A stretch of DNA of 43,688 nucleotides from a virus, in IMG/VR virus record IMGVR_UViG_3300037247_000735, positions 1-43,688 of that record; one strand, given 5' to 3'. A program made the translations under genes and the position numbers. Below, one piece after another: positions 1 to 43,688 of this stretch (position 1 is the stretch's first letter; the number at the start of each line of letters is the position of its first letter). The notes beneath the pieces were generated by a model. It was not told where the DNA came from and made no database searches. It worked only from the letters and a program-made list of their open reading frames with translations.

Positions 1-81
1 ATTTAGATTGAGTCGGGCGGTCCGCTTAGAAGTTGTCAATGTTTTAAGCGAGTTACCCTCCCATCTTTAAAAAGATTTTAT

Positions 82-678
82 ATGTTCACAAAGAGATTGG
101 TATCAAGGGCTGAAGTTGCACGACAAGCGGGTATTTCGAGAAAGTCTGTGACACTGGCTTGCGTTAGCAAGTTGAAACCTGCTTTAACTGGTAAACGCCT
201 TGACATCGATCATCCAAAAGTAATTGATTATATTAAAAACGCTAAAGGTAGGAGGGCTAGAACTGGTAAGAAAAATGAAGATAATCATTATTCTAAGGGG
301 GCCGCGCTTAAAGAATATATGGATTGGACACTTCACGACCTCGTTACGAAGTTCGGAACCGATGATAATTTTAAGCGTTGGGCCGATGCAGCAAAGGTTT
401 TAGCCGATATTCGCTTGAAGGACTTAAAGGCCGATGAAATGAAGGGGGATTTAATCCCCCGGGAATTGGTTAAGACCCATATATTCGGAGCACTTGAAAA
501 TAGTAATCTCAGGTTGCTTTCAGATTTACCCAAGACGTTGAGTCAACGGTTACGCGCCCATTTTAAATCGGGGGGAACCATTGAAAAGGGAGAAAAGCTC
601 GGTCGAGAATTAATCGGATCGCACTTAAAAAGTTTAAAAGCAACGGCTATTCGGGTACTCAAGAAAAAGAATGCTTAA
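82..678 (+). CDS. terS: Terminase small subunit (putative)
   Basis: This 198-aa basic protein probably recognises the packaging site and loads the large terminase. Residues 9-25 (RAEVARQAGISRKSV) look like a helix-turn-helix, as in Nu1-type small subunits, and the rest is helical and Lys-rich, suiting oligomerisation and DNA binding. Its stop overlaps the start of the GpA-type large terminase by 8 bases, which is the main support for the assignment. The ATG at 82 has no clear Shine-Dalgarno; a small inverted repeat (ATCTTT/AAAGAT) lies just before it. The family was inferred from position and the HTH rather than from a full recognisable domain. Confidence 0.72.
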   Translation: MFTKRLVSRAEVARQAGISRKSVTLACVSKLKPALTGKRLDIDHPKVIDYIKNAKGRRARTGKKNEDNHYSKGAALKEYMDWTLHDLVTKFGTDDNFKRWADAAKVLADIRLKDLKADEMKGDLIPRELVKTHIFGALENSNLRLLSDLPKTLSQRLRAHFKSGGTIEKGEKLGRELIGSHLKSLKATAIRVLKKKNA

Positions 679-2641
679 CGAAGACCATATAATCGAGAGT
701 AAGGAATGGTTAGCAGGACAGTTTAGCAAGCTAACTGATACTCTTAATATAATATTGCCCTCAGAATACGCCGAACAGGTCCGCTACCTACCCCCACAAA
801 ATACCCCTCTTCCCGGTTTTTATTCATATAATGTCGTGCCGTATTTACGCGAGATTGTAGATTGCTATTCGCCCCATTCGCCGGTTCGCGAATTTGCCCT
901 TATGAAAGGTCTTCAACTTGGCGCGACCGTTGGAATATTGGAGAATGGAATTTTGTTTTATATGGGGCATATTCGTAATGCACCTATCGCCCTGGTAACA
1001 GCAGATGCGGAACTTGCCAAGTTACGCATGGATTTATATATTACCCCTATGATAAATCAGTCAGGACTCGATGACCGAATAAAATCTATTGACGAGAAGA
1101 ATACGAGAAAGACCGGTAAGACCGAAAAAAAGATTGAATGGGAAGGGGGAGGGTTTCTTGTGCCGCTTGGGGCTCAGAATCCAAATAAGTCGCGTTCACT
1201 TTCCTTTCAGGTTTTACAGTGTGATGAAATAGATGGCTGGCCGGATTCGGTGGGTAAAAGTGGAGATCCGTGTGACCGTATTAAGGGACGATCGGCGGCC
1301 TTTGAGACAACTCGCAAAATCGGGTGGATAAGTACACCGTTAATAACCGGGATGAGTAAAATATTTAGAGCTTATGAAAAAGGGGACCGACGTAAATATC
1401 ATGTACCCTGTAAGCACTGTAAAAAGTTTCAGGAATTAAAATTTAACAAAGTAAATGACGATGGCACCTGTTATGGGATTCAGTTTGAAGTGGATGAAGA
1501 GGGGCACCTTGTAAAAGATTCTGTTGTTTATATGTGTAAGTTTTGCCAGGGAATTATGATTAACGAAGATAAGGGGTGGATGCTACCACGCGGAAAATGG
1601 GTTGCAACGGCACGTTCGAGTGATCCCACATATAGATCATATCACCTGTCGGCATTTTATAGCCCGGTAGGGATGCAGACGTGGACGGCCCAGGTCCAAC
1701 GATGGCTCGAATGTTGGGATGTATTGAATAATCGGGTTAAGGATTCTGATAAATTACAGGTTTTTTATAATGAAGTCCTTGGAGCTCCGTTTACTATTGG
1801 AGGTCAACGATTAAAATTGGAAAATGTGAATACGCATCGACGGGTAGTCTATACTTCGGGTATGGTTCCGAACAAGATATCTGCAAAAGAGACCGGGGCT
1901 AAAATTCAGCTTCTTATATGTTCCGTTGATGTACATAAAGAACACTTGGATGTACAAATCATAGGGTGGGCGCCGCGAAGATGTTTTTATAGTATAGAAT
2001 GGTTAAAATTAGAGGGTGACTGTGAGAACTTAGATACGACTCCGTGGAAGAAGTTGAGAGCATTAATCGAGGATAAACAATATCTATCGGATGATGGTAG
2101 ATTGTACAAAATACAATTGACATTCATCGATTCCCAATACAATACGGATTTAGTTCATCTCTTTTGTTCTGAATATAGCGGAGGCGTCATTCCGGTTCGC
2201 GGAACCGAGCTCCCGGTTAAGGGCACTACATTTAAGGAATTTTCAGAGTTCAAATCAAAGATGGGGCAGGTAGGTTATAATATTACGACTACGCTTTATA
2301 AGGATCGGTTGGCTATGGGATTAAAACGAGAATGGGATGGTATCTCTCTGCAACCTAATGGACACCCAAATTTTCCACAGGATTACCCCGATCAGTTTTT
2401 TAAGGAATTGACTATCGAGCGCAAGCAAGAAATAAAAGATGCGCGTACTGGAAAAACCGTTGGCTTTACCTGGGTCGGGCGCGGAGCCCACGCATGGGAT
2501 ACCCTTGTCTACAACTGCGCGGCAATAGACATAATCGCGCTTGATACTTGTATCAACGAGCTTGGCCTTGAGGAAATAGAATGGTCCCAGTTCTGGCGGT
2601 TATGCGAGGAAAAAGGTCTATTTTGGGAGCATGTTTCTTAA
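671..2641 (+). CDS. terL: Terminase large subunit, lambda GpA family
   Basis: Packaging motor with N-terminal ATPase and C-terminal nuclease, 656 aa, the normal length for the GpA family. A degenerate Walker A lies at residues 78-88 (MKGLQLGATVG), as in lambda gpA where the classic GxGKS is absent. CDEID at 184-188 fits Walker B. Two CxxC pairs (247-250 and 289-292) form the zinc-ribbon insert typical of this family. The nuclease acidic residues are probably D420 (SVDVHKEH) and D487 (FIDSQ). GpA-type terminases normally cut at cos sites, so cohesive-end packaging is expected. The ATG overlaps the small-subunit stop. Confidence 0.95.
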   Translation: MLNEDHIIESKEWLAGQFSKLTDTLNIILPSEYAEQVRYLPPQNTPLPGFYSYNVVPYLREIVDCYSPHSPVREFALMKGLQLGATVGILENGILFYMGHIRNAPIALVTADAELAKLRMDLYITPMINQSGLDDRIKSIDEKNTRKTGKTEKKIEWEGGGFLVPLGAQNPNKSRSLSFQVLQCDEIDGWPDSVGKSGDPCDRIKGRSAAFETTRKIGWISTPLITGMSKIFRAYEKGDRRKYHVPCKHCKKFQELKFNKVNDDGTCYGIQFEVDEEGHLVKDSVVYMCKFCQGIMINEDKGWMLPRGKWVATARSSDPTYRSYHLSAFYSPVGMQTWTAQVQRWLECWDVLNNRVKDSDKLQVFYNEVLGAPFTIGGQRLKLENVNTHRRVVYTSGMVPNKISAKETGAKIQLLICSVDVHKEHLDVQIIGWAPRRCFYSIEWLKLEGDCENLDTTPWKKLRALIEDKQYLSDDGRLYKIQLTFIDSQYNTDLVHLFCSEYSGGVIPVRGTELPVKGTTFKEFSEFKSKMGQVGYNITTTLYKDRLAMGLKREWDGISLQPNGHPNFPQDYPDQFFKELTIERKQEIKDARTGKTVGFTWVGRGAHAWDTLVYNCAAIDIIALDTCINELGLEEIEWSQFWRLCEEKGLFWEHVS

Positions 2642-2644
2642 CCC

Positions 2645-2672
2645 TTGACACCCGATTTGTTCATGTTATACT
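2645..2672 (+). promoter_or_regulatory. Sigma-70-type promoter directly before the gpW-like gene
   Basis: TTGACA at 2645-2650 and TATACT at 2667-2672 are separated by 16 bp. The predicted start of transcription falls at about 2679, the A of the next ATG, so the message would be leaderless or nearly so. There is no Shine-Dalgarno before that ATG. The promoter lies in the 37-bp gap between terminase and the head-joining gene and would add transcription of the capsid operon. Confidence 0.7.
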
Positions 2673-2678
2673 TTCCAC

Positions 2679-2933
2679 ATGGATTCAGCCTTTTTACAAG
2701 CACGTATTGACAAGACTAAAGAATTAATCGTCGCTTATGAGGGCGCGGCGCTCGCTATATCTTCCGGGGAAATAAGTCAGTATACCCTCGATACAGGACA
2801 ATCCCGTCAAGTCGTAACCAAGACCAACCTTGCCACACTCAGCAACCAAATTGATGCCCTTTACAATCGGCTCGTTACTTTAGAGGCTCTACAAACTGGA
2901 GATGGATCTACGACTACGGTGCCTGCATGGTGA
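2679..2933 (+). CDS. Small head-tail joining protein candidate (gpW-like position)
   Basis: An 84-aa mostly helical protein with a predicted helix, a short Ser/Gln-rich stretch (SGEISQYTLDTGQSRQVV) and a second helix ending in a charged and Thr-rich tail. Size, helix-hairpin-helix pattern and position between large terminase and portal match the lambda gpW slot, which plugs the portal after packaging. DUF6148-like proteins also occupy this slot. No diagnostic motif separates the two. It has no ribosome binding site and its ATG sits at the predicted transcription start. Confidence 0.6.
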   Translation: MDSAFLQARIDKTKELIVAYEGAALAISSGEISQYTLDTGQSRQVVTKTNLATLSNQIDALYNRLVTLEALQTGDGSTTTVPAW

Positions 2934-4591
2934 GTTTCCCTGGTAAAAATTTATTGTCCCGGCTTTTAGGTAGAAGTCTGGAAAACGAGGGGCCCTCTGC
3001 TATCAGCGTTAACGATTTGCAAGCCGCTACTTTCTTTAATACGGGTGGCGGCATTTCTACATTTGATGGGAGTAAATATTTTGGCGGTCTCGACGCCCCT
3101 CAGATTGTCTGGACGGATTATTGGTCTCTCCGACTTCACAGTGCAAAACTATTTAAAGAAAATCTCTATGCGCGAGGTTTGATTCGCCGGCTCGTTACTA
3201 ACGAGATTGCAACCGGACTAAGCCTTGAAGCGATCCCTTCTGAACTAATCCTTGGCTTAACTGAAGATCAGAAAAACGAGTGGTCTGAGAACGTAGAGAG
3301 TCGTTTTCAAATATGGTCGAAGAATCCTCTCCTTTGTGATTACAAACAAAAAAATACTTTTGGTTCTCTTCAACGCATGGCCCGTGCTGAGGCCCTTGTT
3401 TCTGGAGACGTTCTTGTTGTTTTAAGACAATCACAAAGAACGGGATTGCCCTCGATACAACTTATTCCGGCGCATAGGGTACAGACTCCGATAGGACACG
3501 ATCCCCGAAGAGGCAATAAAATTTTGCATGGCGTTGAACTTGATGATAGGGGACGGCAAGTAGCCTTTTGGATACTTCAAGATAATAATCAAATGAGCAA
3601 ACGACTACCGGCTTTTGGCGAGAGATCGGGACGGCGTATCGCATGGCTTGCTTACGGCACCGATAAACGGCTTGATGATGTGCGCGGCGAACCCATTCTT
3701 TCGCTTGTCATGCAGTCGCTAAAAGAGATAGATAGATATAGGGATTCGGCACAGCGGAAAGCCACTATCAATTCTATCATCGCCATGTTCATTGAGAAAG
3801 GTGAGAATAAACCGGGAACAAAACCGTTAAGTGGTGGAGCGGTGCGAAGGGGGACGGCCGAACTCGCTAATCCCGATGGTACTACGCGCAAGTTCGATAT
3901 AGCCAAACAACTTCCCGGCTTGGTTCTTGAAGAATTGCAACAGGGAGAAAAACCCGTTGGTTTTAATTCGACTGGAACCGATATTAACTTTCCCGTATTC
4001 GAGGCCGCCATTGTACATGCCCTAGCATGGGCTAATGAAATACCCCCCGAAGTATTGACACTAGCTTTTCAGAATAATTATAGTGCAAGCCGGGGGGCGG
4101 TAAATGAGTTTAAGATTTATCTGGATAAAAGCCGTTCGGAGCGCGCCGAAGAATTTGACGAACCGATTTATACCGAGTGGCTATTAAGCGAAGTTTTATT
4201 GGACAACATACAAGCGCCTGGGTTAATCGAGGCATGGCGCAATCCATTAATGTATGATATTTTCGGGGCATGGATCGCAAGCGATTGGGCCGGGGCCATC
4301 AAGCCGAATATCGACCTTAAAAAAGAAGTCTCGGCATATCAGAAGATGTTGGAACTTGGCTTAATAACATACGCGCGCGCCGCGCGTGAATTAACCGGCA
4401 TGAAATATTCCCGTACTATCAAACAGTTAAAAACAGAAAATCAGGAAAGAGCCGAGGCATTAAGGCCGTTGCTTGCTTTAGAGCAAGAGTTCGGCGTAAA
4501 GCTCGTTACTCCGGTGGAGGGTACAACAGCGATAGACAATATTGAACGTACTGCGGAAAGTACCCTGGAACTTATCGAGGGAGGAAAATGA
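2927..4591 (+). CDS. Portal protein, lambda gpB-like family
   Basis: A 554-aa protein forming the dodecameric channel for DNA entry and the tail attachment point. The motif around residues 85-105 (KENLYARGLIRRLVTNEIA) is the conserved 'NNPYARGAIERL' region of lambda-type portals. The central section contains 'GLPSIQLIPAHRVQTP' and 'IARELTG'-like helices seen in this family. The start overlaps the preceding gene by 7 bases. Length is close to lambda gpB (533 aa). No protease is fused here, because it is a separate gene (6358-7935). Confidence 0.93.
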   Translation: MVSFPGKNLLSRLLGRSLENEGPSAISVNDLQAATFFNTGGGISTFDGSKYFGGLDAPQIVWTDYWSLRLHSAKLFKENLYARGLIRRLVTNEIATGLSLEAIPSELILGLTEDQKNEWSENVESRFQIWSKNPLLCDYKQKNTFGSLQRMARAEALVSGDVLVVLRQSQRTGLPSIQLIPAHRVQTPIGHDPRRGNKILHGVELDDRGRQVAFWILQDNNQMSKRLPAFGERSGRRIAWLAYGTDKRLDDVRGEPILSLVMQSLKEIDRYRDSAQRKATINSIIAMFIEKGENKPGTKPLSGGAVRRGTAELANPDGTTRKFDIAKQLPGLVLEELQQGEKPVGFNSTGTDINFPVFEAAIVHALAWANEIPPEVLTLAFQNNYSASRGAVNEFKIYLDKSRSERAEEFDEPIYTEWLLSEVLLDNIQAPGLIEAWRNPLMYDIFGAWIASDWAGAIKPNIDLKKEVSAYQKMLELGLITYARAARELTGMKYSRTIKQLKTENQERAEALRPLLALEQEFGVKLVTPVEGTTAIDNIERTAESTLELIEGGK

Positions 4592-4592
4592 A

Positions 4593-4847
4593 ATGGCAAG
4601 AAGTCTTTTAGTAGTAACGGATACCTATCAAGTAGCATCGGCAAAGGCTGCGGTGTTTACCATTAAAAAAGTGGGTAAAGGCACTCTCTTTTTTAACGAT
4701 ACGAACGCCAACGATATTACCGCAGAGGCAATATCGTCAGACAATAGAAATGCGGAAGGTTTACAGGTCGAACAACGCAGCACAACCAACACTTTTATTA
4801 GGGCTTCCATAGCAGATGCGGGTTGGGAGATAATCATAGATGACTGA
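4593..4847 (+). CDS. Small structural protein of unknown function
   Basis: An 84-aa beta-rich protein containing LFFNDTNANDITAEAIS and ending GWEIIIDD. I chose the ATG at 4593 because GAGGGAGG lies at the right distance upstream; an upstream in-frame ATG at 4542 would sit inside the portal gene. Its end overlaps the next structural gene by 8 bases, so it is part of the head operon. No family was recognised. The position suggests a head accessory or decoration component. Confidence 0.7.
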   Translation: MARSLLVVTDTYQVASAKAAVFTIKKVGKGTLFFNDTNANDITAEAISSDNRNAEGLQVEQRSTTNTFIRASIADAGWEIIIDD

Positions 4848-6300
4848 ACCAAGACTTTTAGCTGGCTCGGATACTTCCAAAAGTTTTGCCATCGATTCCT
4901 ATGGTAGACAAAGAATCTCTAATCCCGTCACCCTTTTTGCCAATAAGAATATCCATAATAGAAATAAGAACTTATGGGAAGAACCGATTGCCGGTGCCAT
5001 CATCGAACATGGCGCCGTTACAGGCGGTCCCTTTGTGGTTTCGGAAATTATTACGGGTAGCACAAGTGGCACCGTGGGAACGGTTACGGCGGTTGATGCC
5101 GGCGCTTTGACCGTTACCTATATTGTCAACCACGATGATTTTGAAGTAGGCGAAACGATTACGGGTGGAACTTCAGGGGCTACGGCTACAATATCAACAG
5201 TAGGCACCGGGAGTGCGATATCTCACGATAGAGACAACGGCGCTGTTATACTCCAGGTAGGACAAAGCGATGGTGACAGTGCAGTCAGAATATCACATAT
5301 CTATACTTCGTATGTACCCGGGACAGGACATGCGATATTTCAAACCTTTTTGTTAGGTGCAGCCGTTGCAAATGTAGAACGTACTGTTGGTTATGGTAAT
5401 TTTGAAAACGGTCTTTTTCTAAATCAGACTCTTTCAGGTCTCAGGTTTATCCGCAGAACAAAAACGAGTGGATCTGTTGTAGACAACCCGACAGAACAAG
5501 CTGCTTGGAACATTGATAAGTTTGATGGCAAAGGTCCTTCCAAGAAAACTCTTGATCCGACAAAGGACCTATTTCTTTTTACTGATTTTGCATGGCAGGG
5601 GGCCGGTCCTATACGGATGGGTCTTTTTGTAGATGGCATTCCGTTCACGGCCCATGAATTCCGGTTCTTTGATATTCTTGATACAGTCTTTATGTCAACC
5701 CCCAGCCTTCCGGTTTTCTATGAGATAAAAAACACCGGGGATACCGCCTCTACGAACGTATTGAAAGAATTTTGTACCGCAGTTATGAGTGAAGGCGGTG
5801 AGAAATTGACAGGTGTGGGTTATAGTGTTTCGGTTGAGACTACACCAAGATCGATAACAGCGGACGTGCCTGTTCTTGCCGTAAGACTTAAAAATACTTT
5901 CGGGGGTGGCCCCAATAGAAAAACAATACGGCTTTCAAGTGCTGGCGTTTTTGCCAATGATAACGCCGTTCACTTTGATATAGCTCATCTTCACGATCCA
6001 ACTGGCATTACAGCTACATGGACCGATGTAGGCGGAGGAAGTGCGGCGGAATTTTCAACAGATATTACGGTAATAACCGGGAATCCCAGCCATAAGATAG
6101 ACGAGGGATATATTGCGGCGGGGCAAGCCGGAAAAGGCGGGGCTCCGAATGTCGTTCAAGGTGACGAGTTAGATCAACACCGGGTTTTAACACAAAATAT
6201 AGATTCGACTAATTCAGAAGTATTTTTGATAAGGGGTGCATCTTTAACAGGTCCGGCAGCTGATATTTTTTCTAATATGAGTTGGGTAGAATTCGATTAA
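4840..6300 (+). CDS. Head accessory or fibre-like structural protein
   Basis: A 486-aa beta-rich protein. Residues 67-128 hold two diverged copies of a short GETITGGTSGA-like motif (EIITGSTSGTVG, then GETITGGTSGATATI), a small repeat common in virion surface proteins. The remainder resembles a large jelly-roll or receptor-like domain, but no named family was identified. Translation is coupled to the preceding gene by an 8-base overlap. Its place between portal and protease fits a capsid-associated fibre or decoration protein. Function is inferred from context. Confidence 0.72.
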   Translation: MTEPRLLAGSDTSKSFAIDSYGRQRISNPVTLFANKNIHNRNKNLWEEPIAGAIIEHGAVTGGPFVVSEIITGSTSGTVGTVTAVDAGALTVTYIVNHDDFEVGETITGGTSGATATISTVGTGSAISHDRDNGAVILQVGQSDGDSAVRISHIYTSYVPGTGHAIFQTFLLGAAVANVERTVGYGNFENGLFLNQTLSGLRFIRRTKTSGSVVDNPTEQAAWNIDKFDGKGPSKKTLDPTKDLFLFTDFAWQGAGPIRMGLFVDGIPFTAHEFRFFDILDTVFMSTPSLPVFYEIKNTGDTASTNVLKEFCTAVMSEGGEKLTGVGYSVSVETTPRSITADVPVLAVRLKNTFGGGPNRKTIRLSSAGVFANDNAVHFDIAHLHDPTGITATWTDVGGGSAAEFSTDITVITGNPSHKIDEGYIAAGQAGKGGAPNVVQGDELDQHRVLTQNIDSTNSEVFLIRGASLTGPAADIFSNMSWVEFD

Positions 6301-6317
6301 AAAGTTCGATTAAAAAA
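6292..6317 (+). repeat. Tandem duplication across a stop codon
   Basis: TTCGATTAAAAA occurs at 6292-6303 and again at 6305-6316, a 13-bp period. The first copy carries the TAA of the structural gene ending at 6300. It looks like a small slippage duplication, and no function is evident. Confidence 0.7.
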
Positions 6318-6357
6318 GGTTGCAATCTATTTTAAACTATTGTAAGGTAAGTGCATT

Positions 6358-7935
6358 ATGTGGTTACTTGAAACTGGAATAAAAGAACGGATAGAAAAAG
6401 CCGAACAGGCGGGAGTGGTGCCGACTGCCGAACAACAGGCTGATTTCATTGCCAGACATGAGGCAGCCCTGGCAGGCACTACACCGGCTATTATGTCCGT
6501 GGTCGGTGATAGGGCTCAGATAGAAATCAAAGGCACTTTAACAAATACTCCCAGTTTTCTTGCCATGCTTTTCGGTGGAGGCAATACTACGTATCCCGAG
6601 ATAATAACTGCGATCGCCGCCGCAGAAAACGATGATTCAATCTCTAATATAATTCTCGCCATTGACAGCCCCGGAGGTCTTATAGATGGTCTCTTTGATA
6701 CTCTCAATGCAATTTCTAAAACCAAAAAACCTATTCAAGCAGTTGTGTCAAATCTCGCGGCTTCCGCTGCGTTTGCCATAGCATCGCAGGCAGATGAAAT
6801 TATAGCATCTAATCATGCGGTATCTGTAGGTAGTATCGGTATCGCCGTTAATATTCCGGTATCAGAAAACAGGGTGACTATTACAAGTACCCCAGCCCCC
6901 AAGAAAAGACCGGATGTTACTACTGCCGAAGGCGTGGCAGTAGTAAAAGAAGAACTTGATGCAATTCACGAAATTTTTGTAGAGGCCATAGCAACAGGCC
7001 GTAGCGCCGCAACGGGCAAATCATTTTCTATCAATGATGTTAATGCCGATTTTGGAGAGGGCGCCACACTTCTTGCGCGCGAGGCATTAAAGCGCGGTAT
7101 GATAGATTCAATCGCACTGGAAGGATTGCAAATAGCAACTTCTCCTGATTCTGATATTACAGGTCTTGCCGATGATACGGAAATAATGGCTGGTGCCACT
7201 CCACCATTTAAAGATTATCCCACAGAAGATAGACGATGGGATGCAACAGCCGCAGTGAGGCGATTGCGACGGCATACGGGTTCAACTGAGAAACCCTCAA
7301 GGTCATACAGAAATGGTTTTTTCTGGTTTGATAATCAAGCTCCAGATGAATTTGGGAGTTATAAATTACCTTTTGTCGATATAGTTGATGGCCGCATAAA
7401 AGCGATTCGGCGCGGGGTATTCGCGGCAAACGGTGCGATGGCCGGAGCAAGAGGACAGCGGGTGCAAATCCCTGCGGCTGATCGCGCTAAAGTACAGAGG
7501 CACATTGACAGATATAGAACGAAGATAGAAAAAGAAGATGAACCAAACAATGCTAATAAGGAGGGTAGGGTTATGGATTTAACGATGTTGAAACAAGACC
7601 ATCCCGCTGTCTACGAGGCGGCGGTACAGTTGGGAGTGGCAAAGGAGCGCGATCGCGCAAAGGCGCATCTTATCCTCGGTCGAGAGGCCGGGGCAATAGA
7701 GGCCGCTATGAAGGCGGTTGAAGACGGGACCGAAATGACGGCCGCCATGAGTGCTACCTATATGGCCGCGGCCATGAACAGAAAGGACGTCGGCGATCGT
7801 ACAGGCGATGATGCCGAGGCTGATAAGGTTCTTAAGGGCGCGGAGGGAACGGATGGCAAGGATGCGGCGGATACGGTCGCCGACGTTGTTTGCGAGGAAC
7901 TGGGTTATGAAGAGACTGCGGGAGGTGCGGCATAA
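6358..7935 (+). CDS. S49-family capsid maturation protease fused to scaffold (lambda C-like)
   Basis: A 525-aa protein with three parts. Residues 45-270 are a ClpP/SppA-fold S49 protease: IDSPGG at 102-107, the probable nucleophile S136 in NLAASAAF, and SVGSIG at 156-161; K182/K183 are candidates for the general base. Residues 285-390 hold a region (GSYKLPFVDIVDGRIKA) often fused to phage prohead proteases. Residues 406-525 are helical and acidic, like a scaffold. It cleaves scaffold and head proteins during procapsid maturation. It starts with ATG after TAAGG and overlaps the decoration gene by one base. Confidence 0.92.
   Translation: MWLLETGIKERIEKAEQAGVVPTAEQQADFIARHEAALAGTTPAIMSVVGDRAQIEIKGTLTNTPSFLAMLFGGGNTTYPEIITAIAAAENDDSISNIILAIDSPGGLIDGLFDTLNAISKTKKPIQAVVSNLAASAAFAIASQADEIIASNHAVSVGSIGIAVNIPVSENRVTITSTPAPKKRPDVTTAEGVAVVKEELDAIHEIFVEAIATGRSAATGKSFSINDVNADFGEGATLLAREALKRGMIDSIALEGLQIATSPDSDITGLADDTEIMAGATPPFKDYPTEDRRWDATAAVRRLRRHTGSTEKPSRSYRNGFFWFDNQAPDEFGSYKLPFVDIVDGRIKAIRRGVFAANGAMAGARGQRVQIPAADRAKVQRHIDRYRTKIEKEDEPNNANKEGRVMDLTMLKQDHPAVYEAAVQLGVAKERDRAKAHLILGREAGAIEAAMKAVEDGTEMTAAMSATYMAAAMNRKDVGDRTGDDAEADKVLKGAEGTDGKDAADTVADVVCEELGYEETAGGAA
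7573..7935 (+). CDS. Nested in-frame scaffold protein (Nu3-like)
   Basis: An internal ATG at 7573 is in frame with the protease gene and is preceded by AAGGAGGG (7558-7565) at ideal spacing. It would yield a separate 120-aa helical, Ala-rich acidic protein identical to the protease C-terminus. This is the arrangement of lambda C/Nu3, where the scaffold is made from an internal start and also as the tail of the protease. The strong Shine-Dalgarno in coding sequence is direct evidence; the scaffold role is by analogy. Confidence 0.75.
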   Translation: MDLTMLKQDHPAVYEAAVQLGVAKERDRAKAHLILGREAGAIEAAMKAVEDGTEMTAAMSATYMAAAMNRKDVGDRTGDDAEADKVLKGAEGTDGKDAADTVADVVCEELGYEETAGGAA

Positions 7936-8336
7936 TGACAAACTTGACCGTAAATAATATCGCTCTGAGTTCCGTTGTGCTCGGCAACCCCGAGTTTAAG
8001 GATGATTTTCTCACTTTCACCGGCGCCGGGACAGTAGTTGACGGAACGATACTTGCGCGCGATAGCGTATCGTTAAAGCTCGTACCCTTTGTCAAGGGTG
8101 GTTCAACAAACGAGAACGGTATACCCAAGACCGTTCTTACCTTCGATGTTATAGCTGCAGGGGCCGGCGACGAGGCTATTCGGTCGATGATAAGCGGAGA
8201 GGTTCGCAAGGAAAAGCTCATCATCGATGCCGATGGAGACGGCAGCAATATCGACAATGCGGTACTTGATCAACTCAGGGATTTCGGGATAACCCCAGTC
8301 AACGTAGACGAACTGAATATCCAGGACAACCAGTAA
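7935..8336 (+). CDS. Head decoration protein, lambda gpD-like
   Basis: A 133-aa protein. The central motif DGTILARDSVSLKLVPF and the following 'VLTFDV' strand match the gpD/SHP family of trimeric capsid-stabilising proteins, which bind the expanded head. It lies between protease and major capsid protein exactly as in lambda (C-Nu3-D-E). The start overlaps the protease stop (TAATG). The C-terminus contains DADGDGSN, an acidic loop that is probably exposed. Confidence 0.88.
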   Translation: MTNLTVNNIALSSVVLGNPEFKDDFLTFTGAGTVVDGTILARDSVSLKLVPFVKGGSTNENGIPKTVLTFDVIAAGAGDEAIRSMISGEVRKEKLIIDADGDGSNIDNAVLDQLRDFGITPVNVDELNIQDNQ

Positions 8337-8340
8337 ATAA

Positions 8341-8355
8341 CTCGGCCGCGCCGAG
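8341..8355 (+). other. Short GC hairpin before the capsid gene
   Basis: CTCGGC (8341-8346) pairs perfectly with GCCGAG (8350-8355) across a 3-base loop. There is no U-run, so it is not a terminator. It precedes the AGGAGGG ribosome site (8359-8365) of the major capsid gene and may stabilise or tune that mRNA segment. Confidence 0.55.
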
Positions 8356-8376
8356 GATAGGAGGGAATTAAAAATT

Positions 8377-9456
8377 ATGAGCACTTCAGCGACCAAGCGT
8401 ATGTTAGCCGCGTATTTTCAGACGGCCCCCCCCACAGGGTTTTTCGCGGCGATGTTTGCAAGTCCCCCCCGTAACTTCCACGATACCGAAGAAGTAGAGA
8501 TAGATATCGTGAGGAGCGAGGAGGATGTTTCGATCGTGATAACCGATATAAGTACCGGTTATCGCATGAACGCGGCGGATATCTACACCAATAAGTCGTT
8601 TAAGCCTCCGATACATAAAGAGGCCATTACCATCAATGCCAATACGCTTTTGGAGCGTATAGCCGGCGATAACCCATTTGCCGATACCACCTTCCAGGCA
8701 CGGCTGACTGCAAGGATTATGCAGGCGCTGCCGAAGCCCGAGAGGAAGATCAGGAGAGCGATAGAGTTACAGGCTTCACAGGTCCTACAGACCGGCGTTG
8801 TGGATCTCGTAGATTCGGCAGGCGTTACCCTGTATACGATTGACTACAAGCCGAAAGCGACTCACCTTCCGACATCGGCGATCGCATGGGACACGGCTGG
8901 TAATACGAAGTTGGCCGATCTTGAGAACCTTTGCGATGTCATTCGTCAGGACGGCCTGGCAATGGCGGATCAGGCTGTCTTCGGTGCCGATGCCTGGACC
9001 GAGTTTCAGAAAGACACAACCATACAGGCCCTGCTTGACAACAGACGTATGGTTCTCGGTGGCATAGCTCCCGAAGCCAGAGGGGACGGTGCCAAGTTCG
9101 TGGGCTTTATCGAGGTAGGCGATTGCCGCCTTGAGATGTGGATATACAGCGGCCGCTACAAAGACCCCCAGACCGGCGTATCAACTCGCTTCCTGTCTCC
9201 TGAAAAGGTCGTCGTCAGGGATTCCGGGGCCCGTATGGATGCTACCTTTGGGGCCATTCCGAGGATCGTGCCCCCCGATCCACGTGTGCTTCCATTCCTT
9301 CCGCCGAGGATATCCAACCAGCGTGGAGGCATGGATATGTTCGTTAACGGATGGGTTGATCAGCAGGGCGAAAACCTTTCCGTAGGCGTAGGTTCAAGGC
9401 CGCTTATGATACCTACGGCTATAGATACTTTCGGTTGTCTGGATACCGGACTCTAA
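8377..9456 (+). CDS. Major capsid protein, lambda gpE family
   Basis: A 359-aa protein that forms the shell, with the HK97 fold expected from its family. Recognisable gpE-family features are the N-terminal TGFFAAMF and 'FHDTEEVEIDI' region, FKPPIHKEAITINA near residue 75, and the C-terminal segment with the 'PRIVPPDPRVLPF' and 'GWVDQQGENL' strands. Length is close to lambda gpE (341 aa). It is preceded by AGGAGGG at 8359 and the hairpin at 8341. Confidence 0.95.
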   Translation: MSTSATKRMLAAYFQTAPPTGFFAAMFASPPRNFHDTEEVEIDIVRSEEDVSIVITDISTGYRMNAADIYTNKSFKPPIHKEAITINANTLLERIAGDNPFADTTFQARLTARIMQALPKPERKIRRAIELQASQVLQTGVVDLVDSAGVTLYTIDYKPKATHLPTSAIAWDTAGNTKLADLENLCDVIRQDGLAMADQAVFGADAWTEFQKDTTIQALLDNRRMVLGGIAPEARGDGAKFVGFIEVGDCRLEMWIYSGRYKDPQTGVSTRFLSPEKVVVRDSGARMDATFGAIPRIVPPDPRVLPFLPPRISNQRGGMDMFVNGWVDQQGENLSVGVGSRPLMIPTAIDTFGCLDTGL

Positions 9457-9493
9457 AGGAGAATATTCCACTTATATAGGAGGTAAGATACCA

Positions 9494-9934
9494 ATGACCG
9501 AGACATCAACAGCCGAGACAAGGATAGAACAGATCGTCAAGGGTATAGACGGTTTATCCGAAGAGGATTATACATCTTCCGGTCTTCCTCGCGTGGAGTC
9601 TCTGGAAGCCATAACAGGCATTGCCGAGATTACCGGAGATGAACGCGATGAGGCATGGGAAAAACATCAGGCTGAAAACAAGCCGCCGAGTGCTTCGCCA
9701 TCCACAAGCCCATCGGCAAGCCCCAGCGTATCAACTTCACCGAGTACGAGCCCATCGGCAAAGCCTGAAAAGGATGTCGTAGAAGCCCCCTATGTCGTTG
9801 CGGAGGGTAAGGCTATTACTTCCCGTAAAGGCATCCTCGGCCCTGGGGAACCCGTATTCCCTAAATATTTTGGGCCTAATGGTGATACCGTCCTCAAGAA
9901 ACTTGAAGAGGATGGTATGGTAGTTGCCACATGA
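9494..9934 (+). CDS. Structural protein with Ser/Pro-rich linker
   Basis: A 146-aa protein with three segments: a helical acidic N-terminus (1-64), a low-complexity Ser/Pro/Thr linker (about 66-93, SASPSTSP-type repeats), and a compact C-terminus with the motif AEGKAITSRKGILGPGE. That C-terminal motif occurs in small proteins of Mu-like head/neck clusters, so a neck or head-completion role is plausible. The linker is the same kind of sequence as the long Ser-rich tract of the 27512-28480 product. It has a strong AGGAGGT (9478-9484) and is translationally coupled to the next gene. Confidence 0.72.
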   Translation: MTETSTAETRIEQIVKGIDGLSEEDYTSSGLPRVESLEAITGIAEITGDERDEAWEKHQAENKPPSASPSTSPSASPSVSTSPSTSPSAKPEKDVVEAPYVVAEGKAITSRKGILGPGEPVFPKYFGPNGDTVLKKLEEDGMVVAT

Positions 9935-10320
9935 GTCCGGGTCTACGTGAAACAGCCGAAGCCGATTTGGCGGGTATTCTTGAGGATGGCACTACCGGCT
10001 TTGGCTGGCCTATCACGGTCACAGACCCTTCGGGAACGGTAGGGAATTTAACCGGGTTTTCTAACGATATATCCGAAGTAATAGATCCGGATACAGGGCA
10101 AGCGGTAAGTGGTCGTATTGTATCGGTAGCCCTTAGAATCTCCTCTTTGACTGCGGCGGGATTAGGACTACCGGAAGGGATTGCAAATGCTACGAGTAAG
10201 CCGTGGCAAGTTTCATTCGATGACATAAATGGTAATCCTTTTACGTTTAAAGTCCAAAGGTCTAATCCTGATCGCACTCTCGGGATAGTTACTTGTATTT
10301 TAGAATTATATAAACCATGA
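9931..10320 (+). CDS. Head-tail completion protein (putative)
   Basis: A 129-aa beta-rich protein containing WPITVTDPSG and a terminal ILELYKP. Strand-rich small proteins of this size at the head/tail boundary resemble the lambda gpFII-type attachment protein and its Mu-like equivalents. It starts inside the previous gene's stop (ATGA) and its end overlaps the tail-terminator-like gene by 4 bases, so the three are co-translated. Assignment rests mainly on position. Confidence 0.62.
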   Translation: MSPGLRETAEADLAGILEDGTTGFGWPITVTDPSGTVGNLTGFSNDISEVIDPDTGQAVSGRIVSVALRISSLTAAGLGLPEGIANATSKPWQVSFDDINGNPFTFKVQRSNPDRTLGIVTCILELYKP

Positions 10321-11000
10321 CAGAAGTAATAGATACTCTGATTTTAAAGCAAGATACCTTTGAGATTGTCAGAGATCAAATTGCACTTATTCTCGTAACC
10401 GAAGTAGCAAACCAAATGGCCTTGGCCACGGCGGCCGCCGAGGACCCGCTTGATTGGAAGCTCAGAATTTTTACAGAGAGATCTAATGCTTGGGAGCAAT
10501 TTTTAAACCTTACGAATGCCACGGATCTAAGTCCTCTCGTAAATGTCTGGTACGATAACGGCAGCTTTCCAGAGAACAAGGGAAATACGGTCGAAAGACA
10601 GGCGCATGAAGCTATTTATAATCTTGATTGTTATGGGGTAGGTGTAAGCGCCGATGTTTCGGCTGGAGGCCATACCCCGGGGGATAAAGAGGCAGCATTT
10701 GAAGTACAGAGAACTATCCGTCTTGTACGTAATATTTTAATGGCGGCCATTAATACTTACTTACAATTACGCGGGACTGTATGGCAGAGGTGGATTCAAT
10801 CGATAACGGTTTTTCAGCCTCAGATAGATAATCAGGCCATTCAACATATAGTGGGTGCGCGGATTGCACTCAGAGTTTTATTCAACGAATTTTCGCCACA
10901 GGTAGACGCTGAGATTTTAGAAAAAGTTGTGGTAGACGTTAAACGTACAGAGGACGGGGAAATTGTACTGCAAACCACTTATGAATATCCATTACCATAA
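10317..11000 (+). CDS. Tail terminator / neck protein (putative)
   Basis: A 227-aa alpha/beta protein located directly before the sheath gene, the usual place of the tail-terminator protein of Mu-like and P2-like tails. Motifs such as NVWYDNGSFPENKG followed by a central 'IYNLDCYGVGVS' strand, and a C-terminal 'LRVLFNEFSPQ' segment, fit the mixed sheet of this family. Its ATGA start is coupled to the previous gene. No definitive motif is available. Confidence 0.62.
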   Translation: MTEVIDTLILKQDTFEIVRDQIALILVTEVANQMALATAAAEDPLDWKLRIFTERSNAWEQFLNLTNATDLSPLVNVWYDNGSFPENKGNTVERQAHEAIYNLDCYGVGVSADVSAGGHTPGDKEAAFEVQRTIRLVRNILMAAINTYLQLRGTVWQRWIQSITVFQPQIDNQAIQHIVGARIALRVLFNEFSPQVDAEILEKVVVDVKRTEDGEIVLQTTYEYPLP

Positions 11001-11012
11001 AGGAGGTCTGAC

Positions 11013-12497
11013 GTGGCTATAGATGCAAGTGCGGTTGCACGGGTAGTAGGTATAGATACGGTATTCAAGAACCTTCGTGGGGACAATATCCTGTTTCTTC
11101 CCCAGAGGGTAGCGGTAATAGGCCAGGGCACGAGCTTGGCAGTCTATTCGACTACAAAGAGACAGGTGACGAGTGCAAACGAGGCGGCTACAATATACGG
11201 TTTCGGTTCACCTATTCATCTCGCGGTCTTACAACTTTTGCCGATCAATGGCGATGGGGTGGGGACTATCCCGGTTACGATATACCCTCTTGAGGATGAC
11301 GGTTCCGGCGTAGTTTCAACCGGCGACATCACACCATCGGGCCCTCCCACTGCCACCGCCTCTATCAAGGTCCGGGTAAATAATATCGATTCTGAAGAGT
11401 TCGTTATCTCGGATGTCGATACCGTGGCTACCATCGCAGCGGCCATGACGGCGGCTATTAACGCCGTTCTGGAGATGCCGGTCATCGCCGTAGATAATAC
11501 TACCGATGTGGCATTGACTTCCAAATGGAAGGGTACTAGCGCTAATGATATTTTCGTGGAGGTTCTTGAATCTGCCGACCCAGGTATAGTTTTCGCCATA
11601 ACCCAGCCGGTCGGTGGTGCTGTCAACCCCGATGTCGATGATGCCCTTAGTCAAGTAGGGAACATCTGGGAGACGATGGTCCTCAACTGTATGGACCTGG
11701 CGGATACCACGACCCTTGATAAATATGATGTCTTCGGCGAAGGCCGATGGGGCGAGCTCGTAAGAAAGCCCCTCGTAGTCTTTACAGGCATTACGGCCAC
11801 AACCGTAGCAAATGCGACAGCGGTGTCGGATGTGCGTACAACCGACCGGACGAACGCACAGCTTGTGGCCCCCGGCAGCAACGACCTTCCATTTGTTACG
11901 GCAGCCAGACAGCTTGCCAGGATAGTCGTGGTGGCCAATAACAATCCTCCACGGGATTACGGCAGTCAGGATGCTACGGGTTTGACACCTGGCGCGGATG
12001 GTGACCAATGGAATTTTGCCGACCGGGATGAGGCGATAAAGAAGGGTAGTTCCTCAATCACAGTCAAGGACGGCGTGGTGAATATCGCCGATGTCGTCAC
12101 CTTCTATCATCCTCTAGGCGATCCAACGCCGGCTTACAGGTATGTCGTCGATATAGTCAAACTTCAACAGATCATCTTCAACCTCGACCTTATCTTCGCA
12201 ACAGTAGAATGGGATGGTGCGCCGCTTATTCCCGATGATCAACCCACCACAAACCCGGCGGCAAAGAAGCCCAAGAGTGCCGTAGCGGTTATTGCGGGAA
12301 TGCTGGATAGTCTGGGCCTGAGTGCCATAATCAGCGATCCTGCGACGGCTAAGGCGGCTACAACGGCGGAAATAGATAGCGGCAACCCCAAGAGGTTGAA
12401 TGTCGAGGTTACGGTTCAACTCTCGGGGAACACGAATATCATAAGTATCACCTTGAATTTTGGCTTCTTCTTCGGCGTACAGTCGGTAATAGCTTAA
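11013..12497 (+). CDS. Contractile tail sheath protein (Mu gpL-like)
   Basis: A 494-aa protein that polymerises around the tail tube and contracts on infection. The N-terminal 'FLPQRVAVIGQG' strand followed by 'ANEAATIYGFGSPIHLAV' matches Mu-type sheath proteins, and the C-terminal 'VEVTVQLSGNTNIISITLN' strand is the part that invades the neighbouring subunit. The start codon is GTG with AGGAGGT five bases upstream. The tube gene follows directly, the standard contractile-tail order. Confidence 0.9.
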   Translation: MAIDASAVARVVGIDTVFKNLRGDNILFLPQRVAVIGQGTSLAVYSTTKRQVTSANEAATIYGFGSPIHLAVLQLLPINGDGVGTIPVTIYPLEDDGSGVVSTGDITPSGPPTATASIKVRVNNIDSEEFVISDVDTVATIAAAMTAAINAVLEMPVIAVDNTTDVALTSKWKGTSANDIFVEVLESADPGIVFAITQPVGGAVNPDVDDALSQVGNIWETMVLNCMDLADTTTLDKYDVFGEGRWGELVRKPLVVFTGITATTVANATAVSDVRTTDRTNAQLVAPGSNDLPFVTAARQLARIVVVANNNPPRDYGSQDATGLTPGADGDQWNFADRDEAIKKGSSSITVKDGVVNIADVVTFYHPLGDPTPAYRYVVDIVKLQQIIFNLDLIFATVEWDGAPLIPDDQPTTNPAAKKPKSAVAVIAGMLDSLGLSAIISDPATAKAATTAEIDSGNPKRLNVEVTVQLSGNTNIISITLNFGFFFGVQSVIA

Positions 12498-12514
12498 TTT
12501 AAAGGAGGTTTGTT

Positions 12515-12895
12515 ATGGGCGTAGGCGGGAGTATTGAATCAATTACCCTGGACGGCCGCACTTTTTCTGTGGCTGCTGACGCGGAGGCCCAACGTAAGCT
12601 CGGGGGTTTTGAAAACGAAGTACAGGCCAATGGTGACGGCACAGCGCGGATGATAAAGACAAGAGTGCCTCTCGTGCTCGATGGTCTAACCCTTGATATT
12701 GATGACACTAACGGCGATCACGAGTTTTTACAGGCGCTTGCAGATGGCAATTCCTTTTTTGCCATAGCAATAACGTATGCCTCGGGTGAGGTTTATCAGG
12801 GGACGGCGCAGATTACGGGCGAGATGCAAGTGAGCAGCCAGAATGCCACGGCAGCAGTGAACTTGATGGGTCCGGGATTGCTCACAAAGCAGTAA
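12515..12895 (+). CDS. Tail tube protein
   Basis: A 126-aa beta-rich protein starting GVGGSIESITLDGRTF and containing a 'DDTNGDHEFLQALADG' loop. Size and pattern match the hexameric inner-tube protein of Mu-like contractile tails (gpM). AAAGGAGGT lies just upstream. The first 21 bases after its ATG are exactly repeated in the baseplate gp47-like gene (20310-20330), giving GVGGSIE in both proteins. Confidence 0.88.
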   Translation: MGVGGSIESITLDGRTFSVAADAEAQRKLGGFENEVQANGDGTARMIKTRVPLVLDGLTLDIDDTNGDHEFLQALADGNSFFAIAITYASGEVYQGTAQITGEMQVSSQNATAAVNLMGPGLLTKQ

Positions 12896-12903
12896 TAATG
12901 AAA

Positions 12904-13015
12904 CGCGGTATGCGGCGTAAAGGGTACGCAGGCAAGGGAGATAATAGCCCGCCGTGTTTGTCATCTTAGGCCATTTTTTTTACTAAGAACGTGGGTCCGA
13001 ATCCACCATACCGCG
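12904..13015 (+). ncRNA. tRNA-like cloverleaf RNA (candidate)
   Basis: The gap between tube and chaperone genes folds by eye into a cloverleaf with four arms. The closing stem is a perfect 9 bp (12904-12912 with 13007-13015). Arms are: GCGTA/TACGC (12915-12919/12925-12929), GGC..GGG/CCC.GCC (12931-12938/12948-12953, loop of 9), a 6-bp long-variable-arm-like hairpin TCTTAG/CTAAGA (12964-12969/12983-12988), and a T-arm-like GTGG-GTCCGAAT-CCAC (12991-13006). At about 110 nt it is too long for an ordinary tRNA. The T-loop is one base long and no CCA follows. It is either a decayed class II tRNA or a distinct tRNA-like RNA. Confidence 0.6.
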
Positions 13016-13042
13016 TACCTAAATCTAAACACGGGGGTTGTT

Positions 13043-13474
13043 ATGGAAACGGAAAAAATATCAACGGAAAAAATATCAAGAGATGTGGCCGAAGTAGAGT
13101 TTGAAAGATTTACCAGGGCATGGGATATAGATGTCAATACTGACAATATGTCTGGCGAAGATAAAGAAAGTTTTGACCAGCAAAAAGGACGCATAGTTAC
13201 CCAAATCATAGCCGGGCACGCAACGGTCGATGAGACTGGCGATATTCATTATACGCTAAAGTATCCCAGAGGCGATACTGCTACATTACATTTTCGGGTG
13301 CCACGTGGAACCGCCTACACGTCAATGGATAGCTTTAAGGATCGTCAGAATATCGGCAAGATAAACGCCTTCATGGGCGCAATGACAAAGCAAGCCCCTA
13401 AGTTTTTCTCTAACATGGATGGTCGGGATGTGAAGTTTTGCTATGGGGTGGCTATCCTTTTTTTGGCATCGTAG
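13043..13474 (+). CDS. Tail assembly chaperone, short form (gpG-like)
   Basis: A 143-aa acidic helical protein upstream of the tape measure gene, the conserved slot for chaperones that coat the tape measure during tail assembly. A slippery heptamer (T TTT TTG, 13459-13465) lies seven bases before the stop codon and leads by a -1 shift into the downstream frame. The upstream leader contains the tRNA-like structure, and GGGGGTTGTT precedes the ATG. Confidence 0.85.
   Translation: METEKISTEKISRDVAEVEFERFTRAWDIDVNTDNMSGEDKESFDQQKGRIVTQIIAGHATVDETGDIHYTLKYPRGDTATLHFRVPRGTAYTSMDSFKDRQNIGKINAFMGAMTKQAPKFFSNMDGRDVKFCYGVAILFLAS
13459..13465 (+). promoter_or_regulatory. Programmed -1 frameshift site
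   Basis: T TTT TTG fits X XXY YYZ in the frame of the 13043 gene (codons CTT TTT TTG). After slippage the ribosome continues at 13465 (GGC) in the frame that ends at 13677. The intrinsic hairpin at 13683-13725 is too far downstream to be the stimulator. Confidence 0.8.
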
Positions 13475-13677
13475 TAACACCCCTTGTAAGAAAGGGCGAA
13501 GACGAAGAAGGCCACTATAGAGTTCCTGCTTATACTGAGATGTTGTTGCAGATATGCCGGGACTACCCGGGCTTACCAGATCCCAGGACTTTAACGGCAT
13601 GCGAGATAAGATTTTTTTATGATGGCCTACGTAGTGAATTGAAAGAACATACCAAGCCGAAATCAAAGGCGAGGTAG
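13465..13677 (+). CDS. Tail assembly chaperone, frameshift extension (gpT-like)
   Basis: These 70 codons are read after a -1 shift, giving a fusion of about 211 aa with the 13043 product. The segment (GIVVTPLVRKGEDEEGHY, then an aromatic and charged tail) is open in this frame from 13438, but an independent start there (ATG at 13438) has no ribosome site. The two-product arrangement before the tape measure is conserved in many long-tailed phages: the short form coats, and the extended form binds, the tape measure. Confidence 0.82.
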   Translation, partial: GIVVTPLVRKGEDEEGHYRVPAYTEMLLQICRDYPGLPDPRTLTACEIRFFYDGLRSELKEHTKPKSKAR

Positions 13678-13680
13678 GTG

Positions 13681-13731
13681 AAGGGGTCACGAGGCAAAAC
13701 GTAAACAGCGTTATCCCGTGGCCCCCTTTTT
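13681..13731 (+). terminator. Intrinsic terminator between chaperone and tape measure
   Basis: GGGGTCACG (13683-13691) pairs with CGTGGCCCC (13717-13725) with one wobble. An inner AACG/CGTT stem lies in the loop, and TTTTT follows at 13727-13731. Termination here would reduce expression of the tape measure and baseplate genes relative to sheath and tube, which are needed in far higher copy. Confidence 0.78.
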
Positions 13732-13755
13732 ATAATTTAAAGGATTACAACGGTT

Positions 13756-13808
13756 CCTTGGGGGTCTAGGATAGGGCTAAATCCTTTATATATGGGCCGT
13801 GACGGGCT
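13756..13808 (+). repeat. 53-bp inverted repeat, copy A
   Basis: This segment is the exact reverse complement of 28701-28753 over 53 bp, with identity ending at both edges. It starts 25 bp after the terminator at 13681-13731 and ends 50 bp before the tape measure gene. It contains a small AGGAT/ATCCT hairpin and an AT-rich TTTATATAT core. See findings for interpretation. Confidence 0.95.
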
Positions 13809-13857
13809 GTTGGGGTCTTATTTGGCCCCTAGGATAAGCGTGTTGTGAGGTTGCACA

Positions 13858-15726
13858 ATGGCAGGTAGATTTAGCATCGAATCGGTGTTTCGTGCGGTTG
13901 ATCGTGTAACGGCGCCGGTTAGGAAGATGCAATCCAGAGTAAATAAATTTACGCGTAGTATGCGCCGTGGTTTTCGTGCGGCTAATCGAGCGGTAGGTAA
14001 ATTTGGTAGTGGTCTCAAGCGCGCAACCGTAATAGGTACTATTGCCCTTCTTTCTCTCGGCTTGGTTATGGGAAATATTATCCGTACCGGTGCTGAGTTT
14101 GAGCAGACCCTTGTCAGTGCGGCGGTAAAATTCCCTGGGAAAATTCGTAAAGGCACAGAGGCATTTAAGCAGCTCGAGGACATAGCGCGCAAAACCGGAG
14201 CTACAACAGAATTCACTGCTACTCAAGCTGCCGAGGGTCTTAATTTCCTTGCGTTTGCCGGGTTTAACGTCGAGCAGGCAATGGCCGCTCTTCCCGGGGT
14301 TGTAGATTTGGCAACTGTCGCCGCAATAGACTTGGGGCGCGCTTCTGACATTGCTACTGATTCAGTGGGCGCATTTGGATTGGCAACGAAAGACAGCGCA
14401 CAACTTGCCAAAAATCTTGCCCGTGTTAATGATGTACTCGCCCTTACTTCCATTCGTACCAATACCGACATAGAGACCTTATTTGAAGGTATAGTAAAAG
14501 GTGCTCCAGCTTTTACAGCCGCCGGCCAGTCAATGGAATCTTTTACTGCTTTGATGGGAGTTATGGCAAACTCAGGTATTAAGGGTGCGGAGGCGGGAAC
14601 GATCTTACGGAATACTGTTCTTAGATTGAGTAATCCCGTAAGTAAGGCGGCCAAAGTAATGAAATCCTTGGGTGTAAACGTAGCCGATAGCGAAGGTAAT
14701 TTCAGAGACATTCTGGACATCATGGAAGACTTTGAAAAGGGTCTTGTAGGTGTCGGTGAAGTTCAAAGAGCGGCCGCGCTTGGTACTGTATTCGGTACAA
14801 GAGCAGTGTCTGGCTTAAATGTACAGTTGAAAGAAGGTACGACGAGTATAGCTGCTTTTAGAAAAGAACTAAAAGGTGCGGCAGGGACCACAAGTGAAAT
14901 GGCAAGCGTGATACGCGATACTCTTCAAGGTCGTATAAACGCCTTGACATCTGTAATCGAAGGGTTAAAAATAACTTTGTTCTCTTTAAAGAACGTAGCT
15001 CTTGCGGGTGTAATCGAACGCATGACATCTTTTGTCAGGATAGTCGATACCGCGATAAATGCAAATGACGCACTTGCCACTGAATTGATTGACGGCCTGT
15101 TACGGGCGGGTAAGGGAGTGCTCGGTGTATTTGGGTTGCTTATAGGTACATTTATTGCGCTGAAAATTATTATGGTTACGGTATCTGTCCTCACAACTGC
15201 ATGGACCGTGGGATTGTTTCTCCTTAACACTACAATATTCGCTTTCAATATTGCAATAGGGATTGCAAAGATTGCGATGGCTGGTTTTAATATAATTATG
15301 GCTGCCAATCCAATAGGTGCTGTCATCCTGGCTGTTACCGTCTTGATTGGATTAGGAATTCTTTTGATTAGGAATTGGGATAATATAGTGGCTACCATTA
15401 CATCGGCGGTCGCTAAAATAAAAACCGCACTCGGTTTTCTAAGCGCACCTTTTAGAAACATCATAGGTGGTTTTTCTTCCATACTCGGAGCGGCACGGGC
15501 TCTTGGTCTTATCGGAGGCGGCGAAGAGGGTGCACAGAGGGCCGGAGAGGGAGAAGCCCCGAGTATAGTAACACCACAAGCCCGGGTAGCTCAAACCATA
15601 GAGGAACGCAGGGAAACAAGCACTGTGGATATAAATATTAAAGACGAGAACGGTCGTGCGGATATCGTTGAAAAGGGTCGAGCTTCGGGTGTTAGACTCA
15701 AGTTAGCCGAATCAGGAGCGTTCTAA
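13858..15726 (+). CDS. Tail tape measure protein
   Basis: A 622-aa protein that sets tail length and is probably ejected with the DNA. It has a basic N-terminus, a TP901/PhageMin-type core (about 75-370, with 'GATTEFTATQAAEGLNFLA' and 'ANSGIKGAEAGTILRN' motifs) and a long hydrophobic region at about 400-510 with several membrane-spanning stretches. Such segments are typical of tape measures. It is short for the family, predicting a short contractile tail. The ATG at 13858 follows GAGGTTGCAC. Confidence 0.92.
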   Translation: MAGRFSIESVFRAVDRVTAPVRKMQSRVNKFTRSMRRGFRAANRAVGKFGSGLKRATVIGTIALLSLGLVMGNIIRTGAEFEQTLVSAAVKFPGKIRKGTEAFKQLEDIARKTGATTEFTATQAAEGLNFLAFAGFNVEQAMAALPGVVDLATVAAIDLGRASDIATDSVGAFGLATKDSAQLAKNLARVNDVLALTSIRTNTDIETLFEGIVKGAPAFTAAGQSMESFTALMGVMANSGIKGAEAGTILRNTVLRLSNPVSKAAKVMKSLGVNVADSEGNFRDILDIMEDFEKGLVGVGEVQRAAALGTVFGTRAVSGLNVQLKEGTTSIAAFRKELKGAAGTTSEMASVIRDTLQGRINALTSVIEGLKITLFSLKNVALAGVIERMTSFVRIVDTAINANDALATELIDGLLRAGKGVLGVFGLLIGTFIALKIIMVTVSVLTTAWTVGLFLLNTTIFAFNIAIGIAKIAMAGFNIIMAANPIGAVILAVTVLIGLGILLIRNWDNIVATITSAVAKIKTALGFLSAPFRNIIGGFSSILGAARALGLIGGGEEGAQRAGEGEAPSIVTPQARVAQTIEERRETSTVDINIKDENGRADIVEKGRASGVRLKLAESGAF

Positions 15727-16971
15727 ATGTCATGGCAAGATAGATTATCTGAAGCCGCTTATACTACACCATCGGGACAAAGACTTGTTTTTGTTTACGA
15801 AAATGTTCGTAAAAGTTTTAACAAGAAGACGAGTGCTTTTGAGTTCCCCGATGCCATAGGTACTTTTATACAAGATAACGGACGTAGTGGGCGCCGCCTC
15901 CCTCTCCGTATATTTTTCAGTGGGGATGATTACGATCTCGAAGCAACAACTTTTGAGGATGGTCTGGCCGAACCCGGACGCGGCAAGTTGGAACATCCGA
16001 TATATGGGACTATCGATGTCGTACCTTTTGGAATTATTGGCCGCCGGGATGATCTGAAAACAGCAGCTAACCAGGCGGTTCTCGAAGTTACGTTTTGGGA
16101 GACGATAGACCTTCTCTTCCCTTCGGCTCAAACCGATCCCGGCTCCGAGGTCTTAACGGCAGTCGATGAATATAATACGGCCGAGGCAGAACAGTTTGAA
16201 GAGGTATTGGATATTGATACCGTTACCGAAGAGGTTACTTTAAAAAATCGGTATCAGTTGGTTTTGGATATAGCACAGAGTGCGTTACAGAATATAGCCA
16301 ATGCTCAAGATGATGTACAACGGAAATTTAATGCCGTATTCGATTCCATAAATACCGGCATCGATATACTCATACAAGATCCTCTCACTCTTGCCTTTCA
16401 GACTACGATACTTTTACAGACCCCGGCAAGGGCGGATACAAGTATCCGGGCTCGTCTTGATGCCTATTCCAATCTTGTTAATACTATTATTACGGGTGAA
16501 AATGCTATACGAACCCCGGGTAATGATTCACAAGAGGCAAATGCTTTTCAGAATGATGACTTGTTCGTATCGACTTTAGTAACAGGGGCCATTGTCTCAG
16601 TGGTCAATAATCAATTTGAGACTAAGACAGAGGCATTATCGGCAGCCGAAGAAATACTTAATTTAGCCAACACCGTTACGGTTTGGCGCGATGCAAATTA
16701 TGAATCCCTTGATCTGATAGATACAGGGAGCGCCTATCAGCAGTTTCAGGAAGCCGTAGCCTTAACAGCAGGCTTTCTTGTAGAAATATCTTTCAGTCTC
16801 AAACAAGAACGAAGTATCGTTTTAACACACGACCGGACCATCATTGATGTAGTTGCGGAACTCTATGGCGTTGTCGATGAACAACTGGATTTTTTTATAG
16901 CCTCTAATAACCTTACGGGTACTGAAATACTGGAATTGCCAAAGGGCAAAGAGGTTAGATATTTCGTGTGA
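15727..16971 (+). CDS. Baseplate/tail protein with DNA-circularisation N domain (Mu gpN-like)
   Basis: A 414-aa protein. The N-terminal 110 residues (SWQDRLSEAAYTTPSG, then 'GRSGRRLPLRIFFSGDDYD') match the DNA_circ_N family typified by Mu gpN, a tail/baseplate component despite the historical name. The C-terminal 60 residues (DRTIIDVVAELYGVVDEQ) resemble a LysM-like fold used to join the hub. It starts directly after the tape measure stop and overlaps the gpP-like gene. Confidence 0.86.
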   Translation: MSWQDRLSEAAYTTPSGQRLVFVYENVRKSFNKKTSAFEFPDAIGTFIQDNGRSGRRLPLRIFFSGDDYDLEATTFEDGLAEPGRGKLEHPIYGTIDVVPFGIIGRRDDLKTAANQAVLEVTFWETIDLLFPSAQTDPGSEVLTAVDEYNTAEAEQFEEVLDIDTVTEEVTLKNRYQLVLDIAQSALQNIANAQDDVQRKFNAVFDSINTGIDILIQDPLTLAFQTTILLQTPARADTSIRARLDAYSNLVNTIITGENAIRTPGNDSQEANAFQNDDLFVSTLVTGAIVSVVNNQFETKTEALSAAEEILNLANTVTVWRDANYESLDLIDTGSAYQQFQEAVALTAGFLVEISFSLKQERSIVLTHDRTIIDVVAELYGVVDEQLDFFIASNNLTGTEILELPKGKEVRYFV

Positions 16972-18197
16972 CCCAGTATACCGTCATAGCCGGTGATACT
17001 TTCGCGACGATATCCCGCAAGGTCTACGGGATAGAGACCGAGGCAGGATTACTTGCGAGCGTCAACCCGGGGGTATCAGAGCCTTTAACCCCGGGCACAA
17101 TCATATTCATAGCCGCGCAAACAGATTCGTCGCAGATAATAATACCCGAATCCCCCTCCGATTCGGAAAATGAAGTAGCTTTGAGTATTGATAATCAACG
17201 ATTCAGATTTTGGGAGAGCGTGAGGATTACGCGGTCAATCGATAGTATGGATACCCTTGAATTCACGGCGCCTCTTGAAGTTGATAATAGGGCGTTTAGA
17301 GATATCTTTCTACCATTCAGTTATAAAGCCGTATCTGTAACCGTGGGCGGTGAAGCATTATTCAAGGGTATAATGTTGACACCGATACCGGATTTGACTG
17401 CTGACAGAAAATCCGTTGCCGTAAGTGGATATTCGATCCCCGGGGTTTTGAATGACTGTGTTATTCCCGCGAGTGCATTTCCTCTTGAATTCAATGGTCA
17501 AGGACTCCGGGATATTGCAAAGGCGGTCGCGGCATATTTTGGTATATCGGTTGAATTCACCGAACAACAAGGACCCGTATTCGACCGCGTGGCAGCCGAG
17601 CCTACAAAAAAGGTTTTTCAATTTCTTTCTGAACTCGCTCGTCAACGCAACTTTGTGGTATCGAGTACCCCTGAAGGTAAGCTATTATTCCAACGGTCCG
17701 TGGCTTCCGGAAAACCCGTATCTAGGTGGGTGCAGGGTTTTCCTCCAATAACAACCATTACCCCTCAATTCAATCCGCAGGCATATTATAGTCATATTAC
17801 AGGTTTGCAACCCGCGGGGGTGGGAGTCGATGGGTCGCAATACACGGTAGAAAATCCGAGGTTGAAAGGAATTATAAGACCTTTTACATTCAGGGCCGAT
17901 GATACGAAGAGTGGTGATATAAAGGCCGCTGTTGAGGCAAAGGCCGGTTATATGTTTGCCAATGCCATATCGTATTCAGTATCGGTTACGACTTGGCGTG
18001 ATAGCGGAGGTAATCTATGGGCCCCCAATACGACCGTTACTTTAATTGCTTCGGGAGCCATGATATATTCGGAGTATGAATTTATAATCCGATCAGTATC
18101 TTTTTTCCGTACTCCGATTAGTGAGACGGCCGAATTAAGGCTTGTACTGCCAGGTTCTTTTAATGGCAAGATACCGGAGACTTTGCCGTGGGATTGA
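16968..18197 (+). CDS. Baseplate hub protein with LysM domain (Mu gpP/gp44-like)
   Basis: A 409-aa protein starting at a GTG that overlaps the previous stop (GTGA). Residues 3-50 form a LysM-like domain (YTVIAGDTFATISRKVYG). The remainder matches the Mu gp44 hub: 'FWESVRITRSIDSMDTLEF', then 'FQFLSELARQRNFVVSSTPEG' and a C-terminal OB-like domain. It forms the trimeric hub that carries the spike. Order gpN-gpP-gp45 is that of Mu. Confidence 0.9.
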   Translation: MTQYTVIAGDTFATISRKVYGIETEAGLLASVNPGVSEPLTPGTIIFIAAQTDSSQIIIPESPSDSENEVALSIDNQRFRFWESVRITRSIDSMDTLEFTAPLEVDNRAFRDIFLPFSYKAVSVTVGGEALFKGIMLTPIPDLTADRKSVAVSGYSIPGVLNDCVIPASAFPLEFNGQGLRDIAKAVAAYFGISVEFTEQQGPVFDRVAAEPTKKVFQFLSELARQRNFVVSSTPEGKLLFQRSVASGKPVSRWVQGFPPITTITPQFNPQAYYSHITGLQPAGVGVDGSQYTVENPRLKGIIRPFTFRADDTKSGDIKAAVEAKAGYMFANAISYSVSVTTWRDSGGNLWAPNTTVTLIASGAMIYSEYEFIIRSVSFFRTPISETAELRLVLPGSFNGKIPETLPWD

Positions 18198-18733
18198 TAG
18201 CGAGAGTATTATCATTCATCCGTGTGGTTAATAATGGTATCCGATTCTCCGATGTTAAGATGGACCCGGGTGGCGGCTCGAATATAACCGGTGAGCATTT
18301 CGCCGATGCTGGAGATGATTCTTTTCCTCTCACTACGGATTACGCGGTAACAATCGCCATACAGCGAAGCGGCGGTGAGGTCCCGGTGGGTTATGCCGAT
18401 CCAATAAACGAGCCAAAGGCAGAGGCGGGTGAGAAACGTATCTACGGTCGTGACGCATCCAGCGGAACACAAGTCAATGAAGTATGGTTAAAGGCCGATG
18501 GCGCGGTTTTAATAAGTAATGCTAACGGCTCTTTTGAATTAAAAGCCGATGGTTCTATCATAGGCCAAAATTCAGCAGGTTCGTTTGAGTTGGAAGTCGG
18601 TGGTGACTTCGTGGTAAACGGGGCCACTATAACAGCACTCGGGGATGTAGTGACGGCGTTAGGCAGAAGTCTTGATACTCACATTCATTCCGGTGTAACA
18701 ACGGGCCCGGGCAATACGGGACCCCCCGTATAG
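18188..18733 (+). CDS. Baseplate spike, membrane-piercing protein (Mu gp45-like)
   Basis: A 181-aa protein with an N-terminal OB-like domain and a beta-helical repeat region (ADGAVLISNANGSFELKADG). The apex carries HIH (H165, H167) within LDTHIHSGVTTGPG. In P2 gpV and related spikes an HxH motif at the tip binds iron. It starts at GTG and overlaps the hub gene by 10 bases. It would pierce the outer membrane during tail contraction, consistent with a Gram-negative host. Confidence 0.9.
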   Translation: MGLIARVLSFIRVVNNGIRFSDVKMDPGGGSNITGEHFADAGDDSFPLTTDYAVTIAIQRSGGEVPVGYADPINEPKAEAGEKRIYGRDASSGTQVNEVWLKADGAVLISNANGSFELKADGSIIGQNSAGSFELEVGGDFVVNGATITALGDVVTALGRSLDTHIHSGVTTGPGNTGPPV

Positions 18734-18741
18734 AGGATACT

Positions 18742-19188
18742 ATGGCGCAACAAGGGGATGTTTTATTATTTCAGACTGATAACGACGGTGAGATAACCGT
18801 TACGGGTGGTGTGGTGAATATGACGGGTGGTTTTGAAACTGCCGCATATCTTTCTTTATTCGGAGGCAACGAAGATGATAATGGTAGCCAAGATAATGCC
18901 TTGACCTGGTGGGCTAATCTAAACGAAGTAGACCCCGTTTCAAGGTATGTCAGTGAGACACAGAATTTATTACAAGCTCTTGCCGCCACCTCTTCAAATT
19001 TACTTCGTGTAGAAGAAGCGGCAAAGCGGGACCTTCAATGGTTCTTGGATAAAAATATTGCATCCTCGGTTCAAGTCGAGGCAACTATACCCGGTATTAA
19101 TCGGCTACAAATCGTGGTTACGATAGAGGCCGCTGGTGAGGAAAGTCAATTCACTTTCGTAGAAAATTGGAGGGCGATGACGCAATGA
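18742..19188 (+). CDS. Baseplate protein, Mu gp46-like (GPW/gp25 family type)
   Basis: A 148-aa protein with 'GGFETAAYLSLFGGNEDDNG' near the N-terminus, a pattern typical of Mu gp46-like wedge proteins, and a C-terminal segment (KNIASSVQVEATIPGINRL) that matches the end of this family. Order gp45-gp46-gp47-gp48 is intact. The stop overlaps the next start (ATGA). Confidence 0.88.
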   Translation: MAQQGDVLLFQTDNDGEITVTGGVVNMTGGFETAAYLSLFGGNEDDNGSQDNALTWWANLNEVDPVSRYVSETQNLLQALAATSSNLLRVEEAAKRDLQWFLDKNIASSVQVEATIPGINRLQIVVTIEAAGEESQFTFVENWRAMTQ

Positions 19189-20387
19189 GTTTACAAACAC
19201 CTACCACGGCAGAAATAAGCGCTAATATTATAGCGCAATTAGAAGCAACCTTGAATCAGACAATACCGTTGTTTCCTAAATCATTTTTAAGGGTTTTGGC
19301 TAAAACCCTTGCGGCTGTCTTTATTCTTCTCTATAAGTATGGCGGTTTTACGTTCCTACAAATATTTGTATCAACCGCCTCGATAAACGAGACTACGGTT
19401 AACGGTATAAAGATATCGCCACTCATCGCCTGGGGCCGTCTCATCGGTGTTGGTGATCCTACGGCAGCGACACAAGCCGAGCTCCTGATTGATATTACTG
19501 TTGAAAATCAGGTGGGATCGCTCCCTTCGGGGTCGCAGTTAATCAATGCCGATAATGGTGTAACTTACATAACGATAGGTGCGGTCCTATTGGATGCCGC
19601 TACGGTACAGGCGACTATTAGGGCCGTATCCGATCAAGCCGGCGGGGGGGGTGCAGGAGCGATAGGCAATCTCGAACCCGGCGATATAGTCTCTTTTGCC
19701 AATCCCTTGGCAAATGTGGCCAGAGATGCCGTTGTGGACTCTCAAGTGGTTACGGGGGCCGACGGAGAGGATACAGAGGTCTATCGTCAAAGGATAATAG
19801 ATCGCTTTCAAAAACGTCCTCAAGGGGGCGCAACTGCTGATTACGAAATATGGGGAGAAGAGGTTGCTGGGATTGTCAATATTTTTCCTTATACCGGGAA
19901 CGACCCAGGGGAGGTTGATGTTTATGTCGAGGCGACGGTAGCGAGTTCCGGGGACCCGGATGGTATACCGACTAGCACTCAACTTCAAGCAGTAGCCGAT
20001 TCTATCGAACTTGACGAAAATGGTCTGGCCACAAGACGACCGGCTAATGCCTTTGTAAATGTTTTTCCGATTACTCGAACAGGATTTGATACGGTAGTTT
20101 CGGATTTATCAGTAGATAATCCATCGCAAGTTCAAAGCGACATAACAGATGCGATTACAGAATTTTTTCTGGCGGCTGAACCTTTTGTCGATGGCCTTAC
20201 GATTGCGCCGAGGAAGGATCGTATAACCCGGAGCGCCTTGATAGGTTTGATCGAAGATATTGTCACGAGTGTCAACGGAACTTTTACAACGGTTACTTTT
20301 GCGCCGACCGGCGTAGGCGGGAGTATTGAACTTTATATACTTGGCCAGGGTGAAAAGGCCAAATCAACGGGGACAACCTTTATATAA
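19185..20387 (+). CDS. Baseplate wedge protein, Mu gp47-like (baseplate J)
   Basis: A 400-aa protein of the baseplate_J family, containing 'PLIAWGRLIGVGDPTAAT', 'DGEDTEVYRQRIIDRFQKRPQGG' and 'VNIFPYTGNDPGEVDVYVEA', which are hallmark regions. I chose ATG at 19185 because GGAGGG (19169-19174) lies 10 bases upstream and it overlaps the gp46 stop; an upstream TTG at 19167 is less likely. A 21-bp segment at its 3' end duplicates the start of the tail tube gene. Confidence 0.92.
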   Translation: MSLQTPTTAEISANIIAQLEATLNQTIPLFPKSFLRVLAKTLAAVFILLYKYGGFTFLQIFVSTASINETTVNGIKISPLIAWGRLIGVGDPTAATQAELLIDITVENQVGSLPSGSQLINADNGVTYITIGAVLLDAATVQATIRAVSDQAGGGGAGAIGNLEPGDIVSFANPLANVARDAVVDSQVVTGADGEDTEVYRQRIIDRFQKRPQGGATADYEIWGEEVAGIVNIFPYTGNDPGEVDVYVEATVASSGDPDGIPTSTQLQAVADSIELDENGLATRRPANAFVNVFPITRTGFDTVVSDLSVDNPSQVQSDITDAITEFFLAAEPFVDGLTIAPRKDRITRSALIGLIEDIVTSVNGTFTTVTFAPTGVGGSIELYILGQGEKAKSTGTTFI

Positions 20388-21169
20388 TGTTTTTAAGAAT
20401 ATATCAACATCTTTTACCTAATGCCCGTGCATGGCGACTGACGACTGAAAAACAATTACGTCAGTTTTTCGAGGGCCTTACCGACTTACCCTTGGATATT
20501 AGAGATTTTTTTGATCTTGTATGGCTTGATATATTCCCCGATACTACAAGGGAACTTGACGCATGGGATACCCAGTTTGCGCTTCCCAATACTTTTATGT
20601 CGGAACAAGAACGACGCGACAGGCTCGATGCCGTGTGGAAAGCGCTGGGAGGTCAAAGCCCACGATATATTCAAGATACACTACAAGAAGCTGGTTTTGA
20701 TGTATTCATACATGAATGGTGGGAGTTACCTATCACAGAACCCCCCGTTGTCCGAAATCCTTTTACATTTTTGAATGATGGTAGGGGTATAATTAAGTAT
20801 ATTATGGGGGATGGCACGTTAGAAGCCAACGATGGCAACCTAGAGGCAAACGATGGCGCCTCTATTGACCCTACGGGTTTTGTTTTAGTTAATAAGTTTT
20901 TTGTTAGAGATCAAATAGGGGATGGCGCCGAAGCTATGAATGATGGCAATCCGGAAGCCCAAGACGGGGGCGCCTTCAATATTTACCGACTCAAGACATA
21001 TATAATACCGACCGATACTACAAAATGGCCTTATTTTTTATATATCAGTGGACAAATATTTCCCGACCATGCTATAGTATCGGCAAGTCGTAGAAATGAA
21101 TTTGAGACGTTATGTCTTAAAATATGCCCCACTCAACAATGGCTTGGAATGTTAATCGATTACGCATAG
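20387..21169 (+). CDS. Tail protein, Mu gp48-like (DUF2313)
   Basis: A 260-aa baseplate-to-fibre adapter. The N-terminal 100 residues (LLPNARAWRLTTEKQLRQFF, then 'DTTRELDAWDTQFALP') match DUF2313. Beyond that are two copies of a Gly/Asp/Asn/Glu-rich motif at about 141-157 (GDGTLEANDGNLEANDGA) and 178-194 (GDGAEAMNDGNPEAQDGG), which look like metal-binding loops. TAATG overlaps the gp47 stop. Confidence 0.88.
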   Translation: MFLRIYQHLLPNARAWRLTTEKQLRQFFEGLTDLPLDIRDFFDLVWLDIFPDTTRELDAWDTQFALPNTFMSEQERRDRLDAVWKALGGQSPRYIQDTLQEAGFDVFIHEWWELPITEPPVVRNPFTFLNDGRGIIKYIMGDGTLEANDGNLEANDGASIDPTGFVLVNKFFVRDQIGDGAEAMNDGNPEAQDGGAFNIYRLKTYIIPTDTTKWPYFLYISGQIFPDHAIVSASRRNEFETLCLKICPTQQWLGMLIDYA

Positions 21170-21179
21170 GGAGGATTAA

Positions 21180-22085
21180 ATGGCTATCAGACCCGATGTA
21201 GAACTTGCGCCAAATATAACAGCAGCAACCGCGAGTTTTCCTCTCGGAAGTTCTAAAAACGAAACAGCCCCCGGAGTTAACGACGGTACCCCTTACAATT
21301 TAACGCGAGCCGATGATATTTTCGGTTTTCAACAGGCATTACTTCAAGCCGCTAATATAGTTGCGTCAGGCAATACCGATACCGCTCTGGATAAAAACTC
21401 ATCTCAGTACCTTCAAGCCATACTCCATCAAGTCCTTTCCGGATTTGTCTTTGATGACTCAGGTGCTGCCGACGCCTATGTCTTAGATGTCGTAGGTAAT
21501 AATCCCGCCCCAGCCGATTACGAAGATAATATGACATTCAGATTTGTTCCTACAAATACAAATACCGGAGCTTCTACCGTTAACGTTGAGAGTCTTGGGG
21601 ATAAAAATATATTCCTTGATGGTGCGGCCTTGACAGGTGGCGAGATAATAACCGGGAATACAACCGCGATTATATTTGATGTCGCGAATGATCGTTTTAA
21701 TCTCGTTACAGTCGGTATCCTTGGGGCAGTAACGGCGAAAAGCCTTACCCTTACGGGAGATGCGGCTTCGCCCCCGGATGTCAACACGCTTGTTAAAGAT
21801 AATATACCCAAAGCTAGGATTCATTTTGAGGGGGCTACTGCTATTGTTAGGGATAGCTTTAATGTAACAGGTGTTGTTCGTAATAGTGCGGGAAATTATA
21901 CAATAACCTGGGATACGGATTTCGCCAATATCTTTTACGTTGTTGCAGGTAATGCGGGCGCCAACTTTGAAATAATCCAACCTGTAACCTTAGCGGTTGG
22001 AACTTATAACTTTCGGACAATAAATATTTCGGGAACAGTTGGCGATCCCTCTCTAATTATGCTAATGGCTACAGGAGGTCAATAA
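21180..22085 (+). CDS. Tail fibre protein (short)
   Basis: A 301-aa protein following the gp48-like gene, where Mu-like phages encode their fibres. The N-terminus looks like an attachment domain (DDIFGFQQALLQAANIVASG), the centre contains a common phage fibre/collar region (NTNTGASTVNVESLGDKNIF), and the C-terminal 100 residues are beta-rich and probably bind the receptor. It is short for a fibre. GGGAGG (21169-21174) precedes the ATG. Confidence 0.8.
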   Translation: MAIRPDVELAPNITAATASFPLGSSKNETAPGVNDGTPYNLTRADDIFGFQQALLQAANIVASGNTDTALDKNSSQYLQAILHQVLSGFVFDDSGAADAYVLDVVGNNPAPADYEDNMTFRFVPTNTNTGASTVNVESLGDKNIFLDGAALTGGEIITGNTTAIIFDVANDRFNLVTVGILGAVTAKSLTLTGDAASPPDVNTLVKDNIPKARIHFEGATAIVRDSFNVTGVVRNSAGNYTITWDTDFANIFYVVAGNAGANFEIIQPVTLAVGTYNFRTINISGTVGDPSLIMLMATGGQ

Positions 22086-22495
22086 TGAAATGTAGAGTTA
22101 TTTATAGGACAGATGGAACGGTGGCTATAGTCCAGCTGGCACCGAAGGCTCGACGAGGGGGAGAGTCCGACCAAGATTTTCTCAATAGGGTAGCCCAAAA
22201 AGCTACGAGAGATAGTGAAATCAAAAACCCGGATGGAAGCACTACAGTTGTTCCCCACCCTCTTAAGGGCCTTCCCTTTGACGATATGGATCAGGCTGCG
22301 CTCCCCGATATGGCAACAATAGATAAGTGGCGGGGAGACAAGACGACAGGATTAAGGGTTGATTCCTCCGTCGTTACTCTAGCCGAGAGGCGACAGGTCG
22401 TAGAGGACGCGCTTGACGCGGAGTACGTCAAGCCTGATCTTGATGTCGAAACCACGCTTAGGTTGCAGAGGCAATTGGATACGGGAAACTTTTAA
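22085..22495 (+). CDS. Fibre-associated or fibre-assembly protein (putative)
   Basis: A 136-aa protein encoded one base into the stop of the fibre gene. The segment 'ATIDKWRGDKTTGLRVDSS' resembles the 'RxAWxxxxxGxVxVD' ending seen in small proteins encoded after phage fibres, some of which assist fibre folding. The N-terminal strand (MKCRVIYRTDGTVAIVQ) also fits that group. Family membership is tentative. Confidence 0.6.
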   Translation: MKCRVIYRTDGTVAIVQLAPKARRGGESDQDFLNRVAQKATRDSEIKNPDGSTTVVPHPLKGLPFDDMDQAALPDMATIDKWRGDKTTGLRVDSSVVTLAERRQVVEDALDAEYVKPDLDVETTLRLQRQLDTGNF

Positions 22496-22508
22496 GGAGT
22501 AGGGTTCA

Positions 22509-22841
22509 ATGAATCCTGGAAAAGACCCGTATGTTTTGAAGATTTTATTAGGACTACTCGGCTTGATAGGAGCTGCGTGGTTGGCTGCGGTGTCGTATAT
22601 TCAGTACGACAATGCCTCTAAGGTCAAGGCTATTGATAAACGGGTCATCGCATGTGGTGAGCGCAACGACGTTAGATTCGTTCCACGCGAAGAGTTTGAA
22701 CGAACTTGTGCCACTCACGATCGCGAGGTGTTGGCCATGAATAATAGCATCGGCGGTCTTCATGTAAAACTTGATAGGGTTCAAACGAACACTGATAGGA
22801 TAGCCGGACGGTTGGGATGTAAGGATGAGGAGGGTGTGTGA
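22509..22841 (+). CDS. Single-TM lysis-region membrane protein (XhlA/holin-accessory-like)
   Basis: A 110-aa protein with one transmembrane segment at about 12-32 (LLGLLGLIGAAWLAAVSYI), then a basic and charged tail with a predicted coiled coil ('MNNSIGGLHVKLDRVQTNTDRI'). This topology is shared by haemolysin XhlA-like proteins and some spanin or antiholin proteins. It lies directly before the endolysin, and its stop overlaps the endolysin start. Confidence 0.6.
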   Translation: MNPGKDPYVLKILLGLLGLIGAAWLAAVSYIQYDNASKVKAIDKRVIACGERNDVRFVPREEFERTCATHDREVLAMNNSIGGLHVKLDRVQTNTDRIAGRLGCKDEEGV

Positions 22842-23233
22842 TGCCTGAATTTGGTAGTAAGTCCAATTTATATCTATCAACTTGTCACCCGGATCTCCAA
22901 GAGCTTTTCAAGGAAGTTGTGAAGCATTTCGACTGTTCGGTTCTCTGTGGCCATCGTAATGAGGACGACCAGAATATGGCCTTTGCAAGTGGTCGAAGCA
23001 AGGCACAATGGCCTGAGAGCTTCCACAACCAAACACCGAGCCTTGCGGTCGATGTCGTGCCCTATCCGATAGACTGGAAAGACGAAAAACGTTTTTATAT
23101 GTTCGTGGGTTTCGTCCGGGGCGCGGCCGCCAGGATGGGGATAGACATAAGATGCGGTGCGGATTGGGACGGGGATACGCAGGTCAAGGATCAAAACTTC
23201 AACGATCTACCACACTTTGAATTGATACCGTAA
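22841..23233 (+). CDS. Endolysin, M15 L-alanyl-D-glutamate/D-Ala peptidase family
   Basis: A 130-aa zinc peptidase that cuts peptidoglycan cross-bridges. Zinc ligands H62 and D71 lie in SFHNQTPSLAVDVVP, and H125 lies in DLPHFE with D122 as the probable catalytic acid. Length matches compact phage VanY/M15C endolysins. I chose ATG at 22841 over the adjacent GTG at 22838 because GAGGAGGG (22827-22834) gives standard spacing. No signal peptide is present, so the 3TM holin is needed for release. Confidence 0.93.
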   Translation: MPEFGSKSNLYLSTCHPDLQELFKEVVKHFDCSVLCGHRNEDDQNMAFASGRSKAQWPESFHNQTPSLAVDVVPYPIDWKDEKRFYMFVGFVRGAAARMGIDIRCGADWDGDTQVKDQNFNDLPHFELIP

Positions 23234-23246
23234 GGAAGATAGGGAT

Positions 23247-23495
23247 ATGAAGGGGCGCAGGGTATATCCGAACGAGAAAGGCCATTTAAATCTGGCCGAA
23301 GGTGATTACGGTAGGCGCGTAGACGGTGTATGGGAATGTAGACCCCCCGGGCACCATCTCGGGTCCTTAGCCAACCACGATGTAACGGAGCACAAAGACG
23401 GCACGATCACTGTGTCTCCATCTATACTTATAGATTATCCGCCCGAGGGTATCTGGCACGGCTATCTCGAAAAAGGAATATGGAGGGAAGTATGA
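23247..23495 (+). CDS. DUF6527-like small protein
   Basis: An 82-aa protein with 'HHLGSLANHDVTEHKDGTIT', then VSPSILI and WHGYLEKGIW. That His-rich pattern followed by a WHG motif matches small DUF6527-type proteins common in phage lysis and late modules. Function is unknown; conserved His residues suggest metal binding. It sits between endolysin and holin. Confidence 0.7.
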   Translation: MKGRRVYPNEKGHLNLAEGDYGRRVDGVWECRPPGHHLGSLANHDVTEHKDGTITVSPSILIDYPPEGIWHGYLEKGIWREV

Positions 23496-24001
23496 AGAAA
23501 GAGTTTTTGTCAATCGTCAAGGCGATAGCCCCCCAACTTGCAATGAGTCTCATCCCGGGGGGACCTTTTGTGAAGATGGGGATAAAGGTTTTATCTGAGA
23601 CATTGCTGGGCAAGCCGGATGGTACGGAAGCTGAGGTTGAGGCTTATCTTGAGAAGGCGACTCCCGAGGAGTTGGTGAAGCTCAAGGAGGCTGAGGCGAG
23701 GATAAAGGCACTTGACGTGGATCTCGAAAAAGTCCACGCGGACGACCGGGACAGTGCGCGCGAGATGGCGATAGCCACCAAGAGCTATACGACAGTGGCC
23801 CTGGGCTATCTCATTATAGCGGCTGGTATGATCGTTGCCGGGTTGGTTTTATTTACCAATGCCGCGACAGGGGACAAAGTACTTGCCGGAACCATCGTGG
23901 GGTATTTGTTCAGCGAGATGAAGCAGGTCACAACCTTTTATTTTGGTTCCACTAGGGGCTCGTCACAGAAGAACGATACCATAGCGCGGTTGATGAAGTG
24001 A
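23492..24001 (+). CDS. Holin, 3TM/GTA-like family
   Basis: A 169-aa protein. Residues 1-60 are amphipathic (IAPQLAMSLIPGGPFVKMG), the middle is a charged helical region with 'HADDRDSAREMA', and the end has two strong transmembrane helices (about 97-120 and 126-145) followed by 'TFYFGSTRGSSQKN'. This matches the 3TM holin family, including gene-transfer-agent holins. ATG at 23492 follows GGAGGG; an in-frame ATG at 23480 is possible. It forms the membrane lesion that releases the endolysin. Confidence 0.85.
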   Translation: MKKEFLSIVKAIAPQLAMSLIPGGPFVKMGIKVLSETLLGKPDGTEAEVEAYLEKATPEELVKLKEAEARIKALDVDLEKVHADDRDSAREMAIATKSYTTVALGYLIIAAGMIVAGLVLFTNAATGDKVLAGTIVGYLFSEMKQVTTFYFGSTRGSSQKNDTIARLMK

Positions 24002-24357
24002 TAAAATACCTTACAAATATGAAGATACTTATTGGTACTTTTATGGCTATCATCGGCGTGGTGGTACTTGCCTTCAAGGGTAACGCACATCTTAATGACC
24101 GCTTCGCCTCTACGGAGGATTTATTCGAGACCAATATGGAGGTAGCGAGCGTTGCAGGGGAGACTCGCAAACTCGCACTTCATTCCCGTTCGTGGCAGAT
24201 CGATGCTCGCATCTGGTATCTTGATGAAAAATACAATGGTGCCGAGGCCGAGAACGAATACATTCGGCGCAAGTATGAAGAGCTTCAGGAGGAGAAGGAC
24301 TGCCTTGAAGAAGCCCTGCATATTAAGGATAAGTGGCCTCGTGATTGTAGACCTTAG
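23998..24357 (+). CDS. Membrane-anchored coiled-coil protein, spanin-like
   Basis: A 119-aa protein starting at GTG overlapping the holin stop (GTGA); ATG at 24019 is an alternative start. One transmembrane helix (about 8-27) is followed by a periplasm-type helical region with strong heptad character at 75-105 (AENEYIRRKYEELQEEKDC). This is the topology of Rz-type inner-membrane spanins, which fuse membranes at the end of lysis. No overlapping lipoprotein (Rz1) gene was recognised. Confidence 0.6.
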   Translation: MIKYLTNMKILIGTFMAIIGVVVLAFKGNAHLNDRFASTEDLFETNMEVASVAGETRKLALHSRSWQIDARIWYLDEKYNGAEAENEYIRRKYEELQEEKDCLEEALHIKDKWPRDCRP

Positions 24358-24368
24358 GAAGGAAAAAC

Positions 24369-25241
24369 ATGCTAGACAAAGTTTCCGTAATCATCCCAGC
24401 TCGCAACGAGGTATACCTTCAGCCCACCATTGAATCCATTTTATCGGCTGCCGAAGAAGATATTGAAGTCATAGCAATACTCGATGGCTATTGGCCGGAC
24501 CCACCCATTAAAGACGACCCCAGAGTTATTCTAATCCACCACACAGAGGCCATAGGACAACGACAGGGCATCAACGAGGGTGCTAGGGTAGCTACGGGCA
24601 AGTATATTCTCAAGACAGATGGCCATAGTATGTTCGATCAAGGTTTCGACGTGAAGCTCAAGGCCGACTGTGAGAAGGATTGGACCGTCCTGCCGAGGAT
24701 GTACAACCTCGATGTAGAGAAGTGGGAGCCAAAGCTACGCAAGAGAACCGACTTCATGTGGATACGGAGCCCCAACGATAAGAACAAACCCTTACGTCAT
24801 AACTATTGGGATGGTACTTGTGCCAAGGAATTTCCCAAAGAATATCAGGTCTACAAGAAGGTTCCCTGGCGACAGGGAGATATCTGTGATGTAATGACCG
24901 GACAGGGTGCTTGCTTCTTTATGCACAAGACTCGGTTTTGGGAACTCGGCGGCATGGACATGGGGCATGGCTCTTGGGGGCAGATGGGCGTCGAACTGGC
25001 ATTAAAGGCATGGCTCTCCGGGGGTAGGCAAGTCGTCAACAAGAAGACTTGGTTCGCTCATTATTTCAGGGGCGGTGGCGGTCCGGGTTTTCCCTATGAG
25101 ATAAAAGGAAGTGATCAGCAAAAAGCAAGGAAGTATTCTATCAATCTATGGTCGAAGAACAGGTGGCCCTTACAAGTACATTCGCTTAAGTGGTTGGCGG
25201 ATAAGTTTGCCCCGTTGCCGGGGTGGGAAGGGTACAGATGA
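24369..25241 (+). CDS. GT2-superfamily glycosyltransferase with ppGalNAcT-like DxH motif
   Basis: A 290-aa cytoplasmic GT-A transferase. The nucleotide-binding half begins SVIIPARNE; residues 84-86 are D-G-H in place of the usual D-x-D. Residues 180-219 contain GACFFM, ELGGMD and then WGQMGVELALKAWLSGG, and H231 lies in 'WFAHYFR'. Polypeptide GalNAc-transferases use a D-x-H metal motif and a WGGEN...W.CGG.....H.FR region in the same order, so transfer to Ser/Thr is plausible. It heads a cassette with a sugar-methylase-like gene and another transferase. Confidence 0.85.
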   Translation: MLDKVSVIIPARNEVYLQPTIESILSAAEEDIEVIAILDGYWPDPPIKDDPRVILIHHTEAIGQRQGINEGARVATGKYILKTDGHSMFDQGFDVKLKADCEKDWTVLPRMYNLDVEKWEPKLRKRTDFMWIRSPNDKNKPLRHNYWDGTCAKEFPKEYQVYKKVPWRQGDICDVMTGQGACFFMHKTRFWELGGMDMGHGSWGQMGVELALKAWLSGGRQVVNKKTWFAHYFRGGGGPGFPYEIKGSDQQKARKYSINLWSKNRWPLQVHSLKWLADKFAPLPGWEGYR

Positions 25242-26398
25242 TCTATCATTCACAGGAGTATGCCAAGACGCAGATCAAAGCCGACCCGAAGAAGGTCATG
25301 GAAATACCCGCCGCTTATAGTCGGAGGTTGGCCAAGATCGATACCTCTTGGATTGCAAAGGGCAAGGTCTATAAGACAGTGGAATTGAGGAACACTCGGA
25401 TGCAGTATGCTCAAAGGGATAAGATGTATTCTATCCAATGGCTCACAGAGGTATTCCCTAAAACAGTTATGAGGATCTTAGGTGGGGAGGTCATCACCAT
25501 AGAAGACTTTCGCAAGACCGGGTATTACCGCTACTTGGTCTCGAGGCTCAACCCCGCCGTCCAGACCGATATGGTTCCCAACCGCAAAGGGGAACGGCAT
25601 GTATGGAAGTTCTTTATTGACCTCCAAAATCTATGTAGAGATATTAGGGAGAAAGGTTTAAAAGCTCCGTTGGATATGTATATGGACGGGGGGCACCCCA
25701 TCCTTACCAGGGGATATAGAAGGCTTGAAATCCTCTATCAATTAGGAATAGAGACCATACCCGTAAGGATATGGAGAAACAAATGGATGGCAAGGCGCTT
25801 CATTCCCTCGGCGAAGTGGCCCGTAGCGGATAACACTATCCACGGTTGCGCCGTTAAGCAATTCTTGAAGAAGAATGACAGGGCAACGGATAAGTATTGG
25901 GTGCATGGTTATACCCCGTATTACGATAGGCATTTACAGGGTCGATTGGAAGAATCCCTCAAGGTCTTGGAATTGGGAGTGTTGAGGGGAGAGTCCTTGC
26001 AGTTATGGGCCTCCGCTCTCCCCAACGCTGAGATATATGGCATAGACCTGGAAGTGCGGATGAAGGACACGGACCGCATCAAGATCTTTCAGGGCGATGA
26101 GAAAGACTTGAGTTTCTTAGACCGGATAGGACGGGAATATGGCCCCTTCGATATGATAGTAGACGACGCACTCCATATACCAGATCCCCAGAAGAACGCT
26201 TTTAACGCTCTTTGGCCTCACGTCAACGAAGGGGGTTTATACGTGCTAGAAGATTACCATATCAACTATATGAAGAAGTATGAAAAGACCTCCGCCATGC
26301 CTACGTTCTTAGCCAAGGTAAAGGACATGATGACGGCCCCCCACGATGCCAAGGGGGTTTCCTTTTATCCTAATATCTGTTTTGTGGAGAAGGCATAA
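25238..26398 (+). CDS. ParB-like domain fused to MycE-like sugar O-methyltransferase
   Basis: A 386-aa fusion. Residues 125-180 resemble a ParB/sulfiredoxin-like fold ('YMDGGHPILTRGYRRLEIL' then IPVRIW). Residues 240-380 are a class I SAM methyltransferase: VLELGVLRGES (motif I), D270, GDEKD at 286-290, DDALH at 309-313 and YVLEDYH. The GDxxD, DDxxH and EDxH pattern resembles antibiotic-sugar O-methyltransferases such as MycE. I chose ATG at 25238, overlapping the transferase stop, instead of GTG at 25223. It is flanked by two glycosyltransferases, so the glycan is the likely substrate. The N-terminal domain's role is unknown. Confidence 0.8.
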   Translation: MIYHSQEYAKTQIKADPKKVMEIPAAYSRRLAKIDTSWIAKGKVYKTVELRNTRMQYAQRDKMYSIQWLTEVFPKTVMRILGGEVITIEDFRKTGYYRYLVSRLNPAVQTDMVPNRKGERHVWKFFIDLQNLCRDIREKGLKAPLDMYMDGGHPILTRGYRRLEILYQLGIETIPVRIWRNKWMARRFIPSAKWPVADNTIHGCAVKQFLKKNDRATDKYWVHGYTPYYDRHLQGRLEESLKVLELGVLRGESLQLWASALPNAEIYGIDLEVRMKDTDRIKIFQGDEKDLSFLDRIGREYGPFDMIVDDALHIPDPQKNAFNALWPHVNEGGLYVLEDYHINYMKKYEKTSAMPTFLAKVKDMMTAPHDAKGVSFYPNICFVEKA

Positions 26399-27168
26399 TG
26401 CTCTCGGTTGTAATCCCATCCTATAAGGATAAGTATCTGTACAACACCGTCCTTTCCATCCTCGATAACTTTACAGGGGAATTCGAGGTTATCCCTGTCT
26501 TCGATGGGTACGAACCGAAGACCCCCATTGTGTCGGACAGTAGAATTAGGCCCGTCTACCTCCAGGAGAATAAGGGTATGCGTGAAGCCATCAATGCGGG
26601 GATCGAAGCATCCAAGGGCGAACACATAATGCGTACCGATGAGCATTGTATGTTCGCGAAGGGCTTCGACGAGGCTATCCTTGAGGGTATGCAACCCAAC
26701 TGGATCGTAACGGCGGTAAGGTATTTCCTCGACCCCGAAAATTGGGCGGTGATGGACACCGAACCCATCTACTACGAGAAGCTAATCGTAAAGGAAAGCC
26801 CCAAAAAGTTTGCATCTCTGAGATGGACGGCGAGAACGCAGGAACGCCGGCACGTCATGCTTGACGAGAACATGGCTATGCAGGGGTCGATGTGGGTTAT
26901 GCCTCGTAGTTGGTGGGATGAAGTAATAGGTCGCCTTGATTCTGCCGGGTACGGAACTCACTACCAAGATACCATTGAGATGCTGTTCAAGACGTGGCGA
27001 GCCGGCGGGAAGTTGATGCTTAACAAAAACACTTGGTACGCGCACAAGCATCGGGGCTTCAAGAGGACTCACCACTACCCAACCAGAAAGGCTCTACCCG
27101 AATGGCAGTTTGCACTAGACCAATGGAAGGGTGACTACACTAAGGTAAGGCGGTTATGGGGGATGTGA
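26398..27168 (+). CDS. Second GT2-superfamily glycosyltransferase, DxH type
   Basis: A 256-aa transferase related to the 24369 gene. It starts SVVIPSYKD, carries 'NKGMREAINAGIEASKG' and the metal motif D-E-H at 81-83 followed by C, and ends with 'YQDTIEMLFKTWRAGGK' and 'WYAHKHRG'. The TAATG overlap couples it to the methyltransferase. Its sequence differs enough from the first enzyme that it may add a different sugar or extend the first one. Donor and acceptor cannot be read from sequence. Confidence 0.85.
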   Translation: MLSVVIPSYKDKYLYNTVLSILDNFTGEFEVIPVFDGYEPKTPIVSDSRIRPVYLQENKGMREAINAGIEASKGEHIMRTDEHCMFAKGFDEAILEGMQPNWIVTAVRYFLDPENWAVMDTEPIYYEKLIVKESPKKFASLRWTARTQERRHVMLDENMAMQGSMWVMPRSWWDEVIGRLDSAGYGTHYQDTIEMLFKTWRAGGKLMLNKNTWYAHKHRGFKRTHHYPTRKALPEWQFALDQWKGDYTKVRRLWGM

Positions 27169-27172
27169 TAGT

Positions 27173-27508
27173 ATGAAGATAGAAGTTGAAATCCCTGAGA
27201 TGGAGGAGGATGAACATAGGTGTATCCGCGTCATGTTCGGTATTGAGGAGCGCGCCAAGAAGTACCCCGGCAAGCCTTGGGAGGTCAAGGTCGTCCGATG
27301 TGATCTATGCGGCAAGTGTTGCATGAATGTGGTTGATGGCTGGAAATGGGACAAAGACCCCAAGACCGGCTGGTGTTCTCATTTGGTTTGGAACGAGGGA
27401 TGGAAGGGATATCTATGCGACTTCGGCAGGGCGCGTCCGTTTAGTTGTTCTACGGGGGACGAAGCGAATAAGGATTACTGCTGTATAGAGTGGCGTACCG
27501 TGGGGTGA
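27173..27508 (+). CDS. Cysteine-cluster protein, YkgJ-like metal-binding
   Basis: A 111-aa protein with C-x2-C-x2-CC (CDLCGKCC), followed by C-H, 'YLCDFGRARPFSCSTGD' and a terminal CC. The CxxCxxCC core resembles the YkgJ zinc/iron-chelating family. The role beside the glycosyltransferases is not evident; a metal-dependent modification of the same target is one possibility. It lies 4 bases from the preceding gene and 3 from the next. Confidence 0.72.
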   Translation: MKIEVEIPEMEEDEHRCIRVMFGIEERAKKYPGKPWEVKVVRCDLCGKCCMNVVDGWKWDKDPKTGWCSHLVWNEGWKGYLCDFGRARPFSCSTGDEANKDYCCIEWRTVG

Positions 27509-27511
27509 TAA

Positions 27512-28480
27512 ATGGCAGATTCAGACTTTGATTTAACCGGTAGTAGACTCCAAAATGCCATCCGCGTTAACCAGGCTACCGAGGACGCAGACATTACGGG
27601 TTGGCCCAAGGCAAACGACTTCATCGTCTGTGCGATGGTGGAGGCTCTTGGACATGGTGGCGCATCGAACACCCTTCAGCTCAGGTGGCGTAACGTTACC
27701 GATGGGGGTAGTTTTGTCGCGTTAAGCGGTAGTGGCGAACTTACTTGGAATGCCACCACAGATCTCGTAAACGGAAACGCGGTCGCTTCTGGGGAGGAGG
27801 TCTGCACGCCTATCTCTGGCACCACTAGAGTAGACGGTGTTGAGCGAGAAGGGGCTAATGATGTAGCAACAACCTTGGCTCAAAATGAATATACTGAGCA
27901 CCAATGGGCTATCGATGCTAGCGGTGGTCTGGACGGCAAGCAATATGAATTTGAGATATTTGATACTACAGCGGGAGCGACGCTTGGAACGGTCCTTGCA
28001 CAGATAACTACGCAGGCTGCCGCAAGTGCCTCAACCAGTCCGTCCGCTTCACCTTCGGCATCCCTTAGTGCAAGTCCGAGCGTCTCGCCAAGTGCCTCTG
28101 CATCGCCGTCCTCATCAACTTCAGCCTCGCCATCAGCCTCACCATCAGTATCGACGAGCCCAAGTTCTTCGTTAAGCGCAAGCTCTTCTGCATCACCTAG
28201 TGCAAGCCCGAGCGTGTCATCTTCGCCCAGTGCAAGCCCTTCAACAAGTCCTTCGACTTCACCATCCGCAAGTTCTTCGGCCTCGCCTTCTGCATCGCCG
28301 TCGGTCTCAGCCTCACCGAGCGTCGTTCTTGCTGAGGGCATCATCAATATTGATCAAATTTCAGGATCTCCCGTTTTAGGAGCCCCTGAGTCTGATATAG
28401 GTATGGTTTCCAGACGTAATGATCGTCGTGTTGTAGGCGCAGTAACACCTGGGATAGGGATTGTACGAAGACGCAAGTAA
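27512..28480 (+). CDS. Ser/Ala/Pro-rich mucin-like structural protein
   Basis: A 322-aa protein. The globular N-terminus (1-168) is beta-rich and contains Trp-rich strands. Residues 170-271 are an almost pure Ser/Ala/Pro/Thr repeat of SPSAS and SPSVS units. The C-terminal 50 residues end in a basic 'GIGIVRRRK' tail. Such tracts are flexible stalks or glycosylation targets. It ends the operon of glycosyltransferases and shares its repeat type with the 9494-9934 product. No enzyme motif is present. Confidence 0.8.
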   Translation: MADSDFDLTGSRLQNAIRVNQATEDADITGWPKANDFIVCAMVEALGHGGASNTLQLRWRNVTDGGSFVALSGSGELTWNATTDLVNGNAVASGEEVCTPISGTTRVDGVEREGANDVATTLAQNEYTEHQWAIDASGGLDGKQYEFEIFDTTAGATLGTVLAQITTQAAASASTSPSASPSASLSASPSVSPSASASPSSSTSASPSASPSVSTSPSSSLSASSSASPSASPSVSSSPSASPSTSPSTSPSASSSASPSASPSVSASPSVVLAEGIINIDQISGSPVLGAPESDIGMVSRRNDRRVVGAVTPGIGIVRRRK

Positions 28481-28522
28481 TGTGGGGGTTATAATTATTT
28501 TCATCTAAGGGCAAAATAATCC

Positions 28523-28551
28523 TTGACATCCTTCTGAGGATTGTGATTAGG
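28523..28551 (+). promoter_or_regulatory. Weak sigma-70-like promoter
   Basis: TTGACA at 28523-28528 is followed after 16-17 bp by a poor -10 (GATTAG or ATTAGG, within TGTGATTAGG). It would start transcription near 28557, just before the structured segment. The -35 is perfect but the -10 is weak, so activity is uncertain. Confidence 0.4.
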
Positions 28552-28554
28552 TGA

Positions 28555-28694
28555 GGTATCAAACGGCGAGGATACCTTATGAACACCTACCAAAAAACCA
28601 AAAATATGACCTTGAGACCGGGCACGGTGTCCTCGCCGACATTTGTCCACTCAGGCACAGGAGCCCCTGGGAGTTATCCTTCCAGGGGCTTTTA
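28555..28694 (+). ncRNA. Candidate structured small RNA ending in a terminator
   Basis: A 13-bp stem pairs 28564-28576 with 28626-28638 (one G-U). A 6-bp hairpin GGTATC/GATACC (28555-28560/28571-28576) overlaps its 5' side, so the two pairings are mutually exclusive. The apical loop is A-rich and single-stranded, and a terminator follows at 28662. No convincing gene occupies this 282-bp gap; the longest ORF crosses the terminator. A trans-acting RNA or an attenuator are both possible. Confidence 0.5.
28662..28693 (+). terminator. Intrinsic terminator after the Ser-rich gene
   Basis: AGCCCCTGG (28662-28670) pairs perfectly with CCAGGGGCT (28682-28690) across an 11-base loop, followed by TTT. 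It probably ends the late transcript. Copy B of the 53-bp repeat begins 8 bp later. Confidence 0.8.
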
Positions 28695-28700
28695 CGTGGG

Positions 28701-28753
28701 AGCCCGTCACGGCCCATATATAAAGGATTTAGCCCTATCCTAGACCCCCAAGG
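28701..28753 (-). repeat. 53-bp inverted repeat, copy B
   Basis: Exact reverse complement of 13756-13808. It lies between the terminator at 28662-28693 and the gene at 28763, ending 9 bp before its ATG. Like copy A it therefore follows a terminator and precedes a gene. Confidence 0.95.
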
Positions 28754-28762
28754 GAAGTGAAT

Positions 28763-29158
28763 ATGACCTACGGACTCTCCAAATGCAAGAACAAGCCCTG
28801 TGGGAAACCTTTTACTCGGAAAGCCTGGAACCACGAATACTGTTCTATCTCTTGCCAAAGAATAGTAGGGATACAAGCGTACCAGGATGGGGTGAAGAAG
28901 CGGAACTCTCGGGGTATGCACTTTAGCAAGCTCTCGGGTTCAGCATCCCTTCGACGGGTATATAATCTTTTGATCAACGGACCACGCACAACGAAACAGA
29001 TAGAACGGTTGGCAAACGTCAGCAATCCTGCTACATGGGTTTCTATGCTTCGCAAGAATGGAATCGATGCGTTGGATGCCGAGCATGTCAGAACGAACGC
29101 GGATGGAACGAAAGTATATCGATATGCGTTAGCGAACTCTCAGGGGGTTAAGGGATAA
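28763..29158 (+). CDS. Zinc-finger plus winged-helix DNA-binding protein
   Basis: A 131-aa protein. The N-terminus has four cysteines (C-x4-C, then C-x3-C in YCSISCQ), which may form a zinc finger. Residues 58-100 (LRRVYNLLINGPRTTKQIER) look like a winged helix, followed by a beta wing 'DGTKVYRYAL'. ATG at 28763 is favoured over the GTG at 28757 because AAGGGAAG lies at proper spacing. It could be a regulator at the late/early boundary. Confidence 0.72.
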   Translation: MTYGLSKCKNKPCGKPFTRKAWNHEYCSISCQRIVGIQAYQDGVKKRNSRGMHFSKLSGSASLRRVYNLLINGPRTTKQIERLANVSNPATWVSMLRKNGIDALDAEHVRTNADGTKVYRYALANSQGVKG

Positions 29159-29383
29159 ATGAATAAAGCAGACCGTGAGAGGGTGGAAGAGATACGAAAG
29201 ACTACATTACTGGGGTCTCCTTGTGGCTTTTGCATGGATATAAAAGGACTTTGTAATGGTCACTTCCTTCTCTCCATCATAGACAAACAGGACAAAGTGG
29301 TGGAAGCGGCAAAACGACATAGAGCGCGAAGCGTAGTAACAGAAGAAGCTATCCGGATTCTAGAAGAGGGGTGGATTGGGTAA
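29159..29383 (+). CDS. Hypothetical protein with CxxC
   Basis: A 74-aa helical protein starting directly after the previous stop. It contains C-x2-C (CGFC) and another Cys in 'GLCNGH', followed by a charged helix. It is a possible small zinc protein; no family recognised. Confidence 0.6.
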   Translation: MNKADRERVEEIRKTTLLGSPCGFCMDIKGLCNGHFLLSIIDKQDKVVEAAKRHRARSVVTEEAIRILEEGWIG

Positions 29384-29385
29384 AG

Positions 29386-29643
29386 ATGATAACCATCGAC
29401 CTCAAAGCCCTAGATGAACGCCAAGGTGTGATTCATGCTCGAGGTTCTATTGGGGGTTACTGGACGTTTGCTGTTGGTGGAATGAAAGAGGTCATTTATA
29501 AGATCAAGTGCCTCCATTATTGGGTCGCCTCTTTCGATGGGATATGGAAGCCCACGATCCCGGCGGGATGCGATTCAGGGAACGGTGTTGAGATCACGGT
29601 GTTAGTCAAGGAACGGCTTACCGAAGTATATGGAGAGGGATGA
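29386..29643 (+). CDS. Hypothetical protein
   Basis: An 85-aa beta-rich protein (from ATG at 29386; GTG at 29371 would add 5 residues) containing 'SFDGIWKPTIPAGCDSGNGV'. The end overlaps the methyltransferase start (ATGA). No family recognised. Confidence 0.6.
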   Translation: MITIDLKALDERQGVIHARGSIGGYWTFAVGGMKEVIYKIKCLHYWVASFDGIWKPTIPAGCDSGNGVEITVLVKERLTEVYGEG

Positions 29644-30311
29644 TTAAACCATATTACGAAACGGAGCTCGGGGTGCTATATCACGGGGATTGCAGAGAGG
29701 TTTTACCCGAGCTCGAGCATAATCTTGTAGATGCCGTGATTACAGACCCGATATGGCCCAATGCGTCAACCCAACTTATAGGGGCAGAAAACCCTTATGG
29801 TCTATTTCTCTCTGCAGTCAAGTTATTTCCATTAACGACAAAGCGTCTTGCTGTTCATCTTGGGTGCGATTCAGACCCACGTTTTCTGTCATCTGTGCCG
29901 GAAGCGTTGCCTTTTTTCCGTGTGTGTTGGCTTCGGTATGTACGACCGCACTACAAGGGAAGGTTAATGTACGGCTCTGATATAGCTTACTTCTTCGGTA
30001 GTCCTCCGAAATCGATAAAAGGACGGCGCGTTATATCGGGAGAATACACAGATACAAGTAACGATGGCAAGCAGGCAGAGCACCCGTGCCCCCGTAAACT
30101 GGGGCACGTTGATTGGATTATCGGACGTTGGACGGATGAGGGGGAAATTATCCTCGACCCCTTCCTCGGTTCCGGCACAACCGCCGTAGCTTGCGAAAGA
30201 TTAGAAAGGCGTTGGATAGGCATAGAGATATCAAAAGAGTTTTGCGATATAGCCGTCAAGCGTATCGAGGCGGAGAGGATGCAGTTGAAGTTCAATTTAA
30301 ACAAGGCATAG
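29640..30311 (+). CDS. DNA N4/N6-methyltransferase, DPIW variant
   Basis: A 223-aa methyltransferase of the N6-adenine/N4-cytosine type. The catalytic motif IV reads DPIW (36-39) in place of the usual D/N/S-PP-Y/F. The SAM-binding motif I is near the C-terminus (DPFLGSGTTA, D173), the permuted order of the beta class. It is shorter than restriction-associated enzymes, and no partner restriction enzyme is present, so protection of phage DNA is likely. The start overlaps the previous stop. Confidence 0.88.
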   Translation: MIKPYYETELGVLYHGDCREVLPELEHNLVDAVITDPIWPNASTQLIGAENPYGLFLSAVKLFPLTTKRLAVHLGCDSDPRFLSSVPEALPFFRVCWLRYVRPHYKGRLMYGSDIAYFFGSPPKSIKGRRVISGEYTDTSNDGKQAEHPCPRKLGHVDWIIGRWTDEGEIILDPFLGSGTTAVACERLERRWIGIEISKEFCDIAVKRIEAERMQLKFNLNKA

Positions 30312-30325
30312 CAAGGAGGTTCCCA

Positions 30326-30670
30326 ATGAACCGTCTCAAAAGACAGATTGAGAACACTGGCAAATGGCTCCTTAGTTGCCCTCGCACTATCATTCTTATC
30401 GTTGTTATTCTGATTGCTCTAATGATCGGGGCGGAAGGGGGGAGAAGGGCGGAGCGTCAGAAGATAGATATCGAAGCCATGAGGACCGAAACCGACCTGA
30501 ACCTGGACGTCAAGGGCTTGCGTATCAGGGAGGCCGTCTGCTTGAGGGCTTTCGAGGATAAGGCTGAGTACGAGTTTCATAAGAACCGGATGGTTCGGGA
30601 AGCCCTCGGCCTGGATAGGTTCTACGACTACGGGTCGGTTGAAGTAGCGAAGGGAGGGGGAGGTGGCTAA
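30326..30670 (+). CDS. Single-TM membrane protein
   Basis: A 114-aa protein with one transmembrane segment at about 21-38 (TIILIVVILIALMIG), then a charged helical region and a glycine-rich tail. AAGGAGGT (30313-30320) sets the ATG at 30326. Possible roles include superinfection exclusion or a host-membrane anchor; nothing specific is recognised. Confidence 0.7.
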   Translation: MNRLKRQIENTGKWLLSCPRTIILIVVILIALMIGAEGGRRAERQKIDIEAMRTETDLNLDVKGLRIREAVCLRAFEDKAEYEFHKNRMVREALGLDRFYDYGSVEVAKGGGGG

Positions 30671-30723
30671 GACTGCTTTAATACTTTCGGTGTAGGGCGG
30701 GTGCGAAGACCGTGCCGAACCCG

Positions 30724-30822
30724 ATGAATGCGACGGAGGATGAAAAAATCAACCCGTATCTTTTAACAGGTACTGAGCTTGACAGGGTGGTTGATGCTTC
30801 AAAGAGAGGAGCGAGGTTTTAA
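30724..30822 (+). CDS. Small ORF, 32 aa (uncertain)
   Basis: ATG at 30724 (or GTG at 30712) opens a 32-aa acidic-to-basic peptide ending RGARF. It fills part of the gap between 30670 and 30833 and ends directly before AAGGAGGT. Weak coding evidence. Confidence 0.35.
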   Translation: MNATEDEKINPYLLTGTELDRVVDASKRGARF

Positions 30823-30832
30823 GGAGGTGTTT

Positions 30833-31108
30833 ATGTTGAGAATATTTAAATATGTTTTTAACCCAGAACCCGACCCAGAAATTTTATTACCAGAAGGCGC
30901 TCAAATTTTGAGCGTCAAGGAACAAAACGAAGAGGTTGTTTTGTACGCGCTAGTAGACCCCGATAAACTTATTAATTGGAGGAAGTTCAAGATAATCGGG
31001 ACAGGGCATCCTATTATGGATGGCGATCTCGATGACTACGATTTTATTGATACGGTAAAATTACACAAGGGCAAACTTATGTTTCATGTTTTTAAGCACA
31101 GGGAATAG
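30833..31108 (+). CDS. Hypothetical protein
   Basis: A 91-aa protein with alternating strand and helix, containing 'ILLPEGAQILSVKEQNEEVV' and 'WRKFKIIGTGHPIMD'. AAGGAGGT (30821-30828) marks the ATG at 30833; an upstream ATG at 30779 has no such signal. It resembles small phage proteins of unknown function that bear a 'GxP..G' strand pattern. Confidence 0.7.
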   Translation: MLRIFKYVFNPEPDPEILLPEGAQILSVKEQNEEVVLYALVDPDKLINWRKFKIIGTGHPIMDGDLDDYDFIDTVKLHKGKLMFHVFKHRE

Positions 31109-31110
31109 CC

Positions 31111-31395
31111 ATGCAGACACACGACCAACGCTGTGAATACCAGAACACCAGAACCCGCGATATCAAGGCCGCTAACGAAGCCGCCAGGACTCCAAAGATA
31201 AGGGAGTTGCAGAGACGAGAGGCTGCACTTGACCGGAAGTGGCAATCGGCTAAAACACAAGAGGAGAGGGATAGGATAAGCGAACAACACGGGGAGGTTT
31301 GGGCTCTTTTACTTAAGATGGTTCAGCCCCTTGAGTTCAACGATGAGAAAGAGATTGCGGAGGATAGATATGCAGAAGTCGGAATCAATAGGTAA
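31111..31395 (+). CDS. Hypothetical helical protein
   Basis: A 94-aa Arg/Glu-rich, almost entirely helical protein (AANEAARTPKIRELQRREAA), probably a coiled coil. It begins two bases after the previous stop and overlaps the Erf gene by 26 bases. Confidence 0.65.
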   Translation: MQTHDQRCEYQNTRTRDIKAANEAARTPKIRELQRREAALDRKWQSAKTQEERDRISEQHGEVWALLLKMVQPLEFNDEKEIAEDRYAEVGINR

Positions 31396-31987
31396 GTTAG
31401 CAGAGGCTTTATCGAAGGCCCAAAAGAATATGGGTAAGGCGGTTAAGGATGCGGAGAATCCTTTCTTCCATCATAAGTACGCAGATCTCGCCTCAGTCTG
31501 GAAAGCGTGTAAAGACCACTTGACGGACAATGGGCTGGCGGTTGTTCAGACGAATGATATTATCGGAACCAACGAAACTGCTCTTGATAGTGTCGTTGTA
31601 GAAACCACGCTATTACATTCAAGTGGGGAATGGATTAGTGGACGGCTTGCAATAAAGCCGACGAAGAATGATCCCCAGGGTATCGGATCGGCTATTACAT
31701 ATGCCCGGAGGTATGCCCTTGCTGCGATGGTCGGGGTATGCCCGGAAGACGATGATGGAGAAGGGACAGTAGAAAGAAAAAAGACTTCTGCCGGCAAAAC
31801 CTCAAAGAAGAAGGCTACCGGGAAGACCACAAATTTTGAGTTTCTTTCGGTCATGGGAGACCAGAAGAAGCGAGTCGGCGAAGAGGCTTATTATAAAGTC
31901 CTCGGTGCTGCCGGGTACGAGAAGGCCGACGGTATTATGAACAGGGAGGATCAGAAGAAGGTCTTTGCGGAATTAATAGCACTTTGA
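31370..31987 (+). CDS. erf: Erf-family single-strand annealing recombinase
   Basis: A 205-aa protein. The N-terminal 130 residues ('KNPFFHHKYADLASVW'-type, here NPFFHHKYADLASVWKA; then 'DPQGIGSAITYARRYAL' and 'MVGVCPEDDDG') are the hallmark of the Erf family, which anneals complementary strands and can circularise or concatenate phage DNA. A Lys/Thr/Ser-rich linker leads to a small C-terminal helical domain. ATG at 31370 has GGAGG at ideal spacing. Confidence 0.92.
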   Translation: MQKSESIGKLAEALSKAQKNMGKAVKDAENPFFHHKYADLASVWKACKDHLTDNGLAVVQTNDIIGTNETALDSVVVETTLLHSSGEWISGRLAIKPTKNDPQGIGSAITYARRYALAAMVGVCPEDDDGEGTVERKKTSAGKTSKKKATGKTTNFEFLSVMGDQKKRVGEEAYYKVLGAAGYEKADGIMNREDQKKVFAELIAL

Positions 31988-32026
31988 AACCTGTAGCAAT
32001 CACCCTAAACCGAGGAGGTAAGTAAC

Positions 32027-32467
32027 GTGGACAAAAGCGTAGGAGTTATCGATAGGAAGTTTGTTTTTGCGGCGACTAATCCAGTCACCGGAAGGGTCGT
32101 CTGTGAGTTCGACGGAATGGTCTTTGTGGCGACGGATAAGGCTTTACCCGCCACACTGCAGTTTTACCGTGAGGAATGTATATCGCAGGGCGCCGCCCCT
32201 GAAGTGATCGAGAGCCTTAACGGTCTATACGCACGGGTAGTGAGTTTCCAGGCCGCTAATCCCGATATCTGCAAGGTCGCTGACCTTAGCCCGGAGGAGG
32301 TCAAGGCTATGGGGATACAGTCACCCGGACCCGCACCGGCTACAACCGGGGCCAAGGCAGGGTCAGAACCGGGACCGACCGACGCCCAGGGTCAGGATGA
32401 ACCGGCACCGGTCGGCGATCCAGGTGAAGGCGGGTTGACGCCGAAGTCGGATCCGGTAGGGATCTAA
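32027..32467 (+). CDS. Hypothetical protein
   Basis: A 146-aa protein starting at GTG after GAGGAGGT. The first 100 residues are alpha/beta (FVFAATNPVTGRVVCEFDGM), while residues 100-146 are low complexity and rich in Pro, Gly, Ala and acidic residues. It sits next to erf, so it may be a small accessory of DNA metabolism such as an SSB-like partner; that is inference. Confidence 0.65.
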   Translation: MDKSVGVIDRKFVFAATNPVTGRVVCEFDGMVFVATDKALPATLQFYREECISQGAAPEVIESLNGLYARVVSFQAANPDICKVADLSPEEVKAMGIQSPGPAPATTGAKAGSEPGPTDAQGQDEPAPVGDPGEGGLTPKSDPVGI

Positions 32468-32468
32468 C

Positions 32469-32618
32469 GCCTACCTGTCTGCTGATGGGGCGCACAGGTA
32501 GGCAAGTTGGGCTATGCCATATAGGATGGGTCGGTGGGCCTTAACCGGGTCATAAAAGAGCTCGTGGAAATACGCCGATACCCCGTATCGTTAAGGCTCT
32601 GTGGGGACATATAGCCCA
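32469..32618 (+). ncRNA. Candidate structured RNA, four helices
   Basis: No gene fits this 170-bp gap. Pairings seen by eye: a 10-bp perfect hairpin (32469-32478/32494-32503, 15-base loop without a U-run); an outer 8-bp stem TGGGCTAT/ATAGCCCA (32508-32515/32611-32618); inside it a 7-bp stem GCCTTAA/TTAAGGC (32538-32544/32591-32597); and stacked on that a hairpin CGATAC/GTATCG (32576-32581/32585-32590). The nested arrangement suggests a conserved RNA. Riboswitch, antisense regulator and replication-linked RNA are all open options. Confidence 0.55.
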
Positions 32619-32637
32619 TTAATTAAGGAAAAAGAAA

Positions 32638-32772
32638 ATGCCTGTTTTAACAGCAAAGTGTGTTGAATGTGGAGAGAAGAGAGACATACAGGCCGGCGAG
32701 GTTGATGCCGGCGACATGCCGATGTGCAACAAGTGCGGTGGCGTAATGATAGCGGATTCGGCTAGGGCTTAA
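32638..32772 (+). CDS. Small zinc-ribbon protein
   Basis: A 44-aa protein with two CxxC pairs (CVEC and CNKC) separated by 18 residues, typical of a zinc ribbon. An AAGGA site precedes the ATG. It is the first of several tiny cysteine-rich proteins in this phage. Confidence 0.7.
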   Translation: MPVLTAKCVECGEKRDIQAGEVDAGDMPMCNKCGGVMIADSARA

Positions 32773-32791
32773 CCCGCTTAAGGAGAAGAGA

Positions 32792-32998
32792 ATGGCAAGA
32801 AGAACATTGTTAAGAAAGGTTTTGTGCCGCCGGGGTTGTGGTCGCACCGTTCACACGCTCAAGAAAAGTATCTACGGAGCCAATGCCTTACATGGTAAGT
32901 ATAGCGGCATTTGCTCTAACTGCACGACAGACGAGGAAAGAAACGAGATTCTAAGGGGCGTAACAGAGGCTGCATACAGAACTTGTGTTCGGGGCTGA
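32792..32998 (+). CDS. Small zinc-finger protein
   Basis: A 68-aa basic protein with a C-x3-C pair (CRRGC) near residue 12 and a C-x2-C pair (CSNC) at about 41, fitting a zinc finger. AAGGAG precedes the ATG. Likely nucleic-acid or protein binding. Confidence 0.68.
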   Translation: MARRTLLRKVLCRRGCGRTVHTLKKSIYGANALHGKYSGICSNCTTDEERNEILRGVTEAAYRTCVRG

Positions 32999-33001
32999 CC
33001 G

Positions 33002-33172
33002 ATGGCTAAGACGAAGATAGAGTGGGCCGATGCGGTCTGGAACCCTGTAACCGGGTGTACGAAGGTCAGCGCTGGGTGTGCCAACTGCTACGCCGAGAGA
33101 ATGAGCAAGCGGCTCAGGGGGCGGTTCGGGTACCCGAAGGACGACCCCTTCCGCACAGGGGGGGCGGCATGA
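33002..33172 (+). pseudogene. Truncated DUF5131 (Gp37/Gp68-like) protein
   Basis: A 56-aa ORF matching only the N-terminus of DUF5131 proteins: [20 protein letters not shown], then 'CANCYAERM' and 'GYPKDDPF'. Complete members run to about 230-300 aa and carry the C...C..CY cluster seen here. The reading frame ends just after a run of 7 G and the rest of the domain is absent; the next gene starts within its stop. It is a remnant, or a minimal protein keeping the cysteine cluster. Confidence 0.72.
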
Positions 33173-33345
33173 GCGATGGCACAAGGACGATGCCCTTCGG
33201 CAAGCATAAGGGCAAGACCATCGAGGAACTTCCGTCCGGCTATCTACGGTGGATGAGGGACAACATGGATGACGATGACTTAGTGGATGCCGCCGACGAC
33301 GAACTTCAATTCAGGGATATCCATAACACGCATTTTGAGGACTGA
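33169..33345 (+). CDS. DUF3820-like small protein
   Basis: A 58-aa protein with '[19 protein letters not shown]' followed by RWM and an acidic tail. This signature defines DUF3820-type proteins, which occur in phages and bacteria and are linked to nucleic-acid metabolism without a proven role. ATG at 33169 overlaps the preceding stop. Confidence 0.78.
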
Positions 33346-33348
33346 GGC

Positions 33349-34008
33349 ATGAAGGAACACCCGATAATATTCAACGGCCCGATGGTGAGGGCTATCCTTG
33401 AGGGGAGGAAGACGCAGACCCGACGGGTAATGAAGCCACAAGTTAGTAAAAATGCTATTTTCGCAGATTATAAAACTGACTTGGGCTACCCGGCAAGCAA
33501 GGGACAATTTTGGGCGGGATTTTATCTTGGAAAGGAAAGTATTGATCCCGGCTATTTCAAGTGTTCTTACGGAGCCCCCGGTGACCGGCTTTGGGTGAGA
33601 GAGACACATAGATTTACCTTAGCGGGAAAACCGAAACCTCCCGGCTATGTTGACCTTATAGAGTACAAGGCTGATGGTTTTATAGGAGAGATAGAAAGCG
33701 GCTTGGCAAAAGATGTTTCTTTTCGTTGGAGACCCTCAATCCATATGCCTCGGTCGGCCTCCCGTATCCTCCTTGAAGTAACCGACGTTCGGGTGGAGAG
33801 GGTGCAGGAGATAACGGCAGAAGATACATTATTTGAAGGGATCGAACTGCCTATGCCATCTGGTTGTGATATTCCAGGACCGCCGCAAGGATATGAAGAA
33901 TGGCCCGAAGCTAAACAGAATGAATGGGTGGAAGGACAGGCAAGAGCTACATATTTTGCTCGTTGTGCTGACTTGCAAAACCACATTGATGCTTTTAAGG
34001 AACTTTAG
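33349..34008 (+). CDS. ASCH-superfamily-like protein with premature amber stop
   Basis: A 219-aa protein with 'GPMVRAILEGRKTQTRRV', 'GAPGDRLWVRET' and RPSIHMPRSASRI, the three conserved blocks of phage ASCH-like proteins, which may bind RNA or modified nucleosides. The frame stops with TAG at 34006-34008 after FKEL, where relatives have Trp. Beyond it the same frame stays open for 27 codons (WDVNPWVWVV and FKRI, the usual ending), to TGA at 34090-34092 overlapping the next ATG. A TGG-to-TAG change is the simplest explanation. Confidence 0.82.
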   Translation: MKEHPIIFNGPMVRAILEGRKTQTRRVMKPQVSKNAIFADYKTDLGYPASKGQFWAGFYLGKESIDPGYFKCSYGAPGDRLWVRETHRFTLAGKPKPPGYVDLIEYKADGFIGEIESGLAKDVSFRWRPSIHMPRSASRILLEVTDVRVERVQEITAEDTLFEGIELPMPSGCDIPGPPQGYEEWPEAKQNEWVEGQARATYFARCADLQNHIDAFKEL

Positions 34009-34088
34009 AACTCCATCAACACTAAAAGAGGCTTTGGGTGGGACGTGAACCCTTGGGTATGGGTCGTCACCTTTAAGCGAATAGAAAC

Positions 34089-35441
34089 ATGATATACGGC
34101 TCGGTCTGTAGCGGCATAGAAGCGGCGACGGTCGCTTGGAAGTCCCTCGGGTGGAAGGCCGCCTGGTTCAGCGAGATAGAACCCTTCCCGAGCGCCGTAT
34201 TGGAGCACCACTACCCCGACGTGCAGAATCTCGGGGACATGACAAGGATATACGAAAATGAAAAATTCAAAAGAACAGTTATCGATCTTCTCGTCGGAGG
34301 AACTCCGTGCCAATCCTTCAGCGTTGCAGGATTCCGAAAGGGCATGGAAGATCCACGTGGAAACTTGGCCCTCGTCTATCTTTCTATTGTTGACCGAACA
34401 CGCCCCAAGTGGGTGGTTTGGGAAAACGTCCCCGGCGCACTATCTAGCGTATCGCACGATGCTCCCGATCCATGTCCACCGCCAGACCCTATGGACGTGG
34501 AGCTCGACGGACAGGAAGTGGATACTAACGATGACTACCATTCAGAAGAAGTACATGCCCTCAACTGCTTCCTGGCCACACTTTCAGAACTCGGGTATGG
34601 GTGGGCCTACAGAGTTCTTGACGCTCAATACTGCGGAGTACCACAGCGGCGCCGTCGCATCTTCGTTATCGGATATCTTGGAGATTGGCGACGTGCCACG
34701 TCGGTACTTTTTGAGCGCGAGAGCCTGTCAAGGTATTCTCCGCCGAGCAGAGAAGAGGGGAAAGGACTTGCCCCCACAGTTACGGGCGGCCCTCCTTTCA
34801 GTCGCACGGGGAACGAAAGGGTAGAAGCAGAAGCGATGGTGGCACATATGCGAGGTTTCGGTGATTACGAGATAGATGATAAGGCTTCGGCCTTAAAAAG
34901 CAGAGACCATAAAGATGCTACTGATTTAATAACGGTAGCCGTCCGCACCGCGCAGACCTCGGCGAATGGTTGCGGGGTAAGCGAGGATGTGGCGCATACG
35001 CTGGACGGGGCGCTGGGACAGGCGGTGGCTTTTCAATCCAAAGCCTCATCAACCAACAGCATGAACCCCTCGGAGATTACACCCACGCTTGACAAGGGGA
35101 AGGGGGACGGGGTGGTGGTAGCCAGCTTCAAGGCCGGTCAAGGTGCGAAGGCGGGGAGTATAGGCTATGAAGAAGAGGTCGCCCCGACCCTTGGAGCAGC
35201 TGATAGTGGAAGTAACCGTACCCCAGCGTTAATGTCCGGCATGACCGTCCGCCGCCTCACCCCCCGGGAGTGCGAACGGCTCCAGGGCTTCCCAGACAAC
35301 TATACGAGGATACCGCGGAACCATAAGAAGGCCGCTGATTGTCCCGATGGACCACGCTACAAGGCGCTTGGCAACTCGATGGCCGTGCCTGTGATGCAGT
35401 GGATAGGGCAGAGGATTCAAGAAGTGGAAAACGGGCAATGA
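34089..35441 (+). CDS. DNA C5-cytosine methyltransferase
   Basis: A 450-aa enzyme making 5-methylcytosine. Motif I is GSVCSGIEAA (4-13); the catalytic Cys is C74 in GGTPCQSFSVAG; ENVPG lies at 112-116; QRRRRIF lies near 186; and the C-terminal motifs are TPRECERLQGFP and ALGNSMAVPV. The region between about 200 and 380 is the target-recognition domain and is longer than usual and low in recognisable features. Its ATG overlaps the read-through end of the ASCH gene, indicating former coupling. No restriction enzyme is nearby. Confidence 0.95.
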   Translation: MIYGSVCSGIEAATVAWKSLGWKAAWFSEIEPFPSAVLEHHYPDVQNLGDMTRIYENEKFKRTVIDLLVGGTPCQSFSVAGFRKGMEDPRGNLALVYLSIVDRTRPKWVVWENVPGALSSVSHDAPDPCPPPDPMDVELDGQEVDTNDDYHSEEVHALNCFLATLSELGYGWAYRVLDAQYCGVPQRRRRIFVIGYLGDWRRATSVLFERESLSRYSPPSREEGKGLAPTVTGGPPFSRTGNERVEAEAMVAHMRGFGDYEIDDKASALKSRDHKDATDLITVAVRTAQTSANGCGVSEDVAHTLDGALGQAVAFQSKASSTNSMNPSEITPTLDKGKGDGVVVASFKAGQGAKAGSIGYEEEVAPTLGAADSGSNRTPALMSGMTVRRLTPRECERLQGFPDNYTRIPRNHKKAADCPDGPRYKALGNSMAVPVMQWIGQRIQEVENGQ

Positions 35442-35472
35442 TTTACCAAATGGATGGATAAGGAGGACAAGG

Positions 35473-35622
35473 ATGGAATGTGACGATTGCGGAGCCGAAT
35501 TTAAAATCGGTCATACAGTATATGAGTACACCTCCGGGATTTTCGACGGAGAAATGGTTATCGCAGATGAATGTTTTGAAAAATGGTGCAAGGTCTGTGA
35601 TGACAAGCGGGGTGAACGGTGA
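35473..35622 (+). CDS. Small zinc-binding protein
   Basis: A 49-aa protein with CDDC at the N-terminus and C-x6-C-x2-C near the C-terminus, a treble-clef or zinc-ribbon pattern. AGGAGG precedes the ATG, and the stop overlaps the next gene (GTGATA). Confidence 0.65.
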   Translation: MECDDCGAEFKIGHTVYEYTSGIFDGEMVIADECFEKWCKVCDDKRGER

Positions 35623-36290
35623 TAAGCCAAGGGGATTTTCTTGAATATCTTACCGGCCTCGATCCCGAATCCGTGGATTGTATTATCACAGACCCGCCCT
35701 ACTGGACACTTGATAAGTGGCGAGCGATAGGCACTACAACGCGGCTTGGGGGCCACAAGGACGAGGACAAAAGAGATGAGGCTCGGTGGTTCCCAACGAT
35801 TGATGCAAATGACCTTTGGGAACTTATGAATGAGATATGGCGTGTTCTCAAGAACAACACCCACGCATATATTTTTTGCGACCACGAAACCCTTAGATAT
35901 GTTTTGTCTTATGGGGACGATATGGACTGGCGAAAAGTCAAGCCTCTTGTGTGGGACAAGGTGAATCAAGGGATGGGCTATACCTATCGTTGTCGGTATG
36001 AGTTTATCGTCTTTCTCGAAAAGGGCAAGCGCAAGCTCAATGACCTTTCTATTCCCGACATTCTGACAGTAAAGAAAATTATAAATGGCTATCCTACCGA
36101 AAAGCCAGTCAAGTTGATGGAGATATTTGTACGCCAAAGCACAGGCGAAGGAGAGCTTGTTTGCGATCCCTTCTTCGGGAGCGGGAGCGTTGCTATTGCC
36201 TGTCAAAATCTTAATCGGCAATTTATGGGTTGCGATATAAGCCCAAGGGCGCATGAACATCTTAAAAATAGACAGGGGTTATTTGCTTAA
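35619..36290 (+). CDS. DNA adenine/N4-cytosine methyltransferase (DPPY type)
   Basis: A 223-aa methyltransferase starting at GTG. Motif IV is the canonical DPPY at 25-28 and motif I is DPFFGSGSVA near residue 183, the beta-class permuted order. 'GYPTEKPVKLMEIFVRQST' is the usual motif X region. Lack of a restriction partner suggests anti-restriction or regulatory methylation. It is separate in sequence from the DPIW enzyme at 29640. Confidence 0.92.
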   Translation: MISQGDFLEYLTGLDPESVDCIITDPPYWTLDKWRAIGTTTRLGGHKDEDKRDEARWFPTIDANDLWELMNEIWRVLKNNTHAYIFCDHETLRYVLSYGDDMDWRKVKPLVWDKVNQGMGYTYRCRYEFIVFLEKGKRKLNDLSIPDILTVKKIINGYPTEKPVKLMEIFVRQSTGEGELVCDPFFGSGSVAIACQNLNRQFMGCDISPRAHEHLKNRQGLFA

Positions 36291-36370
36291 ATTCAGGGAC
36301 TCCAAGAACTCGGCCCCCTTTCCTAGCGCGGTGGTGGTATTTAAATAAATCAACCGCTTACAGACCAACT

Positions 36371-36402
36371 TTACTAGTAAATTACTAGTAAATTACTAGT
36401 AA
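36371..36402 (+). promoter_or_regulatory. Three palindromic operator/iteron sites
   Basis: TTACTAGTAA, a perfect 10-bp palindrome, occurs three times at 36371-36380, 36382-36391 and 36393-36402, an 11-bp period (one helical turn). They lie 18 bp before the GTG of the ATPase gene, in an AT-rich 130-bp gap that also holds ATTTAAAT. Such arrays bind dimeric regulators cooperatively or act as iterons. Confidence 0.85.
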
Positions 36403-36420
36403 TTTGAATGGAGGTAATGA

Positions 36421-38133
36421 GTGAAGCGCTTACAGATCGCCAAGGACCTGTCTTTACCGATTGACGCCGTAACCCAGACCTTTGCTATCCTCGCTATCCG
36501 GGGCGCCGGTAAGACCAATACGGCCGTCGTCATGGTCGAGGAACTTCTTAAGAACGGCCTTCAAGTGGTCGTGGTGGACCCCGTAGGAGTCTGGTGGGGT
36601 CTACGGTCGTCGGCGGACGGCAAGAGCGCGGGGCAGCCTATAGTGATCTTCGGGGGCGAGCACGGGGACGTGCCGCTTGAGCATACCGGCGGGAAGTTGG
36701 TGTCCGACTTGGTAGTAAACAAAGGAGTGTCCGTACTTCTCGATCTCTCGGGCTTCCGCAAGGGGGAGCAAGTGAGGTTTATGACCGACTTTACAGAGCA
36801 TTTGTACTACCTGAAGGGTAAGAATCGAGACCCCTTGCATATCGTATTCGATGAGGCTGATGAGTTTGCCCCGCAGAGGCCCCAAAGGGGGCGTGAGAGG
36901 CTCTTGGGGGCCATAGAGGACTTGGTGAGGCGGGGGAGGGCTCGTGGCATAGGCACGACCCTCATAACGCAGAGATCGGCGGTGCTCAATAAGAACGTGC
37001 TGACTCAGGCGGAGGTTCTTGTGGCGCTTCGCACGTTGGGCCCCCAAGACAGGAAGGCCATTGACGCTTGGGTGGAGGCCCACGGGACACCAGAGGAGCG
37101 CAAGACGCTCATGGGCTCGCTCGCGTCCCTTGAAATAGGCGAGGCGTGGGTATGGTCCCCAGGTTGGCTCGACGTATTCAAGAGGGTGCAGATACGTCGG
37201 CGCGAGACCTTCGATAGTTCGGCCACGCCATCGGTGATGAAAAAGGTTAAGGGCCCTAAGAAGTTCGCGGACGTAAACATGGCGGAAATACGCGAACTGA
37301 TGGCCTCTACCATCGAAAAGGCCAAAGCTGACGATCCCCGGGAACTCAAGAAGAAGGTAGCGGATCTTGAGAGAACGCTGAAAAAGGTAGAGGCGACGGG
37401 GCCGAAGGTTGAGATTAAGGAAATGCCGGTCCTTACCAGTAAGAACGAAAGAGACATAGAGAACACCATCCTTGGCCTAGAGAACCAAACTAGGGTACTT
37501 AAGGAAATATTAGAATGTAGTGCCATTCGTCAAAATGACCTTAAGACTCTTCTCAAAGAGGTACAAGCCGCCCATTGTAGCCCACGAAATCCCATGAAAT
37601 CCCATGAAATCCCAGCAAAGCCCATATACCCTCACAGTTCTCTCGTTATAGCTGGGAAGGGTGAGAGCATGTCGAAATGCGAAAGGGCCATTCTCTCCGT
37701 TCTCGCGCAGTACCAGGGCGGCCGAAATCGATCGCAGGTGTCCATACTCAGCGGCTACTCTGTTAAAAGCGGCAGCTTCAGTAATTCCCTCAGTACCCTC
37801 AGAACAAGAGGATGGATTATCGGCGGCCGCGAGAATATGCAGATCACGGAGGAAGGTGTAACCGCCCTAGGTTCTTACGAACCGTTACCGATAGGGCACG
37901 ATCTTCTACAATACTGGCTATCCAGCAAGTCTTTAGGAAAGTGTGAAAGGGAAGTGTTGAAGGTTCTTGCTGAGGTATACCCAGATGCCTTAACTAAGCC
38001 CGGAACGGCTGACCGCTCGGGTTACAGCGTAACCAGTGGTAGCTTTGCCAATGCCCTGAGCAAGCTACGGACCCTTGAACTTATCAACGGCCGCGAGAAT
38101 ATAAAAGCATCAGACGTGTTTTTTGAGGGGTAA
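36421..38133 (+). CDS. HerA/FtsK-like ATPase with two C-terminal winged helices
   Basis: A 570-aa protein. Walker A is IRGAGKTN (26-33), Walker B is FDEAD (143-147), and 'RGRARGIGTTLITQR' is typical of HerA/DUF87 motors. A coiled coil (about 285-390) leads to two related winged-helix repeats (about 418-480 and 505-565), both containing SGYSVxSGSFxNxLSxLR. It may be a hexameric DNA translocase that binds DNA through the winged helices, and it may bind the palindromes upstream. GTG at 36421 has GGAGG at 36410. No nuclease partner (NurA) was seen. Confidence 0.85.
   Translation: MKRLQIAKDLSLPIDAVTQTFAILAIRGAGKTNTAVVMVEELLKNGLQVVVVDPVGVWWGLRSSADGKSAGQPIVIFGGEHGDVPLEHTGGKLVSDLVVNKGVSVLLDLSGFRKGEQVRFMTDFTEHLYYLKGKNRDPLHIVFDEADEFAPQRPQRGRERLLGAIEDLVRRGRARGIGTTLITQRSAVLNKNVLTQAEVLVALRTLGPQDRKAIDAWVEAHGTPEERKTLMGSLASLEIGEAWVWSPGWLDVFKRVQIRRRETFDSSATPSVMKKVKGPKKFADVNMAEIRELMASTIEKAKADDPRELKKKVADLERTLKKVEATGPKVEIKEMPVLTSKNERDIENTILGLENQTRVLKEILECSAIRQNDLKTLLKEVQAAHCSPRNPMKSHEIPAKPIYPHSSLVIAGKGESMSKCERAILSVLAQYQGGRNRSQVSILSGYSVKSGSFSNSLSTLRTRGWIIGGRENMQITEEGVTALGSYEPLPIGHDLLQYWLSSKSLGKCEREVLKVLAEVYPDALTKPGTADRSGYSVTSGSFANALSKLRTLELINGRENIKASDVFFEG
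37586..37615 (+). repeat. Tandem 10-bp repeat inside the ATPase gene
   Basis: GAAATCCCAT is repeated three times (last copy ends G). The period of 10 is not a multiple of three, so gain or loss of one unit would shift the frame just before the winged-helix domains. It encodes the linker 'NPMKSHEIPAK'. Confidence 0.8.
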
Positions 38134-38141
38134 AAACTTTC

Positions 38142-38169
38142 TTGACTCTCTCAAGAATTATGGTAGTGT
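38142..38169 (+). promoter_or_regulatory. Sigma-70-like promoter (moderate)
   Basis: TTGACT at 38142-38147 and TAGTGT at 38164-38169 with a 16-bp spacer. Transcription would start near 38176, upstream of the 13-bp stem and the replication gene. Confidence 0.45.
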
Positions 38170-38187
38170 GAGTATATGGAAGGTTCT

Positions 38188-38295
38188 ATGATGAGAATAA
38201 CCTACAAATCTATTCAGCGCAGCGCTCCTTGGACGTCCGTTATCGGACACGGGCTCATCACCGTCCTTCCAGGTCTGGGGAGCGCTGCGCTTTAA
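38188..38295 (+). CDS. Possible 35-aa leader peptide (uncertain)
   Basis: ATG at 38188 after GGAAGGTTCT opens a 35-aa frame that ends 7 bases before the replication gene. Its sequence (VIGHGLITVLPGLGSAAL) is hydrophobic toward the end. It entirely overlaps the strong stem structure, so the coding potential may be accidental. Confidence 0.35.
   Translation: MMRITYKSIQRSAPWTSVIGHGLITVLPGLGSAAL
38216..38291 (+). ncRNA. 76-nt stem with branched loop (candidate RNA or attenuator)
   Basis: A perfect 13-bp stem joins 38216-38228 and 38279-38291. The enclosed 50 bases can form GTCCG-TTAT-CGGAC (38235-38248) and ACGG/CCGT (38249-38264), a branched shape. Only TTT AA follows, so it is a poor terminator. 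It precedes the replication gene by 11 bp and could mask its ribosome site or be a separate RNA. Confidence 0.5.
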
Positions 38296-38302
38296 GGTTA
38301 CG

Positions 38303-39160
38303 ATGTCAAACAGGGTAATTAAAGATTCGATTTGGTCATCGCCGACCCTAGCGAAGTTACCGTTATTACCTCAACTCCATTGGCCACGGTGGTTGCTTAT
38401 GGCGGATGATTGGGGGTGCTTTAATGCTGACCCTGATATAATACAGGGATTGGTCTATTCAAAAATGAAGAGCATGACCATAAAAAAGATACAAGACCTT
38501 ATGGATGAATATGTAAAAGGTGGTCTCCTATTTCTTTGGAAAGAAGGGGAGCGGATTTGGGGATATTTTGTCTCTTGGGACTCTCATCATAATTACTGCA
38601 ATAAGACGAACCTCGATAATGACGGCAAACACCAAAAACACCGCCGAAAGACCCCAGAACCGCCGATGGAAGCGTTATCTCAATATTTACGGGAGGTTAG
38701 TGATAGCTTGGAACATCTTAGTACGCCTTCGGACAAAATCCTTAGTCCTAGTCTGAATCCTAAACCTATACATAAACCCCTTGTCGGGAAGTTTGAAAAT
38801 ATATGGAATAGATACCCCCTTAAAGACGGCAAAAAAAGCGCTGAACGCCACTTCAAGGCAACCGTCAAGACCCAAGAGGATTGGGAGGCGATAAACAGGG
38901 CCCTTGATAATTATATAAAACACCTTGAGGCTACCTCCTGGAAGCAACCCAAGAACGGATCAACCTGGTTTAATAACTGGCCTGATTGGGTTGAGTGGAA
39001 CGAGCCGGGCATCGATGAGTTTAAAATCTGTACTGCCAAGAGCCCGGCCCCGAAGGACGAAAAGGGGTGGCGACATCCCGACGTAAAAGAGGTAAGGAAT
39101 AAAACAACAGGGATTAGGGCGCAACGCTGCCTATATTGCAAAACGATTTTTTATAAGTAG
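38303..39160 (+). CDS. Replisome organizer-like protein
   Basis: A 285-aa protein. The N-terminal domain ('PRWLLMADDWGCFNADPDII' followed by 'QGLVYSKM') matches the winged-helix region of phage replication proteins that recruit the host helicase. A Pro/Ser linker at about 125-155 leads to a helical C-terminal domain (KFENIWNRYPLKDGKKSAER) commonly fused to it, and a CxxC pair at the end. Initiation at a phage origin with host polymerase is likely. ATG at 38303 has AAGG upstream. Confidence 0.78.
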   Translation: MSNRVIKDSIWSSPTLAKLPLLPQLHWPRWLLMADDWGCFNADPDIIQGLVYSKMKSMTIKKIQDLMDEYVKGGLLFLWKEGERIWGYFVSWDSHHNYCNKTNLDNDGKHQKHRRKTPEPPMEALSQYLREVSDSLEHLSTPSDKILSPSLNPKPIHKPLVGKFENIWNRYPLKDGKKSAERHFKATVKTQEDWEAINRALDNYIKHLEATSWKQPKNGSTWFNNWPDWVEWNEPGIDEFKICTAKSPAPKDEKGWRHPDVKEVRNKTTGIRAQRCLYCKTIFYK

Positions 39161-39184
39161 ACGTACTCAATGGGAGAGGGAAAT

Positions 39185-39382
39185 ATGAACTTAAAGAGAG
39201 ATGAATGGTATTGGTTTGAGGATAAGGAAACAGGCAAGTTGAGTGAACACGGTAGGTATCGAGATATGGATGGAAACCTACAGTTCGCCAGACTCAGACT
39301 TTTCGCCGCTAAGAAAGAAGCTACGTCGTTATGCGCCTCTAGCGAACAGGTTGTTAAAATTAAGATAGTCAAGGTGAAGTAG
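39185..39382 (+). CDS. Hypothetical protein
   Basis: A 65-aa basic beta-rich protein. ATG at 39185 follows GAGAGGG; an ATG at 39170 would add MGEGN. No family recognised. Confidence 0.6.
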   Translation: MNLKRDEWYWFEDKETGKLSEHGRYRDMDGNLQFARLRLFAAKKEATSLCASSEQVVKIKIVKVK

Positions 39383-39391
39383 GAGAGAGAT

Positions 39392-39694
39392 ATGAGAAAA
39401 GAGGTTAGAGTTTTTGCTAATGAAATGGAAAGAGTGTTGAAACTCAACGATTACAAAGAGCATTGGAGTAGTTATAGCGAAGAATATTTAATAGGACGCT
39501 TAAAAAAGGAAGTTGCTGAACTTGAAAGGGCACTCTCCGACAGGTGTGAAAATAAAGATTGTAATGGGATTGTATATATAAATATGAGGAAGGTAAGCGG
39601 TGAATGTCGGTATAGAGTTGTTCAGGAAGCTGCTGATGTTGCGAGCTTTGCGATGATGATAGCAGATCTTAATATTCCAAAGGCAAAGCCATGA
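39392..39694 (+). CDS. MazG-like nucleotide pyrophosphohydrolase (putative)
   Basis: A 100-aa helical protein with 'FANEMERVLKLNDYKEHW', then 'EEYLIGRLKKEVAELERAL' and 'QEAADVASFAMMIAD'. The ExxE...EAADVA arrangement is the metal-binding core of all-alpha NTP pyrophosphatases. It may remove unusual or excess dNTPs during infection. Overlaps the next gene (ATGA). Confidence 0.8.
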   Translation: MRKEVRVFANEMERVLKLNDYKEHWSSYSEEYLIGRLKKEVAELERALSDRCENKDCNGIVYINMRKVSGECRYRVVQEAADVASFAMMIADLNIPKAKP

Positions 39695-40113
39695 GTGAAG
39701 AACTGAAAGCGTTGACCGACACCGAGATAAGTAAGATATGCCTCTCCCTGATAACGGGTGGGAAGGGGTGTTGGCATGAACCAGAATTAGCTTATCTTGC
39801 TGTTTATGAACCACTAAGTACATACCGATGTAAGGTAGCGAGTTGTAAATATTATGGTAGTGAAAATGGTGTTTTTAGGAGAAGGTTAACTAACCCCGAC
39901 TACCTCAACAACAAGTCCGATGCCTATGACCTCATACATTTCGTTGTTAATGAGTGGGAGGGAGAGAAGTGGGATAAATTTTTATTATGGTATTTGACTA
40001 GATGGGGGAAAATTACTCCGCAATGCATACCATCTTCATATAGAGGGTTGAAAAAATTACTCTCAAATACGAGAGCCTTACCGGAGGCGTTGGCGAGTTG
40101 GAAGGAGGGGTGA
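39691..40113 (+). CDS. Phage ABA-sandwich-domain protein
   Basis: A 140-aa protein with NPDYLNNKSDAYDLIHFVVN and 'ALPEALASW' at the end, the conserved blocks of the phage ABA-sandwich family found beside replication genes. Function is unknown. A cysteine pair lies at about residues 47-52. Confidence 0.72.
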   Translation: MSEELKALTDTEISKICLSLITGGKGCWHEPELAYLAVYEPLSTYRCKVASCKYYGSENGVFRRRLTNPDYLNNKSDAYDLIHFVVNEWEGEKWDKFLLWYLTRWGKITPQCIPSSYRGLKKLLSNTRALPEALASWKEG

Positions 40114-40135
40114 ATGATGGGGATAAAGATTTCTC

Positions 40136-40164
40136 TTGACATTCATAAGCGGTTATGATATAAT
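40136..40164 (+). promoter_or_regulatory. Perfect consensus sigma-70 promoter
   Basis: TTGACA at 40136-40141 and TATAAT at 40159-40164 with exactly 17 bp between them. Predicted start of transcription is near 40171. It would drive the small-gene operon 40206-43642 with host RNA polymerase as an early promoter. A TTATTATAAT stretch follows. Confidence 0.88.
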
Positions 40165-40205
40165 CTTATTATAATGGAGTTGAAATCATAGCTGCGGAGA
40201 AGAAG

Positions 40206-40376
40206 ATGGTATCTTTCAAAGAAGCTCTTGAGGTAGCAAAAAAGTTTGGCGAAGAATCTATGCGGAAAGAAAAAACCTGCCTTAATCACGTTCCAATTTC
40301 CACAGGAAAAAAGATTGCACGTTGTAGGTGTGGTCTTATGGCAAAGATTGACGCACCAGTTTGGAGGAGTAAATAA
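40206..40376 (+). CDS. Small hypothetical protein with zinc motif
   Basis: A 56-aa protein from ATG at 40206 (GGAG at 40196). It has His and three Cys in 'CLNHV' and 'CRCG' consistent with zinc binding. First gene after the consensus promoter. Confidence 0.65.
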   Translation: MVSFKEALEVAKKFGEESMRKEKTCLNHVPISTGKKIARCRCGLMAKIDAPVWRSK

Positions 40377-40562
40377 ATGTTAAAAAAAAGAACGGTCAAG
40401 AGAAGTGAATTAAGCAACCTCCGCATGGCGGCGGGTAATGAAAAAAAACATACTACTGTTATAGATAATGGGGATTTAAAAGAATGGGTGGGTATTGGTT
40501 GGATCAACGAGGGTAGAGCTACTAGACAAGATAGAAATAAGTTTCCGGTTGTAATTGATTGA
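40377..40562 (+). CDS. Hypothetical protein
   Basis: A 61-aa basic protein starting at the base after the preceding stop, with GGAGG nine bases upstream. 'WVGIGWINEGRATRQD' occurs at 37-52. Similar tiny proteins are common in phages; no role is assigned. Confidence 0.65.
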   Translation: MLKKRTVKRSELSNLRMAAGNEKKHTTVIDNGDLKEWVGIGWINEGRATRQDRNKFPVVID

Positions 40563-40580
40563 GCGAAAGGGAAAATAATA

Positions 40581-40721
40581 ATGAAGTGCCCCCATTGTAG
40601 TTGTCATATAGACGATAAAAAAATTGCTAAACATTTGGCCGCTAAGGGTGGCAGTAAATCCAAGCGTAAGATCACCCCAGAACAACAGATCAAAATGCAG
40701 AAGGGTAGGGTAAGGTCATGA
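40581..40721 (+). CDS. Small zinc-finger protein
   Basis: A 46-aa protein with CPHCSCH at the N-terminus and a basic tail (AKGGSKSKRK). The C-x2-C-x-C-H arrangement fits a zinc finger, and the basic part may bind DNA. Its stop overlaps the next start (ATGA). Confidence 0.68.
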   Translation: MKCPHCSCHIDDKKIAKHLAAKGGSKSKRKITPEQQIKMQKGRVRS

Positions 40722-40960
40722 CCGGATATAAAATTGAGAAGCAACCCGAAAAGATTTATGAGCGTATGTTTATAAAACATTACCCGCCTTCTAATCCTAT
40801 ATGGGATTCGTCGTGGATGTATAGGGCTTCGGACAGATCAAAAGTTAAAAGCATCGAAACCATAAAAAAATTATTATTAAAAGGATATGACGTAAAGGCG
40901 GGATGGTGTGGTTCTTCTATGGTTAGAACTTACCGCGAATATTTCATTTTTTATAAGTAG
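40718..40960 (+). CDS. Hypothetical protein
   Basis: An 80-aa basic protein with aromatic-rich segments (YPPSNPIWDSSWMYRA). Coupled to the previous gene. No family recognised. Confidence 0.6.
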   Translation: MTGYKIEKQPEKIYERMFIKHYPPSNPIWDSSWMYRASDRSKVKSIETIKKLLLKGYDVKAGWCGSSMVRTYREYFIFYK

Positions 40961-40972
40961 CCGGAGTCCGCG

Positions 40973-41290
40973 ATGGATAAGACAGACAGGGAGGCTCTTG
41001 ATATTTTTCAAGAAGAATGTGCGGAACTCCAAGAAGAATGTATTGAGATTATTAAAAAATGTGCCGAAGGTATCGGCCGTGCAAGTAAGGCTATTCGTTT
41101 TGGTCTTGATGATGTTCATCCCAAAACAGGTATTACTAATCGTAAGCAACTCGAATTAGAAGCGGGGCATCTTTGGGCTATGATTAATGTGCTTATAGAC
41201 CGAGGTATTATTACAGAAGATGGGGTATTTAATGGCTCTATGGATAAAAAGAAGAAGTTAAAAGAATGGAGTACACTTTATGATGGATAA
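40973..41290 (+). CDS. MazG-like protein (second)
   Basis: A 105-aa protein with 'QEECAELQEECIEIIKKC', 'SKAIRFGLDDV' and LELEAGHLWAMINVLIDRG. These blocks define a phage MazG-like subgroup in which E and D residues form the metal site. A distinct substrate from the 39392 enzyme is likely. Confidence 0.78.
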   Translation: MDKTDREALDIFQEECAELQEECIEIIKKCAEGIGRASKAIRFGLDDVHPKTGITNRKQLELEAGHLWAMINVLIDRGIITEDGVFNGSMDKKKKLKEWSTLYDG

Positions 41291-41591
41291 GATAGGTAAA
41301 CTGACGAAGGGAGATACCCTTCACTTAAAAAATGCGATGTTACTGGGGTTGAAAATAGAGACAGGGGTACTTCCTATATCCCAAAGAGAGATGCGAGATA
41401 TTCTTACCCTCCTTGAAGGGGTGGACGTTCGAGATAAGAGGATAGTAGAGGTATTGGGCAACCTGATAGTTGCTGTAAAGCCTCTTGAGAAATTCATTAA
41501 GATAATGATAGAGAACAAAGGGGATGCCGAGCTTCTCGTCACGGCGAGGAAAGAAGCGGAGGCGATATTGGAGGGGAAGGATGCCACGTAA
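41280..41591 (+). CDS. Hypothetical helical protein
   Basis: A 103-aa protein that is mostly helical (LKNAMLLGLKIETGVLPISQ, then 'IVEVLGNLIVAVKPLEKF'). It overlaps its neighbours on both sides by about 11 bases. No family recognised. Confidence 0.6.
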   Translation: MMDKIGKLTKGDTLHLKNAMLLGLKIETGVLPISQREMRDILTLLEGVDVRDKRIVEVLGNLIVAVKPLEKFIKIMIENKGDAELLVTARKEAEAILEGKDAT

Positions 41592-41934
41592 TCTTGAACA
41601 CCAACACCAAGTAGCCCTTTTTAATTGGGCGGCCTACGATAAGCGCCCCGAGCTTAAATTACTCTACGCCGTGCCTAATTCAGGCAAGCGTGACGGCCGA
41701 CAAGGGGCCTGGATGAAGGCTGAAGGACTCAAAGCCGGTGTTCCCGATATCGTCCTACCAGTAGCCTGGGGTGGCTATCACGCGCTCTATATCGAACTCA
41801 AGGTGGGTAAGAATAAGCCGACCCCTGAACAGGCCGAATGGCTTAAAAGGCTTTACGGCGCCGGCAATAAGGCGACGGTTTGTTACGGCTGGGACAGCGC
41901 TAAAGAGACGATTGAGAGGTATCTAGCGTTATGA
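41581..41934 (+). CDS. VRR-NUC domain nuclease
   Basis: A 117-aa protein: 'EHQHQVALFNWAA', then 'YAVPNSGKRDGRQGAWMKAE', VPDIVLP and 'ALYIELKVGKNKPTPEQ'. The D of VPD and the E-x-K pair are the PD-(D/E)XK active site of VRR-NUC enzymes, often structure-specific nucleases acting on recombination or replication intermediates. ATG at 41581 has GGAGGGG upstream. Confidence 0.92.
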   Translation: MPRNLEHQHQVALFNWAAYDKRPELKLLYAVPNSGKRDGRQGAWMKAEGLKAGVPDIVLPVAWGGYHALYIELKVGKNKPTPEQAEWLKRLYGAGNKATVCYGWDSAKETIERYLAL

Positions 41935-42101
41935 AGGTAAAACGACTAGGCCCGAAACAAATAGCCGTAACTCTTGACCATGAAGAGTTTAAAGCTCTCT
42001 TGGATAAGCAGTTGAGCCCGGAACTTCGGGCCGAAGGCTTTGAGGTTGCGGCGGTCGAGGGGCCGAGTGGGGGTTGGTTGATAATGTTGAGGAAGAAATG
42101 A
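41931..42101 (+). CDS. Hypothetical protein
   Basis: A 56-aa protein coupled on both sides by ATGA overlaps (41931 and 42098). It has a helix followed by a strand pair ending 'GGWLIMLRKK'. Likely a small partner of the nucleases that flank it. Confidence 0.62.
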   Translation: MKVKRLGPKQIAVTLDHEEFKALLDKQLSPELRAEGFEVAAVEGPSGGWLIMLRKK

Positions 42102-42577
42102 GCGACAAAATCACGACTCCTGAAATGGAGATAGCACTTGCAAGCCATTTTAATTATCTCCAAAACCTGATTGTTCCTAATGTCGGTTATGGACTATGGT
42201 TGCATGAGTGCGATTTATTGATTCTGACAAAGGCACGGTATATATGGGAGGTTGAAATTAAGGTAAGCAAAGCAGATTTAATTAAAGACAAGGAAAAAGA
42301 ACACGGACATTATTCGGGTAAGATTAAATATCTTTATTTTGCTATTCCCGATTATCTTCTTAAATACCAAGAACACATACCGGAACGGGCAGGAATAATT
42401 ACAGTAGAGCGAAAGTCTTACTGGCGAGATGGCAGCACGTATCTTCGCTGCGAAAGAGTGCGAAGGCCAAAAGCGAATGGTAAATATAAATTCACGGAAG
42501 AAGAACGCTACAAAGTGGCTCGGCTTGGAGCTATACGAATATGGGATTTAAAGAGGAAAATAATTGCAATTCCCTAA
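42098..42577 (+). CDS. PD-(D/E)XK-like nuclease, MmcB-type
   Basis: A 159-aa protein. 'LWLHECDLLILTKARYIWEV' followed by EIKVSKADL gives D..E-x-K, and 'KYLYFAIPDYLL' follows, the order seen in MmcB and related PD-(D/E)XK proteins. ATG at 42098 overlaps the previous stop. It may act in repair or in degradation of host DNA. Confidence 0.78.
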   Translation: MSDKITTPEMEIALASHFNYLQNLIVPNVGYGLWLHECDLLILTKARYIWEVEIKVSKADLIKDKEKEHGHYSGKIKYLYFAIPDYLLKYQEHIPERAGIITVERKSYWRDGSTYLRCERVRRPKANGKYKFTEEERYKVARLGAIRIWDLKRKIIAIP

Positions 42578-42600
42578 AGACAAGACATAAGGAGGTTGGT

Positions 42601-43155
42601 ATGAATATAATGGTGCAAGTGAAACAATTTTTAAGTAAGGGGGGCGGTCTTTCTTTTGAGCATGATGGGAGGGATTGCAACAACCTTACCCTTTATTCAG
42701 GCGCGATAACTCGATTAGGCGACCCCCCATCCTTTAGGGGCTTTGCTTTTGATGCGGCAATGCGGATAAAGCCTGATAAGGTCTCGGTCGAGGTAGAGAG
42801 GCAGGAGGATGGTCAGCACAAGGTCACGATAGAACTTACGATTGATTGGGAAGACCCCATGAGCGGCTTCTCATCCGTCGGTGATTTTTCTAATTGGATT
42901 TCACAAGCCTACGAGATAGGTTTCTGTCTTTGTTGGAACTTTGACGAAAAACGTAATCTTTATATGGATATTCCCCGGATGCAGTTGACGGGTGGCGAGC
43001 CGTCTTACAGCTTAGATAAGGAGCCCTTGATAACTTTCAAGTACGAGGGGTTGCTTGATGCCTCGACAGGGTATATCGCGCTTATGCTTTTAAGGAAGAC
43101 TTCGGGGCCGGTGCCGACGGAAAAACCACATATTATACATCGAGTTATTAAATGA
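42601..43155 (+). CDS. Hypothetical beta-rich protein
   Basis: A 184-aa protein with AGGAGGT before the ATG. It alternates beta strands, and the C-terminal 'LDKEPLITFKYEGLLDASTG' vaguely resembles tail-tube proteins, but the context is early nucleic-acid genes, so that link is weak. No catalytic motif seen. Confidence 0.62.
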   Translation: MNIMVQVKQFLSKGGGLSFEHDGRDCNNLTLYSGAITRLGDPPSFRGFAFDAAMRIKPDKVSVEVERQEDGQHKVTIELTIDWEDPMSGFSSVGDFSNWISQAYEIGFCLCWNFDEKRNLYMDIPRMQLTGGEPSYSLDKEPLITFKYEGLLDASTGYIALMLLRKTSGPVPTEKPHIIHRVIK

Positions 43156-43439
43156 GCGGATTCCCTAAAGATAAAATATATAGAAGTGAGGAATACAAGG
43201 CTTATGTGCGGACGCTGCCGTGTATCGTCTGCGGCAAACCGTCCGAACCTCACCACGAAGTGACTGGGGGAACCGGAATCAAAGGCCCGGACTTATTCTC
43301 AATACCTCTTTGCCGGGATGATCACAGAAAGAGAGAGGATACAGGTAAAGATACTTTTTGGGAAGAGGTGAACATGAACCGGTGGCAAGTCATTGCTCAG
43401 ACGCTTGCAGGATATGTAGAGAGGATGGAGGGAAAATGA
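43152..43439 (+). CDS. HNH-like/DUF968-type nuclease (putative)
   Basis: A 95-aa protein with 'PCIVCGKPSEPHHEVTGG', then 'GPDLFSIPLCRDDHRKRED' and 'FWEEVNMNRWQVIAQ'. The CxxC...HH...C..HH pattern and the C-terminal W/N motif match DUF968-like recombination nucleases of phages. Overlaps the preceding stop (ATGA). Confidence 0.82.
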   Translation: MSGFPKDKIYRSEEYKAYVRTLPCIVCGKPSEPHHEVTGGTGIKGPDLFSIPLCRDDHRKREDTGKDTFWEEVNMNRWQVIAQTLAGYVERMEGK

Positions 43440-43642
43440 AGGTGCTCAAAATACCAGTTCAACTCGTCAAACGGATGAGCGATGGTCCTTCAGGAGAACA
43501 ACGTTGGCAGATAGAAGTTCCTGAAGAATACCAAATGAAAGGTGTTCAACTTGAGCCTTTTAAAGGTCATTACTTTGTAATTATGGGACCGTTCAAGACG
43601 GAAAAGGATATTGAAAAAGTGGTAAAGGGGAAATCTAAGTAA
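43436..43642 (+). CDS. Hypothetical protein
   Basis: A 68-aa beta-rich basic protein coupled to the previous gene by ATGA and preceded by GGAGGG. No family recognised. Beyond it, an ATG at 43662 opens a frame that runs off the window end after nine codons. Confidence 0.6.
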   Translation: MKVLKIPVQLVKRMSDGPSGEQRWQIEVPEEYQMKGVQLEPFKGHYFVIMGPFKTEKDIEKVVKGKSK

Positions 43643-43688
43643 TTACGTGATATAGTATCTTATGTCCAAAATGTTCAAAATAGATATA

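Follow-up and report, generated by a model that had tools for sequence, protein, structure and literature searches.

An ordinary stable hairpin and chance-level downstream pairing in a gene gap of a 43.7-kb virus record

A gap downstream of erf and the hairpins it resembles

REP elements are repeated sequences, and hairpins of this type stabilise mRNA in bacterial and phage operons. In phage T7, RNase III sites occur in intercistronic gaps. Intrinsic (Rho-independent) terminators place a run of U immediately after a G+C-rich hairpin. We compared these systems with a structured gap in a 43,688-base virus record; the window analysed is the entire record, which may itself be a fragment. The + strand carries the likely genes, including both neighbours of the gap. 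The gap, its neighbours and the four helices (H1 to H4) that drew attention to it are as follows.

31391-31987, + strand: erf, encoding an Erf-like ssDNA annealing protein; precedes the 146-aa ORF and lies about 0.5 kb upstream of the gap
32027-32467, + strand: 146-aa gene, an orphan, next after erf; TAA stop at 32465-32467
32468-32637: the gap, 170 bases between the 146-aa gene and the 44-aa ORF
32469-32478 with 32494-32503, + strand: H1, a hairpin of 10 perfect bp with a 15-base loop, starting 2 bases past the TAA
32508-32515 with 32611-32618, + strand: H2, an outer helix of 8 bp enclosing H3 and H4
32538-32544 with 32591-32597, + strand: H3, an inner helix of 7 bp
32576-32581 with 32585-32590, + strand: H4, an apical hairpin of 6 bp with a 3-base loop, stacked on H3
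32625-32629, + strand: AAGGA, the Shine-Dalgarno-like element of the 44-aa ORF, predicted unpaired
32638-32772, + strand: 44-aa ORF, zinc-ribbon-like, below Pfam cut-offs

The initial annotation placed the helices in a gap without a gene, and this is supported by the absence of any ORF of at least 60 aa in 32468-32637. A 26-aa GTG ORF inside the gap (32534-32614) was rejected as coding: it has no phage match, and its codon-usage score of -0.02 is that of background (gene pieces averaged 0.22, antisense stretches -0.03). For the 146-aa ORF, Pfam and PHROGs give no family.

H1 shares with REP-type palindromes an extragenic position just 3' of a stop codon, flanking genes on the same strand and the lack of a U-run. 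Unlike them, its stem pattern occurs at one place only in the record, without the repetition that marks REP elements. The gap likewise resembles the T7 RNase III sites in being structured and lying between same-strand phage genes; H1 differs from those in its shorter duplex. As a stable hairpin placed at a gene's 3' end, H1 also recalls an intrinsic terminator. However, the sequence directly 3' of H1 is AAGTTGGG, which is not a U-run, and the terminator scan was empty in the gap, so that the earlier statement that this is not a terminator stands.

The gap was also compared with catalogued RNA families, as the initial annotation had proposed. Rfam/Infernal returned no match at gathering scores anywhere in the record, and in the gap livK (- strand) came closest, scoring 27.1 bits where the threshold is 65. 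ARAGORN found no tRNA or tmRNA in the record, and a covariance model of the gap matched only itself there.

Pairing in the gap relative to shuffled sequence

All four helices are present in the gap as the perfect Watson-Crick pairs originally described; an eighth pair in H3 would require base 32590, which H4 already occupies. Their predicted occupancy differs. Across six sequence contexts the mean pairing probability was 1.0 throughout for H1, which gains 4 weaker pairs beyond its 10 bp in the computed fold, and 0.69-0.72 for H4. H2 depended on context (0.32-0.94), and H3 was a minority pairing (0.26-0.46) that is missing from the computed best fold. Forcing all four helices gave -63.5 kcal/mol against -65.6 for the best fold, a cost of 2.1 kcal/mol.

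Fold stability separated H1 from the remainder of the gap. With its edges (32465-32510), H1 reached a z of -4.12, and none of 500 shuffles was equally stable; the remainder, 32504-32637, had a z of -0.97 and was equalled by 76 of 500 (z -0.96 with the alternative cut 32508-32619). For the gap as a whole z was -2.53, with 4 of 300 shuffles equally stable. On the + strand, 32469-32618 gave -2.42, a value equal to or above that of 28 of the 581 tiled windows. The claim of more order than in random DNA is thus borne out for H1 and not for the nested part. Perfect hairpins of at least 10 bp with loops of 3-20 bases occur at three places in the record (8 counts, including overlapping variants), whereas 20 shuffles gave a mean count of 0.55. 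Gene gaps account for two of these places (32469-32503 and 36370-36405).

Summed helix length at first appears to favour the whole set. Perfect helices of at least 6 bp add up to 31 bp, a sum reached by none of 4000 local shuffles and the single highest among the 43,539 windows of the record. When the search across the record was included, however, 11 of 32 whole-window shuffles held a 156-base window with at least 31 bp (shuffled in 1-kb blocks and read every 6 bases, a scheme that slightly favours the shuffles); therefore, the helix sum fails correction for the search. Taken by itself, the nested part (32508-32618, 21 bp) was matched by 1 of the 2000 shuffles made from this stretch, a count that favours the initial annotation and is weakened by the ends of the stretch being set by the helix itself. 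At least 21 helix bp are present in 9 of the 581 tiled windows, including the one at the element. Had gene gaps been fixed beforehand as the only places to look, the search correction would be far milder, and a weak case for the entire helix set therefore remains.

Nine gene gaps were folded, eight with ends taken from automatic tiling and one (28481-28756) with its end set by hand. Four had a z of -2.5 or lower, among which the gap studied here is the weakest; in a coding control, 2 of 60 windows were at -2 or lower.

13678-13857: gap, fold z -2.63
28481-28756: gap, fold z -3.78
32468-32637: gap studied here, fold z -2.53
38134-38302: gap, fold z -4.65

We conclude that the gap contains one ordinary stable hairpin together with pairing that, after correction for the search, is no greater than expected by chance. 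With fold energy, summed helices and pairing probabilities taken together, H1 is firm and the nested architecture of H2-H4 is not. The nested multi-helix RNA first proposed was not supported as a coherent whole: its nested part folds no better than shuffled sequence, H3 is a minority pairing, and no Rfam family is matched at threshold. The locus serves as a calibration case, in which a helix set that convinces by eye and is the best in 43.7 kb is equalled by about a third of scrambles.

We searched for homologous gaps in sequence collections and in loci fetched through relatives of erf, the terminase, a 219-aa protein and the capsid; no homologous gap, and no relative that keeps the neighbours of the gap, was found among these. 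Gap DNA matched the phage collection only over 19-34 bases (E 2-8) and matched none of 11 records of fetched relatives. The stem pattern of H1 had no match in viral_contigs, and a single match to the pattern of the H3 arms was rejected: it falls within a long reading frame of contig L022, which is unrelated and shows no similarity to the record. The phage collection contained no relatives of the 146-aa, 44-aa and 68-aa neighbours, viral_contigs contained none of the 146-aa and 68-aa neighbours, and a scan of genome_contigs with erf yielded no relative. The nearest portal relatives in the phage collection are those of phages such as Shewanella phage SppYZU01 (63.9%).

Of the 58 fetched loci, 47 were searched with the proteins and the covariance model, which amounts to a single-sequence model because the two sequences behind it are identical copies. 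The 146-aa protein matched one locus, in a bacterial genome, at E 0.08; the 44-aa protein matched none. Covariance-model matches in two of the 47 loci, which are near-identical contigs, were rejected as lying antisense inside a 193-aa reading frame. A match in L031 is a GGTGGGTTA-type repeat, and one in L034 is weak (E 2.2). When 32000-33100 was compared with phages, the matches in the best 20 of 127 records lay at a DUF5131 fragment. At 33002-33345, only about the first 45 residues of a DUF5131 protein (profile positions 1-45 of 243) are encoded, and an ORF with a QSregVF_b match comes directly after them; the arrangement suggests gene truncation at a mosaic junction.

Readings of H1 and of the downstream pairing

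We tentatively favour, as the leading candidate, a reading in which H1 is an intercistronic hairpin of an ordinary kind, carried by a polycistronic phage mRNA, and H2-H4 are incidental pairing. The computed stability and position of H1, the missing U-run and the predicted free Shine-Dalgarno are the observations behind it. The consensus scan found no promoter-like site on the + strand in 31061-34239 and no terminator-like site in 32468-32637; this, together with the same-strand genes, suggests that transcription reads through the gap and that H1 lies inside a polycistronic message. The gap sits within a run of same-strand phage genes, which would be co-transcribed; H1 would stay folded in the message and either block 3'-to-5' exonucleases or form part of a processing boundary. 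The erf-146 message upstream and the message downstream could thereby decay, or be expressed, separately. From its position and stability, H1 may protect the upstream message or mark its boundary. The H1 duplex is short compared with a typical RNase III site, which counts against this reading. The nested helices H2-H4 probably reflect incidental pairing within the spacer. Directly 3' of the stop of the 146-aa gene, H1 would then be the one real RNA element of the gap, and an element of a common kind.

Chance alone would account for everything if neither H1 nor the nested helices were functional, since a scan of 43.7 kb for its best helix set always yields one. The frequency of equal or better sets in whole-window shuffles, the tiled windows of equal or lower fold z, and those with as many helix bp as the nested part all agree with this. 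We nevertheless consider it unlikely, though the most serious of the alternatives: H1 by itself was equalled by none of 500 shuffles, and the best helix set of the record falls in a gap, even though gaps make up a few per cent of the sequence.

It is improbable that the gap acts in cis as a switch for translation of the 44-aa gene. In such a switch CCUUAA, in the 5' arm of H3, would pair either with GUUAAGGC to form H3, leaving the ribosome site free, or with the Shine-Dalgarno sequence UUAAGG (32623-32628). The 6-mer complement is found once in 32469-32618 (position 32539), any such 6-mer occurs in 94 of 2000 shuffles, and the fold that contains H3 lies just 2.1 kcal/mol above the best one, so a switch on the downstream Shine-Dalgarno is weakly hinted at. 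However, the best fold leaves that sequence free. Blocking it costs 6.9 kcal/mol (-58.7 for the blocked state, -65.6 for the best fold) and makes a pseudoknot unless H2 breaks; H3 is moreover a minority pairing, and the complement was spotted post hoc. The pairing probability of AAGGA was 0.01-0.07 in the context 32465-32660 and up to 0.33 in 32465-32700; because the Shine-Dalgarno is predicted to be free, H2-H4 in their computed fold leave translation unblocked. We give a small chance to the gap being a real regulatory leader. Its fullest form, a phage-specific switch between H3 and anti-Shine-Dalgarno pairing that controls the small zinc-ribbon protein while H1 insulates it from the upstream gene, is very unlikely. 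Were the switch real, a new regulated leader would have been found within a phage recombination block.

A DNA-level element of the replication or recombination block near erf, such as a protein binding site, a cruciform or a single-strand start site, is also very unlikely. Inverted repeats are present equally in DNA, and because they are symmetrical a DNA-level role for H1 is also conceivable, with erf 0.5 kb upstream; yet GC skew keeps its sign here, and 32468-32637 has no iteron-like copies, in contrast to the TTACTAGTAA copies in the gap 36291-36420. Least probable of all is a separate small structured RNA (an sRNA or a riboswitch-like family outside Rfam), which would suit a gene-free gap with several helices, but for which there is no consensus promoter or terminator, no Rfam match in the gap above sub-threshold level, no nested structure above that of shuffles and no relative among the sequences searched.

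Other elements in the record

Several further elements were noted. In the gap 36291-36420, before a 570-aa ATPase-like gene, about three tandem copies of TTACTAGTAA (36365-36405) resemble operator or iteron sites. The gene gaps on either side of the tail block each contain one arm of a 53-base inverted repeat (13756-13808 and 28701-28753); the arms are 100% complementary and separated by 14,892 bases. This repeat may mark an invertible segment, represent a duplicated control element or result from a fold-back in assembly. The gap after the tail block, 28481-28756, holds several hairpins, one of which (AGCCCCTGGGAG...CAGGGGCTTTT) is followed by TTTT, and is probably a terminator region.

The strongest gap structure found, at 38134-38302, was equalled by none of 300 shuffles and consists of a long stem (GCGCAGCGCTCC.../...GGAGCGCTGCGC) around a smaller hairpin; an AdoCbl riboswitch match there scores 27.6 bits, far short of the threshold of 50. 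The stretch 12896-13042, for which neither ARAGORN nor Rfam makes a call, has the ends GCGGTATG...CATACCGC, the second preceded by a T-arm-like GTGGGTCCGAATCCAC, and recalls a tRNA or tmRNA whose two ends are separated by an insert. A perfect 12/12 sigma-70 promoter-like site (TTGACA-17-TATAAT with an extended -10) lies at 40136-40164, the sole such site in 22000-41900 by consensus scan.
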